64,000 nt of DNA from positions 16,583,208 through 16,647,207 of the forward strand of contig NC_092642.1 in NCBI RefSeq assembly GCF_039555335.1. Direction: 5' to 3'. Shown here piece after piece: positions 1 through 64,000 of the stretch (position 1 is its first letter; every line of letters starts with the position of its first letter). The notes beneath the pieces are model-generated. The model had not been told where the DNA came from. It did no database searches and saw only the letters and a program-made list of their open reading frames with translations. A program made the position numbers and the translations under genes. This DNA is from Amphiura filiformis. Taxonomy: Eukaryota > Echinodermata > Ophiuroidea > Amphilepidida > Amphiuridae.

Positions 1-935
1 TACACTTTTTTTGATGCAGAAGAAAATTATCAGAACATGTACCTATTCAGTTTGGCTCGCCCACACCGACCCCATATTCAAGTCTCTCAGGACGCTTAAA
101 ATCCAAGACCTCTACATTTTCCAAACTGCTCAATTTATGTTCAATTACCTTCATGACCAACTACCATCTCATACTACTGACCCAGACTATTTTATAACCA
201 ACAAAGACATCCACACCCATGACACCCGTTTTTCGAATGACCTTCATGTAAGCCTTACCAATACCAGGCTGGCTGAAAATATCCTTCGGATTCAGGGTGC
301 CCTGCTCTGGAACTCCCTCGACCAATAATTGAAACAGTCTCCAACATTGGCTATTTTCAAACATAGACTTAAAGATTATTTAATCGAATCTTATACCACA
401 ACTGATTAAGGGTATTTTCAAACTTTCCATCTCTCTTGGGTCTGTCCCGTCCTGTCCTGTCTTGTATTGTTCAGTCTGTCCATACTCCATTAATTTATTT
501 GGCACAATATATTTGATTCCGATCTTGTCCAAATTATCTTTATGTGAAGGAATCATATGCTTCTCCTTTCATTCAGCTTTGTTTCAAAATATGTGATTTA
601 TTATATATTTTTTTTTTTATTGTATTTTTTGATTATCTGATTTATTGATTCCGCTCAATTAAATTAAATTTATTCTTATTTCGCCACATGATATCATCAT
701 TGTAGTACATATTAATATTGTAGCGTAAGTTAAATTTCCATCTTGTTCAGATTGGGTGCCACAAGCTTCACGCTCTGCTTCTTTGCGGCATCCACATCTC
801 TTCACTTCTTATGTTCTTATATTGTATTTCTTTAAGTAATTATGATTAAGTATTTCTTATCTTACATTTCCAATTGTATAACTTTTTGTGAATTGAGATG
901 AAAACAAATAAAACTTGAACTTGAACTTGAACTTT
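1..935 (+). pseudogene. LINE (CR1/Jockey-like) 3' end with reverse-transcriptase C-terminus
   Basis: The frame 11-328 encodes the C-terminal region that follows the reverse transcriptase in many non-LTR elements: LKIQDLYIFQTAQFMFNYL, a DIHTHDTRFSNDLH block and GALLWNSLDQ. It is truncated by the window edge and by a stop. An A/T-rich 3' UTR runs to a tandem AACTTG tail at about 905-932, the usual simple-repeat terminus of such elements. Confidence 0.75.
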
Positions 936-1199
936 AAATTGCACTATTTTTGTGGTAAAAGCATAGAAATACAGGTTGCTGCCTAATCCTTTACACCAAA
1001 TCCAAATTTATTGAAAAATTGGTCTATTGATAGGTCCACTTTCAAATTCTCAGCTGCACACCCCTACCAAAACCAAACTTGAGTACCCCCCACTAGGATA
1101 TATGGATGGTTTTGACTCGTATACAAATATACACCAGTAGCAGACTGTACTCTTTTGGAAAAAGTACCTTCTTGTAATTAACAAAGCAGATAATGCTTT

Positions 1200-1376
1200 G
1201 GGCTGTTCCATACACCCCCTATGGAAGACATGACCTTAATCTCCCACACAGAGAGTGTGAATTTCAAATGGGGTTACCTGAATGACTGACTCCTGTTGAA
1301 ATTTGCACTCCCTAGTGTGGAAGATTAAGGTCATGTGTGTTCTATAGGAGGTGTATGGATTTCAACTGGAATAGCC
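1200..1376. mobile_element. MITE family A, intact copy
   Basis: About 177 bp with inverted termini GGGCT(A/G)TTCCA... and GGATTTCAACTGGAATAGCC. Internally it carries two inverted blocks of the type ...AATTTCAAATGGGG. Related copies are at 3634-4312, 18117-19673 and 21373-21530. Confidence 0.75.
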
Positions 1377-1450
1377 AATTTTATTTGGCATATCAGAATA
1401 GATTATTTGAGTTTAATGATGTTATGTTGTTTCATTTCCGTACCACACAG

Positions 1451-1621
1451 GCTGCGTCACCCAAGAGATGGCGCTCTTATGATGGCAAGTATATTGAGAT
1501 GGATACTGCCTACACAACACGTGCCAGAGAGCTACGAGACATCTATAACAGCTTAAATATGAAGTATCTGACACAGGATGAGAGATTGGATGTGTTGTTG
1601 ACTCTTAAACATACTGTAAAG
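1451..1621 (+). CDS. IQUB: IQUB-like exon a (first in window)
   Basis: This exon has 57 codons in phase 0/0. The acceptor is ACACAG before GCTGCG and the donor is AAG|GTAAGT. It begins [18 protein letters not shown] and ends [17 protein letters not shown] ends 74 bp upstream of the acceptor. Confidence 0.85.
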
Positions 1622-4600
1622 GTAAGTAGCAAGATAATAAGAAGTATAGGGGAAATAACTTGGTTAGAACTTGGGGGTAATTTGAAACTCAACTTCGACT
1701 TAGAGAATCTCCTAAATATGGCAGACAAATTTCATATTATCATAATAACTCAAAAGTAATCTGAAGATTACTTAAGCATCATTTTGTGAAAATTGTAATC
1801 ACTAACGGGACATGCCCCACCACGACAAAACAAGTTAACTGACATTTTTGCGAAATTGATTTTTTTATGTTTTTGAACTCTGGGCAACTTGTTACATATG
1901 TGGAACTAAAAATTTTTTTTGTAAACCTTCCCAAGAGCTAGATATCAGCATATCGAAATGAGTTAACTGCATCATTTACCTCATAAAACCATGACAAAAC
2001 AAGTTAACTGACAAGGCCTATGGAGTTTTACACACTTAACACTTATTATTGATTATTGAACAATGCTTGAGCAATTCACAGTTTGGTCTCTAATTCAAAA
2101 CTGTGAAATTGCAGTTAACTCGTTTTGTCATTGTGGGGCATTCTGTGCTCTGAATAATAAAATGAAACTTTTAGTATAGCGAGAGAACACGCCACTCCGT
2201 GTTAGAGAGTTAGTGCTTAAGTTAAGTATAGAGTTTGTTTAGGGTTAGTATTAGGGTGCAGCTATATTCTGTACTTATTCCAATTGCTTGTCACTATGTT
2301 TCACGGTTGCATCAACTGTCAAGAATGTAGCTAGCACAAAGTGATGTTGCTTGTTGATTGTCCTGCCTGATCAGCTAAATGCTCTGGAAATGGAAGTACG
2401 CAAAGAGCATGCATGCAGGACAAGTGCTTTTCTGAAAAGTGATTGTATATATCCGGCTCTTGGGTTTGTTTCTTTATTACAAAATAAGGGATGGTATATA
2501 AAAATTTTGTTTTCAATATTGTTTAACCAAGTTGTTTTTGTTTTCTTGATTGTAGGAGCATGACTGCAAACTGACCCAAGAGATCATTGAGTTGATTGAC
2601 AGGGAAGCTGATTTACTCATGAGAGGAGTCAAGGAGTCAAATCTTGAGGGCTTAAGGAAACGCATCTCAACTCTATTCCTGCAGTATGTCAAAACTCCTA
2701 CATTCAATGCTGAAGCAGCTAGATTAATCAAGGTAGGTTTTCCTCTGTGTAATTTGACTCCTTATGAAAAATCAAGGGGTACATACATGAGAATGTGTTT
2801 AGACCTTCATCAAGACAGCCAGATACCTCTGGGTACTCCGCTGTATAATTAGACTCCTTATGAGCAGTCATGAAGTCAATTTATGATATGAACAGTTATG
2901 ATAATGTGTTGGGACCTTCTTTGAGGCAGCTAGATTAATCAAGGTACATTGTACATGTTGGTACTTCGCTGTGTAAGGTAACTCCTAATGAGATGTTGAG
3001 GAATCGGCTCATGATTGAGGAGTCAAGGAAGTTTTCATGTACCATTTTATTTGAGAATAAGATCGTCATTTGACTTCATTATGATAAGAGTACAGTCACG
3101 CTTTCTCTGCTGGCATTAAGAAATTGCATTTCTTGAAATGGCCACTAGGGCAGTTAAGGAGAACACTTGTGTGTAATTTGATTTCAGAAGGTAGTTAGAG
3201 GGTGAAATTCATCATTAACACGATTCCCCAAATTCACTCAATTTGTAGAGGACAATCACTATTCACCTGATGTTTCAATGTGGTGTTTTGAAAATAAGCT
3301 TACAGTAATTGAGGAAATTCAAATCTCTTAATTTATTGCATTTGACTTGGATCCTAATTATTTGAAGAAAATATGTAGAAATTCTGCTGCACTAACATAG
3401 ATAGGATGATTTTTCATCATATTATCATATATCATATCATATACATAATTGAGTTGTTTGTCATCATCAACCTGCCTAGTAATCAAGCATACATAATCGC
3501 TGAAATTTGTGTTTCCCCCTAGCATACTTAGTTATGCCATTTACAATTCCAATTTTCTTACAAATTTGATCGTTTGTGGATTAGTTATTGAATCAGATTG
3601 CATCACAAATTGTACATGTGTGCACATATTGGGCTATTCCAGTTGAAATCCATACACCCCTATGGAACACATAACCTTAAAAAGGAATCCATACATCTCC
3701 ATGGAAAGACATGACCTTTATCTATAATAATTAAAAATAAGGCCTTTTTTCTAGTGAGTAGTTGCCAAGTGGGCTGGACTGACTGGGTTTCATTCATAAG
3801 GCTGGGCTTGTTTATACAGCAATGTTTCTATAAAGTGATTACAGAAATCAATGGTAGACATTGTAAGGATTACAAAAAGGTATTACATGCCTGAAAAAAA
3901 CATTTTTAAAGGGAAAAACACTTGTTTGAATCTGTGATTTTTTGGAGGAAAGTGAGTGCTCTGTGTGTGTGTGTGTGTCTTCAGTTCGAGGTTGTCACAC
4001 TGAAACCCCTACTTTTACGTCATGGTTTTATGGATGGATTATATGTTTATGTAAATATTTATTTTCTTTTAACATGTAAAACTGTGTTTTATACGTTAAG
4101 CAGGGCCCTGCTGAAAATCAATTTTATTGAGCAGGATACCCTGTTGAAATATTGTGAAATAAATAAATAAATAAAATATCTCCCACACAGGGGGTGTAGA
4201 TTTCAAATGGAGTCACCCATTCAGGTAGCCCCATTTGCAATCTACACTCCCTGTGTGTAAGATTACGGTAATGTCTTTCCATGGGGATGTATGGATTTCA
4301 ACTGGAATAGCCATTGTATCTTGTATTTGAATAAGTCCAAAATACTTAGTATCTATTGTTTTTTTATTATCCTAGGTGCCGCAAGATCCATCGTCGCTGC
4401 GCAAGAACATCCATTACTGCCAGAGCTGCAACAGTTACCTGCCATCTACAGAATTTCAGCTGTCATCAAACTCCAAGTTGGTGGGACGTTGCAGACGCTG
4501 CACCAAGTTGGACAACGACGCCAGGACCAGGCAGGATTTCAGCCATTTCCGCTTCATGCTGCGATCATTGCGGAAGTCGGAAGAGAACATGCAGGATGGC

Positions 4601-7600
4601 TCTCGTATTGCCTTCTTGTTACAGGTTAGTCTCATGTTTGATCGTCTACATGGTGTGTGAAAATCATGGACTTTCAACAGGGAGAAATGGTTATATCTAT
4701 TTGTCATAAACAAAACAATGGGAAGTTAGTCATGTTTAACTACCATGTTTAAGGGTCAAAACTGTATACCTTTTAACTGTTGCAACAGAAAACAAAATCA
4801 AACAATAATTAGACCTAGGGTTCAAAATACTTGTTGAGCTACAAGGGCAATTTGCTCCCAAATTGCACAAAATAGCCACTGTGAAAAAAAATATTTGGCA
4901 ATAAGTATGATGGTTATTTTTGTTAGTATCCGTTCAAAATATCACTTGTAATTAAGAAAAATATGGATTTGAACCCTGAGCCACAGCTAACGTTTGCTGT
5001 AATTACTCTAGAAAAATAACTGTTGCATATTGGTTGCAACAGAAATAAAATGTACACATGCCAGATTATGCAATGGCTATTAATACCAGCATGCAGTATC
5101 CTTGAAAAGTCATTCAAAGTGGGTTTTAATATTTAAGTCTTGACAGTAAAACTGTAAAGCCCTGGAATGATTACAGTTTAATGTGCTGAGTATGTTTCAG
5201 TACAGCGCATTACAAATAACCAATATGTATACTCTGGCATCATAGTTGTGTTTAGATGATCATGTTACAGTATGTATAAGTTCTAACAAGTATCTTTTTC
5301 TTCTGCTCTTTCAGGAGGATGATCTGCGTTATCTTGTGGAGAATATCTGGGCGACACAGAGTGCCCTCAGCGCATGGACAGATCTTTATGATCTGGTACT
5401 GGTACGATGGGATAAGGATGAGGAATGGTCTCCTTGGAATTGCATCTTACTCACGAAAGATGAGGCACAGGCTCATGCCCGTATTGAGGACATTGAAAAG
5501 GTAAGTTTGAGCAAGTTCATTTGGAATGTTAGATTTAACTGTTGACATGGTTCGTTGTGAACAATTCCAGTGAAAAATGATGTTGACTTTTCATATTTTT
5601 ATGACGTTTCACCACTACACTAGTGGTTTCATAAGACCGGCAACTCATCAAATCTGACTGCATCCTTTTATAGTCAACATGTATCGTTGAGGGCGTGATG
5701 AGGTGGTTAAAGATGTTGTTGACTGAATAGGCCCACGTAGCCTCTTCTTATCATTCCATCAATTGGGAAGACTCTAAAGTTATTGACAGGTAAGCTGACA
5801 AGACCACGAGATGGCTGAAAGAGGCCATCTGGATACGCCGAAAAGGAAAAGACACTCTGAACAAGGACGGAGTGGGCCTATTCACTCAACAACATCTTTG
5901 ACAAACTCATCACACAGTCAACGGTTCCTATTGCTTATAAAAGGAAGCAGTAGGATGTGATGAGTTGTCAGTCTGATGAAACCACTAGTGTAGTGGTGAA
6001 ACGTCACTAAAAATGTGAGTAACTGGAATTGTTCACAATGAACCATGTTAAAAGGTAAGTGTAGTGTATGTGTGCTTTGTAGTCACCGGCAAACGAGGGC
6101 ACTCGCATGAGAAATCTGTGCTATTACGGGCGCACACCACTAAATAATCTTCCCATTGAAACACGTGTAAAAACACCGGGTTTCTTTGCTCATTTTGAGG
6201 CCTTTTGGGCTCGTTTAAAAATTTTTTATGATGACCAGTTGATTGCAAATCGATGAGAGTTTAACATATGTTTCAATGTATGGGGGTTCTTCCATCTCGT
6301 TTTCCCGCTAGGAGGCCACGAACAGAGCCCTCACTGTTTTTGACATGCTCTCAAGACTGCAAACCCGCTTCTGCCATTTTTTAATACGCGGACCTATTTT
6401 CTCAATAATTATTAAAATTCGACTTTTTTGTCGACTCAAATTTATGTATAGGCTTTACACTTTAATTTAAGCTATAATTCGCCACTCTTTCTGATTAATA
6501 AGTCTGAAGACCAGCTCAAAATACCTCAAAAAGTTTCAATTTTTTACCGGAACTCATTAGGGTTACACAAATGGCGCATTGATTTAGTGGTGTGCCCCCT
6601 TACTGATCCTTGGACACTGGGGATATAAGAATACATTAAAGCCATTGACCGCAGTTGCCGTTGTAGGGTTAGGTCCAGACTTTGTTAGTAAAAAGTTAAT
6701 GGTAAGGCAAAAAACTCAAAAATGTATTTGCAGGTGGACATTAAAACCTCAAGGGTGGATCAATATCAACAGTTACACTTAAGTGTGTGGGTGTAACACT
6801 TGTTCATCAAAGTCAATGGATTGATATGTGTTGATATCTAGAGCATTTGCATTGCACAAAACAAATATAGAGTGGAATGTTAGAGAAACCAATTTTGGTA
6901 TAGATTTTGTAACATATCCATACTGCGACATGGATATTACATGACATTTAAATTCAACAAGCCCAGACTTTAAAAAATCTTTAAAAAGCTCAACATACGG
7001 TAGAATTACGTCTTCAGGCATTTATGCATCTATAATATTTTGCAGATTTTCTTTCACAAATTAAGCGTACTGCTATCCGTCCCGTGCATATTATTTTCCA
7101 CAAGGGCCTATGTACCTTTCAACAGATTATAAATGAGTGTTTTTTGACAAAAGAGAAGAAAAGATAGACTCAAAAACATCATTAAGAATTTGAGCAACTA
7201 TATTACTGATACAGGCGGCTGTACAAACATGTATTATTGTAAGACCAATCTATTGTAATGTTTTTGTGGAGGGTGTCTGCATTTTGTCTCTTTCAAAAAA
7301 AACCCCACACATTTAGAGGCGTATGGTTGTAGGCGGAATTCTACAGTATTCTATTTAAAATCCACACCACTCCTGTGGAAGATTTTGGAAATATCTTCCA
7401 CAGGGGGTTTATGTTTTTCAAATGTAATTGATCAGGGTTGATCATTTTGAAACCCATACTCCTTCTGTATTATGGCTAAGCTATATCTTCCACAACTGGA
7501 GTGAGTATTTCAAGTGGAAGTCACCCAATTTTTCTATTCTATTCAAAACTCATACTCCCTCTGTGGAAGACTTCAGTTTAATCTTCCACAGGGGTAGTGT

Positions 7601-7845
7601 GGATTTTAAATGGAATAAAAATACTGAATTGCACCTGTCACGTTGTATGCTGACATTTCATTTTTATCCATTCTTTGCAGGGCTATGGACGTGTTTTCTG
7701 TCACAAGATCAAAACGAAGCACACACTGGCGAGGAATTACTTCTCCCGACTCCCAGGAATGGCTGAGCATATCCGCACCCAGGCAAACCAACCCAAACCA
7801 GGCAACTCTATCGCAACTAAGTCAGTGGCTGTCACTAAAGCTTGA
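1451..7845 (+). CDS. IQUB: IQUB-like (IQ motif and ubiquitin-like domain protein), C-terminal five exons
   Basis: Five exons join in phase 0 throughout: 1451-1621, 2556-2732, 4376-4624, 5315-5500 and 7681-7845 (TGA stop), giving 315 codons. The joined protein contains the family's conserved C-terminal region: [17 protein letters not shown], then [20 protein letters not shown], a four-cysteine segment (YCQSC ... RCRRC) that looks zinc-binding, [20 protein letters not shown], and a terminal NYFSRLP block. This matches my memory of vertebrate IQUB, a protein of roughly 790 residues. IQUB is a calmodulin-binding protein reported as an adaptor of axonemal radial spokes in motile cilia and sperm flagella. 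The ubiquitin-like domain and IQ motif would be encoded left of the window. All junctions are GT/AG. The stop is followed by non-coding sequence without a clear AATAAA close by. I am confident of the family; the exact first exon boundary in the window is slightly less certain. Confidence 0.9.
1812..2141. mobile_element. Terminal-inverted-repeat element (MITE-like) in IQUB intron
   Basis: The left end starts ATGCCCCACCACGACAAAAC and the right end is its imperfect reverse complement, followed on both sides by a GTTAACT block. The GACAAAACAAGTTAACTGAC motif is repeated inside near 1990. About 330 bp, with no coding capacity. Confidence 0.6.
2556..2732 (+). CDS. IQUB: IQUB-like exon b
   Basis: This exon has 59 codons in phase 0/0. 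The acceptor is GATTGTAG|GAG and the donor is ATCAAG|GTAGGT. It encodes [20 protein letters not shown] onward to [10 protein letters not shown] and is predicted helical. Confidence 0.9.
2713..3030. repeat. Degenerate ~105-bp tandem repeat overlapping an exon end and splice donor
   Basis: The block GCAGCTAGATTAATCAAGGT occurs at the end of IQUB exon b (near 2716) and again near 2924. Three spaced copies of a CGCTGTGTAA...ACTCCT(T/A)ATGA block sit near 2740, 2838 and 2968. The units look like diverged tandem copies of the exon tail, its donor and the following intron. Confidence 0.55.
3634..4312. mobile_element. MITE family A copy, split by a LINE 3' end
   Basis: The left half (3634-3719) begins with the family terminus GGGCTATTCCAGTTGAAATC. 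The right half (4170-4312) ends GGATTTCAACTGGAATAGCC, its reverse complement. The bodies resemble the intact copies at 1200-1376 and 21373-21530. The 3720-4168 segment interrupts it. Confidence 0.75.
3720..4168 (+). mobile_element. LINE 3' end inserted in a MITE
   Basis: About 450 bp ending in GCAGGGCCCTGCTGAAAATC, a GAGCAGGATACCCTGTTGAA block and an (AAAT)n tail, which is typical of the 3' terminus of CR1/L2-like retrotransposons. There is no intact reverse-transcriptase frame. It also contains a short (GT)n run near 3963. Confidence 0.6.
4376..4624 (+). CDS. IQUB: IQUB-like exon c, four-cysteine segment
   Basis: This exon has 83 codons in phase 0/0. The acceptor is TATCCTAG|GTG and the donor is TTACAG|GTTAGT. 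It carries HYCQSC and GRCRRC, two CxxC pairs about 25 residues apart, which are probably zinc ligands. It ends [13 protein letters not shown]. Confidence 0.92.
4625..5314 (+). other. IQUB intron without recognisable features
   Basis: Between exons c and d there is a 690-bp A/T-rich intron. It holds no ORF with coding character, no RNA gene and no repeat that I could match to others in the window. Confidence 0.6.
5315..5500 (+). CDS. IQUB: IQUB-like exon d
   Basis: This exon has 62 codons in phase 0/0. The acceptor is CTCTTTCAG|GAG and the donor is GAAAAG|GTAAGT. It encodes [20 protein letters not shown] and the family hallmark [14 protein letters not shown]. Confidence 0.93.
5546..6047. mobile_element. 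Foldback element derived from a Penelope-like element 3' end
   Basis: The arms 5546-5725 and 5870-6047 are reverse complements (termini CATGGTTCGTTGTGAACAAT and ATTGTTCACAATGAACCATG). Inside the right half (about 5802-5901, +) the DNA reads [20 protein letters not shown] and then a stop. This resembles the conserved end of Penelope-like reverse transcriptase/GIY-YIG proteins (REAIxIRK...LNxDxG). Confidence 0.7.
6048..7345 (+). other. IQUB intron, no recognised feature
   Basis: Roughly 1.3 kb of intron between the Penelope foldback and the MITE at 7346. The short frames at 6048-6248 and 6779-7021 lack codon character or any motif. Confidence 0.5.
7346..7617. mobile_element. MITE family B copy
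   Basis: About 270 bp, with termini TATTCTATTTAAAATCCACA and TGTGGATTTTAAATGGAATA as inverted repeats. Internal TCTTCCACAGGGG blocks recur in both orientations. It closely matches the interrupted copy at 23965-24975 and shares end sequence with family A. It ends 63 bp before the last IQUB exon. Confidence 0.75.
7681..7845 (+). CDS. IQUB: IQUB-like exon e (terminal)
   Basis: This exon has 54 codons plus TGA at 7843-7845. The acceptor is TTCTTTGCAG|GGC. It encodes [32 protein letters not shown] and a short basic tail ending VTKA. It matches the family's C-terminal block ending in NYFSxxP. Confidence 0.93.
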
Positions 7846-8265
7846 GAGCTTCTTGCATTTTTGGTTTTGGAGGAAATTAGACACATGCGGTCTTGTAGCA
7901 AGTGTTGGTTTGTGATATTAGGGACTTGATTGGCCTACGGAACAGTGCTATGGAATCAGTGTGCACAAAATTGGTGATACTCTACTGAGCACTTTATAAG
8001 ATGAAATTGTGATGATATTTGTGTATGTATAATTATATTAGCCACTGATATGTGGTCACACTTTAAATAGTACATAGCCTCTTAAGCTTATTCTAATGTT
8101 AACAAAAAGGTTGATGTTATTTAACAAAAAAGTTGACGCTATTTATATTATTTTTTGTCATTTCACTACTTTCACAAAGTATTGATAGACTTAAGTTCTG
8201 ATCTTCACTTATTAATTTATTGTGTCTTGCATTGTCTGATGCCTTGCTAGGGTGAAGCATAGTGA
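7846..8265 (+). other. Probable 3' UTR of the IQUB-like gene
   Basis: A/T-rich sequence between the stop codon and a LINE remnant on the opposite strand. I see no canonical AATAAA, so the polyadenylation site is unresolved. Confidence 0.4.
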
Positions 8266-8838
8266 TACATACATACATACATAAAGGTGATTTAAGGCGC
8301 TTATGCAAAAAATTGATCTAAACGCACAAAACTACAATACCAACAACAAACAATAACCAGCCAGTGGAAAACAAGAAAAGTCAATGTAAAGACAAAATGA
8401 AAATTACTAAAAATTGTACAAGTGAGTTTTCAGCAGCTTTTTGAATTGTGTGAGAGAAGAAGCTTCCCGTATGTTCCATGGCAGGCTGTTCCAGATGGAC
8501 GGTCCAGCAGCTGTAAATGACTTATCACCACAGGTTAACTTGCACATGGGAATGTTTAGGAGAGTTCTGTCTAGGGCAGATCTTGTAACAGGGCCACTGG
8601 AAGGTGTTGACTTAAGACTAATTGAATCGATGAGGTATCGCGGAGCAGAGTCAGTAAGGCACTTATAAATCAGAAGACAGAGTTTGAATTGGATGCGGTT
8701 GCTTATCGGAAGCCAATGAAGATTGTTCATGAGAGGTTTTGGATCAGTACGTCTAGGAACGGAGAAAATTAGCTTAGATGCTTGGTGTTGAAGGGATTGA
8801 AGGCGGCGAAGATCTTGAGACTTGATAGGCCGCTTCAT
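8266..8838 (-). pseudogene. LINE (CR1/L2-like) reverse-transcriptase C-terminus, 5'-truncated
   Basis: The minus-strand frame 8838-8407 (143 codons) reads LRRLQSLQHQASKLIF, LHWLPISNRIQFKLCLLIYK, AGPSIWNSLPWNIREA and FKKLLKTHLYNF, the typical terminus of CR1/L2 clade polymerases. Downstream on the minus strand it ends in a (TATG)n tail at about 8270-8285. No catalytic palm motif remains, so it is a dead fragment. Confidence 0.88.
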
Positions 8839-8839
8839 T

Positions 8840-11560
8840 TCCTCAAAATCTAGATAATTTTGTTAACTTTGTTTTTAAACAAAGTGGTGTCACACATATG
8901 TTTCTATAGTCAACTTGAGGAGTTAAATATCACTCTCCTGAGCTTTTAGGGGCTGGATTGTTTGTGGATTTAAGACAAGCAGTTAATTACTCCTGTAGAA
9001 TGGAGAGAGCTAGAGTACACAGTAACAGTAACTGTGATTTAAACTCACATCCTCACACAAATCAATCTACAACCATATTGAAACAATTATGTAGACACAT
9101 GCACATGGTGTGGTGTTTGTTCAATCATAATGTATTTCCATATGTTGTTAATAATTTGATGTTTTTTGAATCTCACTTTGAGCAGCGTATGTATACCTTT
9201 CACTTGACCTGACCTCCTTTTTCAAAATGAATCTCACACCCAATGATCCCTTTTTTGGACCTTATCACTAAACAATCCCGTATTTATTAATTTTTTTTTT
9301 CACCCAATGACTCTTGTTTTCAATCATCTGCCACCCAATGACTTCTTTATTTAATGTCAATTTCCTTTTCCCTCAAATTGCAGCAAAATTGTCAATAGTT
9401 GCAAACTTGTTATAAAATTTCAAAGTATGCGAGGGGTCCGAGGTTTGAATTCCGGGGGTACCAAGTGACTTCTTTGCTAATCTTCTCTCCTTTTTGTTTC
9501 TTCTATCCCTTCCGATAGCAAAAAACCTTGTGTTCAGTTAGGGTTAATCACATTGATATCTATGCACTTATTGTTATTCAGTGAATATGCAAGTTTATAT
9601 TTTGGTTTATGTGTGCAATTAACCTAAACACAAAGTTATAATTGTTTATTTGAAAATGTGATCATGTTTCAAGATATCATGAAAGATAGTCTTTTCATAT
9701 CACTGCTAAATTTGTTCAATTTGACCAATTCTCAAAATAAGCTCCATCTGGCACCGGTTCCTTTAGTTTAAAATAGGTAGCTGGAAATGATGGAAAGGTG
9801 TTGTAGCTCACTGTCAAATGTGGGACAATGTGACTGGATTTGATCCACTCAAGCCAAAGTTGGAAATGTTGAAAATTGAGTTACTACCAATACTAACTTG
9901 CTCAGTAACAAAACTTACTGATGTTGAATCCCCAGGAATACTTGTGTTGCAAAGTTTAGTCTTATGTTTTTTACTGTTTTTTCCTCACTTTTTGCCTATA
10001 ATTATCTCAGTTTTTCAGCAAATGTCTGCACTTTTATTTACTTTCAGCCCAATTTTGAGGCTCTATAGCCCCCATATTCACACACATTTCCCTGATAGTC
10101 ACTTCAGGCCACTTACATCTCTGAAAAATAGTTTTCAATAAAACAGGAAAACTTTGTGATTAAGTTAATTGAGCACCACATTGCAGCTGTACAAATGCAC
10201 AGTAACTCAAAATCACTGAGCAAAGCGCAAACTATTCCATATGTACGAAAATTACCTTTTTTGCCATATGTCATTTTCGATTCAGTTACGTAGAGATGAA
10301 TTTGTAGGATTGGAAAAGTGGTAAATAAATTTGAGTAAGCTTCACAAATCTAGAACCCCGTTAACATAGAGCCTGTAGTCGAGTTTAGTCGAATTTGAAC
10401 TCGACTTCATTTATGTGTACTAAACAGGGTCACTGCGTTTTGAACTCGGCTTCAGTATTCGACTTCTAATAATGACCAGAGCAATAGTTATTTGAAGCAT
10501 GAGCAAGTGATGACATAACAGTCAAATTCACAATTTGTTTTGAAGTCGACTACTGTGTAAACGTGGTAAACACCCTGTCAACAAATAATTTATGCTAATC
10601 ATTAGTGGCAATCTGAATTCGATGTCGCAATTAAGGTTATACACAATTTTGCCATTTTCAGAAGCAAAATGGGATGCACGTAGCCCCCTTTAAACTTATC
10701 TATTTCTGGAAATAAATATCGGAGAGAGAAAACGCAAACTACGTCTAAAAGCTGAAAGTGTAAGGGTCATTATTATGCTTGAATTTTCCACTTGGCTCAA
10801 AATGAAATGTACTTTTCAAACATTTCAATTTTTTTTCAATATCCGAGCATCAAGATTTTTGGGAACACGCCATAATTTCTCATTGGAAGTGGCGATTTTG
10901 TTGGGAACTTCGACGCACATTACAAACAAGTCAATAAAAGAATGTGCATATTCATTCTTGATATTGGTTGTCTCGATTTTTTATATAAGCTTAAAATGTT
11001 GGCCGAATTTGAAGTAAAATGGCCTCCACTTGTATGTCGTTTTGTAACCAGTAATAATAATTCCGTGCAAGATTTCATAGACAAAATTCTGACCTACATT
11101 ATTTCTATAAACCCTCTTCTGCATGCAGGTGCTATTTAAATTTTCATTTCGATAGCAGAAAATTGAGATATTTGCTATTTTTCCGACTCGCTGCTGCCAA
11201 ATTGTCTAGTTTCGCGATAAAAAGATACAGCGAAATCAATTTTTTTTTCGAACCATTTCACCTCGTTTCGGCTTGTGCTTTGAAGTACAAACTTCAAAAT
11301 TGATATAGTGATTCTATATTTCAAGCTGCGTCATACTGTGTTTTTCTTACCTCTGATTGTCGCTGCTCAAGGCCAAAATTCGACAGAAGTGACACTCTCA
11401 TTTCTTTTTAAAACACGCTGTTTACGTTTACACATTGTTACTGACGGGCTGTATTTGCCAAGTGGTGTTGCGAGGGCAAGTGGTGTTGCCGAGTTTGGAT
11501 TTTAAAATATTTAGGTATTTTCTAGCTTAAAATCCAGCGCCAATGCTGCGCTTGCAACAG
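8840..11560. other. Intergenic, no gene recognised
   Basis: Short frames at 8958-9212, 9818-10141 and 10775-11017 have no motif or flanking splice pattern. A weak inverted similarity around GTCGAGTTTAGTCGAATTTG (10378) and GAAGTCGAC (10541) suggests a decayed terminal-inverted-repeat element. Confidence 0.45.
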
Positions 11561-14500
11561 GTAGATATTTAGAAATCCACTTAAGGTATGGGTATGGGTA
11601 TGGAAATTGGGGATCCCAAAAATTGGCATATGCCTATATATAGGCTATATGCAAGGGATGGGGCATTTTGGCAGGCCAAGGGGAGGGGCCACAAAAATTT
11701 GGCAGTCCAGGGGGTGCGGATAAGCGATTTTCGGCTGGCGAGACGGGAGGCAAGCGATTTTTAGCGAGTCGCTTGGAAAGTTTGGCTTATAATTAGTAGG
11801 CTAATACCGGTAGGCCTACTGATTGCAAGCCAGGGCGGGGAGGAATAAAATTAAATTTTGGCAGGTCGAAAGGAAGAATGACTTTACCTAGCACACATTA
11901 AAGGGCATTTCGTGATCCACAGCCTCATACAACCCCATAGGCCTCGTCCTTTCTCACAAGTTAAGATTTTTATACCAGTCATCCCGCTCTGGCCACATGT
12001 TTAGGCATTTTCACGCAGATCAATTCATTAAGCAATGGAAAATATTGCCAAATTTGAATTTCGTTTTAAAAGCCTAGGCCTACTCCCCATTAAAAAAACC
12101 CACTAATTTTGGGGATTAAAAAGTTCTGTAAAATGAAACAAAAGCCTGCCTCAATCCTAATTATTCATTTAATAGGCCAGGCCTTCATTTCTGAAAATAG
12201 CGGGAGCTCAGTTAGTCACTCTCCTATGTGTAGGCCTACTGAGGAGCTTGACAAGGAGCTCAATTATATAATATCAATATTAAACCATAGGATTTTCAAG
12301 AAGTGAGCAGCTCAATAAATGCCATTAGTAAAATTATTGGGCCTACGATTTTTATATTTTATTTGACTGTGATCCGTTTTTCTATAGGCTATACATGCCT
12401 ACACTGTATATAGGCCTACCTTTAAAATTTCTAACTTGGCGGAATTGAACAAGCTCTAAATTTCTCATCGTCCAGCATAACCAAGGGCAGCGGGGGGACG
12501 CCCTAGCTATGGCCATACCCGTAGTGGCGGAACCAGAATTTTTTTTCGGGCATGGGGCCGGGGAAGTGAATTTGAGACGAGGCACTTATTGCACTTGAAA
12601 TTGCCGCAAAAAGTGGAAAATTACATAATTGTGGGGGATTTTGCCTAAAACTGGATGAGAAAGAACAAATATTGGGGGAAATACTGCCCCCTAAGCGGCG
12701 CCACTGCATATCCATCCAAGCTCATCCATGATGCTAGAATGACGGAAGTTCTGGCGCTGAAATTCAATTTCAATATCACGAGTTTTATCAGGGATTTTAC
12801 CAAGGGAAGGCGATAGTGTAGGATTTTGCTGATATACCAGGCAACACGAGAAAGGTGTGGCGAAATAAGGGAGTGTTCATTATAAATATTTTCCATTATC
12901 ATACTTTTGGCCGAGAGCATAATTATTTGAAGCGTACATCGTGTCAGTCACATGGTCACATTATTTTCTGTTGAAAGAGAAACGCACATGTCTCTGATTA
13001 GCTCGGGATTAGCTACTGCAGGCTGCGTGCTGGTCTGTTGTTGTCGAGTGGAAATGGGAAATTTATGAATGAACTTCCGCAACTTTGCAACATCATCACG
13101 GCCAGCGTGGCTGGGATTTTTTCCAGGCGGGGCAAGACTGTAGGACATATGGGGAGGGGCCCAACTATCCACCAAATTTCCCACTGGGGCGGGGCCCAAA
13201 TAGACAATTTTGCCAGGCTTATCATAATCGTATATATGGTAGGCCTATTGAGCTGTATTGCATATCGTTTGAATTCCCCATCTCTCTGCCCCTCCTCTCA
13301 CCCTCTCCTCTCTTTTTCCTCTTTCTCCACCCCCCCCTTTACCTCTTTTTTTTTCCTTGCACTAGGGGGCGGGGGCCCAAATAGGCAATTTTTTGCCAAT
13401 TGCCCCCCCCGGCAGCTACGCTACTGTCATCACGGTAGACATCCGCGGTAGGCCTACAAGCAGGGCTGTCAACTGTCACGCATTGGCCGTGAGTCTCACG
13501 CATTGGGTCACTTTCTCACGGTCTCACGCCAAGGTAGTATAATCTCACGCCTAGGTAATAAATCTCAAGCAAAAAAAGCTGCAAAATGAGTAAAATCTCA
13601 CGCATCGTCCTGAATAATTTGTTGCTCCTACCCCCCCCCCCCCCACCCCCCCTTTTCACATTCCCGGCGCCCGTGGCTCAAATATTAATGGTTCAAAATG
13701 AACATTGGAGTCGGCAAATCCTGTGCGCCTAGCTCTTTATACAGACAAATATAGTAGGCCTATCAAAATGTTGTATTTTTATATTTTCTGGTGGACTCAT
13801 GGAGAATATCATGTCATGTAGGTCACGGCGCTGGGTTGGGGGGGTCTCAAGGCATTTTGGTAGGCCTACCCATGCTTGATTCGGAGGTTTTTAGCAGGCC
13901 CGACCATTTTTAAAATAAAAACACCTCGGCGGGTCTCTTCAAAACATTTGTACCATGGGGATCAAAGTCATCCAAATTTGGCCTAATTTGGCGCTTTTTA
14001 AGGGCACTTTTGCCAAAATGCGCCCAAAAGTTGGTCTTCGCTGTAAACCCACCCATCATAGTCGTTGAAAAGGTAGGCCTACCCCAAAACTGTGGCACAT
14101 CCACGAACCCGAGGAGAGACCTCCATGGGTAAAAACACACCTCTAAGCGGGACCAGATTTATAATTTAAAATAGGCCTACATTTTAGAGGCCAGTCATAA
14201 CGACAAAACGTGCCATGGCAGTGTTAATGATATTAACACTTTGATTTTAGGCTTAAATAACGAGTGTAGGCCTATAAATTACAAATTTGCACACACCGGG
14301 GAACCTTCTCAAGCTGGTTTGGGTAAGGATGTGAGGCTGTGACTCCGAAAAAACTACGGTGCGATTTTTTAAACCAAATTTGAAGAAAACAGACCCAAAA
14401 TTGTATCAACTTTTGGACTGAAAGTTTTCGCAAATTTTTACTTTTTCGAGAAAATTATTGAAAATACCCTTCTTGAACCTAATTTTCATGACACTGAGGG

Positions 14501-15320
14501 TCAATAAAATCATGGCTAAAAATACAACAGAGTCTAAACTAAATGGCTGAAAATGCACCCCAAATCTGCCGCACATCCCCACGACACATTTCACCTTATA
14601 GATTTTGAAAATTGTGGCAATAAAATAGGCCCGAACTTATCCCAAATTATCCCCGAAAAAATATTTTTTTTGCAGGTGAGGTTGGAGTCTTATTATTTTT
14701 ATTCTCAGAGAGGATATGGGTTGATATTTTTAGCAGGGTACAATTTGTCTTGTTTTTGACGTTGAAGTTCCAGATTCTTTTTTTATATGTTATTATTCAT
14801 TTATTTATTTATACCCGGGATTTATACCCTGTACGTGGGGAAAAGTACACACGGCAGCTACAGAGAAACCACGAAAAACTCCTGTGAAGTGCATGAAAAT
14901 GCCCCGAAAATGTGCCAACCGAAACACCCGAACAGGAAGATAAAATAAAAAACAAAACCAAAAACCCAGGAAATTTCCCGAAATAAGTTCCAAATTCTTT
15001 GTCCCCCACTAAAATATATGAACACTCCCTTATGAAGTCTGCCCTCTTCCGGCTATTCTGGTAGTAGGCGTTGACAATTACCTTCATATTTTTGAAGCAT
15101 GTTGAACCCGATTTGTTCTCTATTCACATTTTTAACGTTGCAAGTAACATTTCAAGACCTCTATTTGTGACAGGTATTTATTATCTTGCTAGAGATGTGC
15201 CTAAAGTTGAAATTCAATATTTCGGATCGCAAAGATCGAGAGATATAAAGTTGTTGAATATCAGTTTAACACCATGGATCATATGGGCGTCTTATATGAA
15301 CGATTACGATAACTAGGCAA
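11561..15320. other. Intergenic repeat-rich stretch with taggcctac words
   Basis: This stretch holds at least ten occurrences of taggcct(a/ac), G-runs and C-runs, several CAGTGGCG-type MITE fragments and tandem-like tctcacgc words (13478-13600). The frames at 12503-12920, 13038-13451 and 14805-15087 are low-complexity or repeat-derived and not convincing genes. Confidence 0.5.
12531..12706. mobile_element. CAGTGGCG-type MITE
   Basis: The left end AGTGGCGGAACCAGAATTTT and the right end GCGGCGCCACTGCA form short inverted repeats around a G-rich body. It belongs to the same dispersed G-rich family as the better-defined copy at 30069-30420. Confidence 0.45.
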
Positions 15321-15664
15321 AAATGGCTGGGATACAGGTTGTGTAAATAATGACATGAATATTCATGAACTATACAGATTCCATTCTTCTCTAATAATAA
15401 AGATGTCAATCACTCTCCCAGACGACAGTTGCTTGGCGCTTGTAAACAAATCGAATAATAGTGCTTGATAACAGCTAAAAAAATAGGCTAAAAACACATT
15501 TTCACACAATTTTTTCCGGATTTTTTTATTTCACATGATAAGTAGACATATTTTCTTACGTATAAGGTAATAATATATTTTTTCTGGAGGTAAAGCCCTC
15601 AACACTTTGTTTAACCTTAAGTAGACTTCTCTGTGTGTATATGGGGTCTATAGTCTACCTCGAA

Positions 15665-15801
15665 TCTACCCCGAGTCACCGGCACTAGCTTTGAAGTTCA
15701 GCGTGTTCTGCGTTAGCTTAGCTTTACTTGGTGAAAAAAATACGCTAAGCCAACGCAGTACACGCTGAACTTCAAAGCTAGTGCTGGTGACTCGAGGTAG
15801 A
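15665..15801. repeat. Long hairpin, ~58-bp arms with 20-bp loop
   Basis: The left arm 15665-15722 (core GGCACTAGCTTTGAAGTTCA) is reverse-complementary to 15743-15801 (core TGAACTTCAAAGCTAGTGCT) with few mismatches. Confidence 0.8.
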
Positions 15802-15809
15802 TACAGACT

Positions 15810-18116
15810 AAAGGAATGAATTTATTTACAAATCTTCCATCTTGTGTGAATGGTTTGATTACAGATGATATGATCCACTGCTTTTCCTGCTAACTTCACT
15901 ATTGTTGCATCATTGTTTCAGCAGTGGGAATTTAGCAGTGGGTCATCAATGATGACTCATCATCACAGGAATATCAATGGACTGTGTCATCAGACAAAGT
16001 GGAAAAAGCTATTAATTCCTGACTATATTTTCCATGGATTTGTCTAGCTTAGTCAAATGTATTCAAATTTCAGCAGTGACTTTTGTAATCAAAAGTGTTG
16101 CTGTTAGAGCAAATGCAGAGTGGGAGAGGTCAAAAGATGACCTCTGTTACAGTAGACCCCTCTTTAAGGGTAGACTCGGTATTGTTGGTCGAAGCAGCCA
16201 AAAAAAAAAGTAAAAGTGACTTTCATTATCTAAATCAATATTAAAATAACACTTTGATGTTTTGCAAAAGTTCATTCTACAAATCATATACTTTGAAAGC
16301 TTGCTTAATTTATTGTTGATAATGAGTTATGTAAGTTTTACAAAAGTGCTATTATTTCAGCTCATTTTACAACATAACTCAAGAACAACAAGACCTGCAA
16401 AAGTATATCTGTGATATTTGGATTCTTTTGATCAATGTAATTTTTGCCAAAGCACACTACCATTCACAAGATGCTCTGAACTACCAAATCGCAACAGTTT
16501 AATATATTTGATGGGTAGGGTCTCCATGGCCCCTTTGATAATTCCAAGCATTTTTTAAAGCTCTGAACCTACTTAAGTCATCATAACTATGTGAACTTAA
16601 AAGGAAGCCTAAAAACACACTGGTATAATAATACATCGAATTACAAGTGTCCTTAATGGGTAGTTTTTATTGTTAGAAGACACACTGACAGAGTATAAAA
16701 TATAAGCTACACTAGCATATCAGTAAAATATGTCTTATTTGTACATAGAATTAATAATGTATTTTCTGAGTACTGATTGTATGGCATATCATAAATTTAA
16801 TCACAATGAATAGTAAAATATGTATAAAATATGCAAATAATAAACAACAAAGCAAACATTGCACAATACTTAAATAAGTTGTCAGTTCTTTCTTGTAAGT
16901 GAAGTTTCTAGGATTTAAAAATATTTCATCTGCAGTACCTTATATTAGAGACTTATTCGCAAGTCTAAGACACTCACAAAATTGCTGAAAGAAGTCTCTT
17001 CCTCACAACATGCATATTGTTTTTGGATAAGGCACAAAAGAGTCCTGATATATTGCATGGTAAAAGTGCTGTTGGGATAGTAAAATCCATCAAATGCTCA
17101 TAAGTAACTATTCCAATGCCATGGCTGATGGTGAATATATTTAATAGCAATCAATCAACCAATGAGCTGTATGAAATTATGTACAAATTAAAAGGTTAAA
17201 ACATTATTTCAGAAGATTGAGTACATAGCTTTCAAAATTTACATTTCAGAGAATTAAAAAAAAAAAGTCAACAGATTATATAATCAGTTTTTATACTTCG
17301 ATATTAACACATTCATAACATCCCGCATATTGCACCGGATGTGCATCTCGATCAAATTGCACATTAGATGATACATGCCCCCTCATGATAAAAACCCTAT
17401 CGAATAAACCATTCAGTTTGAAATGGCAACCATGTTGATGGACAGTTTAAAATGACAGAGGGACATGTCTCTAGTTTGATTCCACAACCATTTATGACAC
17501 CTATCACCTGTTTTATTGTATTATCATGTGAACTGCCCTGTGGAGACCTCCTGGTGGACAGAATTTTATTTAAATGAGGATGAGTTGATGTCATATTCGA
17601 TAAGGTCTATTCCTAGGTTCCAAAGAAAAGTGTTTAGATGTTTCACAACACCAAAAAAACAAAACTGATGTGCAGTCATTAACCTCAAAGTATTAATAGA
17701 TTTCTAGGAATGTTTTGTTTATCTTGGCCCCTGTTATCTATCACATTGATATATGTACTTTGCTCTGTGGAATATGGGCACACCTCGGTAGTGTACAATA
17801 ATATTATGTATAGTGCTTTTATACAGGCTCAGGTTGTATCAACATGATTGGTACCCACCAATGTTGATGGTAATTGGAAAGCCTGCCTCTTCCAAATGCA
17901 ACATTGGATACTCTTGAAATCATCCTCGAAATGTCCAGAATATATAGTTTATGTCTTGTTGACCAATTAATCCAGAAATTATTTTGAATCCTGCATGTAT
18001 GTTGAATTTTGATGTGTCGGACTCATCCATCCATAATCAATGGAAACTAACGTGTACCAATCATTTTGATACAGCTTGTATATATTACTCTGAAAGACCA
18101 GATCGAAGAGTTTATT
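15810..18116. other. Intergenic, nothing recognised
   Basis: About 2.3 kb of A/T-rich DNA. Near 15851-15960 there is a short similarity (GATCCACTGCTTTTCC, AGCAGTGGGTCAT) to the arms of the Penelope-derived element at 24217-24916, so a decayed copy is likely there. Confidence 0.4.
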
Positions 18117-19673
18117 GGGCAATTCCAGTTAAAATCCATACACCCCCTATATGGAAGACATGATCTTAATCTCCCATGCAGGGGGTGTAGATTTTAAATG
18201 GAATCGCCCATTTAGGTAACCCCATTTGAAATTCACACCCCCTATGTAGAAGATTAATATAATGTTTCCATAGGGTGTATGACAGCGTTCAAGCTTTGAC
18301 TTACGTTTGGCGGACAGAAATTCTGATGGAAACTTAAAGTGAAAGATATCCTACTTAAAGACCCATTCAGTGATCCCAGCGCAAGTGTAAAAAAATTAAA
18401 AATTGTTTATAAATTGCTTAAAAGTGAAGGAAAAGTCATTCAAATTGTCATTTGGTATTTTTGCAATGACAAATTTGGCAAAAAAGAAGAAAACAGCAGT
18501 ACTGACGAAGTTGAATCCCCATTCAAATACATGTATCTAATTTAGATACTGTCAGTATCTAAATTACAGATTTGTGTAAAATGTCTTATTTTGTCTTAAA
18601 TACACAGCTTTCAGCGGAACCACTCGCAGGCTATGTTAGCACATCTATGACAATGACAAAGGTACCAAACTCTGAATTTTGATGATTTTTACGATCGTCG
18701 GATGAGCAAATCACTGAATGGGCCTTTAAAGGAACATTTTCTTGGGTGAAATTTTGTGTAGAAACTGAATCTGACATAAAAAATGCATAATTATCTACTT
18801 GAAAATTTCCACATAGCACTGTACAGGCATATTTCTGCCCAAAATCCTCAAATTTGAGCGAAAAAATTTGTTAAAAAAATAAGTCCTTCAAAATGGAGAT
18901 ACTTGGGGCTAAGCAAAAAACATGTTGCTCTAGAGAAAGGTATTGGTAAGAGCAACATGTTCTTTGTTTAGCCTTAGACCTCCCAGTTTTTAAGGACTTA
19001 TTTTTTTAAACAAAATCCATTACTCTTTTCATATCCTCAAAATTCTTAGGGGTGGGGGTAGCATATTGCAAGTTATTTTCTTTTCTGTAAATCTAGCTTA
19101 CTTATTTGTTATATCACCATTTAGGTATTAAAATACTGAGCAAAAAGACACTTAAAACATCCCTATAGCTCATACCATTGTGGAGATATGGTCTTTTCAA
19201 ATCGAAAATGAGGCAAATATTACACTTTTTTCCAAATCAATTGTCACCCGAACCTTTGAGTTTCTACCCCTGCTACGAAAATAAAGAAATATATGGATCC
19301 CATTCAATGCTTTTAATATCACAATTGTACCATTGTTACACAATTAGCATAGACAATTAGGCACTATTTGATAGTTTTCATGTTCATACACTCACATGAA
19401 ATTAGCAAATCAAAATTTTTGTCACCCCAAAACGACCATTTTCGGCCAAAATTGGACCAAAAAATGAATTTTTCTCAAAATCAGTAAAAAATACGGGATT
19501 TTCAGTGCCAAAATCTAAAAATATGTGACATTTTACCCCTAAAAACGTATAAGTAACCAAGAATTTTGATTGTTTTCGTCCCTAAATATTTTTTTTTTCA
19601 CACATTTGTCCGCCAAACGTAAGTTAAAGCTTGAATGCTGTCGTATACTGATTTCAACTGGAATAGTCCATTG
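18117..19673. mobile_element. MITE family A copy split by a 1.36-kb inverted-repeat element
   Basis: The left part 18117-18280 starts GGGCAATTCCAGTTAAAATC. The right end GATTTCAACTGGAATAGTCC lies at about 19653-19672. The interruption 18281-19645 is a second element. Confidence 0.75.
18281..19645. mobile_element. Non-autonomous DNA element with ~36-bp terminal inverted repeats
   Basis: The left terminus GACAGCGTTCAAGCTTTGAC...TTTGGCGGACA is the near-perfect reverse complement of the right terminus TGTCCGCCAAACGTAAGTTA...GAATGCTGTC. A GTAT sequence flanks both sides and could be a 4-bp target duplication. Internally there is another palindrome around 18880-19010. No transposase frame is visible. 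Confidence 0.75.
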
Positions 19674-19674
19674 T

Positions 19675-21370
19675 TGCTCATCAGATAGGTTATTACCCCG
19701 GTATTATGTAGGCCTTACTTGTGCTTTATTTATACAGTTACAACATTCAGTAACTGGCACAGCTTTGTGGTTATATTAATTATATACAAAAATATACAAA
19801 GCAAAGATAGAAAATGTGTTTTACGGAAACAAATTAATAAAATATAATTGAAATAAAAGTTAAGACGAACATTTTATTCCGAAGAATCATTGCATGTACT
19901 GGTGCATACATCAATCATACTATGGATTTTTTGTCGGTTTTGTGGGCTATACATGTATGATGCGTATTATGTAACAACAATCTGCTGTTGCCAACTCAAT
20001 CATTGACAGCTTAATTAACATTGGTAAGCTAGGGTTTGATGGTTAGCATCTACCCAAACACACACAAAATGTACAATGAAAAATATTACAGGTTACAAAA
20101 ATTATGTGAATTATATAGACCATAAATATCAAAGATAATACCCAAAGTTGGCTTCTCAAAATTGCACCATACAAAATGCTACATGCCATCTTGGTTAGTC
20201 TGGTGTTTGGGTGTTTGAAGTGGTGTAGATTTGTTTTCAACAATGGGGGGATGGGGTCACTCCCGGGGGTCACTCGCATACCAAAGTGGTATGCATGCTC
20301 ATCCCAGCACTTCAAAAATGGACCCTAAATGGTGTAAGCATTGTAGACCAACCCCGGAGATATGGGACATGATCAGTAAAAGAAAATGAGTTGTTTACAC
20401 TACAAGTAATTTCAAGATATGGCATAATGTTCAAATTCTGTTGGGTGCTTTCTGAGTCAGCAACATGAAGTATCTTCATGAATCCCAGCCACTCTGGGAA
20501 ATTGGAAAAATAAAAATCCATTCTTTAAACAGAGAAAACTGGTGGAATTTGAGAAAAATGGATAAAATCAGGGTCCAAGAGGGCAATTACATTTAGTCAT
20601 TTGGGCAAATAACTTCAACAAGTTTGTTTAAATCTAGAAAATTGCTTTTGAAAAAATTGCTTATGTTATGCCTCAAAGGTTTACTAATATTTGTAACTTA
20701 CTTATCTGTAAGGCAAATTGGAAATATCTTTTATGAAAAGACAACATCCATCTATTTCATTTAAGAGAATGTTGATCAGTTTAACCCCCTGAGCACAACC
20801 TGCCAATCTAACATTGCCTCAGATTGGTCAATTATGTGATATCTTCACTTTAATTACCAATCAGAATGGAGCTTTGCAAATAATTCACCCCAATTATTTT
20901 GCATCTAGTGAAATTATTCTAACAATGTTGCTGATTGGTCCAATTGATAATGAAAACTTCTTTTTGCCCAATCGGCAGGTAGTTCTCATGGGGGTTAAAG
21001 ATCATGGTGAATGAGCTGCTGCTCGCACATTATTTTCACATTTTCCCATCCTGGGACACATTTCATCTGTTTCGTTTTGAAATAAGACATAATTTTACTA
21101 ATCATATCTTGCAAACCATGATTTGAAACATTTACTAATTTTGCGATCATCACATAATAGTATAAAAATATAAAATGAAACATTGAGTACTTTTGTTTTA
21201 ACCTATTCTAATGCATATAATATGTACACATTCAAAATGCAGTTTAAAATATAACTCCATCTGTACAAAATCATGTATAGTACATTAACAGCTGCTTCAT
21301 GACATACAGTACTCATTAAAGTTTTGTTTCAATATACACCCGGCCGGCCGAGTATTCAAAGTCAGATGAA
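19675..21370. other. Intergenic, nothing recognised
   Basis: A/T-rich stretch. The minus frames 20043-20315 and 20312-20521 have no domain signal. Confidence 0.4.
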
Positions 21371-21372
21371 TA

Positions 21373-21530
21373 AATTGGGCTATTCCAGTTGTAATCCATA
21401 CACCCCCTGTGAAGACATGACCTTCCACACAGGGAGTGTAGATTTCAAATATAATCACCCATTCAGATAACCCCATTTGAAATTCACACTCCCTGTGTGG
21501 AAGATTAAGGTCATCTCTACTGCTATTGTT
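21373..21530. mobile_element. MITE family A copy, right end degraded
   Basis: It begins GGGCTATTCCAGTTGTAATC and carries the internal inverted blocks ending in CCCATTTGAAATTCACACTC, as in the other copies. The right terminus is missing or diverged. Confidence 0.65.
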
Positions 21531-21700
21531 TGTCAAGACTTGAGTTAAAACGTTGGCAATTTTAATTGTTTTATCAAACGTTGGCAATATTAATTGTTTT
21601 ATCAATTTCATAAAAATTGTTTAAACAATTTTATAAAATATTTACATAAAAGGCACATCCCTCATGAAATGTTTACAAGTATAGTACTTACAATTCTTAT

Positions 21701-21768
21701 TCTCTCTCTCTCTCTCTCTCTCCATCCCTCTCAGTCTACCTGTCTATCCCCCCCTCTCTCTCTCATTC
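21701..21768. repeat. (CT)n-rich microsatellite
   Basis: A run of TC dinucleotides interrupted by CCATCC and TGTCTATCCCCC and followed by CTCTCTCTCTC. Confidence 0.9.
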
Positions 21769-21829
21769 TCTGCATAGATGATATTGACCCTCTGGGACTT
21801 GGGAGGGTAGTATTTTAGACCCCCTTACT

Positions 21830-22420
21830 TTCAAAAACCAGTACTGCATAATGCTATCAAAATGAAAGTTTGGTGCACCAAGGTATATTATAGCTTATAT
21901 CAATTTACCCTTTTTATGGTCAGTTTTGGTATACCGATGGGTCACTTTTTTAGTTTCTCATTTTTTTGGCACAAAAATAGTCCAAATCATTTTGTTTTAA
22001 ATGTCATATCTGGGCTATTGGTATACCAATGGGTCCAATTATCTTTAAAAATGGGTGTAGTGATGAGTCCATTTTATTCTTATTCTCAGAGGCACCTACC
22101 TATCTACCCAAACCAAACTTGAGTACTCCGGGGGGAGGGGTGTATCCAAGTTTGGTTTGGGTAGGGGTGTGCCACTGAGAATTTGAAAGGGGACCTATCA
22201 ATATACCAAATTTTCAAGAAATTTGGACCCATCGATATACCAAAATTCAAAATTGTCGGCCAAGTTTAACACAAATTGTCTTAATTTTTACAAATTTTTG
22301 GGAAATTTCAAAAATGTTGGTTACAGTAAGCCAATATTGGGCTATTTTCCGAAAATATTGAGAACATTTTGAAAAAAGGACCCATCCATATACCAAAATT
22401 GGATTAGATAAAAATTCCCT
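21830..22420. repeat. Dispersed repeat with ATACCAA and ACCCATCGATATACC words
   Basis: Contains CCAAACCAAACTTGAGTAC and its reverse form GTTTGGTTTGGGTAGGGGTG, followed by GGACCCATCGATATACCAAA. The same order of words occurs at 32397-32720, and parts occur at 1017-1110 and 23780-23945, so this is an interspersed family of at least four copies. Confidence 0.65.
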
Positions 22421-23779
22421 TTAAAAGGGAAAGCCAGCCTCAATGTAGAAGAGGTCTTGTAATTAGTTTTGGTCAATGTGAAAGGCATTTTTAGGATCAC
22501 GCTTACATCTACATGACAGTCCACCAAACCATCAACGATGAGAACATGCACACTGAAACAGCAGAAAACATTAATTCCTAATCTCATGTCAACTCTTTTA
22601 ATTCATTACATGTACTCCAAATTGTTCTGGTCTGTTTGTTTTGTTGTTGTTGTTGTTGTTGTTGTCGTTAGTTTTTTTGTCTTTTCAGCTTTTTACCCAC
22701 GATATCTCAATTTCCAATTTTGTAATACCAGAACTTACGAACTCAATATCTTCGCTTAGGAATGTCCGATTTCACTGCTTTTCGATATATACACTGCCGG
22801 TTTGAGTTAACCTACATGTACATTTTATTTTAAAATAACTTAATTAATTCGCAATGTATAGTTTAAGCCTACTATATTATAATAGATAGTGGCCAGCACA
22901 TTTATAAAGGACTGGTTACTCACTACAATCTTCACTCTTAAACTGTGTTTTTCTGAATGTGCTGATCATGTTGATTGCTAGTCGGAAACTCCTCATGAAG
23001 CTATGGACATGGCATCTTACATACTCCATTCTATAACAGTCTGCCTAGTGCCTTGTGTGTTTTCTCTTCAATCATTTTGTTGAATGTAATTTTATGAATC
23101 AAATAGTTATGTGTCATTTTATTTATAATAAAGAAGTTATTAAATTAATAAAGTAAGACAATTTATTTATTTATAAGTGCATGTCAAATGGGTACATTGT
23201 TCAATACTATATGCATAAATTATGCCCATATTATAGCTAGGCCCTAAAAACTTTATTTTGCATCGGATTTTTCCGTTGAAAAGACAAAACTGATGTTTAT
23301 GATAGCAACCATTTCATCAATAACATTTTGAGTCATTTTTATCCATAAAACGACACAGGATATGATAGATAACTACTTTCACATCAATATGGTCCATATG
23401 ATCACAGATTGTTGAGAATCTGTGATATGATCCGGGATATGATGAAGATTTTGATTCTATAGATCTGTTATCAACATGATATCACGCTGTTCAGTGGTCA
23501 AGGAGTAAGGACCCCGGTCAAGGACACTGATATGACATCATAGGTGATGTCAGATTTTCTTCTGCTGACCATATGATGCTATATATATTAACTATTATTG
23601 TTACATTTAGGCCTTTAAACTTTTAAAGTCATAATTAATTAGTTCAAACATAACTTTGGTAATACTCACTGTTTTTAGCTCGTTGAAACGGCAAAACATA
23701 CTTACTTTTCCTAACAAATCAATTAAAATATTTAAAAAAATTTAACCACAAAAAGTAAAAAAAAAATCATTCCAATACC
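22421..23779. other. Intergenic, nothing recognised
   Basis: Holds a short (TTG)n run at about 22640-22665 and A/T-rich sequence. No coding frame of interest. Confidence 0.4.
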
Positions 23780-24216
23780 ACTAAAATATAATCTCTTGAG
23801 TAAACTGACCCCAAACCTGAAACAGGTACCAGCCCGAATGGGCTGGCGAAAAGGGGTCATTGATATACCAAAAGGTCGAAAATGCTACCCATGTTTGCAG
23901 CACATCCCTATAAAACATGGTCATTTGTACTGAGTACCACCCCCGGTAATCCCCTGGGGTTTGAATTGGACTATTCCAGTTGAAATCCACACTATCCTTG
24001 ATTTTGGAAATATCTTTCACAGGGGGAGTATGTTTTTCAGATGTAATTGGTCAGGGTTAATCATTTTGAAACTCGTACTCCCCCTGTGTTATGGCTTTAC
24101 TTATATCTTCCACAACTGGAGTGAATATTTCAAATGGAAGTTACTCAATTGTCTATTCTATTCAAAATTTACACTCCATCTGTAGAAGATTTTAGCTAAA
24201 TCTTCCAGATTTTAGC

Positions 24217-24916
24217 AAAGAGATTCATTTGGTAGGATTGTTGAGATCATAAGCTGGTTAATTATGTTAGCCAAATCAATAAAAATTACTCACGGAACTG
24301 AGCTTTTCGCCATCTTGGCTGATGGCGATCACAGATGAACTGGTCCACTGCTTTTCCTTGAAAACTTGGTTGCTATAGTGCGCATCCTGGTTACCGGAAG
24401 TGATGTTGATTTAAGCAGTGGGTCATATACATGATCTAGAAAATGCACCCCTCGTCGCGGTTGAGTGAGTTCTTGCCCTTTTTCTTGAGCTAGCAGGATG
24501 GCCTCTGACTCACCTTGAACAACACAAGTCCAGCTAAGTAAGCTCTCTACCACGAACAGTCACAAGAATAACCGACCACGTGCACAAGAAAATCACGTCA
24601 TCGACTGGGAGGGGGTCAAATTACTGGATAGAGACTCAAACGCCTTCTCAAGAAGAGTCAGGAGGCCATCCAAATCAGAAAAAGGGCAAGAACTCACTCA
24701 ACCGAACAAGGGTGCGCATTTCTAGATCATGTATATGACCCACTGCTTAAATCAACATCACTTCCGGTAACGAGGATGCGCCTATAGCAACCGAGTTGCG
24801 CGGGAAACAGCAGTGGACCAGTTCATCTGTGATCAAGCCATCAGCCAAGATGGCGAAAGCTCAGTTCCGTGAGTAATATTTATTGGATTTGGCTAACATA
24901 ATTAACCAGTTTATTA
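24217..24916. mobile_element. Inverted pair of Penelope-like element 3' ends
   Basis: The arms of about 230 bp at 24250-24480 and 24680-24905 are reverse complements (for example AACTGAGCTTTTCGCCATCT versus AGATGGCGAAAGCTCAGTTC). Both arms encode, in outward-facing orientation, the end of a Penelope-like protein: a degraded REAIQIRK-like stretch followed by LDHVYDPLLKSTSLP. The insertion is flanked by a 15-bp direct repeat, CTTCCAGATTTTAGC, at 24202-24216 and 24917-24931. Confidence 0.75.
24879..24884 (-). terminator. Candidate polyadenylation signal AATAAA in a transposon arm
   Basis: TTTATT on the plus strand reads AATAAA on the minus strand, 111 nt downstream of the OTU-SEFIR stop codon. 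It lies inside the right arm of the Penelope-derived foldback. Confidence 0.35.
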
Positions 24917-24994
24917 CTTCCAGATTTTAGCTAAATCTTCCACAGGGGTAGTGTGGATTTCAACTGGATTAGCCCATTATCAGTATGAACCAGT

Positions 24995-25671
24995 TTAGGG
25001 TTGAGCAAAAACAGTTGCCATTGCAGGGTCATGAGGCTGATGTTGCAAGGTGGTAAATTGCGTATCAAATTCTTGTGAATTTGCACGTTCCATCCTCAGT
25101 AAACTTCTGGACTCTCTAATAGCTAAAGACAGGTTCATACTGCTTGCATCATTTGTAGCATGATGGTCAAGATCCAACTCGGGAGCTTTATAATTGTGCC
25201 TTGGACCACTAGGATTAATGCCATGGATTTGAAACATCAACTTATCTAACTGGCGAGGCAGTTCATACACTGCTCCATGATCCATTGTTGATATAACATC
25301 CCCACGGGAGGAATAATCAAAATATGCAATTAAGAATTTATCTGTGGAATTCCTGTCAAAATCAGCCGCACATGACTTAAAAGCAAGCCAAAATTTGTCC
25401 ACAGGAGCATGCTCTCTTTTCTTTAACAAGACATCTGGATATACCCGTGCCTTTTTAGAGAATATGATGATTATCTTATCTGCTTGTTTCTTCTCATTTT
25501 CAAACCATGGGGAGAAAGGGATGTGGGGAGGATGATCATCCAGCATGATGACAGGATTGCAGCAACATTTCTGCTTGAGGACTTCGCGTAGGCAGTACAC
25601 AGTGTTGACATGTTTATCATCATCATCCAGATAGAGAAGTAGTATCCTCTTTTTATACTTTGGTGTTCGAT
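24995..25671 (-). CDS. OTU-SEFIR gene exon 9: SEFIR domain and C-terminus
   Basis: This exon is 677 nt, phase 1 in, with TAA at 24997-24995. The acceptor is TTCTTTCAG|AT. SEFIR hallmarks in order: a first strand and helix (KKRILLLYLDDDDKHVNTVY), a tryptophan helix (SPWFENEKKQADKI), a second strand IIIIFSKKAR, and DKFLIAYFDYSSRGDVIST followed by YELPRQLDKLMFQIH. This parallels the YVVCYFSE...DGDVP...Y.LMDRFEEVYFRI region of IL-17RA. A 55-residue polar tail follows. Confidence 0.93.
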
Positions 25672-28600
25672 CTGAAAGAAAAATGATTTATAATGTAAAA
25701 CTGTCAAGCTACAAAAGTATGATTATAATGAAAATAATTTTGCTGTGCTCACTTTTATCCACATATCAAGTCTGTACTGCGTAAAATGAACTCCCTTGCA
25801 TATTGTCAAAGATCTCAGAACAAAAACAAAGGTTTTTGAAATATTTTTTTCACATAATTGACATTTCTTTCAAATTTAAAAATGAATGCCACATTGTTTA
25901 AAATTACCCATCTTAAGAGCACCAACCAGATGATTCATAATTCATCTCAATTCAGTCACTTTTGCTACACACAAAAGTGGCCCAAGCTGTTTTAGGACTG
26001 CTTTACACAATTGGCCATACTCCAGTTCTTCACTTGTAGACCAGCAATGTTATTGAAACAAAGCTTATGTAGTAGCTTAACAAATTACTTGGCGACCAAG
26101 TAAAACTCAATACAATCAATAATTGACATGTTTGCCTAATACTTTTTTTCTAAATTGTATTTTTTTAATTTTTTTTTTATAACCTGTACATGTATTTTAA
26201 GCTACCTCAAGTAATTTCCACAAGAGAAAACTAACATGTCTGTGAGGGCTGAAACAAACATCGTCACACACATGTACCGATGCCTGGGCCCATGTCGTTT
26301 CCAGAATTAGACTCATCTTCTTGTATTTTGCTCTACCCCCCCCCAAAAAAAAAAACCAATCAAAACCATAAACAATGAAAACATAGGCCAAGGCCTACAT
26401 GGTTGTTTGTAATATTTACTTACCACAATAGCCAGTTATTGTATTGTGGAGCAGTATGGACTCAGCAGGTGTCTCATCTTGCCCTGTTGGTACAAAAAGT
26501 AGAACTTTCATGAATAATGATTTTAACTTTCACTTCTTGTACCTCTTGATTTGAAGGACAGTGGCATAAAAAGAGAGTTGAGAAATTCCCAAAATCTCTT
26601 TAAAATCTGTGAAGATTACATCCTCAATCGATCATATTTCTCAGAATTGGTGTTAGCCTTGAACAATTATTAATGCCCAAATTGTGACAACTAGGACCCA
26701 GATTATGCTAGCCGCAAAAAGTTAAAATTTGAAATTGACTTACTCGCAATCGAATTCAGTTCGTTCAATCAAATTCAGTGTGACACATAGTGTCAACAGG
26801 TACAGTCGCTATTCGATTACGATTAAGTCGCTATATCCAAGCAGTCAAATTCAATTTCACTATCAGTTACATCTTTTGCTATAAACAGACTTAGGCAAAT
26901 TAATTTGTGTTTTTCATGAGTGTCCACTTAATAATCATCAAACCCCTGAAGACGACATAAATTTGTTGGAAGCACCCTCTGACTCAAATAAATTTATGGA
27001 TATCGATTCAAGCTTGAAAATGAATCGCAGCAAATTTTTCCTGCGTACAAAGGGTGGAAAGTATTTATAGTTTGGATTAATTACCTGTTGGAAATTGACT
27101 CTGGCCTCCCATGTAGCCTCCTCCTGTATACAGTGGCCTGATAGAATCATGTGATCCCTTTTGTCTTAAGCCACTTAGTGCTTGTGAAGGAATACTCCTT
27201 AATCTTCCAGCTTCACTGTTATATGGCAATCTTGAATGTTCTGGAAACAGGGCAAGTCAAAAATGAGTTAAAAAATGTTACATAATACATTGGTTTCTGA
27301 TTCGGCAAGTGCAGCAACATGGGTGTCTTGTGGGAAAATTAAGTTTAATGCCATTGTTTTGTGTTTGTCGTACAATTTTTGTAGAAATTGGAATTTGGCC
27401 AAAGTGGACCACTTGAAATGTTTCTGGCTCATAACAGCAGCAACTGGTTCAATAGGTAAGTTGATTTCAAAAATTAAGTATAACCAGCATGGTCATCCTA
27501 AGAGGGCAAAAGCCTGGTAATGGAGAATTATGTCCCTGTTAAAAGGTAAAAAGCTAGTAAAAGACAAAGGGTTGATTAAACAGACATTATATGTTTTCCA
27601 CCCAATTTCACCTGAAAATACTTTTTCAGTAAGGACAGCCTGTCTCCCAGTTATGCTCCAATCAAGAGCCCTGTAGATTATAGAGACTATTGAAGTTGAA
27701 GTGTCACTACCAGTGGACCAAATAGCCAATCAGAACCTTGGTCCGTATGCACAAAAGAGTTAGACCGGGTCTAAAGTTAGACCTGGTCTAAGTGGAATTT
27801 AGTTCCATCAGGAATGGTCCTTTACTATTATTTCCTTCCAATAGTTGCTAGCAAATTCTAAAGATTGTAATGCAAAGTTCAAAATTAATACAAAATAACT
27901 TAAGCAAATGTAAAGGAAAATGTCCTTTCTCCTGAGACTAAATTCCACTTAGATCTAACTTTAGACCCGGTCTAACTCTTTTGTGCAGGGTGTTAACCTG
28001 AACCCTAATCCAGTGATCTGCTAAATTGTTGGTCTAACAGCAGGGCTGGAGGAATCAAGACCAGACTCAGAACTATTTTGGAGGACTTTAGAAGGACTTT
28101 AAGGACTTTTGACCCAAAATTTGAGGTTTTTTTTACTATAGACATAAAAAGGTCTGGTATTTTTTTATTTTTTTTTATTTTCTTATAATTTTGACCAAAT
28201 ACCAATGTCCATTTCAACCATTTTTGGTGAAGACGGTCAAAATTAAACAAAATATACAACTTGCATTCCTAGCTTCTTAGATCTTCATATCTAGTTTTTG
28301 AAGATTAGTAAGAATACTAATTTTACGAATAATTTTGGTGGTTTTCTTATGTCATGTATGTTGTCCAAAAAGATGGATCAAAATCATACTGTTTATAATT
28401 TTCTCCAAAACTGAGCATTTTTACATTATATGACATCACAGTTGGATTTGTCACATTTTTGCTTTTCTAATTATATATACTTTTATATAATACTTTAGAC
28501 CAACAATCTTATTAGTAATAATGAGGCCCAAAAGTTTTCATAATTCCTGGGTTACACAAATCTTATTCTCAGTTTTCTTATAACCCAATCAAAAGTTAAA

Positions 28601-31600
28601 TTTTAGGCCCAAAATATATTTCCTTTAGATGGTATAAACAAACTTGGTGACCACATGCAGTAAAAATACTTAATCAGTCATGCACATTTATTTTCAAACT
28701 TCCTTTCATTCATGATCGTGATGAATGCTATGTCCAGAGAATCAGATGAAACTTGTCACATGGCTACTCCTGTCGTAATATATGATAATTATGACCAAAT
28801 TTATGAGAAATTTTTACCTTGAAATTTGCGATGATCTTGATTTTGGCTATGCATTTTCAGCTCACTGTCGACTACACTTGGTGAATTACATGATACAGGC
28901 TCTGTATGGGAATCAATGAAACAACAAAATTCAAATTATGATGCAAAAATTGGATATTTGGATACAATCTTGGTTCAAATATCTTGATTGATGTCTAATA
29001 CCCTGGATATAAAAGCTGTCAGTTGTTACAACCTTAGATTATTAATACACAGATTGGAATTTTCCATGCCTATGCCCTCTAAGCGTACTCGAATTCAGCT
29101 GACGCCGGTACAGCGTTCAGACCTGGCGACATCGCGAAGTTTCTTTTATTATGTACGCCTGCGCTATTTGCGCTTTTATTGAGTTTGCTCACGCGGTACC
29201 TGACTTAGCGTCGACCCCCTTGGGCAACATGCCAAGTTTCCACGGTATGGTTACAACATATTTTAAGTTGAAACACAGCACAGTGGGAGAGTGTGACACA
29301 GTGGTGATGAAGTGGCTTAATATCCCTTCCAAAGGATGGACTTCTCTCATGGTTCATTCAAGGATGCAAAAAAAAGGGGGGGCGGAGCACCACTCCCAGG
29401 AGGAAATGATAGGAAGAAGAAGGAAATAGAAAAATCTTGTTGCTGAGGAAGAAATCACTTTCTACATCGATCCCTGGCCGCCGTTCATTCCCTGTACCAT
29501 GGAGATAAATGGAAGGTTGAATTTAACCTATACTATGATCAGCTCGTAATAGGTGAGAATTATTTGGTTTTTTATTACTGTGCAAGACTCAAGTCAATAA
29601 AGTCCCAACTTATGCCTGCGTAAATTCACAAAAGCGGGCGTCAATCACATATTACGCAGCACACTTCACATAGGTGCTCACCAGGGACGGATTTAAGCAG
29701 TGGCCCGGTGGCCCGGGGCCAGTGGATTTTGCATCGGGCCAGTAAACTTCCAACAACGCTGGCCCGGCGGGCCACTAGATTTTGAGCCAACACATATATG
29801 AGACAAGATATAATCCGTCATGGACATTATTTACACAGTTTCTGCTCCGCCTGTCACCTGTAATTTATATCTTTATTTGTCGTATATTTATATTCTTATT
29901 CTTGCATTGCTAGCAAGTTGGAAATATACGGCCGCTTTTTACGGCGATAGTAGGCCTACGTAGCCTACTACTTCCAAGCTCTTTCGTGCTCTCTCTGATG
30001 ATGATAGCGATACCACAAATACCGCATATTTGAACCTTTGTGAACTTTTGGAACTAAAAAAGCAGGACCAGTGGCGTATCTACGGGGACAGGGGGGGGGG
30101 GGCAACATGCCCCGGGCGCCACCCTTAGGGGGGGGGGCACCAAATTGACCAATTCAGCATCGATTCTGCACCCCTCCAAGCGATGAAAGTCAAAATTTTC
30201 GTGCGCTTCACGCACATTTCAGCACAAAATGAATTGAAGGAACATTTTAAGACCGATATTCAACATCTGTAGTAACCAAAATTAAATAGTGTATAGGCCT
30301 TATTTGTCCAATTTGCGTGCAATTGTTTCAAGAATGGGGGAGCATTACCCATTATGTATCCTTAGCCAATTTTGTTTCTTGCCCCAGGCACTACCAACCC
30401 TACATGTAGTTACGCCACTGGACAGGACTGACTGAACTCGTCTTAGTGACTACCGTATTCATTCCAATAAGCGCCCAGGGCGCTTAACAAAGTCATTTTG
30501 GGTGGGCGCTTATTTTATACCTGGTTTCCGTAATTTTTTCGTAAGGGGCGTTTATTTTATTAGAAACAATTTTACATATATGTTATAAAGGGCTCTGAGA
30601 TGTTTTAATAGCTTTTCTGATGCAGAAAATGTATTGCAAGTTTACACAGGATTATATAGCCCTCCAGCTATTTCACTGTATTGATGTCTCTCTGTCACTT
30701 CAACATTAATGGTATATCCTTTAGCAAATTGAAAATACCCTAGGTGGGCGCTTATTGGGGCATGGGCACTTATTGGAATGAATACGGTACTACACTCTCT
30801 ACATTGAGTACATTCAGTACAAAACAAATGTTAAGGTTTGCTTGACTTTAAGGGCTTGGATAGCGACGTTTCCACATATTTTTTGTGGGACCTGAGAGCA
30901 CATCAGACATATCAAATTGCATTTTGAAAACGAGGAATGTCCTTCTGATATCATATAATTTTGATTTTTTTAAATTCGTGATATAATACACATTTTATGG
31001 CAAATGATTAAAATTGATATATAGATTTCCACCCCCCCCTCCCAAAAAACACCAAGGAAAAAAGTAGGTTTTTTTTTTTTTTTTTTTTGCAGTAGAACAT
31101 ATTGAAAAAGCTGGACCAGTAAATTTATTGCAGGGCCACTAGATCTGCCATTTCAATGGCCCGGAGGACCAGTAGAAAACTGAAACCTAAGTCTGTCCCT
31201 GGTGCTCACCCACTGTGCGTACAAAGGATTACATCAATCCACGATGTTATGAGTTCCGTCTATTATGAGCTGCAGAGTATACCCCAGCAAGTTGCCACCA
31301 GTGGGGATTGAAACCAGGGACCTCATCCAAACCTGAAGCAATAAATATATATAATGTGTGCACAACACAGTGACTCTACCACTTTTTGAAGGTGGGTGCT
31401 TGCTCTGGTTTGGATGGACTGGATTTTGAACTGGGGATTATACAACAGAGATTTACGCCCATACCAATCTAAACCTACCTAGGCTTACATAGTGCACCTC
31501 ACACACATGTCCAAGTCTAATAGGAGTTACACCCTTATACTGCACATCCCCAACTATCCACTGCAGATAAGCTTCATCATCTGTGCTACTACGAGAGCTT

Positions 31601-34600
31601 GTCACTACCATGATGTCTCTTTCTAGCATACGAGCCATTGCTACGAGGATCACAGCATCAGCCCATTTTCCATCCTTGGACATAGACACAAGGTAGCTTG
31701 TCCAATCAGATGGAACGTAAGATCGGAAATCAATGACACCATCAGGACCCTGCAAGGTAATAATAAGCAATATCGTCAAAATCAATGTGTCACATGCTGT
31801 ATAGCAATACCATTGATTCTGAAACTATAGCAAGTGACAAACAGTGATCTTACTTTACAATTTGTATAGGCTGAAGTTGATATGGAGAGTCAATATGAGC
31901 AGTCAAGGTAGCTCAATCTATAATAAGGCGTTCGACTATGGTGCGAGAGGTTGTGGGTTCAAACCCTTGCAGTCGGTAGTTAGTACGCTCTCATGTAACA
32001 ATTGAGTTATCTTGAAATTCCATTGGACACGGAACTTACTGCTAATTGTCTCGTTGTAGCCCGTACGAAACTTGGGGAGCTGATACTGGCTGCGATGATC
32101 AATTGTGGAATGTCTAGGGTGTGCACTTCCTAGCTGCAAGTCCCTGTGTTATTGCATGTTCAATGGTTTGTGGAATGATGGGGCTGTAGTGGTCATCGAC
32201 AACCTGTAATGTGTGCCGAGGCTTGTTGATTAACATCTAGGCATTGTGCCTGTGCATAGTGCACTAACACTGCGCTTTACAAAATAAAATTATTATGACC
32301 TAATATGGTATGGAAAACACCCTGGGTTCAGCTCGGTGCCATACTAGGCTCAGCCTTTGGTTTCACCTGGTATGAAACTTTGCCAAATTGTTTCCCATCT
32401 GGGGGTTCTCAAATTTGGTTTGGGTAGGGGTGTGCTGCTGAGAATTTGAAAGTGGACACACCAATTTTTGAAGAAATATGGACCCATTGATATACCAAAA
32501 TTCAAAATTTTGAGGAAATTTCAAAAACTTTGGTGACAGCGAGGCAAAACTAGGCTATTTTCCAAAAAAAAATTGAGAACATTTTGAAAAAAAAAGGACC
32601 CATCCATATACCAAAATTGGCCTAGAAAAAGGGGTCATTATGATATACCAAAAGGTCGAAAATGCTACCCATGTTTGCAGCACGTCTCCGTATGGTCATT
32701 TGTATTGAGTACCCCCCTGGATTCTCATAACATAACTCCGCTTCACCCAATAACTTAAAGTACATGTCTACACTATACTTGGTACTGATACTAATATCCT
32801 TCAAAATCTGGAGTGGCCTTCCCTTGAGCAGCGAAGAAGACAACATAGATTAACAACAATGTATAAAATTCAATATGGTGAAATTGCAATACCCATTCCT
32901 GAATATGTTCAAACACAGACAGTTAAAGCTCATCAATACCATCCCCAAAGGTTTAGAGTTATGAAACCTCACATAAACACCTACAAATATAGTTTCTTCC
33001 CCGGACAATCATAGGCGGGAACGCTCTACCTCCTTCCGTGTATATTGCCAAATCAGCTGACTGCTTCAAGAATTGTATTAATAATATGTAATTTCAGGTT
33101 GTTTTTTCCTCATTTTTGTATAGCCATGTTGTTTTCAACTGGCGCCTTTGATCACCTCAACTAGATATTGCTTTCATGCAAACTTTATTTATCATGTTTA
33201 TGTAGATGTAGATGTAAAAGAGGAGTCGTATCAATTGTGGCTTATTGCTAACAAGTGTAAACAGGATATTAGCCTCAGGCTCACCTGAATTTGTGGATGT
33301 CTTCTGAGGTATGATACCGCCTTATCTCTAAGCTCTGCTGCTGTTTGATGTGGAAGTCCCAAAAGAGTGAGCTGATCAGAAACAGCGTGGAAACAGCAGT
33401 TTCCATCTTTTGGGGTATGGCCGTGGATTTTAAAACCAGCCCTGCGGCAGTTTTCTGTAAGATGTTGTTCTGCCTCATTTTGAGATGAATACACATTTTC
33501 AAGTGCATGGAAGAGAGCAGCTGGGGTGTAGTGTCTATAACCTAAAATGAAAGACAAAAACAACAAATAATAGACACTTATTATACTAGACTATCATTTA
33601 TCTGCATGACACCAAGTCAGGGGTGTAGCCCGCTTTCTTGGTCCAGGGGGAGGGGGTATAAAAATTTCAGGCGCAAAGATGAAAAACAAATTCCCGGTTG
33701 CATCATTTTGACCCTGTTATATAGGTGTGATATGTGTACAAATACCTTCTTTTTAGAGAGAGACAATACATTTTAAGTCTTCGAGCTTCAAAAAAGGTGT
33801 TTATTTGGAGATTGGTATTTTACACTATTTGGCCCATGATCTTAGTTTGGGGTGAATTTCGATGGAAAACAAGCTCCTTGCCCCTTTTCTTTTCCCTTAC
33901 CTTCCTGACTTTCATTTTGTGTCAGAGGGACACTTCTCTCTTTCATACTTTTGTCAGTGGGGCACTTTTAAATAAAAGTCTTTGTTAAACATGTTGTCAC
34001 CTCTTACCTCTTAGGTTAGCATGATCATCTGACCGTAGACTCCCAGGTCTGCGGTCATCTTCAGCAGAAGTAGCTCCATCTCCAAAGTGGCTCTCCTCGT
34101 GTTGCTGTGTGGTTGAAGACTGAGTTGAGGTACCCCTTGCAATCATGGATCTTGGATATCTTTCTGTACGATCAGTCCATGTTTGCTGACATGGAATTGG
34201 ATGATAGCTGGTACTGGTGAAGTGTTGTTGGTTGCCTGGAATGTGTATATCACGTGGCTGTAGACTCAATTGATGAATAAGACCTTGCTGTGTGACTTTG
34301 ATGTCATGGAGCATTTCTTCATGTTGTTCCCATTTATTCTCATGATCTTGAAGTATTTTGTCCTGCTCTTCTTTCTGGTCTTTGAGCTTTTTGTCAACAA
34401 TCTCCAACATCTGCTTCCAATTTTGGTCCTCTTTCAGCCATTGGTCATCAGATACTATGATTGTGGTGGTTTTTAGCTTTACAAATAAGAAAACATGCAC
34501 AGATATGAAAATGAGTTTGTAATAAAACAAATCCATCTTCCCAGCAAATACAAAAACAAATTTAACCATTTTTATATCCGGTACGGTTATATAGGTCTAT

Positions 34601-36231
34601 ATTTGGATAGTCCTGCAGTGCATCCCCTTCTCTCCTACCCCACTGAAAAATTCTGTTTATAACATGCAAGTTTACATCTAGAAGGGCAATACATTGTCGT
34701 TCATTACCTCCTGAATCTTCTGACAGATGTCAACTTTCTCAGGCATGTCCACAAAATTATGGTATCCAACATCCAGAAACCGTATCAGTGTTTTCTGCAT
34801 CTGATCAAACTGGCCGTTGGGTAACTTTTGTGAGGGTTCATGGAAAACTTTGTTGCGGATATCAAGGACCTGAAAATAATTAAACACAGGCATAATTTAA
34901 CATAAATAATACTCAAACATTATCATTTTTTGTTACAAAATATCAAGAACAATAAAAACAAGATTTTAAAAACTTTATATGCTTCTTCCTAGCAGGGCAT
35001 AAAGCTGAATTTATAATAATTATTGCTTTTGCAGACAAGCAAATTACATGCATGCTCAATGTGTAATAAATGCCACCAATTTTGCACACTGAGCATGCAC
35101 ATAATTTGCTTTTATGCAAAAGGGATTGAGTATAAATTCAGCTTAGGCAGTAGCGGCGCCAGGATTTTTTTTCCGGGGGGCATTGAGGGGCAAAGTGAAT
35201 TTCAGGGGGGAAATCAACCAATTTTGAGCAAAATTACCACAAAAAGGTGAAATTTTTGTCATTTTGGGTTTTTACTGGGGAGACAGGGGGGCAAGGGTTC
35301 TGACTGGGGGCATTTTCCCCCTCATGCCCCTCCCCACAATATATGTGATTGGACACTGAAACACAGTGAGAGAGTATTGGCTATCATGACCAGGCCCGTA
35401 CGCAGGATTTTTTGGGGGGGTTGCTGCTTTTGAAAAAGTGGACTTTATTTTCCAAGGGGGGTGGGCAATTCTGTGAAAAGTGGACTTTTCCCCAAAAATG
35501 TGGACCTTTTTTGACAGAAAAAACGTAAAATCTTAAATTTTGGGACTTTTTGTATACTTTTGCACCCCGCCCGCACCCTCACCCTGGTCTTAAAAAAATC
35601 GTTCAAATGATTTGTGCTGAAATGTGCGCAAAACGCACAGAATTTTTGACTTTTATTACTAGGAAGGGGCGCAGAAGCGATGCTGAATCCCCCTAAGGGT
35701 GGCGCCCAGGGCATGTGCCCCCCTCTAACCCCCACCCCACCCTGTCGCTATGCCACTGGATAAAAAAATTACCTGAAATACTAAGCTCTTCCACTCATGG
35801 TTGGAACCAAAGACCTTGCAGTGTAACATCAGATTAAGCATGGATGAGGGGTCCAACTCATCTACACTTCTGATCTTCTTTCCAGCCCTCTGTCCATGTT
35901 TCATGTACACCTTAGCCACCTCCCATGGATCTGACTGCCACAATGTTGGATCTGAATTACTCCATGCTGGTTTTGCCCTTCCTGTAGGATTGAGGTCATA
36001 ATACTTTTGCTCCAGGGAGGTCTTCCATTTACTACAAATTGTACAACAATGGTTCCACTTCCACCAGTTCCCAGATGGTCGGCAGTTCTTCTGACAGGTT
36101 TTTTTGCCGTGTTCTTTGACCAGTTTATTATGGAACCATTTTACTCTTTCGTCCACAAATGGGGCCAGGTATTGGCAGATGAGTGGGAGCATCATGGTGA
36201 TGCGGTACCAGTTCTTTGATGCATCATCCAT
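24995..36231 (-). CDS. CXorf38-like/HEPN-like, coiled-coil, OTU protease, SEFIR multidomain protein (complete, nine exons)
   Basis: Exons on the minus strand: 36231-35773, 34869-34708, 34476-34008, 33541-33285, 31749-31479, 28901-28818, 27240-27085, 26483-26424 and 25671-24995. All junctions are GT/AG, phases agree (0,0,1,0,1,1,1,1), and the total of 2595 nt gives 864 residues plus TAA. Domains: residues 1-207, CXorf38-family module (CTIC at 63-66, DPWEVAKVYM at 101-110, RNKVFH at 158-163); about 218-275, charged coiled coil; about 396-540, OTU with KDGNCCFHAVSDQL (Asp409, Cys412) and EVHYVSL (His535); 541-640, polar linker; about 648-805, SEFIR (RILLLYLDDDDKHV, ADKIIIIFSKKAR, DKFLIAYFDYSSRGDV). 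There is no signal peptide or membrane segment, so it is probably cytosolic. OTU domains hydrolyse ubiquitin linkages and SEFIR domains assemble IL-17-type receptor complexes; a ubiquitin-editing signalling role is inferred. The ATG has a good context (AAACATGG). I do not know a named gene with this order. Confidence 0.9.
26424..26483 (-). CDS. OTU-SEFIR gene exon 8: short linker
   Basis: This exon is 60 nt, phase 1/1. The acceptor is ACCAACAG|GG and the donor is TATTGTG|GTAAGT. It encodes QDETPAESILLHNTITGYC. Confidence 0.75.
27085..27240 (-). CDS. OTU-SEFIR gene exon 7: linker
   Basis: This exon is 156 nt, phase 1/1. The acceptor is GTTTCCAG|AA and the donor is CCAACAG|GTAATT. It is rich in Ser, Gly, Arg and Gln (RSIPSQALSGLRQKGSHD, LYTGGGYMGGQSQFP). 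Probably disordered. Confidence 0.78.
27748..27987. mobile_element. MITE with ~55-bp terminal inverted repeats
   Basis: The left TGCACAAAAGAGTTAGACCG...CTAAGTGGAATTTAGT and the right ACTAAATTCCACTTAG...CTAACTCTTTTGTGCA are reverse complements. The 240-bp element has an A/T-rich middle. Confidence 0.8.
28818..28901 (-). CDS. OTU-SEFIR gene exon 6: linker
   Basis: This exon is 84 nt, phase 1/1. The acceptor is CCATACAG|AG and the donor is TTCAAG|GTAAAA. It reads PVSCNSPSVVDSELKMHSQN onward; only this frame is open, and it is the one the flanking phases require. No domain. Confidence 0.75.
30069..30420. mobile_element. CAGTGGCGTA-type MITE nested in the hAT element
   Basis: The ends CAGTGGCGTATCTAC and GTAGTTACGCCACTG are inverted repeats. 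The G-rich left half contains CCCCGGGCGCC. The flanks AGCAGGAC and GACAGGAC are an imperfect 8-bp duplication. Confidence 0.75.
30452..30788. mobile_element. MITE with ACCGTATTCATTCCAATAAG termini
   Basis: The left ACCGTATTCATTCCAATAAG and the right CTTATTGGAATGAATACGGT are perfect 20-bp inverted repeats, followed internally by CGCCC/GGGCG blocks. Nested in the hAT element. Confidence 0.85.
30846..31090. mobile_element. Half copy of the foldback family seen complete at 58139-58799
   Basis: TTTTTTGTGGGACCTGAGAG, CATCAGACATATCAAATTGC and TCCTTCTGATATCATATAAT parallel one arm of 58139-58799. A TTAA precedes it (30849 region). The second arm is absent; it runs into C- and T-runs. Confidence 0.65.
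31205..31392 (-). mobile_element. Possible tRNA-derived SINE head
   Basis: On the minus strand GTGGTAGAGTCACTGTG (box-A-like) is followed about 65 nt later by GGTTTCAATCCCC (box-B-like). Only promoter-box resemblance supports this. Confidence 0.35.
31479..31749 (-). CDS. OTU-SEFIR gene exon 5: OTU C-terminal half with catalytic His
   Basis: This exon is 271 nt, phase 0 in and 1 out. The acceptor is CCTTGCAG|GGT. It encodes DWTSYLVSMSKDGKWADAVI, MARMLERDIMVVTSS and GHVCEVHYVSL with the catalytic His. A GTAAGC donor 10 nt earlier would also splice, but only the GTAGGT donor used here keeps exon 6 open. Confidence 0.92.
31900..32298 (+). mobile_element. tRNA-derived SINE
   Basis: A box-A-like GGTAGCTCAATCTATAATAA and a box-B GGGTTCAAACCC are spaced as in a tRNA. 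They are followed by about 300 bp of body and a 3' end TGCGCTTTACAAAATAAAAT typical of LINE-mobilised SINEs. Not a functional tRNA because the cloverleaf arms do not pair. Confidence 0.55.
32397..32720. repeat. Dispersed repeat, second long copy of the ATACCAA family
   Basis: GGTTTGGGTAGGGGTGTGC, GGACCCATTGATATACCAAA and GGACCCATCCATATACCAAA occur in the same order as at 22150-22400. Lies in OTU-SEFIR intron 4. Confidence 0.65.
32793..33220 (+). pseudogene. LINE reverse-transcriptase C-terminus, frameshifted
   Basis: The plus strand reads LQNLEWPSLEQRRRQHRLTT, MYKIQYGEIAIP, then a YKYSFFP block, a frameshift at the SFFPRTI motif, and a stop at about 33090. A TAGATG tandem tail follows at about 33200-33215. 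This is the typical C-terminal WxSLExRR...RL...SFFPRT region of CR1/Jockey-like elements found in many invertebrate genomes. It sits antisense in an OTU-SEFIR intron, ending about 65 bp from exon 4. Confidence 0.75.
33285..33541 (-). CDS. OTU-SEFIR gene exon 4: OTU N-terminal half with catalytic Asp/Cys
   Basis: This exon is 257 nt, phase 1 in and 0 out. The acceptor is CATTTTAG|GT and the donor is ATTCAG|GTGAGC. It contains TPKDGNCCFHAVSDQLTLLG, the OTU active-site loop and helix, then ELRDKAVSYLRRHP. Catalytic Asp and Cys are both kept. Confidence 0.93.
34008..34476 (-). CDS. OTU-SEFIR gene exon 3: coiled coil and Ser/Thr/Gln-rich linker
   Basis: This exon is 469 nt, phase 0 in and 1 out. 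The acceptor is TTTGTAAAG|CTA and the donor is AGAG|GTAAGA. A heptad-like region (WKQMLEIVDKKLKDQKEEQ onward to about residue 275) is followed by a polar segment rich in His, Gln and Thr. The acceptor is the least certain junction of this gene (an alternative AG lies 21 nt downstream). Confidence 0.8.
34708..34869 (-). CDS. OTU-SEFIR gene exon 2: HEPN-like RNxxxH helix
   Basis: This exon has 54 codons in phase 0/0. The acceptor is ATTTTCAG|GTC and the donor is CAGGAG|GTAATG. It encodes VLDIRNKVFHEPSQKLPNGQ and a second helix. The Arg158-Asn-x3-His163 spacing is that of HEPN domains and matches RNEIMH of CXorf38. Confidence 0.88.
35002..35144. mobile_element. Small MITE in OTU-SEFIR intron 1
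   Basis: The ends AAGCTGAATTTATA and TATAAATTCAGCTT are inverted repeats. The inner CATGCTCA/TGAGCATG also pair. 143 bp. Confidence 0.7.
35150..35765. repeat. G-rich/C-rich dispersed repeats in OTU-SEFIR intron 1
   Basis: Two or more fragments of the CAGTGGCG/CCCGTACGCAGG repeat group: GTAGCGGCGCCAGGATTTTT at 35151, CAGGCCCGTACGCAGGATTT at 35392 and a right end GTCGCTATGCCACTGG ending at 35760, next to the exon 1 donor. Confidence 0.6.
35773..36231 (-). CDS. OTU-SEFIR gene exon 1: CXorf38-like N-terminal module
   Basis: This exon has 153 codons, with the donor TTTCAG|GTAATT. Conserved features are NHCCTICSKWK, WSNSDPTLWQSDPWEVAKVY and a predicted helical end (LDPSSMLNLMLHCKVF). It matches the Cys-x-x-Cys, W-x-N and DxWEVAKxxM pattern of human CXorf38 (I believe Pfam DUF4559). 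A MITE-like G-rich repeat ends about 14 bp past the donor. Confidence 0.88.
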
Positions 36232-36294
36232 GTTTGGTTTGGTATATTACCTGTATTTAACGGTGATGTTGCTAATCAAAACCAATCAAAAAAC
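36232..36294 (-). other. Possible 5' UTR segment with upstream intron acceptor
   Basis: On the minus strand CTCTATTTTACAG precedes position 36294, a good pyrimidine-rich acceptor 63 nt upstream of the ATG. This suggests a spliced 5' UTR; the upstream exon was not located. Confidence 0.35.
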
Positions 36295-36726
36295 CTGTAA
36301 AATAGAGAAAGGAGATTGTATTAAGGTTATTAATTATTTTAAACTGTTGTGATTTGGTAGTTCACAGCATCTTACGAATGGTAGTGAGCTTCGGTAAAAA
36401 CTGCATTGCTCAATTAATAGCGAGCATGTAGAATAATTAAAATATCACAGATATACTTTTATAGGTGCTGTGGTTCTTGAGTTACGTTTTTAAGAAAATA
36501 TAACAACATTTATAACAATTTTTGAAAACATTTTGTTTGCTGGGAGAATTAGGGGCTGTGCAATAATTATGAGCCTCCCCTCCAAAAAATGCTTGCTCCC
36601 CCACTCTCGGCTGGCAAAAATTGCTTGCCACCCCCCCCCTTGGCTCGCCAAAAATTTCTTGCTCCCCCAATTTTACCCTCCCACCAGGGCTCATAATTAC
36701 AGCCAAAATTGACCCTTTAAGATAAG

Positions 36727-36882
36727 GATAATGAACTGAGTGCAATGCATTAGTCAAGATAATCGCACGCGCCGTGGAGTTATTGCATTTAGCTCGAGAG
36801 CCGATAGGCTCGAGAGCTAAATGCAATAACTCCATGCCAAGTGCGATTATCTTGACGAATGCATTTGCACGAGTACATTATC
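36727..36882. repeat. Near-perfect 156-bp palindrome
   Basis: The arms meet at about 36804 (GAGAGCCGATAGGCTCGAGAG). AGATAATCGCAC, GGAGTTATTGCATTTAGCTC and their reverse complements are on either side. Loop of about 5 bp. Confidence 0.85.
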
Positions 36883-39364
36883 CGTCATATACTTTGAGTG
36901 TATTAAAACAATAGGCAATATTAATTGCTGCATTCATTATATTAGTTTGAATATTAGGTAAAATATCTTAAATTTTAAAAACACCGTCAGGTCATTGACC
37001 AGGTAGCATTTACTAGTAACTGGTCAAGAAAATCAATCACTGTATAAGTTAGCTATCAATGGTATCGATTGCGCCATACGGCATACTTTAGTAACTTATT
37101 CACGCCTGGTTTGTAACCAATTGACTTTATGTTGTGATCATTTAATATCGTGGTTCCGAACACAGAGAGCACTGAAGCAGTTGACCTGGAAACAATTGAT
37201 TTTGACGTCCAACTACATGTAGTACTACGGTGAATGGAGATGAGAGAATAAACTTATATATCAATATCAACTGGACTTTATAGTTCTACAATTTAAATTT
37301 AAAATCTACTAATATTGTTAAAACACACGACAGTGGAATTTTTCAATTTGTTCTGTATTATAAAGCATGATCATGATATTACACGCTAGTGTGTGTTTCC
37401 CAGGCGTGTTTATGTTATCTTAGATATAGGCCTACATGTAATTCATTTGTAAAATGCTGAATATTTTGTAATGGTGTCATCTTGTATAATTATGGTCCAC
37501 CTGTTTTTAGCCCTTTTAATTAATAGAAGCTCGATTATTCTCATTTGATGTTTGATTTATTTGAGTTCATTAATCATAATTTATGGCAATGATAGTTGCA
37601 AAATAGAACAGTTTGTAACCTATGATTTACAAAGTGCGCATGAACAAATACCATACCCTATAATTATTTTAACACCACAGAATGTATATTCGTATTTTTT
37701 TGGTGGTATATATATCGAACATAGTTATATAAGTTATATAGTAATGTGAAAGTAGTATTTCTAGTATTTGAGCATGCACGTATTATTATCTAAAATCTAT
37801 TGTTTAGCGTGCGGGTTTTAGATAATGTATTGTTTAGCGTGCAGGTTTATATAAACCTGCACGCCAAGTAGTTCATGAAAATAATGCACGGGAGAAGAAT
37901 ACATAACGATGAATAGAAACGGGCACTAGAAGTATATTTTTGAATAAATGCATCTAGACAAAACTTTAAAAGTTGAAATTTTCACACAATTAATTAATCG
38001 CGCTTTGCCTATTTTGAACTGTTTCCTTGTTTTTAAATTCACAATCCTAAGTTTCCACATATTGACCTAACAAAAAAGGAATATATTCGTGCGTTGTTAT
38101 TTTTGCAGTAGCAGCTTGGAACGCGAAAAGCACAAAAATAAATGTAGCACGAAAATTTCCACTTTTCCTGTAGTTGGTTGCCAGATCATGACCTTTGATA
38201 TTTCAATACAAACAATACATTTGAATTGTAAAGGTCTTATCTGTAGACAGGTATCTACAGTTATCATGCCTGAATGATTATCTGCCATTTCTCTACATTA
38301 GGCAAAAAATAATAAATTGTTTGGTTGTCCTTCCAACTTCCAAGACAAAAATTTTGAGGGTTGGCAGGTTTTTTTGGGGGGAGGGGCGCTTCCTACATTT
38401 TGATAAGGCTAGTAATGTTGAACATACGGTAAAACACTGTGCATTTTTGGAGTGATTTTAAATGGAAGTATACTTCTTGTTTTTAATCAAATGTGCTTTT
38501 AATTAAAATAAAATGAGTGAATAACAAATATAAAATGCCCTAGATAACTTTTTCTGTTGGTCACAGAGGGTAACTCAACATTTTTTTTTGCCTAGTGCAT
38601 TAGATTGAGAATTCAGTTCAATTCAATTCAAAGTGAACGTCCTCCTTCTTTTTCAACTTTCCTGATTAGACCAATGCACTTTTTATAATACTAGCAATCT
38701 TTCTCAACTTTCCTGGTGCAATTTTTGTTAATACATGATCTTTTTCAATGAATTTGGTCAATTTTTTGTCAAATATGACTTTTTGGTATAAGTATTTGTA
38801 CTGTTTACACAAGTCTCAATCAACACACTTTAGTTGGAATCAGCTGCATTTGTTGTGTTTGTAGGATGCTATCATAGCAATTTTGAATAATATTGATGTC
38901 ATAATTATGCCATTAAATTGAAAATATAGTTTCACAGATAAGTGGCCAAGTAAGTGGGTTTTCTTTATTTTACTTCATCAATTTGGGCTTAAAATGGACA
39001 AAAAACCTTCCAGACAGCTGTTACTAATATTATTTCATCATTTCAACAAAGTATAACAAAATTTTTGACTGAAAAGTTATATTGCTGGAACTTGAGCAGA
39101 ATAGGCCTACACTATAAAACATGTTGTAATGACTATATTGGTAGCACTGACCCCATGCACCCCACCCACAAATTTGACAAAGAACCCCCTCCTGGATATC
39201 ATCAAACAAAGAAGCCTAGAATCAACCTAATTACCACCCCTATATGCAGTTTAATTGTCAAGGAACAACTGTCCCACCTCCTTCCAAAGCAAAGGTGATG
39301 AAATATAATAATTTTTGAAGATAAAATGTGCTGACCTTAAAAGATTGAACAATGTTTAAGGGGG

Positions 39365-39700
39365 TACTACACCTGCCCAATTTTGTGCGTATTTTTGCAT
39401 TTTTCTCAAAAATGATAGCGCATTGGGGTCAAGTAAGATATGTATATTATAGGGGCAAGGACTACAACTACTGCACTGGAAATTTTATTTCAGCAAAGAC
39501 AACAGTTGTGGAGTTACAGTCAAAAATGAGGGAAAACCAATATTTGATCAATAAATCAATAACTACTTGCTTTGAGTTGCTGAATTTTCAGTACAGTAGT
39601 TGTAGTCCTTGCCCTATAATATAAATATCTTACTTGTCCCTAATGCGCTATCATTTTGAGAAAAATGCAAAAATAGGCACAAAATTGGGCAGGGTGTAGT
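39365..39700. mobile_element. MITE with >100-bp terminal inverted repeats
   Basis: The left TACTACACCTGCCCAATTTT...AAAAATGATAGCGCATTGGG is reverse-complementary to the right end ...CACAAAATTGGGCAGGGTGT. CAAGGACTACAACTACTG pairs internally. Confidence 0.85.
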
Positions 39701-42017
39701 AATTATATAAGACTACCGCTATTCATTTGAAATAATGCACTTATTGTTCATCTCCTCTATGGAGATATTTTCCATGGCGGCCATCTATGAATGAGTATGA
39801 TCATGCTTGAGGTTTCACCAAACAAACCATGGGTTTTGAGGTCTTATATTTTTTGTTGTATGTCAACAAAATCGATTAAATTTTCAGGATGATCTTATTT
39901 TCATGTTGTTATAAGCAAATATAATGTTCCAGATAATGCAAGTTAATAAATACATTAAGAAAAAGTACCATAAAGTTGCACTTTCTGTTAGTATTCCTTT
40001 TTGGACTTTAACTTTTTAACATGATCTAGCAGCCCTATATAAAACCGTGACACTCGAAAGGCCATATCTCTGGAATGAAACGTCCGATTAAGATTATTTA
40101 AACGCCAAAATGTTTCTTTCATCAATTCCCAGCCAATAAGTTAGGTCTGAATCAATTTAAAAGTACTTCAATTTTTAGTGGACATGCCTACTAATTAGGT
40201 CATTCTTCATACGAAAGACCCTTAGTTTTGAATGTTCGCAACTCCAAAAGACCCCTTTTTACCGGTATACTGCCAACTCCCAAAGACCCACCTCTCAAAG
40301 ACCCACCCCTCAAAATTCACAATAAAAATGTATCATGCCCCTCCCCGGAGGCCAGGCCTATGCCTATCCACGAAAAAATAAACTAATTTAAATTTAAACT
40401 TTCAAACATTGAATTTGCAAGCAATACAATGCCTAACCTAATAAATATTCTAAATGTGATTTTAAAAATTGAAAGCGGTGCGTACTTACCCCTGGTTCAC
40501 GGTAGGGGAGTCAGGGGCCGTTAAAGCGTGACAGGATGATCCGCGGCATGATTATCCGGCAACTCAAGTTGGGCCTCTGAGACCGTGACCCCCTAATAAG
40601 CTCTAATACAAAGGCTAATTAGGAGTTTGGCCGGACGGGCGGGCCGAACCTGAGACCGCTGAGACGAACGTGCATTTCTTCAATGAGGGACTTTCCACAA
40701 CTGAGCAAGTGCCAATTAGGTATGGGCACTATGATTATCACAACGCTCGTGCTGTGCAATACCACGTCAATAAAACAGTGGTATGTAACGCGTGTAAGTC
40801 TACATCAATTTGCTCAACCCTACATAGGGGAATCCCCATTACCCCGTGTCCTAAAAATAGCTCTGTATATGGAATGTACGGTAGCGTATAAGGGTCAGTC
40901 GAAGTCGGGAGCTCCGAGGTGTCGATATTGCTCGCTCTCTCAGGGGCCAGGGCAACAAGTGGCAAGGGGGGAACCTGCCCTGGGTGCTGCCCTTTAGGTA
41001 GAATTTACCAATTCAGCATCGATTCTGCGCCCGTCCAAGCGATGAAAATTTTTCAGCCCAAAATCATTTGAAAGAATTGAGACCGATATCCAATTTAACC
41101 AACATTAATAAGTGGTAGGCCCTACTTGTGCAAATTTTCGCGCACTCCGTTTGTTTCAAAAATCGGGAGGGCGCCTTTACTATGTGCCGTTAGCCCTGGG
41201 CGCCACAAACCTAGTTACGCCCACACTGCTCGCTCTGTATTGCAAACGCTGATGAAAGGCCTTTCCCCGGAACCATGATAATTAATTTGACAGTTCTAAT
41301 TTTTTTTTATACTTCGTCGCTTGCGCAGCAGTGTGAAAACTAAAATTGTTTTAAGCCTATGTAGGCCTCATGTAATTAGGCCTATGTAGGCCTTAGAATC
41401 CAGATGTCCAGAGCTCAGTAGGCCTACGTAGTAGGTCTGAATGAGATTTCAAGTTGCCAAAATATTTATTTTTTTATCCACAACACTATGAATATGCATG
41501 ATTAATGTGCATATTATAGTATTCCATAAACTATAAATGAACAGTATTATTTATTTGTATACGGTTTTTTTGTATTCAAAATAGGACCAAAGGTTGCAGA
41601 ACAGATCAAAGTTCTGTTGTCATTATACAAATTAACAATATATGAACTTCGCATGTGGTAATGCTCTCCCCCATATGTAGAAAATCATAAAAGAACAAAT
41701 AAAGAAGTTAATAATTACAAATGGTTTCGTATTCGTATATAATGAGCATCTGTGTAGCATTATGCATTCATCTTAGTCGTTTTAGCAGTAGAATATGGCA
41801 GTTACACCAATAGACTGGAGTTTATTCAGGCTATAAAATAGCTTGAAAATGGATGCAGACTTCAATTGAAATGACAGAAACAACATTTATGAGGCTAATT
41901 TATTTAGAAAAGAGCATGCGAACAATATTTTATCTGTTTTGAGTTTGATATTTGAAAGCAAAGTTGCAGTTCAAATTATGTTTTAAACCTATGTGGAATA
42001 TACTGTCCTAGCTAAAA

Positions 42018-42128
42018 ATGAGTCACATCTGGATAGGCTGGTTTGTTTTGATGGCATGGACTCTAACAGATGCAGGAAGACCAGTGCAGGATAATCATAT
42101 GGGAGGTCAAACCCCGCTTGTATTGCAG
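42018..42128 (+). CDS. EGF-SEFIR receptor exon 1: signal peptide
   Basis: This exon has 37 codons ending phase 0, with the donor TTGCAG|GTAGGT. It has a hydrophobic core after MSHI and a likely cleavage near TDAG/RPV. The ATG has A at -3. Confidence 0.7.
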
Positions 42129-45100
42129 GTAGGTACTTTGTCATGCTTGAGGAGGAACAGTGGCGTAGCTGGGGTGGGGGTACGTGTCCGATGCCGTCTT
42201 GGGGGGGGGGTTAATTTCCATCCCAGGGGGCGCCGAATCCACCTGGTTAGGTCAACAATTCAAAATTGTGTGTGTATGCCTACATACTATATAATGTGTT
42301 GCCAAAATGTGCGATTTGCTTCTTCCATTTTGTCAGTTTGCATGAAAATGAAACACAATTTGGCCATATTAAAGGATTAATATTGCTACAAAATAATGTG
42401 CGTTAATTTTTTTTTTATTGGGGTCAACAACTAACAATTTCAGTCGGCAAGATATATTGTTACAACAAGTTTGGGCGCCATTCTGTATCCTTGCCCCGGG
42501 CGCCACAACCCCTAGCTATATGCAATAAATTCCCCCAATATTTTGCCAGGGTGGTCCATACAATCATCCCCCCCCCCAATGTTGACGCCTGTATGTGGGT
42601 TTCTGACCAAATTAACCTTATATTTGGCCATTTTAGCCCCAAACGTGCAAACTGTTGTGCGCTTTGCGCGCATTTATTCCACCTTTGAATCAAATTTCAT
42701 CAATTTAGCCCCCCCACCCCCATGGCAACATTTTTCGCGCATTTGTACAATAAACTTATTCTGTCGCCAAAGGTGCGGGATTCACTTTACTTCAAGGGGA
42801 GTTAGTCAAAACAAAAACACTGAAAATCACAGTATTTGTGTATAAATTGTTATACTTTTTAGGGGTTTTGAGCCCCCGGGCAAAAAACAAATTTGGGTCA
42901 ACAATTCACAATTATTAGTTGCAGGGAGGTAAATAAGGATAATTTACTGGGTGGGCAATTTAATTTATATTTGCCCTCAAATAATGGAAAATAATTTACT
43001 GGGTGGGCAGTGATAATTAATGACATCAAGGCGTATGGATTTTCGGAAATGTAGACCTGTGTTTGCATACAATTTGGATTTGATGTAAGAAGTGGACATT
43101 GCCATAGCATATTCATGTAGCAACTTTCAAGAAAAATTATATACCATATTATATTTCACTTTGGGTATTTAGAAATCTTATACTATTTGTCACTCACCAT
43201 TACTCCTATACGTAAAAACGCAGTACTTAAAATTAGATGGTAATTATTATATGGTGCCCAGTTTTTGTGGGCAAAATAATTTACTGGGTGGGCACTTTTG
43301 GGCAATGGGCAAGTTGAATTTACTGGGTGGGCAAAATAATTTACTGGATGCCCACCCAGTTAACATGTTATTTACCTCCCTGATTAGTTGGCAAAAAGGC
43401 CGCCCACCCCATTCCGTCTTATCTGGTCGAGCTCGAGCAACGTCGACGGTCGCGGCCACTAGGTCTATGCAAGGTTATTAAGCTAAACCTTGGTCTATGG
43501 AAGAGGAAGTGACAAAGTTTAAAAAATTCCCGGGGTTCAATCCGGGAGTTCAATGACAACCAGTCATTAAAAATGGTATCTCGAAGCTAACTCGTTGTCG
43601 TGGAGGCAGAATTGCAAAAGCGACCCGCTAACCCATGCAGTGTCGTAGATATTTTCATAATAGCATCATAGGTCATCTAAACACCTTTTAGCAACAAAAT
43701 AAGTTTGGGATAAAATGCGCGCGAAGCGCACGAAAATTTGTGATATATTGAAGCTAAAACGGTGGAGAGTTGAACAAATTCGCGCGAAAAGCGACAAAAT
43801 TGGCACTTTTGGGGATGGCTAAATATGGGGTTAATTTGGTCAGAAACTCACTTGCAGGCGTCAACATTGGGGAGATGATTGTATGGACCCTCTTTATCAA
43901 AATGATTTATCCCCCATCTCCCTAGACTTCTCCGTAGCCTGGGGTGCACTCGACTTTAGAAGTGACGGACGGGGATGTGCGGACAGCAGTTCGAAACTAG
44001 GGGTCTTTCGGTGAGAGCCGAGACACCAAAAACAGGCTCTCAAAAAGGGTCTTTCTATTAATGTGTTCATAAATACTTTGTGGGGGGGAGTTAGAACCTC
44101 GGACGTCAAAAATTTGATTCCCCCTAAAAAGGTGGATTTTTTTATTCCCCCTTTTTATAGATTAAAATTTTTTTTATCCCCCCTTCATGTCCTAAAAAAG
44201 AAACCAAAAATATACATCATTAACAGTGGCATAGATTTCTTTTAGACATTGGGGTTGGACTAAATTTCTTGAAGTCCAGTGAATGCAGCACCTTTTGCCG
44301 ACAAAATAGGTTTATGGTACAAATGCGCGCGAAGCGCGCAAATTGTTTTTTCCATATTGAAGCTAAACTGGTGAAATATAGTACAAAACTGGAATTTGCG
44401 CGAAGCGCAAAAAAATCGGCACTTTTTATTTTAAAATGACCAAATATGGGGTTAATTTTGGTTAGAAAGCCATATACAGGCATCAACATTGGGGGATGAT
44501 TGTATGGACCATCCCCCTATCAAAATATTGGGTGGGGGGGGGGGGGGGATCCCCCAGGATCTACCCCTATGGTCATTAACTCATTAGCTAAAAATACCGT
44601 TTGGAGTTATTACTCATTGGAGTCATAGTGTTACACGGAACTTATATCCAAATTGTAAACATGGTAAAGTGCGCACATTTGGTTGATTTGTAGCTTGAGA
44701 TTACAAAATGGAATACTTTTAAGTATTAAAATGGAATACTTTTAAGTATTTAAATGTTAAAACATTTATGGAATGTACATGCCTTCTTGTAAATTTTACC
44801 CCGGAATTTTACCCTCTAATTTTTTTGACCCCCCTATTAAGGACTGAATTTTTTGATCCCCTTTTAGGACCCAAATTTTTTGGACCCCAGTAACCCCCCA
44901 CCAAAGTATTTATGAACACTCCTTAAAGTCATCATTAGCCATTATCCATTAGCAGTAGATAGCATTGTCCTTAAATCATCAATGCCTCCATCAGCAGTAG
45001 ATAGCATTGTCACTAAGTCATTAATGCCTCCATCAGCAGTAGATAGCATTGTCACTAAGTCATCAATGCCTCCATCAGCAGTAGATAGCATTGTCACTAA

Positions 45101-48100
45101 GTCATCAATGCCTCCATCAGCAGTAGATATAGCATTGTCACTAAGTCATCAATGCCTCCATCAGCAGTAGATAGCATTGTCACTAAGTCATCAATGCCTC
45201 CATCAGCAGTAGATAGCATTGTCACTAAGTCATCAATGCCTCCATCAGCAGTAGATAGCATTGTCACTAAGTCATCAATGCCTCCATCAGCAGCAGATAG
45301 CATTGTCACTAAATCATCAATGCCTCCATCAGCAGTAGATAGCATTGTCACTAAATCATCAATGCCTCCATCAGCAGTAGATATAGCATTGTCACTAAGT
45401 CATCAATGCCTCCATCAGCAGTAGATAGCATTGTCACTAAGTCATCAATGCCTCCATCAGCAGTAGATAGCATTGTCACTAAGTCATCAATGCCTCCATC
45501 AGCAGTAGATATAGCATTGTCACTAAGTCATCAATGCCTCCATCAGCAGTAGATAGCATTGTCACTAAGTCATCAATGCCTCCATCAGCAGTAGATATAG
45601 CATTGTCACTAAGTCATCAATGCCTCTATCAGCAGTAGACAGCATTGCCACTAAGTCATCAATGCCTCCATCAGCAGTAGATAGCATTGTCACTAAATCA
45701 TCAATGCCTCCATCAGCAGTAGACAGCATTGTCACTAAGTCATCAATGCCTCCATCAGCAGTAGATAGCATTGTCACTAAATCATCAATGCCTCCATCAG
45801 CAGTAGATATAGCATTGTCACTAAGTCATCAATGCCTCCATCAGCAGTAGATATAGCATTGTCACTAAGTCATCAATGCCTCCATCAGCAGTAGATAGCA
45901 TTGTCACTAAGTCATCAATGCCTCCATCAGCAGTAGACAGCATTGCCACTAAGTCATCAATGCCTCCATCAGCAGTAGATATAGCATTGTCACTAAGTCA
46001 TCAATGCCTCCATCAGCAGTAGATATAGCATTGTCACTAAATCATCAATGCCTCCATCAGCAGTAGATAGCATTGTCACTAAATCATCAATGCGTCCATC
46101 AGCAGTAGATATAGCATTGTCACTAAGTCATCAATGCCTCCATCAGCAGTAGATAGCATTGTCACTAAGTCATCAATGCCTCCATCAGCAGTAGATAGCA
46201 TTGTCACTAAGTCATCAATGCCTCCATCAGCAGTAGACAGCATTGCCACTAAGTCATCAATGCCTCCATCAGCAGTAGATAGCATTGTCACTAAGTCATC
46301 AATGCCTCCATCAGCAGTAGATAGCATTGTCACTAAATCATCAATGCGTCCATCAGCAGTAGATATAGCATTGTCACTAAGTCATCAATGCCTCCATCAG
46401 CAGTAGATAGCATTGTCACTAAGTCATCAATGCCTCCATCAGCAGTAGACAGCATTGCCACTAAGTCATCAATGCCTCCATCAGCAGTAGATAGCATTGT
46501 CACTAAGTCATCAATGCCTCCATCAGCAGTAGATAGCATTGTCACTAAATCATCAATGCGTCCATCAGCAGTAGATATAGCATTGTCACTAAGTCATCAA
46601 TGCCTCCATCAGCAGTAGATAGCATTGTCACTAAGTCATCAATGCCTCCATCAGCAGTAGATATAGCATTGTCACTAAGTCATCAATGCCTCCATCAGCA
46701 GTAGATATAGCATTGTCACTAAGTCATCAATGCCTCCATCAGCAGTAGATAGCATTGTCACTAAGTCATCAATGCCTCCATCAGCAGTAGATAGCATTGT
46801 CACTAAGTCATCAATGCCTCCATCAGCAGTAGATAGCATTGTCACTAAGTCATCAATGCGTCCATCAGCAGTAGATATAGCATTGTCACTAAATCATCAA
46901 TGCCTCCATCAGCAGTAGATATAGCCTTGTCACTAAGTCATCAATGCCTCCATCAGCAGTAGATATAGCCTTGTCACTAAGTCATCAATGCCTCCATCAG
47001 CAGTAGATATAGCATTGTCACTAAATCATCAATGCCTCCATCAGCAGTAGATGGCATCAAATATCCAAAACACAGGAAAGCAATATTTCGCTTATCTCAG
47101 TGAAAACAAGACCAGTAATATGTATATGAAGCCTATTGTTGAATCCGATATTGTAAAAATTATTGATAAATTCGACATAAACAAAGGTGGAGGCCATGAC
47201 AATATTGGCAATCTAATCATTAAAAAAGTGTGTAATGAAATTGCCAAACCTCTTAATATGATATTTAATTTCTCTATATCTACTGGGATTGTTCCTGATA
47301 AATTAAAAATAGCAAAGGTCATACCATTATACAAAAAAGATGATGCTGAGGCATTCTCAAACTATCGTCCAGTTTCTCTCCTACCGTGTTTTTCAAAAAT
47401 TCTTGAAAGGTTGGTTTTAACAGATGTACGGATTACATTGACAATAAGCAAATCCTTAACCCCAAACAATTTGGCTTTCGGTCAAAACATTCCACCTTTA
47501 TGGCTATAGAGCAAATGGTAGACAAAGTTACTGCAGCAGTTGAAAGAAACGAAACAACTATTGAATATTTCTGGACTTATCAAAAGCCTTTGATACAATC
47601 GATCATAACATACTCTTACATAAATTAGAACACTATGGCTTTCGTGGTATTGTGTTAGAATGGTTCAGAAATTATCTAAGTAACAGAAAACAATATGTTT
47701 ATTATAATTCTTATGAATCAGAATCACACGATATTATATGTGGTGTTCCACAAGGTTCAATCCTGGGGCCACTTCTATTTATACTCTATGTTAATGATAT
47801 AACTAATGCATCTAAAGTACTCGAATTCGTCCTTTTGTAGACGATACCACCATTTTATACTCCCATAAAAACGTAGAACGCCAGACAAACCTTGTTAATG
47901 AAGAGTTAAAGGAAGTAAGCAATTGGTTTAAAGCTAATAAATTGTCAATTAATGCTACCAAAACAAATTACATGATACTTGGCACACCCAAAATGGCATC
48001 AATGAATCAAGACCTGCAAATCACACTAGATCACACGGCTTTAGAAAGAGTGCATCAAACTAAATTCCTTGGTGTACTAATAGACGAATGTCTCACTTGG

Positions 48101-51100
48101 AAATGTCACATAGATTGCGTATCTAGAACAATTTCAAGAAATGTCGGTGTCATGAATAAATTGAAACATTTTGTTCCAAGTCGTATTTTATTTACACTTT
48201 ATTGTACGTTAATATTGCCTTATTTGAATTATGGAGTACTTTTATGGGGAAATACATGTAAAACTTACCTAAATAAAATTGTAAAAATTCAAAATGGGCT
48301 ATTAGAACGGTGGCAAACGTTCACTATAGAGACCACACAGAGCCATTGTTTGCTAATTATAACATATTAAAAGTTGAAGATATGTACACACTAGAATTAG
48401 GTACATTCATGTACAGGCACTCTATAAATGAGCTGCCCTGTTCATTTGATAATTATTTTACCAAACGTTCTGACATACATAACTACAAGACACGATATGT
48501 AAATGACCTAAATCTAACCAAAAATAAGAAAGTCTTTTCTGATCATGCCATACGTACAAGAGGTCCCATTCTTTGGAATTCTTTAGATGAAAATCTGAAA
48601 GCTTCAAAATCTGTTAAACATTTCCGTAATCAATTCAAAACAAAATTGATCTCTAAATATAATTAATCTTTTCCGTGAGCACCCCCCCCTCCCCTTCCCT
48701 TGTCTTTTGGTTATGTTATGTAATGTTGATTTATTTTGTTAATTTCATTTGATTTCAGGAAAGGCTAACTTCAGGCCTTTTTGGTCTTCCAGCCTTTTCC
48801 TCCATATGTACCGTGTTTATATATATATATATTTTGTAATGTCTTTGATTTTTATGGAAATAAAATATGAATGAATGAATGAATGAAGATAGCATTGTCA
48901 CTAAGTCATCAATGCCTCCATCAGCAGTAGATAGCATTGTCACTAAGTCATCAATGCGTCCATCAGCAGTAGATAGCATTGTCACTAAGTCATCAATGCC
49001 TCTATCAGCAGTAGATAGCATTGTCACTAAGTCATCAATGCCTCCATCAGTGTCATGAAGGCATTGTCACGAAGTCATCAATATACCATCATCAAAATGC
49101 CTTCTTCAGCGTTAGATTGTCACGAAGTCACCAATCAGCAGTAAATAACACGTATCCCTAAGGACTTTATAAATTTGACAATTGCAATAGTTTAATAATG
49201 TAATAACAATCAGTTTGAATGTCCTTTAAATGTGTTATGAAGCTGCAATAAAGGAAATTAATGTTTGTCTGAATGAATTGCACATTATGAGTGTATTTAT
49301 CATTTTTATTCCAGCTTGTCGTACTTTCAAATTTTTAAATTTCCCAAAAGATTTTATCTATTGACTTGGAAAAGATTTAAAAGTCAAACTTAAAAGATTT
49401 AAAATAAGTCTAAAAGATTTATATTTTAAGTCTTTTATGGTTTAAAAAAGGGGGACATAGCTAATTCAATGACCGCACTTTTAACATGATCATAATTTCA
49501 ATCTACACTTTTAATGTTTTGTTATATACTTTTCATTTAATTCAAAATCCAGAAGCGTCAAAGTTTTGCCGGACCAGTGGCAAGTGATACAACTACATGC
49601 TGCGTAAACAGGACCAGTGCATGTGATTCAGGTAATTATGGTAACGTTATTGTAAAAGAAGTTAATTTGGTGTTGTTGTTGTTGTTGTTTTTTTTTTTTT
49701 TTTTTTTTTTTTTTTGTATTTCAAGTTCAATGACTTTTTTGTATAAACTAATTTCAGCGTATGCATTCTATTTTCTGAAAACACAAAATTAACATTAAAA
49801 TAATATTAAAGTTATATAGCAAACGCATAGCCTATACTAGCCTTGTTCAAGGCCTTAGTAAATTTCCTCCCTCGTGACCACCACTTGAATCCTATCACTA
49901 CTTTTTGTCTGGAATAAGGAGTAGATTTGCGTTTTGGGCGATATGTTTTTAGACGTAGCCTTTGGAATTAAAACAGCCGTTTCTTGGTCGAATTAAATTG
50001 ACTAAAATATTTTGACGAAAAAAAAAATCAGAAAATGTTCAAATTATGTTTGCCAAATACCGTGCTATATCCCCGTGTGTACCTCGGATTTTTATTGAAA
50101 TGATTAAATGTAAGAATAAGAATTAAGATAGGGCCTAAGATTATTTTGCAAATTTGCTCTTTTACCTTTCAGGTGATTGGGTCACTAAATGCCTATTCGC
50201 TGTTCAGGAGAAATCGGGTGATTATAAGTCGGTCCGAGTCACTTTTGCCATGGCATGTCTTTGTGAATATGCATTCGACATGTATTATTTGATGCTTTTA
50301 ATTGACGGACGCCCTGAATATGATGTACAGATTGACCCGGTAAGTTTGTTTGTTTGATAGAACCTAGGGACCTTATATTTACCACGGGTGGGAGTTTTGA
50401 CAAAAAATCAACAACAAATTTCACGTTACAGAAATCTAACCAAAATATTGTATTCCACCCTTTGCTTACATATTCTTTATCCATACTTACATATTAATTT
50501 GATCCATTATCGTCCTTGCAGGTTTTCCTCAGTCCTACATCTAAAGTCGGACCTCTTTCTATATCCCTGTCCCGTCATATTCGGTTAGCGTCCCTTTAAT
50601 TTAGCAGCCTAAAATCCCTACGTAATGAGCTAATTTGCATTAATGGTAATCAATTATGCAAATAGTCTAGGCGGCTAGACACTATATACGGTAATGTATA
50701 AGAACATTATTAAAAACACTTTGAGTGTTTGACCAAGTTTCAAGGCAAAACGCAAAATAAAAGTACCCTGGACATTTATGCAAGCAAAATATTGGCAAAA
50801 AGGTAGTGAGCCTTTCCAGTCATTTTAGCTCATTAACTTGATTGATTAGGCCCTATTGATAAAATCAATACGATACAAATAAAATATAAATTGATACGAT
50901 ATATTATGAAAACCGTACTCATGGTACTAGTGCCCGATTTGCTTCAAAGAAAAGGCATATTGATCAGTATGATTTGCCTACTCAATTAATCTATTTAAAA
51001 CATGCTTAGAGTATAATTTCCAGAAATTTCCTCATAGATTATAATTTATAACCAAAGAAATCGGGTCAAAATCCTAAAAGAGCAAGATAAAGTTTAGGCA

Positions 51101-54100
51101 TATAATTTGCTTGCACCTGATGCTCTGTTTGTCGGTACTAGGCATAAACATAAAGGCCTACGCTCTGATCATTTTGACTTTTAAACAACAATATATTATA
51201 ACCATTTATACTGGTTGCAAAATTCTATTGATAGATATCGCAATATTTTATCTCACAGAATTTTCAGGAAATTACACCAGGGTTCTGCAATGGAGCAACA
51301 ATGGATTTGACGAGTTGGACATTTAGTAATGTAGACCCTGGAGAATATCAACCAAGGGTAAAACTTGTTTTCATTATCTCCCTATCATTCACCCCTCTCT
51401 CCTTCCCCACTCCCCCTCTCTTGTGACTCTAGCACCCCCTCTCCCTCGTGGATGTATGGGCTTATGTACGGTGTGGTGTGATGCGTGTATAATATGTGGG
51501 GTGGTGGGGGTTGATGGGGCTGTGGGTGCTGGGGCGTGTACATATAATTACAATTTCAAAAAAAAAAAAGATTTGTCTCATGTTCCCGCGGGCATTTAAT
51601 TTGTTGAATTCAGAAGTTGAATTTTATTTTGGCCTAACCAGTATAACAGCATCATTATGCATGCTTCAGGAAAAGTCAGTTTAAGACCAAAAGGTTAGCA
51701 CGCAAGGGCGTAAATCGGGTGGGGGACATGGGGACACGTCCCCCTCACTTTTCAAAGTGGAGGGGACACAATATCAAATGCCCCCCCCACATTTTGGACC
51801 CCAACCCCCCAAATGGGAAAGGAGAGAAGAGAAAGGGAGAAAAGGAGAAAAAATGTTAAATTGCACGTAATTGAGTAGGCCCATCACTGGACACTGCCCA
51901 TACCTAAAAATCCACACAGCCGGGTCGATCGTAATGATATTATAGGCCTGTGATTATTTTGGGCAAATTGCTTGAAGGCGGGTCCTCGGCCCAAAAGCCT
52001 GTACTGCGGGCCCGTCGATATGCAGGGCCCGTCACATTTTATCACCAAAGTCAGTTTTAAGACGGACTCAATGCTGACTTCAACATCAATCCATGCATGC
52101 TTTAGTAATAATTCCGAATCTCAAATCTTAAATAAAATTTTGCAAATTGAGTTCGGTCCCGTTTTTGTTTGTTTTTATGATAACAGTGTAAAAATTATGC
52201 ACCAAATGACTTCAATTGAAACTTCATTTTGCAAAATTTTCCAACGTCTGAGCGCGGAACATCCCCACTCAGACACCCCCGGCATATAATACATAAACAA
52301 GTGATCGTTTTCGCTTCTGTTTTAGTGAAGACTTGTCCACAAGTTAGGCCGTCATTTCACAATTTTTCAGCTGTTTCAAGCTAAAATTTTACACAATAAT
52401 AGTGTCAAAATGGTCCACCAAATGGTTTCAATTAGGTCTTCATTTTGCAAAAGTTTCTTACTTCTCAGGGGGCCACATCCCCCCTCAGACACCCCCCTAC
52501 TTCGCGAGGGCGCGACGTGCAGCGCTGTCGCGCCGAAGTATCAATGACTAATAATTTTCATTGTGCCCCCCCCCCCCACTTTCAAGAATGGATTTACGCC
52601 CCTGTAAGCATGGTAAGGAAGGAAGTAACAAAGTAAGGAAGTAAAGTAAGGGGACTATAGGCTGAGCCCATTTCATGGTTAATTCAGCAAAAAACTTAGG
52701 GAGCTAGCAAACAGAGGACAGTGCAAACAGAAAAATATGTCATAGAACATGTAAAATATAGCTTTTTATTATTTCTAATTTGTTATTTTGACAGTTGAAA
52801 CCTAATCCAACTGAATGTGAGTGTAGTGGTTTACAATGTACAGCCGCAGATGGGCCAAAAATTACAGTTATTTGTAAGTACAATACCCAAAATGTTTTTA
52901 ATGTTACAAACGTGTTTTGGTTTTGGCCAAAGTGTAGTAGGCCTAATAACATTTAATTGTTGGGTTATAATTATAAAGTCATAAAAACTGTTTCAAATAT
53001 TTTATATGAAAAAAAAACTACAACAGTTTAAAAATGTTGTCAAAATGTTATTGTTTTGGCAAACATTTTTGCTAAATATTTAGTCAACATTTAAATAACA
53101 CATGTTAGAATGTTTTGCAGCAAATTTTCAAAAAATGTTTTTGAATGTTATTAAACGTTTTTCCATACACTTTATGTAACTCAACACTTAAATGTTTTCC
53201 ATAAAATGGGGTGGTTTAGTACACCTTTCAGCATCTGAAATGCTAAAACATACAAATTTAGTGGTGTGAAAGGGCCATTCATATTATATTATTTTATTAA
53301 AGGGACATTCTACATTTTGTGGTCTTAAATGGGTACTTTGTCATTTTGGTCATAAAGGGGTACATTCATATACCGGCATATTTTGTAATTAAAGGCATTC
53401 CATGGTCTTATACATTTTTTAAAGAATTGTGAAAGCTGGTACAAGCCCCAGGATCTAGCATTTTGCGGTCCGAGAATCACCCTTGTTAATTATCAGAAGA
53501 GCATAATGTACGGCAAAGCTAACATGAAAAAAGCTAACATGACAGAGCTAACATGACAAAGCTAACATGACAAAGCTAACATGACAAAGCTAACATGACA
53601 AAGCTAACATGAAAAAAGCTAACATGACAAAGCTAACATGACAAAGCTAACATGAAAAAAGCTAACATGACAAAGCTTACATGACAAAGCTAACATGACA
53701 AAGCTAACATGAAAAAAGTTAAATGACAAAGCTAACATGACAAAGCTAACATGACAAAGCTAACATGACAAAGCTAACATGAAAAAAGCTAACATCACAA
53801 AGCTAACATGACAAAGCTAACATGACAAAGCTAACATGACAAAGCTAACATCACAAAGCTAACATAACAAAGCTAACATGACAAAGCTAACATGAAAAAA
53901 GCTAACATCACAAAGCTTACATGACAAAGCTAACATGACAAAGCTAACATGACAAAGATAACATGACAAAGCTAACATGACAAAACTAACATGAAAAAAG
54001 CTAACATGACAAAGCTAACATGACAAAGCTAACATGACAAAGCTAACATGACAAAACTAACATGAAAAAAGCTAACATGATAAAGCTAACATGACAAAGC

Positions 54101-57100
54101 TTACATGACAAAGCTAACATGACAAAGCTTACATGACAAAGCTAACATGACAAAACTAACATGAAAAAAGCTAACATGACAAAGCTAACATGACAAAGCT
54201 AACATGACAAAGCTATAACATGAAAAAAGCTAACATGACAAAGCTTACATGACAAAGCTAACATGACAAAGCTAACATGACAAAGCTAACATGACAAAGC
54301 TAACATGACAAAGCTAACATGACAAAGCTAACATGACAAAGCTAACATGACAAAGCTAACATGACAAAACTTTTGGGCAAAATGAGACAAACATTTTATA
54401 AAAAAAACAATTTTTTGTATATTATTATCTCTTTTCACAGCAAATCCATGTAACAGTAACCCATGTGATGACCATGCTGACTGCACACCAATCGAAGACA
54501 CATATAACTGCTCATGCCAATCAGGATATATACCCATAGATGGACACTGTGAAGGTAGGAACAGGCTGCTGGTGGGGATGTGGGTGGTGGATGGGTGTGG
54601 GGATGTGGGGGGGGGGGGGTGTGTGTGTGTATGTGTGTTGGGGTGATAAATTGCAGATACTTGAGGGGAAAACTGCCAAATTTAAAGCAAATATTAGATA
54701 CTTTTTTCCTCCCCATCACTTTTAATCCCCAATGTCAAAGACAAAAATGCTAGTGACTCCTCTGCCTGGTATAGCAGTGGCGTACTGTGGCCACCCCAAC
54801 CCCGGGGGGCTGAAGAAGAAACAATTTTGCCGCCCCTTCCTTAATACTAGCCCGAAAAGGTTGACCCAATTTTTTTCACGGTCGTTTGAAAAAGTGAAGA
54901 GCAAAAAAAAAAAAAAAAAAATTTTAGGCGCTAGCGCCCTAAAAGCAACCTTTTTCAATTTTTTTACGCCTTTTTCAATTTTTTACGCCCTTTTTTCTTT
55001 GCTAATTCGTTTTGCCGCCCTTCATTTTTGCCGCCCCTGTTTTTGCCGCCCTTCTTCTTCCGCCCCTTTGTTTTTGCCGCCTACTTTGACCCCGGGGCTG
55101 GTGCCCCAAAGCCCCCCAAATACGCGCATGTATAGTCCTGAAGGGGTTGGGGTCGGTCAAAATATATAGGAGGGGGAATGTACTCGACCACATTAGGATA
55201 TTAATTATTATGATAGAAATCTCAACATTTTACTAAATCACACATAGGCTAGTATCACATTTCAGATTTTACAAATTCCCCCATGAAGTTATTAAAACTG
55301 CAATGAATGTTTCATAATGAATCAAATAATTTTTTTGCTTTTTATTCACTTCAGAGGATCCATGTTTAAATGAACCTTGTGGACCTAATGGAACATGTTC
55401 TGTTACTGAAGAGGCAGGATCCCTTCTTAACTACTGGTGTCTGTGTGATGAGGGTTATGTAGAGATAGAGAAGACATGTGTAGGTAAGACTGATAAGTTA
55501 ATGATAACGTATGTGACCTGTTCCTGCCAAAAGGAATATGTTGGTACACCTGATTTTGATACAAAGGCCTTTAAAGCTATACCATAAAACATTGTCAAAT
55601 TTTTGCACTTTTTTGTTTTGTCTGAATTCGCTTAATCTCCTTTCTTTATTGGATAAATTGGCACATAGAAGACTGTGTTTAATTCTGTATTTTGACTGAT
55701 AATCAAAATTGGGAAAATAATGAATAATGAAAAAGTTAAAGGAATATTTCGTGATCCTAGCATCCTCTATTTATGTCATTTTTCATTAGATATCCACGAA
55801 AAAGACCTATTCCCAAAATTTCAGTTGATTCCGATTTTGCGTTTGCGAGTTATGCATGATTTATGTGTATTACACTGCTCCATAGACAATGCGTTGTAAT
55901 TTTGTTCTGGTGCACCAGAACGAAATTCAAATTTCACGATATCTTTGCTAAACGAATTAATCTGCAAGAAATATTTTGTACATAAACATTATGTAGCCAG
56001 AGGTTTTCAGTGATATAAAAATCTCAACTTTTTTTGAGAAAAGTGGGGGTATGAGGCTGTGGATCACGAAATGCCCTTTTAACTTGTTTGTTTTCTGAAA
56101 ATATGTGACGGGAAACTCAGAATTGACTTTGCATGGCCTTAATTTTGCAAATAAGCTATGTGCTAGGCTTATAGTTGTTTTGAGCAGGAATTTGTGTGGA
56201 CGGGTGTGTGTGTGTTTAGCCAAATTTTTCTTGTTTTAGGACACATTTTGTTTCAGTAACTAAAAAAAAGCTAAAAAGGCCCAGTACATCTAGGGCTATA
56301 TGCTAATAAGATAGCTTTTACGTACTTTACGTAAAAAAATCTTCTATTTTAGTTTTGATTGGCCTTGAATATGTGTTTCTCTTAGATATGTATTTTCCAT
56401 CTTATACTTTATTTTCATAGCACATCTTTGTCTACTGTTCTGTTTTCCTCAGAGAATCCATGTTACGGTAACCCATGTGGGCCAAACGGAACATGCAATA
56501 TAACTTCCATTTATACACCTGCTGATTCGAAACAAATTCTTGGTTACCAGTGTACGTGCACACAAGGTTATATGGTAATAGAAATGGATGATGGAAAGAC
56601 ATGTGTAGGTAAGATAGAATAATTCAACAATATTAAAGGTCACCTTAATTAAATCCTGAGTCTTAAACCTACCACCCGCGTTAGTAAAATCGTTCGTGTA
56701 ATCCTCTTTGAAAATCAAGAAATTCATATTTTTTTTGTCTTTTTTTTTAAACAAAGAGGAAAAAACAAAATTCAAAATTGCTATTTGATTTAAAGTTTTC
56801 AACACAGAGAAGAATGATTTTGTAGCAGTGACTTTATTTGTCTACAATTCCAACGTTTGCAACAGACATGGATACTTTTTGTACAAAATGCTTGTCCCAA
56901 AGCCTGTACTGACACATAAAAAAAAATTAAAAAAATACATTCCGCATTAAGTGTTCAATTTCTCACAAGCTTTGAGACTCAGGTTTGAATTAAGGTGGCC
57001 TAACATGCCCCAGGGATATACCCCTAATTCGAAGGCCACAAAAAAAATTGTTTCTTATTTAAATATCTTACATATTTCTTGTTTCCTTTCTTAGTCAAAT

Positions 57101-60100
57101 GTTTTTATACATCTTGCATATTGTTAAACATTGTTTTCCTCAGAGGATCCATGTTACGGTAACCCATGCGGGCCAAACGGAACATGCACTATTTATATGC
57201 CCCCTGATAGTAACAAACAACTTGAATACAGGTGTACATGCACACAAGGCTATCAATTATCTACTGCGGATGAAGACCAGACATGTGTAGGTAAGATACA
57301 GCATGTTACACAGGGATGTGTTTGTTTGTTTGTTTGTTAGTTTTAAAGGTCACTCTGTGTGGAGACACACTTGGACCATGCAGGCTCAAACAAAATGTAT
57401 GCTCAGACCAGGCTAAAAAGCATATAGCATGCTGGTTTGAGCCTACATGGAAAGAGAAGTGAGAAACAGATTTGAAGATAAAGAACAAGGAACAGAAGGC
57501 CACTCCCAACAATTAAGTGTACAAGTTTTGTCACCTTTTGGGTCAAAAGAAAGGCAATGCTTTAAGCTTTTCCCTTCTTTTTACCCAAAAGATGTTGTTC
57601 ATAAACATGTAATATGCTTAAACCATAGCAGAACACCCTAAAGTTTTGGAACAATCATCAAAATCAAAATTCAATGTGTTAAAGCCATATAACATTTTCA
57701 AATAAAATAGATTAGCATTTCTTTGACATAAAATGTTAGTTTTACTGTCAGATATATCCCTTTATTTTTGAGCCGAACAACTACGTCAAAGCAAAGAAAA
57801 TTGGAATTTGCTACCAGCGCCAGATGTCTCCAATACGTACTCACTCCTTCGGTCATGTTATGGTACGACCCTTTGTTGTGTAGATCACCGTCCCCGCTGC
57901 CCCCACTGTGTGCTATGAACATCGTGTATGCGTTCGACTAATAATTCCATCGTAATAATAAGACGCCGGTTCCGGCGCTTTATTCAAAATATCGGATTTT
58001 GACAAAACTACAGCACCTAGAGTCTTGATTTTTGCAGAGTATATTGGTTTAATAACGTACAATATAATTGTGTAAAAAATGAATTTTAAAAAATCAGTGA
58101 GGGCGTCCTCAACAGCAAATGTTATAATATGGCTTTAAGGGATCTGGAATGAGCGTTTTGAGCATTTTGACAGTATTTTTTGTGGGACATGACAGCACAT
58201 CAGACATATCAAATTGCATTCTGAATATGAAGAATGTCTTTCTGATATTTAATTTTCATTTTTTTGAAATTTGTGATATAATACAAATTTTATGACAAAT
58301 TATTAAAATTTGATATTTTTCACATTTTTGATATATAACAGTCCTCGAAGTAAATTTTATAAATCTAATGACATATTCTTAAAGTGTATGTAGCTGGGAG
58401 GAAAAGCCGACGATCAATTGAAAACTTTGACCTTTCATATTGAAGATGTGGATTTTTTCCCCCAAAAGACTTAATTTTTTTGGTGTTTTGGGATAAAAAA
58501 TCCATATCTTCAATACGAAAGGTCAAAATTTTCAATTGATCGTTGGCTTTTCATCCCACCTACATACACTTTAAGTATACATCATCAGATTTATAAAGTT
58601 TACTTCGAGTACTGATAAATATCAAAAATATCAATTTTTAATCATTTGCCATAAAATGTGTATTGCATTGCGAATTTCATAAAAATCAAAATTATTTGAT
58701 ATCAGAAGGACATTCTTTGTTTTCAGAATGCAATTCGATATGTCTGATGTGCTCTAATGTCCCACAATAAATACTGTCCAAACGTTCATACCCCACCCCT
58801 TAAACTATAGCAGAACACCCTAAATTCTATCAAAGTTTTGGAACAATCATCAAAATCAAAATTCAATGTGTTAATAAACTGTGCAAATGATAGGGTGCAA
58901 GCAATATAAAAAAACAAAGCCTGATGTTTAACATAAATATGATTAATTAAAGTACATAATTATGCCTTTTTATTCTGGTTCAAGTGAGCCTGGCTGTTAT
59001 TTGGAAACCATGGATAACATACCCATGCAAGCAGTCAATGCTGACAAAATCTATTTTCTGATCAAACTACCATATACTAGAGCAACTGTGGCTCCAGAGC
59101 CACAAATATTAGGCAGTGGCTTCTGATTGCTCATAAATATTACGGTGGTATAGTTATTGGCAAAATATTACAGAGGACCTTTGACTATCCTAATAATTAA
59201 TATTTTCCTTTATTTTTTCAGCCACTGATCCCACCTTGACTTCAGCAATTATTGCAGCAGTGGTTCTAGGGACACTGGCTGGCCTTACTACAGCGGTCGT
59301 TATAATTCTAGTAACATGGCTTAGAAGCAAGAAACTTGTATGTCCCAACCACCCAGACTTCTTGGACGACAACACAGATATCGTACATTGCACTCCAAAT
59401 TGTAAGTTCAAATCTTGGGCTATTTCCCCAGTTGCAACCCCCTATCAAATCAAAACAAAATTACCAATATTTGGTGCAAAAAATACCAAGTTTTAGGCAA
59501 ATTTCCTAATCCCTCAATTGCACTTTACCTCTCAAGAATGAATTCCTGGTCGTACCATTGGATTAGTATTGTTTACTTATATTTGTCCAAATGAATATAG
59601 CAAAATTTTATTGTATTTGTCTCATGTGTTAAATATACACAAAGACCACAGATGGAAATTGTTGTGTGCTTTCACCAGCGGGATCATCAGTTGATTGCCA
59701 CCGGTCTTGGGGAGTTTTGGACCTCTTATAATCAAGACTCCCTCAAGGTGGGGCCGGCAGTGAAAGAAACACCACCTCCCGCTGGATATGAATATAGCAA
59801 AATTTTATTTTATTTGTCTCCATATTTTTTTACAAATTAGTAGCAAAAGTGAAACTTGATTGAATAATCACCAAACATTTCTTTAAAATACAAAAATACA
59901 TCTTTATTAAAAAAGTAACATATCAATAAAAGTTTTTGTAATAACTTTTTATTTTCCTATAACAGACAACAGAACGCAGAAACCCACCGTTCTAATTCTC
60001 TACAAGCCATACTACGAATTTCACAAGAAGGTCATTCGAGCATTTGCAACTTTTCTACAGACAAGATGTCAATGTGAAGTGCTGCTCGATATGTTTTCAA

Positions 60101-61089
60101 CAACCATCATTATTGACGCAGGCGCTTGGGTAACTGATAATCTTAAGAATGCCAATAAGGTCATCTTTATTTGGTCTGAAGAAGGTCAAGAAAGCTCCCA
60201 AATCCTGAATAACGAAGATGACATGTATTCCGTGGGTTACAAAACAATGATAGAGTCTTGCAGAAGTTGCCACAATGCAAACAAGAAGTGGATTGTAGCG
60301 CGTATGAAATATACACCAATATGTGCCCTTCTCGAAACAAGACCAGATTGTGTACCACTGTATGAGCTCCATGGTGAAATGACAAATTTGTGCTCTTATT
60401 TGCATGATCATGATGTTGATAGACTTGAATTTGAAACTGAACTACCAAGTTTACCAGCTCTTCTTGAAGGCACTTTGAACGAAGCAACAGATATGGGTTA
60501 TGGGACTGCTCTGACACTCAACCAGTCTATGTCCGATAATTCTGATATGTTCATGCATGCAGTTATTGAAAACAGGTTGATGACAGTAGATCAAAGCAAC
60601 AAAAAAGCAGAACATAGCCAATATGGTAATGAGGAAACAAGTGAAAATGAGCAAAATCGTCAAGCATCTCGTAACATCACAAAGACCAACGGATACACAA
60701 TACTTGAAGAAGATAACCTGCAACAAGATTTGTGGCATGTGCCACAATTACAGCCTCATGAATCATCCGCAGTGCAACCCTCACCTGAACAAATTCCGCT
60801 GATTATCCAAGGAGATACGCAAACCATAGAGCAACCAAGTTTTGTGAGATCAAAAGGAAAAAAGGTAATAAGTCTTGATCCACAGCATTCGTCCGTCAAC
60901 CATTCAAGCCAGCCTTTAATTGCGCATGGTATTGGATCACCTGCTGGAGCCCAAAGCGGCCAAACTGAAAACCAAAATGGTCAGATGTATCACTACTTTC
61001 CTCCTCCTCACATGCAAGACCATTCTCCTGCTGTACTGTTGATGAATCTTGGACAAGCAGGTTCATCACAAAGCTCAGATATCATATAA
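42018..61089 (+). CDS. EGF-repeat transmembrane SEFIR receptor, IL-17-receptor-like (complete, eleven exons)
   Basis: Exons: 42018-42128, 49553-49631, 50173-50339, 51259-51357, 52795-52873, 54441-54554, 55355-55483, 56453-56608, 57144-57290, 59222-59401 and 59966-61089. All are GT/AG with consistent phases, and the total of 2385 nt gives 794 residues plus TAA. Order: signal peptide ([16 protein letters not shown], residues 5-20); ectodomain 38-178 with Cys pairs; four EGF domains at about 179-216, 217-259, 260-311 and 312-360, each with six Cys; transmembrane helix about 369-394 ([20 protein letters not shown]...); SEFIR about 428-570 ([40 protein letters not shown]); then a 220-residue polar tail rich in Gln, Ser and Pro. 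It is a type I receptor expected to signal through SEFIR-SEFIR contacts. The join of exon 1 to exon 2 over a 7.4-kb intron is the least certain step. Vertebrate IL-17 receptors lack EGF repeats. Confidence 0.9.
42160..42500. repeat. G-rich CAGTGGCGTAGC dispersed repeat
   Basis: Begins CAGTGGCGTAGCTGGGG and ends in CCCCGGGCGCCACAA. It resembles 30069-30420 without a clean right terminus and starts about 30 bp past the exon 1 donor. Confidence 0.55.
42922..43382. mobile_element. Non-autonomous hAT-like element in intron 1
   Basis: The termini CAGGGAGGTAAATAA and TTATTTACCTCCCTG are perfect inverted repeats. They are flanked by a perfect 8-bp duplication ATTAGTTG (42914-42921, 43383-43390). Several ATAATTTACTGGGTGGGCA repeats lie inside. 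461 bp. Confidence 0.9.
44062..44919. mobile_element. Terminal-inverted-repeat element with GTGTTCATAAATACTTTG ends
   Basis: The left TGTTCATAAATACTTTGTGG and the right CCACCAAAGTATTTATGAAC are inverted repeats. G/C-runs and AATTTTTTT blocks lie inside, and the right half repeats CCCC...TTTTTTGA words. No coding capacity. Confidence 0.65.
44951..47052. repeat. 42/44-bp minisatellite array, left block
   Basis: About 49 tandem copies of a unit containing TCAATGCCTCCATCAGCAGT followed by AGATAGCATTGTCACTAAG. Two unit lengths alternate: 42 bp, and 44 bp with AGATATAGC. The 42-bp unit stays open in several frames on both strands; the 44-bp variants break them, so it is not coding. Intronic to the EGF-SEFIR gene. 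Confidence 0.97.
47052..48886 (+). pseudogene. 5'-truncated LINE (Jockey/CR1-like) inserted in the minisatellite
   Basis: Frames 47051-47509, 47652-47840, 47942-48370 and 48310-48666 carry, in order, the reverse-transcriptase blocks [38 protein letters not shown], a frameshifted VDDTT catalytic motif, [29 protein letters not shown] and [13 protein letters not shown]. Several frameshifts and a short internal loss near 47440-47580 show it is dead. It ends in AATAAAATATG and an (AATG)n tail, then the array resumes with GATAGCATTGTCAC. Confidence 0.92.
48887..49060. repeat. 42/44-bp minisatellite array, right block
   Basis: Four further copies of the same unit after the LINE, decaying to partial copies (CATCAGTGTCATGAAGGC, CAATCAGCAGTAAATAAC) by 49150. 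Confidence 0.95.
49553..49631 (+). CDS. EGF-SEFIR receptor exon 2
   Basis: This exon is 79 nt, phase 0 in and 1 out. The acceptor is AAAATCCAG|AAG and the donor is GATTCAG|GTAATT. It encodes [20 protein letters not shown] and TSACDS, with one N-glycosylation sequon (NRT). Confidence 0.65.
50173..50339 (+). CDS. EGF-SEFIR receptor exon 3: ectodomain
   Basis: This exon is 167 nt, phase 1 in and 0 out. The acceptor is ACCTTTCAG|GT and the donor is GACCCG|GTAAGT. It reads [40 protein letters not shown] and [15 protein letters not shown], which alternate as in a beta-sandwich. Confidence 0.85.
51259..51357 (+). CDS. EGF-SEFIR receptor exon 4: ectodomain
   Basis: This exon is 99 nt, phase 0/0. 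The acceptor is TCTCACAG|AAT (a second AG 9 nt on is also in frame) and the donor is CCAAGG|GTAAAA. It encodes [20 protein letters not shown] and EYQPR. Confidence 0.8.
51700..52610. repeat. G/C-run dispersed repeat in intron 4
   Basis: CGTAAATCGGGTGGGGGACA at the left and CCCCACTTTCAAGAATGGATTTACGCCC at the right are roughly inverted. Multiple C-runs and GACACCCCC words lie between. The plus frame 51972-52289 inside has no domain signal. Confidence 0.5.
52795..52873 (+). CDS. EGF-SEFIR receptor exon 5: ectodomain
   Basis: This exon is 79 nt, phase 0 in and 1 out. The acceptor is TTTTGACAG|TTG and the donor is GTTATTT|GTAAGT. It encodes [20 protein letters not shown] and PKITVI with three Cys. 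Confidence 0.82.
52990..53510 (+). other. Intron 5, A/T-rich, nothing recognised
   Basis: Contains repeated AAACATTTTTGC and AATGTTTT words but no coding frame or defined element. Confidence 0.4.
53513..54370. repeat. 14-bp satellite (GCTAACATGACAAA)n
   Basis: About 60 tandem copies of a 14-bp unit with a regularly interspersed longer variant GCTAACATGAAAAAA and rarer GCTTACATGACAAA. It lies about 70 bp upstream of the first EGF exon. Confidence 0.97.
54441..54554 (+). CDS. EGF-SEFIR receptor exon 6: EGF domain 1
   Basis: This exon is 114 nt, phase 1/1. The acceptor is TTTTCACAG|CA and the donor is TGTGAAG|GTAGGA. Six Cys in the EGF pattern ([25 protein letters not shown]). Confidence 0.92.
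54775..55160. repeat. CAGTGGCGTA-type C-rich repeat in intron 6
   Basis: Starts GCAGTGGCGTACTGTGGCC and contains an A-run (54904-54920) and repeated TTTTGCCGCC blocks. No clear right terminus. Confidence 0.5.
55355..55483 (+). CDS. EGF-SEFIR receptor exon 7: EGF domain 2
   Basis: This exon is 129 nt, phase 1/1. The acceptor is TTCACTTCAG|AG and the donor is TGTGTAG|GTAAGA. Six Cys ([25 protein letters not shown]). Confidence 0.93.
56453..56608 (+). CDS. EGF-SEFIR receptor exon 8: EGF domain 3
   Basis: This exon is 156 nt, phase 1/1. The acceptor is TTTCCTCAG|AG and the donor is [36 protein letters not shown] and KTC are nearly identical to exon 9. Confidence 0.93.
57144..57290 (+). CDS. EGF-SEFIR receptor exon 9: EGF domain 4
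   Basis: This exon is 147 nt, phase 1/1. The acceptor is TTTCCTCAG|AG and the donor is [36 protein letters not shown] and QTC. Confidence 0.93.
   Translation, partial: RIHVTVTHAGQTEHALFICPLIVTNNLNTGVHAHKAINYLLRMKTRHV
57683..58134. mobile_element. TTAA-flanked MITE (piggyBac-like target preference)
   Basis: The ends AGCCATATAACATTT and AAATGTTATAATATGGCT are imperfect inverted repeats. TTAA lies on both sides (57679-57682, 58135-58138). 452 bp, non-coding. Confidence 0.7.
58139..58799. mobile_element. Large foldback element with ~310-bp arms, TTAA-flanked
   Basis: The left arm 58139-58450 and right arm 58490-58799 are reverse complements throughout (for example GCACATCAGACATATCAAAT versus TTCGATATGTCTGATGTGCT, and CGATCAATTGAAAACTTTGA versus CAAAATTTTCAATTGATCG). 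Flanked by TTAA at 58135-58138 and 58800-58803. A half copy is at 30846-31090. Confidence 0.85.
59222..59401 (+). CDS. EGF-SEFIR receptor exon 10: transmembrane segment
   Basis: This exon is 180 nt, phase 1/1. The acceptor is TTTTTTCAG|CC and the donor is CCAAATT|GTAAGT. About 25 hydrophobic residues ([20 protein letters not shown] and VTWL) are followed by the stop-transfer RSKK and a cytoplasmic Cys-containing juxtamembrane stretch. Confidence 0.93.
59591..59820. repeat. Insertion flanked by a ~33-bp direct repeat in intron 10
   Basis: ATGAATATAGCAAAATTTTA...TTTGTCTC occurs at 59591-59623 and 59788-59820 with about one mismatch. The enclosed 164 bp is GC-richer and open in one frame ([20 protein letters not shown]). 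Source not identified. Confidence 0.6.
59966..61089 (+). CDS. EGF-SEFIR receptor exon 11: SEFIR domain and cytoplasmic tail
   Basis: This exon is 1124 nt, phase 1 in, with the acceptor CTATAACAG|AC and TAA at 61087-61089. The SEFIR hallmarks are a first strand [20 protein letters not shown], a Cys-rich LLDMF strand, the tryptophan helix [20 protein letters not shown] and a late [15 protein letters not shown] helix. From about residue 600 the tail is Gln/Asn/Ser/Pro-rich and probably disordered. Confidence 0.95.
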
Positions 61090-61693
61090 CTTGAAAGGCA
61101 TGGCACACTGTAAACCTGGTGTATTGGCAGCATTTTAAAGACATCTCTAGGTAATAGAAACAATGAAAACACAATCTAAGACACAAAGATATAAATAAGC
61201 TCCAGCAAGTCCTATCTCAAAACTGGCTTCAAAGACACATCTTCTGAAACTGAAGTTTCTTGTATGAAAACATGACTTGTGTACAAGTGTCTTGCATAGG
61301 TATGTCACATTTTAACATGTCTTGTATAGAGGTGTGACTTTGTGTCTATACTTGGACACATGTCTCAAAACTGGCTAGCTTCGCAGGATGCGTCTTTCTG
61401 TAAGACATTGGTGACTATATTTCTTTGTTAGTAACTGGGCAACATGGAAAAAACATCTGATGGTGAATTATAAGTCTTATCAATACTAAAATGTATGATG
61501 AAAATATATCTGGGGCATTTAAAGGGTTTAGGATGTTATGCTATAGGTTCTTGAAATTCAATGTACATCAACATGCTGGTGCATGCTAGTATTGATGTAG
61601 TAGTATATACAAACTGAAAATAGAGATGTGAAATACATGCAGAAATAGTTCTAAAAAAAGTTTGATTTATTGTGTTTTATCACTTAATGTAGG

Positions 61694-61840
61694 CAGGCCC
61701 GTAGCAAGGATTTGCAGGGGCTACAAAGTGGATTTTTGAAGAAAACAAAATGTTTAAAGAAAAAGGCCGATTTATATATTTTTATTTTACAGAAATTAAA
61801 CAGACATTTTTCAAATTGGTAACCCTTGGCTACGGGCCTG
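61694..61840. mobile_element. MITE with CAGGCCCGTAGC termini
   Basis: The left CAGGCCCGTAGCAAGGATTT and the right CCCTTGGCTACGGGCCTG are inverted repeats. 147 bp, inside the predicted 3' UTR. Confidence 0.75.
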
Positions 61841-62406
61841 GGTGCGAGTGACTGAAGCTAATATTTATTCAGCTCCCATGGTAGCTCTCAATAAGTTTTG
61901 GATGGGAAAGCATACATTTTTGTGAGAAACAGCCAAAATGGATAGAATTTAAATTTTCTTATTTTTTTGGATGAGAAAATAATAATGTTTGTTTTGAGCT
62001 CAGCAGGGATTACTAATTCTCACCAGTTTTAATAAGACAATAATGATTGAAATTAAACAGACTTTAGACATTTAGACTGTACATTTGAAATTTTATACAA
62101 GCTTAAATGTGTACATAGCTCAAGCCTGACAAAATCATCAAACTCACCCCTGACTCCAGATTTAAGTTTTTCTTAAATTACATTAAAATGTAGTGGTTAG
62201 TGGTCGGAATATGGAAGTCCATGCCTAATATACCCTTACTTTTATATAATTATTGTTTATTTGTGTGTTGTTTCATCACTCGCATTTGATAAAGATTTTG
62301 CTAGTATCAGAATCCCAGGCCACTAAACTAATATTTGAAATTCAACTATATGTTGCTTAATATTTTGTGAATAATAAGCAGTTTCCAACAACTTTTGGCA
62401 AAAAAT

Positions 62407-62533
62407 CAGTGGCAGTGCTAAGAACTTTTTTACAGGGGGGGGGCAAAAGTTGAAATTTTCATAATTTTGGGTTTTTATTGGGGGCAAGAGTTCTGACTGG
62501 GTGGAATTCCCCACCCCCTTGGCATTGCCACTG
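62407..62533. mobile_element. Short CAGTGGCA-type MITE
   Basis: The ends CAGTGGCAGTGC and GGCATTGCCACTG are inverted repeats around a G-run, inside the predicted 3' UTR. Confidence 0.6.
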
Positions 62534-62879
62534 CGAAAAAATATGTTGACACTATTATAGTATTCAGAATGTAACAATTGTATTTGCTATGTTGTAAGAT
62601 ACATATTTAGCTTGATGTCATTAGTTTAGAGGTTTTTTTAGCCTTTTTGTGTGTCGTGATAACCATGTCAGTTTGAATGAGCTCCCTTTCAATGATGACT
62701 TTTTATAGTGAATTTCCAATGTCACTTATTATGACTTAAAGCAATAAATGTATCTTTTTAAATAAATTTGGCATTTTTTTAACTTCATTTGTAACATATT
62801 CATGTAAATGACCAAGATTGCAAATATGATGATGATATTACAATAAATATTGATGATACATGGTGGTACAACTACAACC

Positions 62880-63430
62880 TTGGCGAAAAATGTTGCCACA
62901 CCTGAACGTTAATTGGCCAACATCCTGCCCCGCTCCCCTATTGCAATGTTGATTTGGACAAAATCGTCATCATGTCTACATTTCAGTCTTCCAACATTGA
63001 CAGATGGGGGTGGGGAAGGGGAGGGTCTAAATTGAGTGTGCATGCAATTTTGAAACTATTTTACAAAGATAATGCGGTACTGTGACATATTTAGCTCTGG
63101 CGATTGCTTTATTTTAACACCAGCATGTGCTGGTGTGGGAACAAATTTCCGCCAAGGCTGTAGTGTCATAGATGTGTCTAACATTACACCTAGATTCCTG
63201 AACTGGTGGAACAGTTGATTCACCTACATGTATGTGTTGTACAGAAACTTTAGTTTTTGCTTTGATCCAATAAGCAGAAATTTAGTTTAATGAGTTTTAA
63301 AAGTTGTATTTTATCCATAAATGAATTGCAACAAGGGATTTAAAAGAAAAAAAAGCAAACCGCCTTGCTTTTTTTTCCATTTACTTCCAAGACATATGTA
63401 CTGACAGGGTCTATGTATACTGACAAAGTC
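62880..63430. other. Non-coding, small inverted-repeat element likely
   Basis: ACTACAACCTTGGCGAAAAA near 62869 and TTTCCGCCAAGGCTGTAGTG near 63146 are roughly inverted, suggesting a decayed element. Otherwise nothing is recognised. Confidence 0.4.
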
Positions 63431-63431
63431 G

Positions 63432-63650
63432 CTATGTTGATAATTGGTATTTATTTTTGATAGCAGAGTAAATAAGAGCAATCACTAAAATGGGAAGAAT
63501 TACTGAACATATGACATATGTGACATGATCTGGTCCATGGGGCCAAAGGCGGCGAATTTGAAACAAAGATAAAGGTAAAAATATGTAGTAAAAAACAATA
63601 AAATACATAAGAAAAAAGACATCAAAAACTTGTAGCAGGGCTAGAACCAA
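63432..63650 (-). CDS. Possible terminal exon of an unidentified membrane protein
   Basis: The minus frame of 72 codons has two hydrophobic segments (VFDVFFLMYFIVFYYIFLPL and VTYVICSVILPILVIALIYS) and a basic end IKNKYQLST. TTGGTTCTAG lies just upstream as a possible acceptor. A/T-rich sequence can produce such a frame by chance, and I recognise no family. Confidence 0.2.
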   Translation of the reverse strand: MVLALLQVFDVFFLMYFIVFYYIFLPLSLFQIRRLWPHGPDHVTYVICSVILPILVIALIYSAIKNKYQLST

Positions 63651-63744
63651 GTATGCTTTTTCTTTTTACGTCACATCGTTTATTTGTTAACATTTTCATT
63701 TTTTATTGCTTATATTATGTTGGGTTTTATTTCCTGTGGATATC

Positions 63745-64000
63745 TGCTGCCGATACTGCTATTGAAGAAGGGATTTCTTCTGCTGATAGCGATATCTACC
63801 ACTATCAGCAGTAGATACGAGGGGTATCAAAAAGTTTTTGATACCCTTCATATCTACTGCTGATAGTAGTATTGTTGAAGTAACTATCTGTTTTACTGAT
63901 AGTGGTATCGATGAAGTACCCATCTATTGTTAAAAGTGGTATTGATGAAGAAACCATACCTATGCTGATATTGGCACTGATGAAGTAACTACCTACTACC
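63745..64000. repeat. Degenerate ~36-bp tandem repeat, runs off the window
   Basis: Units of the form TATCTACTGCTGATAGTGGT followed by ATTGATGAAGTAAC, about six copies, with one inverted segment (CTATCAGCAGTAGATA at 63802). The unit core is the reverse complement of part of the 44951-49060 minisatellite unit. Confidence 0.8.

Follow-up and report, generated by a model that had tools for sequence, protein, structure and literature searches.

Structure of the gene

The window, a stretch of 64,000 nucleotides from the genome of the brittle star Amphiura filiformis, harbours on its minus strand a gene of nine exons (36231-24995) that join in phase into 2595 nt and encode 864 amino acids followed by a single stop (Table 1). 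All eight introns are of the GT..AG type with consistent phases, and the NCBI/UniRef record P0001 is identical to the predicted protein (100% identity over 864 aa), which bears out the original prediction of one frame from nine phase-consistent exons. Since P0001 is from A. filiformis itself it backs the gene model and is not an orthologue. An alternative start of exon 3 at 34454 was rejected, its reading frame not being open. The two AATAAA motifs past the stop may mark the 3' end and are among 17 such motifs on the minus strand across 36300-24000. Rfam gave no match at gathering scores in 24000-37000, and NCBIfam and PADLOC returned nothing for P0001.

Table 1. Features of the gene and of its predicted protein (positions in the window)
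Feature	Position	Strand	Content
Exon 1	35773..36231	-	aa 1-153; start Met and first portion of DUF4559/CXorf38 (HEPN) domain
Cys-rich stretch C46/C50 ... C62/C63/C66	36034..36096	-	candidate for CXorf38-type Zn ribbon; metal binding putative
Exon 2	34708..34869	-	aa 154-207; DUF4559 domain continued
R158-N-K-V-F-H163 (RNxxxH)	34840..34857	-	candidate HEPN RxxxxH motif
Exon 3	34008..34476	-	predicted long helix aa 218-278 (34446-34264), then linker; phase 1 at end
Exon 4	33285..33541	-	OTU first half; Asp409 (33407-33405), Cys412 (33398-33396); phase-1 entry
Exon 5	31479..31749	-	OTU second half; His535 (31494-31492)
Exon 6	28818..28901	-	OTU-module tail, 28 residues; resembles same segment of P0002; phase 1-1
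Exon 7	27085..27240	-	linker; phase 1-1
Exon 8	26424..26483	-	linker; phase 1-1
Exon 9	24995..25671	-	single terminal exon: SEFIR aa 648-787 (25648-25229), C-terminal tail, stop; phase-1 entry
Two AATAAA motifs	24879..24915	-	start 80 and 111 nt past stop; possible 3' end

Domain content

Three Pfam domains follow one another in the whole protein: DUF4559 (PF15112; residues 3-268; E 9.2e-32; 111.2 bits against a cut-off of 27), OTU (PF02338; 408-504; E 2.9e-13; 50.9 bits against 23.3) and SEFIR (PF08357; 648-787; E 1e-16; 62 bits against 23). All three matches are far beyond chance. The original prediction had named OTU and SEFIR, both of which passed the cut-off when the joined protein was searched, but it missed that the N-terminal third is a HEPN domain of the CXorf38 type and that the OTU module also occurs in an NLR-like protein, P0002. 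The domain architecture HEPN-OTU-SEFIR is well supported. Neither a U-box nor a zinc finger, of the A20 type or any other, was among the Pfam matches of the 864-aa protein up to E 1, and the NACHT domain present in P0002 was missing from them. No transmembrane segment was evident by a hydropathy window only (highest 19-residue mean 1.46), and the protein is therefore taken to be a non-receptor SEFIR protein. The full-length AF2 model, built from two input sequences, had a mean pLDDT of 34.6 and was left out of the fold search; in it the exon 3 helix reached 64-76 in the blocks 231-270 and the remainder was low. By eye, this predicted helix is coiled-coil-like.

PF15112 (DUF4559) is what we take to be the CXorf38 family. 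In its published description, that family comprises HEPN RNases carrying an inserted Zn ribbon. The candidate motif R158..H163 and the cysteines C46, C50, C62, C63 and C66 are present and may correspond to the family positions; R158..H163 is one of three R-x4-6-H matches within aa 1-207 and of six in the whole protein. When the HEPN region was compared with PDB sequences, the match to 5a5c (LRRTM; E 3.1e-5) contained no single stretch passing alone and was uninformative, and the five further matches all had E values of at least 0.67.

The catalytic residues Asp409, Cys412 and His535 of the OTU domain are all present in the frame at the positions originally predicted; the first two align with both OTUD1 and OTUD5 and the third with OTUD5. 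P0002, an OTU-NACHT-LRR protein of A. filiformis, is 63% identical over 98% of the 180-residue OTU query and keeps all three residues. With BLOSUM62 the match between P0001 and P0002 covers residues 364-567, while exons 4-6 span 364.33-568.33 with phase-1 introns at their ends; the limits vary with scoring (364-570 with PAM250, 347-573 with BLOSUM45).

Exon 9, tested for a SEFIR/TIR-type fold, was found to have one: SEFIRs of IL-17R/Act1 complexes ranked first both in Foldseek, searched with the predicted structure of the exon, and in the comparison of sequence profiles. The same window holds an apparent EGF-TM-SEFIR receptor gene, whose EGF exons were first called by eye and by cysteine spacing; Pfam placed all four in EGF-type families, with the curated cut-off reached by one of them. 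The last exon of this neighbour, whose receptor tail is encoded at 59966-61089, has the same phase as exon 9, and the starts of the two differ by at most one residue.

Origin and distribution

Because the OTU module match to P0002 stops at phase-1 introns, and because the phase and start of the SEFIR exon agree with those of the neighbouring receptor's last exon, the sequence points to phase-1 exon shuffling, in which an innate-immune OTU module was probably combined with a last exon of the IL-17-receptor SEFIR type. An OTU module flanked by phase-1 introns and common to NLR-like and SEFIR proteins looks like a clean case of innate-immune exon shuffling.

Among 4824 candidates (E<=0.001) the whole-protein homologue search retrieved only P0001 itself. 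At E<=1, the OTU region retrieved itself and P0002 among 834 candidates, and the SEFIR and HEPN regions only themselves among 797. These searches relied on shared 5-residue words and similar length, by which distant orthologues may be missed, and within that reach the HEPN-OTU-SEFIR order was not found outside A. filiformis. The original prediction, which stood to lose weight if no orthologue carried both OTU and SEFIR, is to that extent weakened. Its claim that no family with this order had been described agrees, within their limits, with the homologue searches and with the portion of the literature covered, which held no description of the HEPN-OTU-SEFIR combination, but the order it gave was incomplete.

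Interpretation

The best reading is a cytoplasmic regulator of ubiquitin and RNA that is recruited through its SEFIR domain. We infer its binding steps, its catalytic steps and the direction of its effect as follows. The SEFIR domain would dock onto the SEFIR tails of IL-17-type receptors by homotypic assembly, as in Act1, and the long helix may aid oligomerisation. OTU would then trim ubiquitin chains on the receptor complex, possibly on TRAF6-like targets, and HEPN would cut RNA once clustered, so that receptor output is limited or redirected. We put at about an even chance the whole of this reading, that is, a soluble product of one gene with a CXorf38-type HEPN domain followed by the long helix, OTU, a linker and SEFIR, which arose by phase-1 exon shuffling and acts in this manner on the receptor. 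Each of the three domains predicts one testable activity.

Alternatively, the protein could be a positive adaptor replacing Act1, recruited to IL-17 receptors by SEFIR, with OTU editing the chain type or protecting partners so that the signal proceeds. In a survey of echinoderms, Act1 was not found in any searched genome, the SEFIR genes of the purple urchin were two transmembrane receptors only, and receptor signalling without Act1 was left open, the authors allowing a novel mechanism (PMC5457136); an echinoderm SEFIR protein without an evident transmembrane segment would suit such a role. We nevertheless hold it unlikely: no U-box or other ligase domain is among the Pfam matches, the two deubiquitinases named in the literature covered act negatively, and a protein from one brittle star offers no explanation for urchins. 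It is improbable, too, that the protein is an intracellular antiviral or antibacterial effector outside IL-17 signalling, in which SEFIR would be an oligomerising, TIR-like scaffold activating the HEPN RNase and OTU, since the SEFIR comparisons rank IL-17R/Act1 complexes first and the window also contains what appears to be a gene for a SEFIR receptor.

The original prediction saw in an OTU-SEFIR protein a possible 'mirror image' of Act1. Carried further, a SEFIR-recruited 'anti-Act1' might oppose at the receptor the ubiquitin addition and mRNA stabilisation of Act1 by ubiquitin removal (OTU) and RNA destruction (HEPN), as part of an IL-17 pathway rewired in this lineage, within a phylum for which Act1 is reported absent; we regard this extension as distinctly unlikely.

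That gene prediction has fused two neighbouring genes, one encoding HEPN and OTU and the other SEFIR, is very unlikely. In its favour, exons 5 and 6 are separated by the longest intron (2577 nt), three AATAAA motifs (28692, 28179 and 28169) fall in the intron that follows exon 6, no relative is known for exon 7 or exon 8, phases agree by chance 1 time in 3, and no second species was found with the joined architecture. However, the database protein is identical, exon 6 resembles the stretch of P0002 that directly follows OTU, and its phase-1 donor, if read through, leads to a stop after 5 codons, the phase-1 acceptor of exon 9 matches the neighbour's SEFIR exon start to within one residue, and the first AATAAA beyond 28169 falls past the SEFIR stop. 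A single transcript carrying all parts finds support in the agreement of phases, in exon 6 being shared with P0002 and in a database model identical to the predicted protein. Highly improbable as well is an enzymatically dead decoy whose OTU and/or HEPN bind without cutting, for although active-site residues by themselves are no proof of activity, the three OTU residues are retained here and in the paralogue P0002, and the RNxxxH motif is present.

Comparison with known systems

The deubiquitinases OTUD1 and OTUD5 are the top PDB sequence matches of the OTU region, and we know of no SEFIR or HEPN partner in either. P0002 shares the OTU module (the equivalent of exons 4-6) but continues into NACHT and LRR, with no DUF4559 or SEFIR in Pfam up to E 0.1. 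With the CXorf38 family the protein shares the PF15112 match and, as candidates, the Zn-ribbon cysteines and an RNxxxH motif; in several animals HEPN domains of this type are fused to immune domains (dsRBD, NACHT, ankyrin, CARD and DEATH), and the main text describing these partners mentions neither SEFIR nor OTU, whereas the brittle-star protein has both. The SEFIR domain in a last exon recalls IL-17 receptors, including SpIL17R2, but no transmembrane segment is evident here. A placozoan protein is likewise a non-receptor SEFIR protein with an unusual partner, which is a death domain in place of OTU and HEPN (PMC6321704). Act1 (CIKS, TRAF3IP2) shares a SEFIR domain on a non-receptor protein and a tie to ubiquitin, predicted in the brittle-star protein; Act1 bears a U-box ligase (PMC6610456), where the latter has domains of the OTU-protease and HEPN types and no U-box. 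The brittle-star protein is a concrete non-receptor SEFIR candidate for echinoderm IL-17 signalling, to date from one brittle star only.

Results

An 11-kb stretch of the minus strand very probably encodes a single protein, P0001, in which HEPN, OTU and SEFIR domains are carried by nine exons of one gene. The original prediction of nine phase-consistent exons giving 864 residues was borne out, the exons being separated by GT..AG introns and joining in phase to one stop codon. An NCBI/UniRef record from the same species, Amphiura filiformis, named 'uncharacterized protein', matches the translation residue for residue from end to end. The main non-biological rival is a fusion produced by gene prediction (PMC4967905), which we consider improbable. 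At the ends of the model, the frame of exon 1 is already open five codons upstream of the Met (36246), and two AATAAA motifs start 80 and 111 nt past the stop; the latter are weak evidence for a 3' end because 17 AATAAA occur on this strand between 36300 and 24000. Exons 7 and 8 are both of phase 1-1, so that SEFIR keeps its frame whether or not they are included.

The N-terminal domain matches DUF4559 (Pfam, residues 3-268, 9.2e-32), which we take to be the CXorf38 family, and shows a sub-threshold match to HEPN_Swt1 (residues 101-185, 0.077). The CXorf38 family has been assigned to the Swt1-like HEPN group as a HEPN domain with an inserted Zn ribbon, is listed as active, and is fused in various animals to dsRBD, NACHT, ankyrin, CARD or DEATH domains; the available main text contains neither 'SEFIR' nor 'OTU' (PMC3710099). 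Residues C46, C50, C62, C63 and C66 together with R158-NKVF-H163 of P0001 fit this description as candidates, but a loose R-x4-6-H pattern matches six times in the whole protein, three of these within residues 1-207. The chances that this HEPN domain is active appear evenly balanced.

The OTU domain (Pfam, residues 408-504, 2.9e-13) is probably active. The predicted active site, Asp409, Cys412 and His535, is present and agrees with alignments to OTUD1 and OTUD5, whose DG(N/A)C motif aligns with Asp409 and Cys412; His535 is aligned to the OTUD5 histidine, the OTUD1 alignment ending before it. Among the 12 matches listed in a single-sequence PDB search, OTUD1 (4.7e-6) and OTUD5 (1.8e-4 and 2.2e-3) lead, followed by OTUD3 (0.011) and by viral L-protein OTUs and a thioesterase (0.048-0.091), and with a two-sequence profile all three matches at E<=0.01 were to OTUD5 (4.8e-7 and 1.9e-5) or OTUD1 (6.5e-7).

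P0002, a second A. filiformis protein of 1310 residues with OTU, NACHT and LRRs, which is encoded outside the window, shares one strong match with P0001, at residues 364-567 (61-63% identity; 61% over 209 columns). Exons 4-6 of P0001 span residues 364.33-568.33, with phase-1 introns at both sides. By our own arithmetic a random match end falls within one residue of a junction in about 3% of cases (8 junctions, 864 residues) and both ends do so in about 0.1%, the ends blurring under looser scoring. P0002 is NLR-like, with OTU on the N-terminal side, and a search of the open-licence literature on OTU and NACHT in invertebrates gave no paper whose title points to such a protein.

The SEFIR domain occupies residues 648-787 (Pfam, 1e-16). 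An apparent second SEFIR gene lies in the window, in a model built by eye to which no database protein was matched: four EGF-like exons, all with EGF-type Pfam families (one of the four above cut-off), then a TM exon and, reaching the stop, a single SEFIR exon. The latter aligns to P0001 exon 9 with a score of 99 (maximum 53 in 500 shuffles) at 21% identity; the exons start DNRTQKP and DRTPKYKK, respectively, and the distances of the aligned lysines from the start differ by one residue. These two exons are old relatives rather than the result of recent copying. SEFIR is likewise encoded by the last exon of the urchin gene SpIL17R2 (PMC5457136). EGF repeats would be unusual for an IL-17 receptor, since the typical ectodomains are fibronectin-type (PMC6321704).

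Elsewhere in the window, the reverse-transcriptase ORFs are a retroelement remnant (PF00078: 47565-47837, 3.3e-14; 47816-48367, 5.3e-6; 47051-47506, 0.075), flanked on both sides by arrays of a 42-base unit.

Features of the window
Feature	Position	Strand	Details
IQUB-like gene, two exons	1316-1756, 2556-2849	+	PF25805, 2.2e-25 and 7.5e-29
P0001 gene	36231-24995	-	nine exons
Tandem array, 42-base unit	44945-47057		49.5 copies, 95% matches
Broken reverse-transcriptase ORFs	47051-48367	+	PF00078
Tandem array, 42-base unit	48887-49082		4.6 copies, 92% matches
Apparent second SEFIR gene, exons modelled	54441-61089	+	
EGF-like exons	54441-54554, 55355-55483, 56453-56608, 57144-57290	+	phase 1; EGF-type Pfam families
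TM exon	59222-59401	+	phase 1
SEFIR exon, reaches stop	59966-61089	+	phase 1; Pfam SEFIR, 3.5e-13

Discussion

The SEFIR adaptor Act1 acts on TRAF6 as a U-box ligase and also binds RNA, stabilising select mRNAs (PMC6610456); removal of TRAF6 chains by A20 and USP25 damps the signal (PMC3726431, PMC6610456). The SEFIR domain of P0001 is somewhat likely to dock on a receptor. An OTU domain on such a protein would bring deubiquitination straight to the receptor, and HEPN would add RNA cleavage upon clustering; that P0001 is a net negative regulator is put forward tentatively.

P0001 touches an open question. According to the available text of PMC5457136, Act1 has homologues in hemichordates and among the invertebrate chordates, but none was found in any echinoderm genome searched, the purple urchin having only two SEFIR genes, both for TM receptors. 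Hydropathy gave no TM segment in P0001, and therefore at least one echinoderm has a gene for a SEFIR protein that is not a receptor; P0001 is unable to explain the urchins. The architecture comes from one species, A. filiformis, with homologue searches of word-based sensitivity.

The original prediction knew of no family with OTU and SEFIR in this order, and no description of the full domain order was seen in searches of the open-licence literature, surveyed mostly by title. 'OTU' is absent from the available text of the placozoan (PMC6321704), ctenophore and sponge papers, as are 'NLR' and 'interleukin' from that of the A. filiformis genome paper. P0001 presents known domains and a known habit, the shuffling of immune domains, in a new order.
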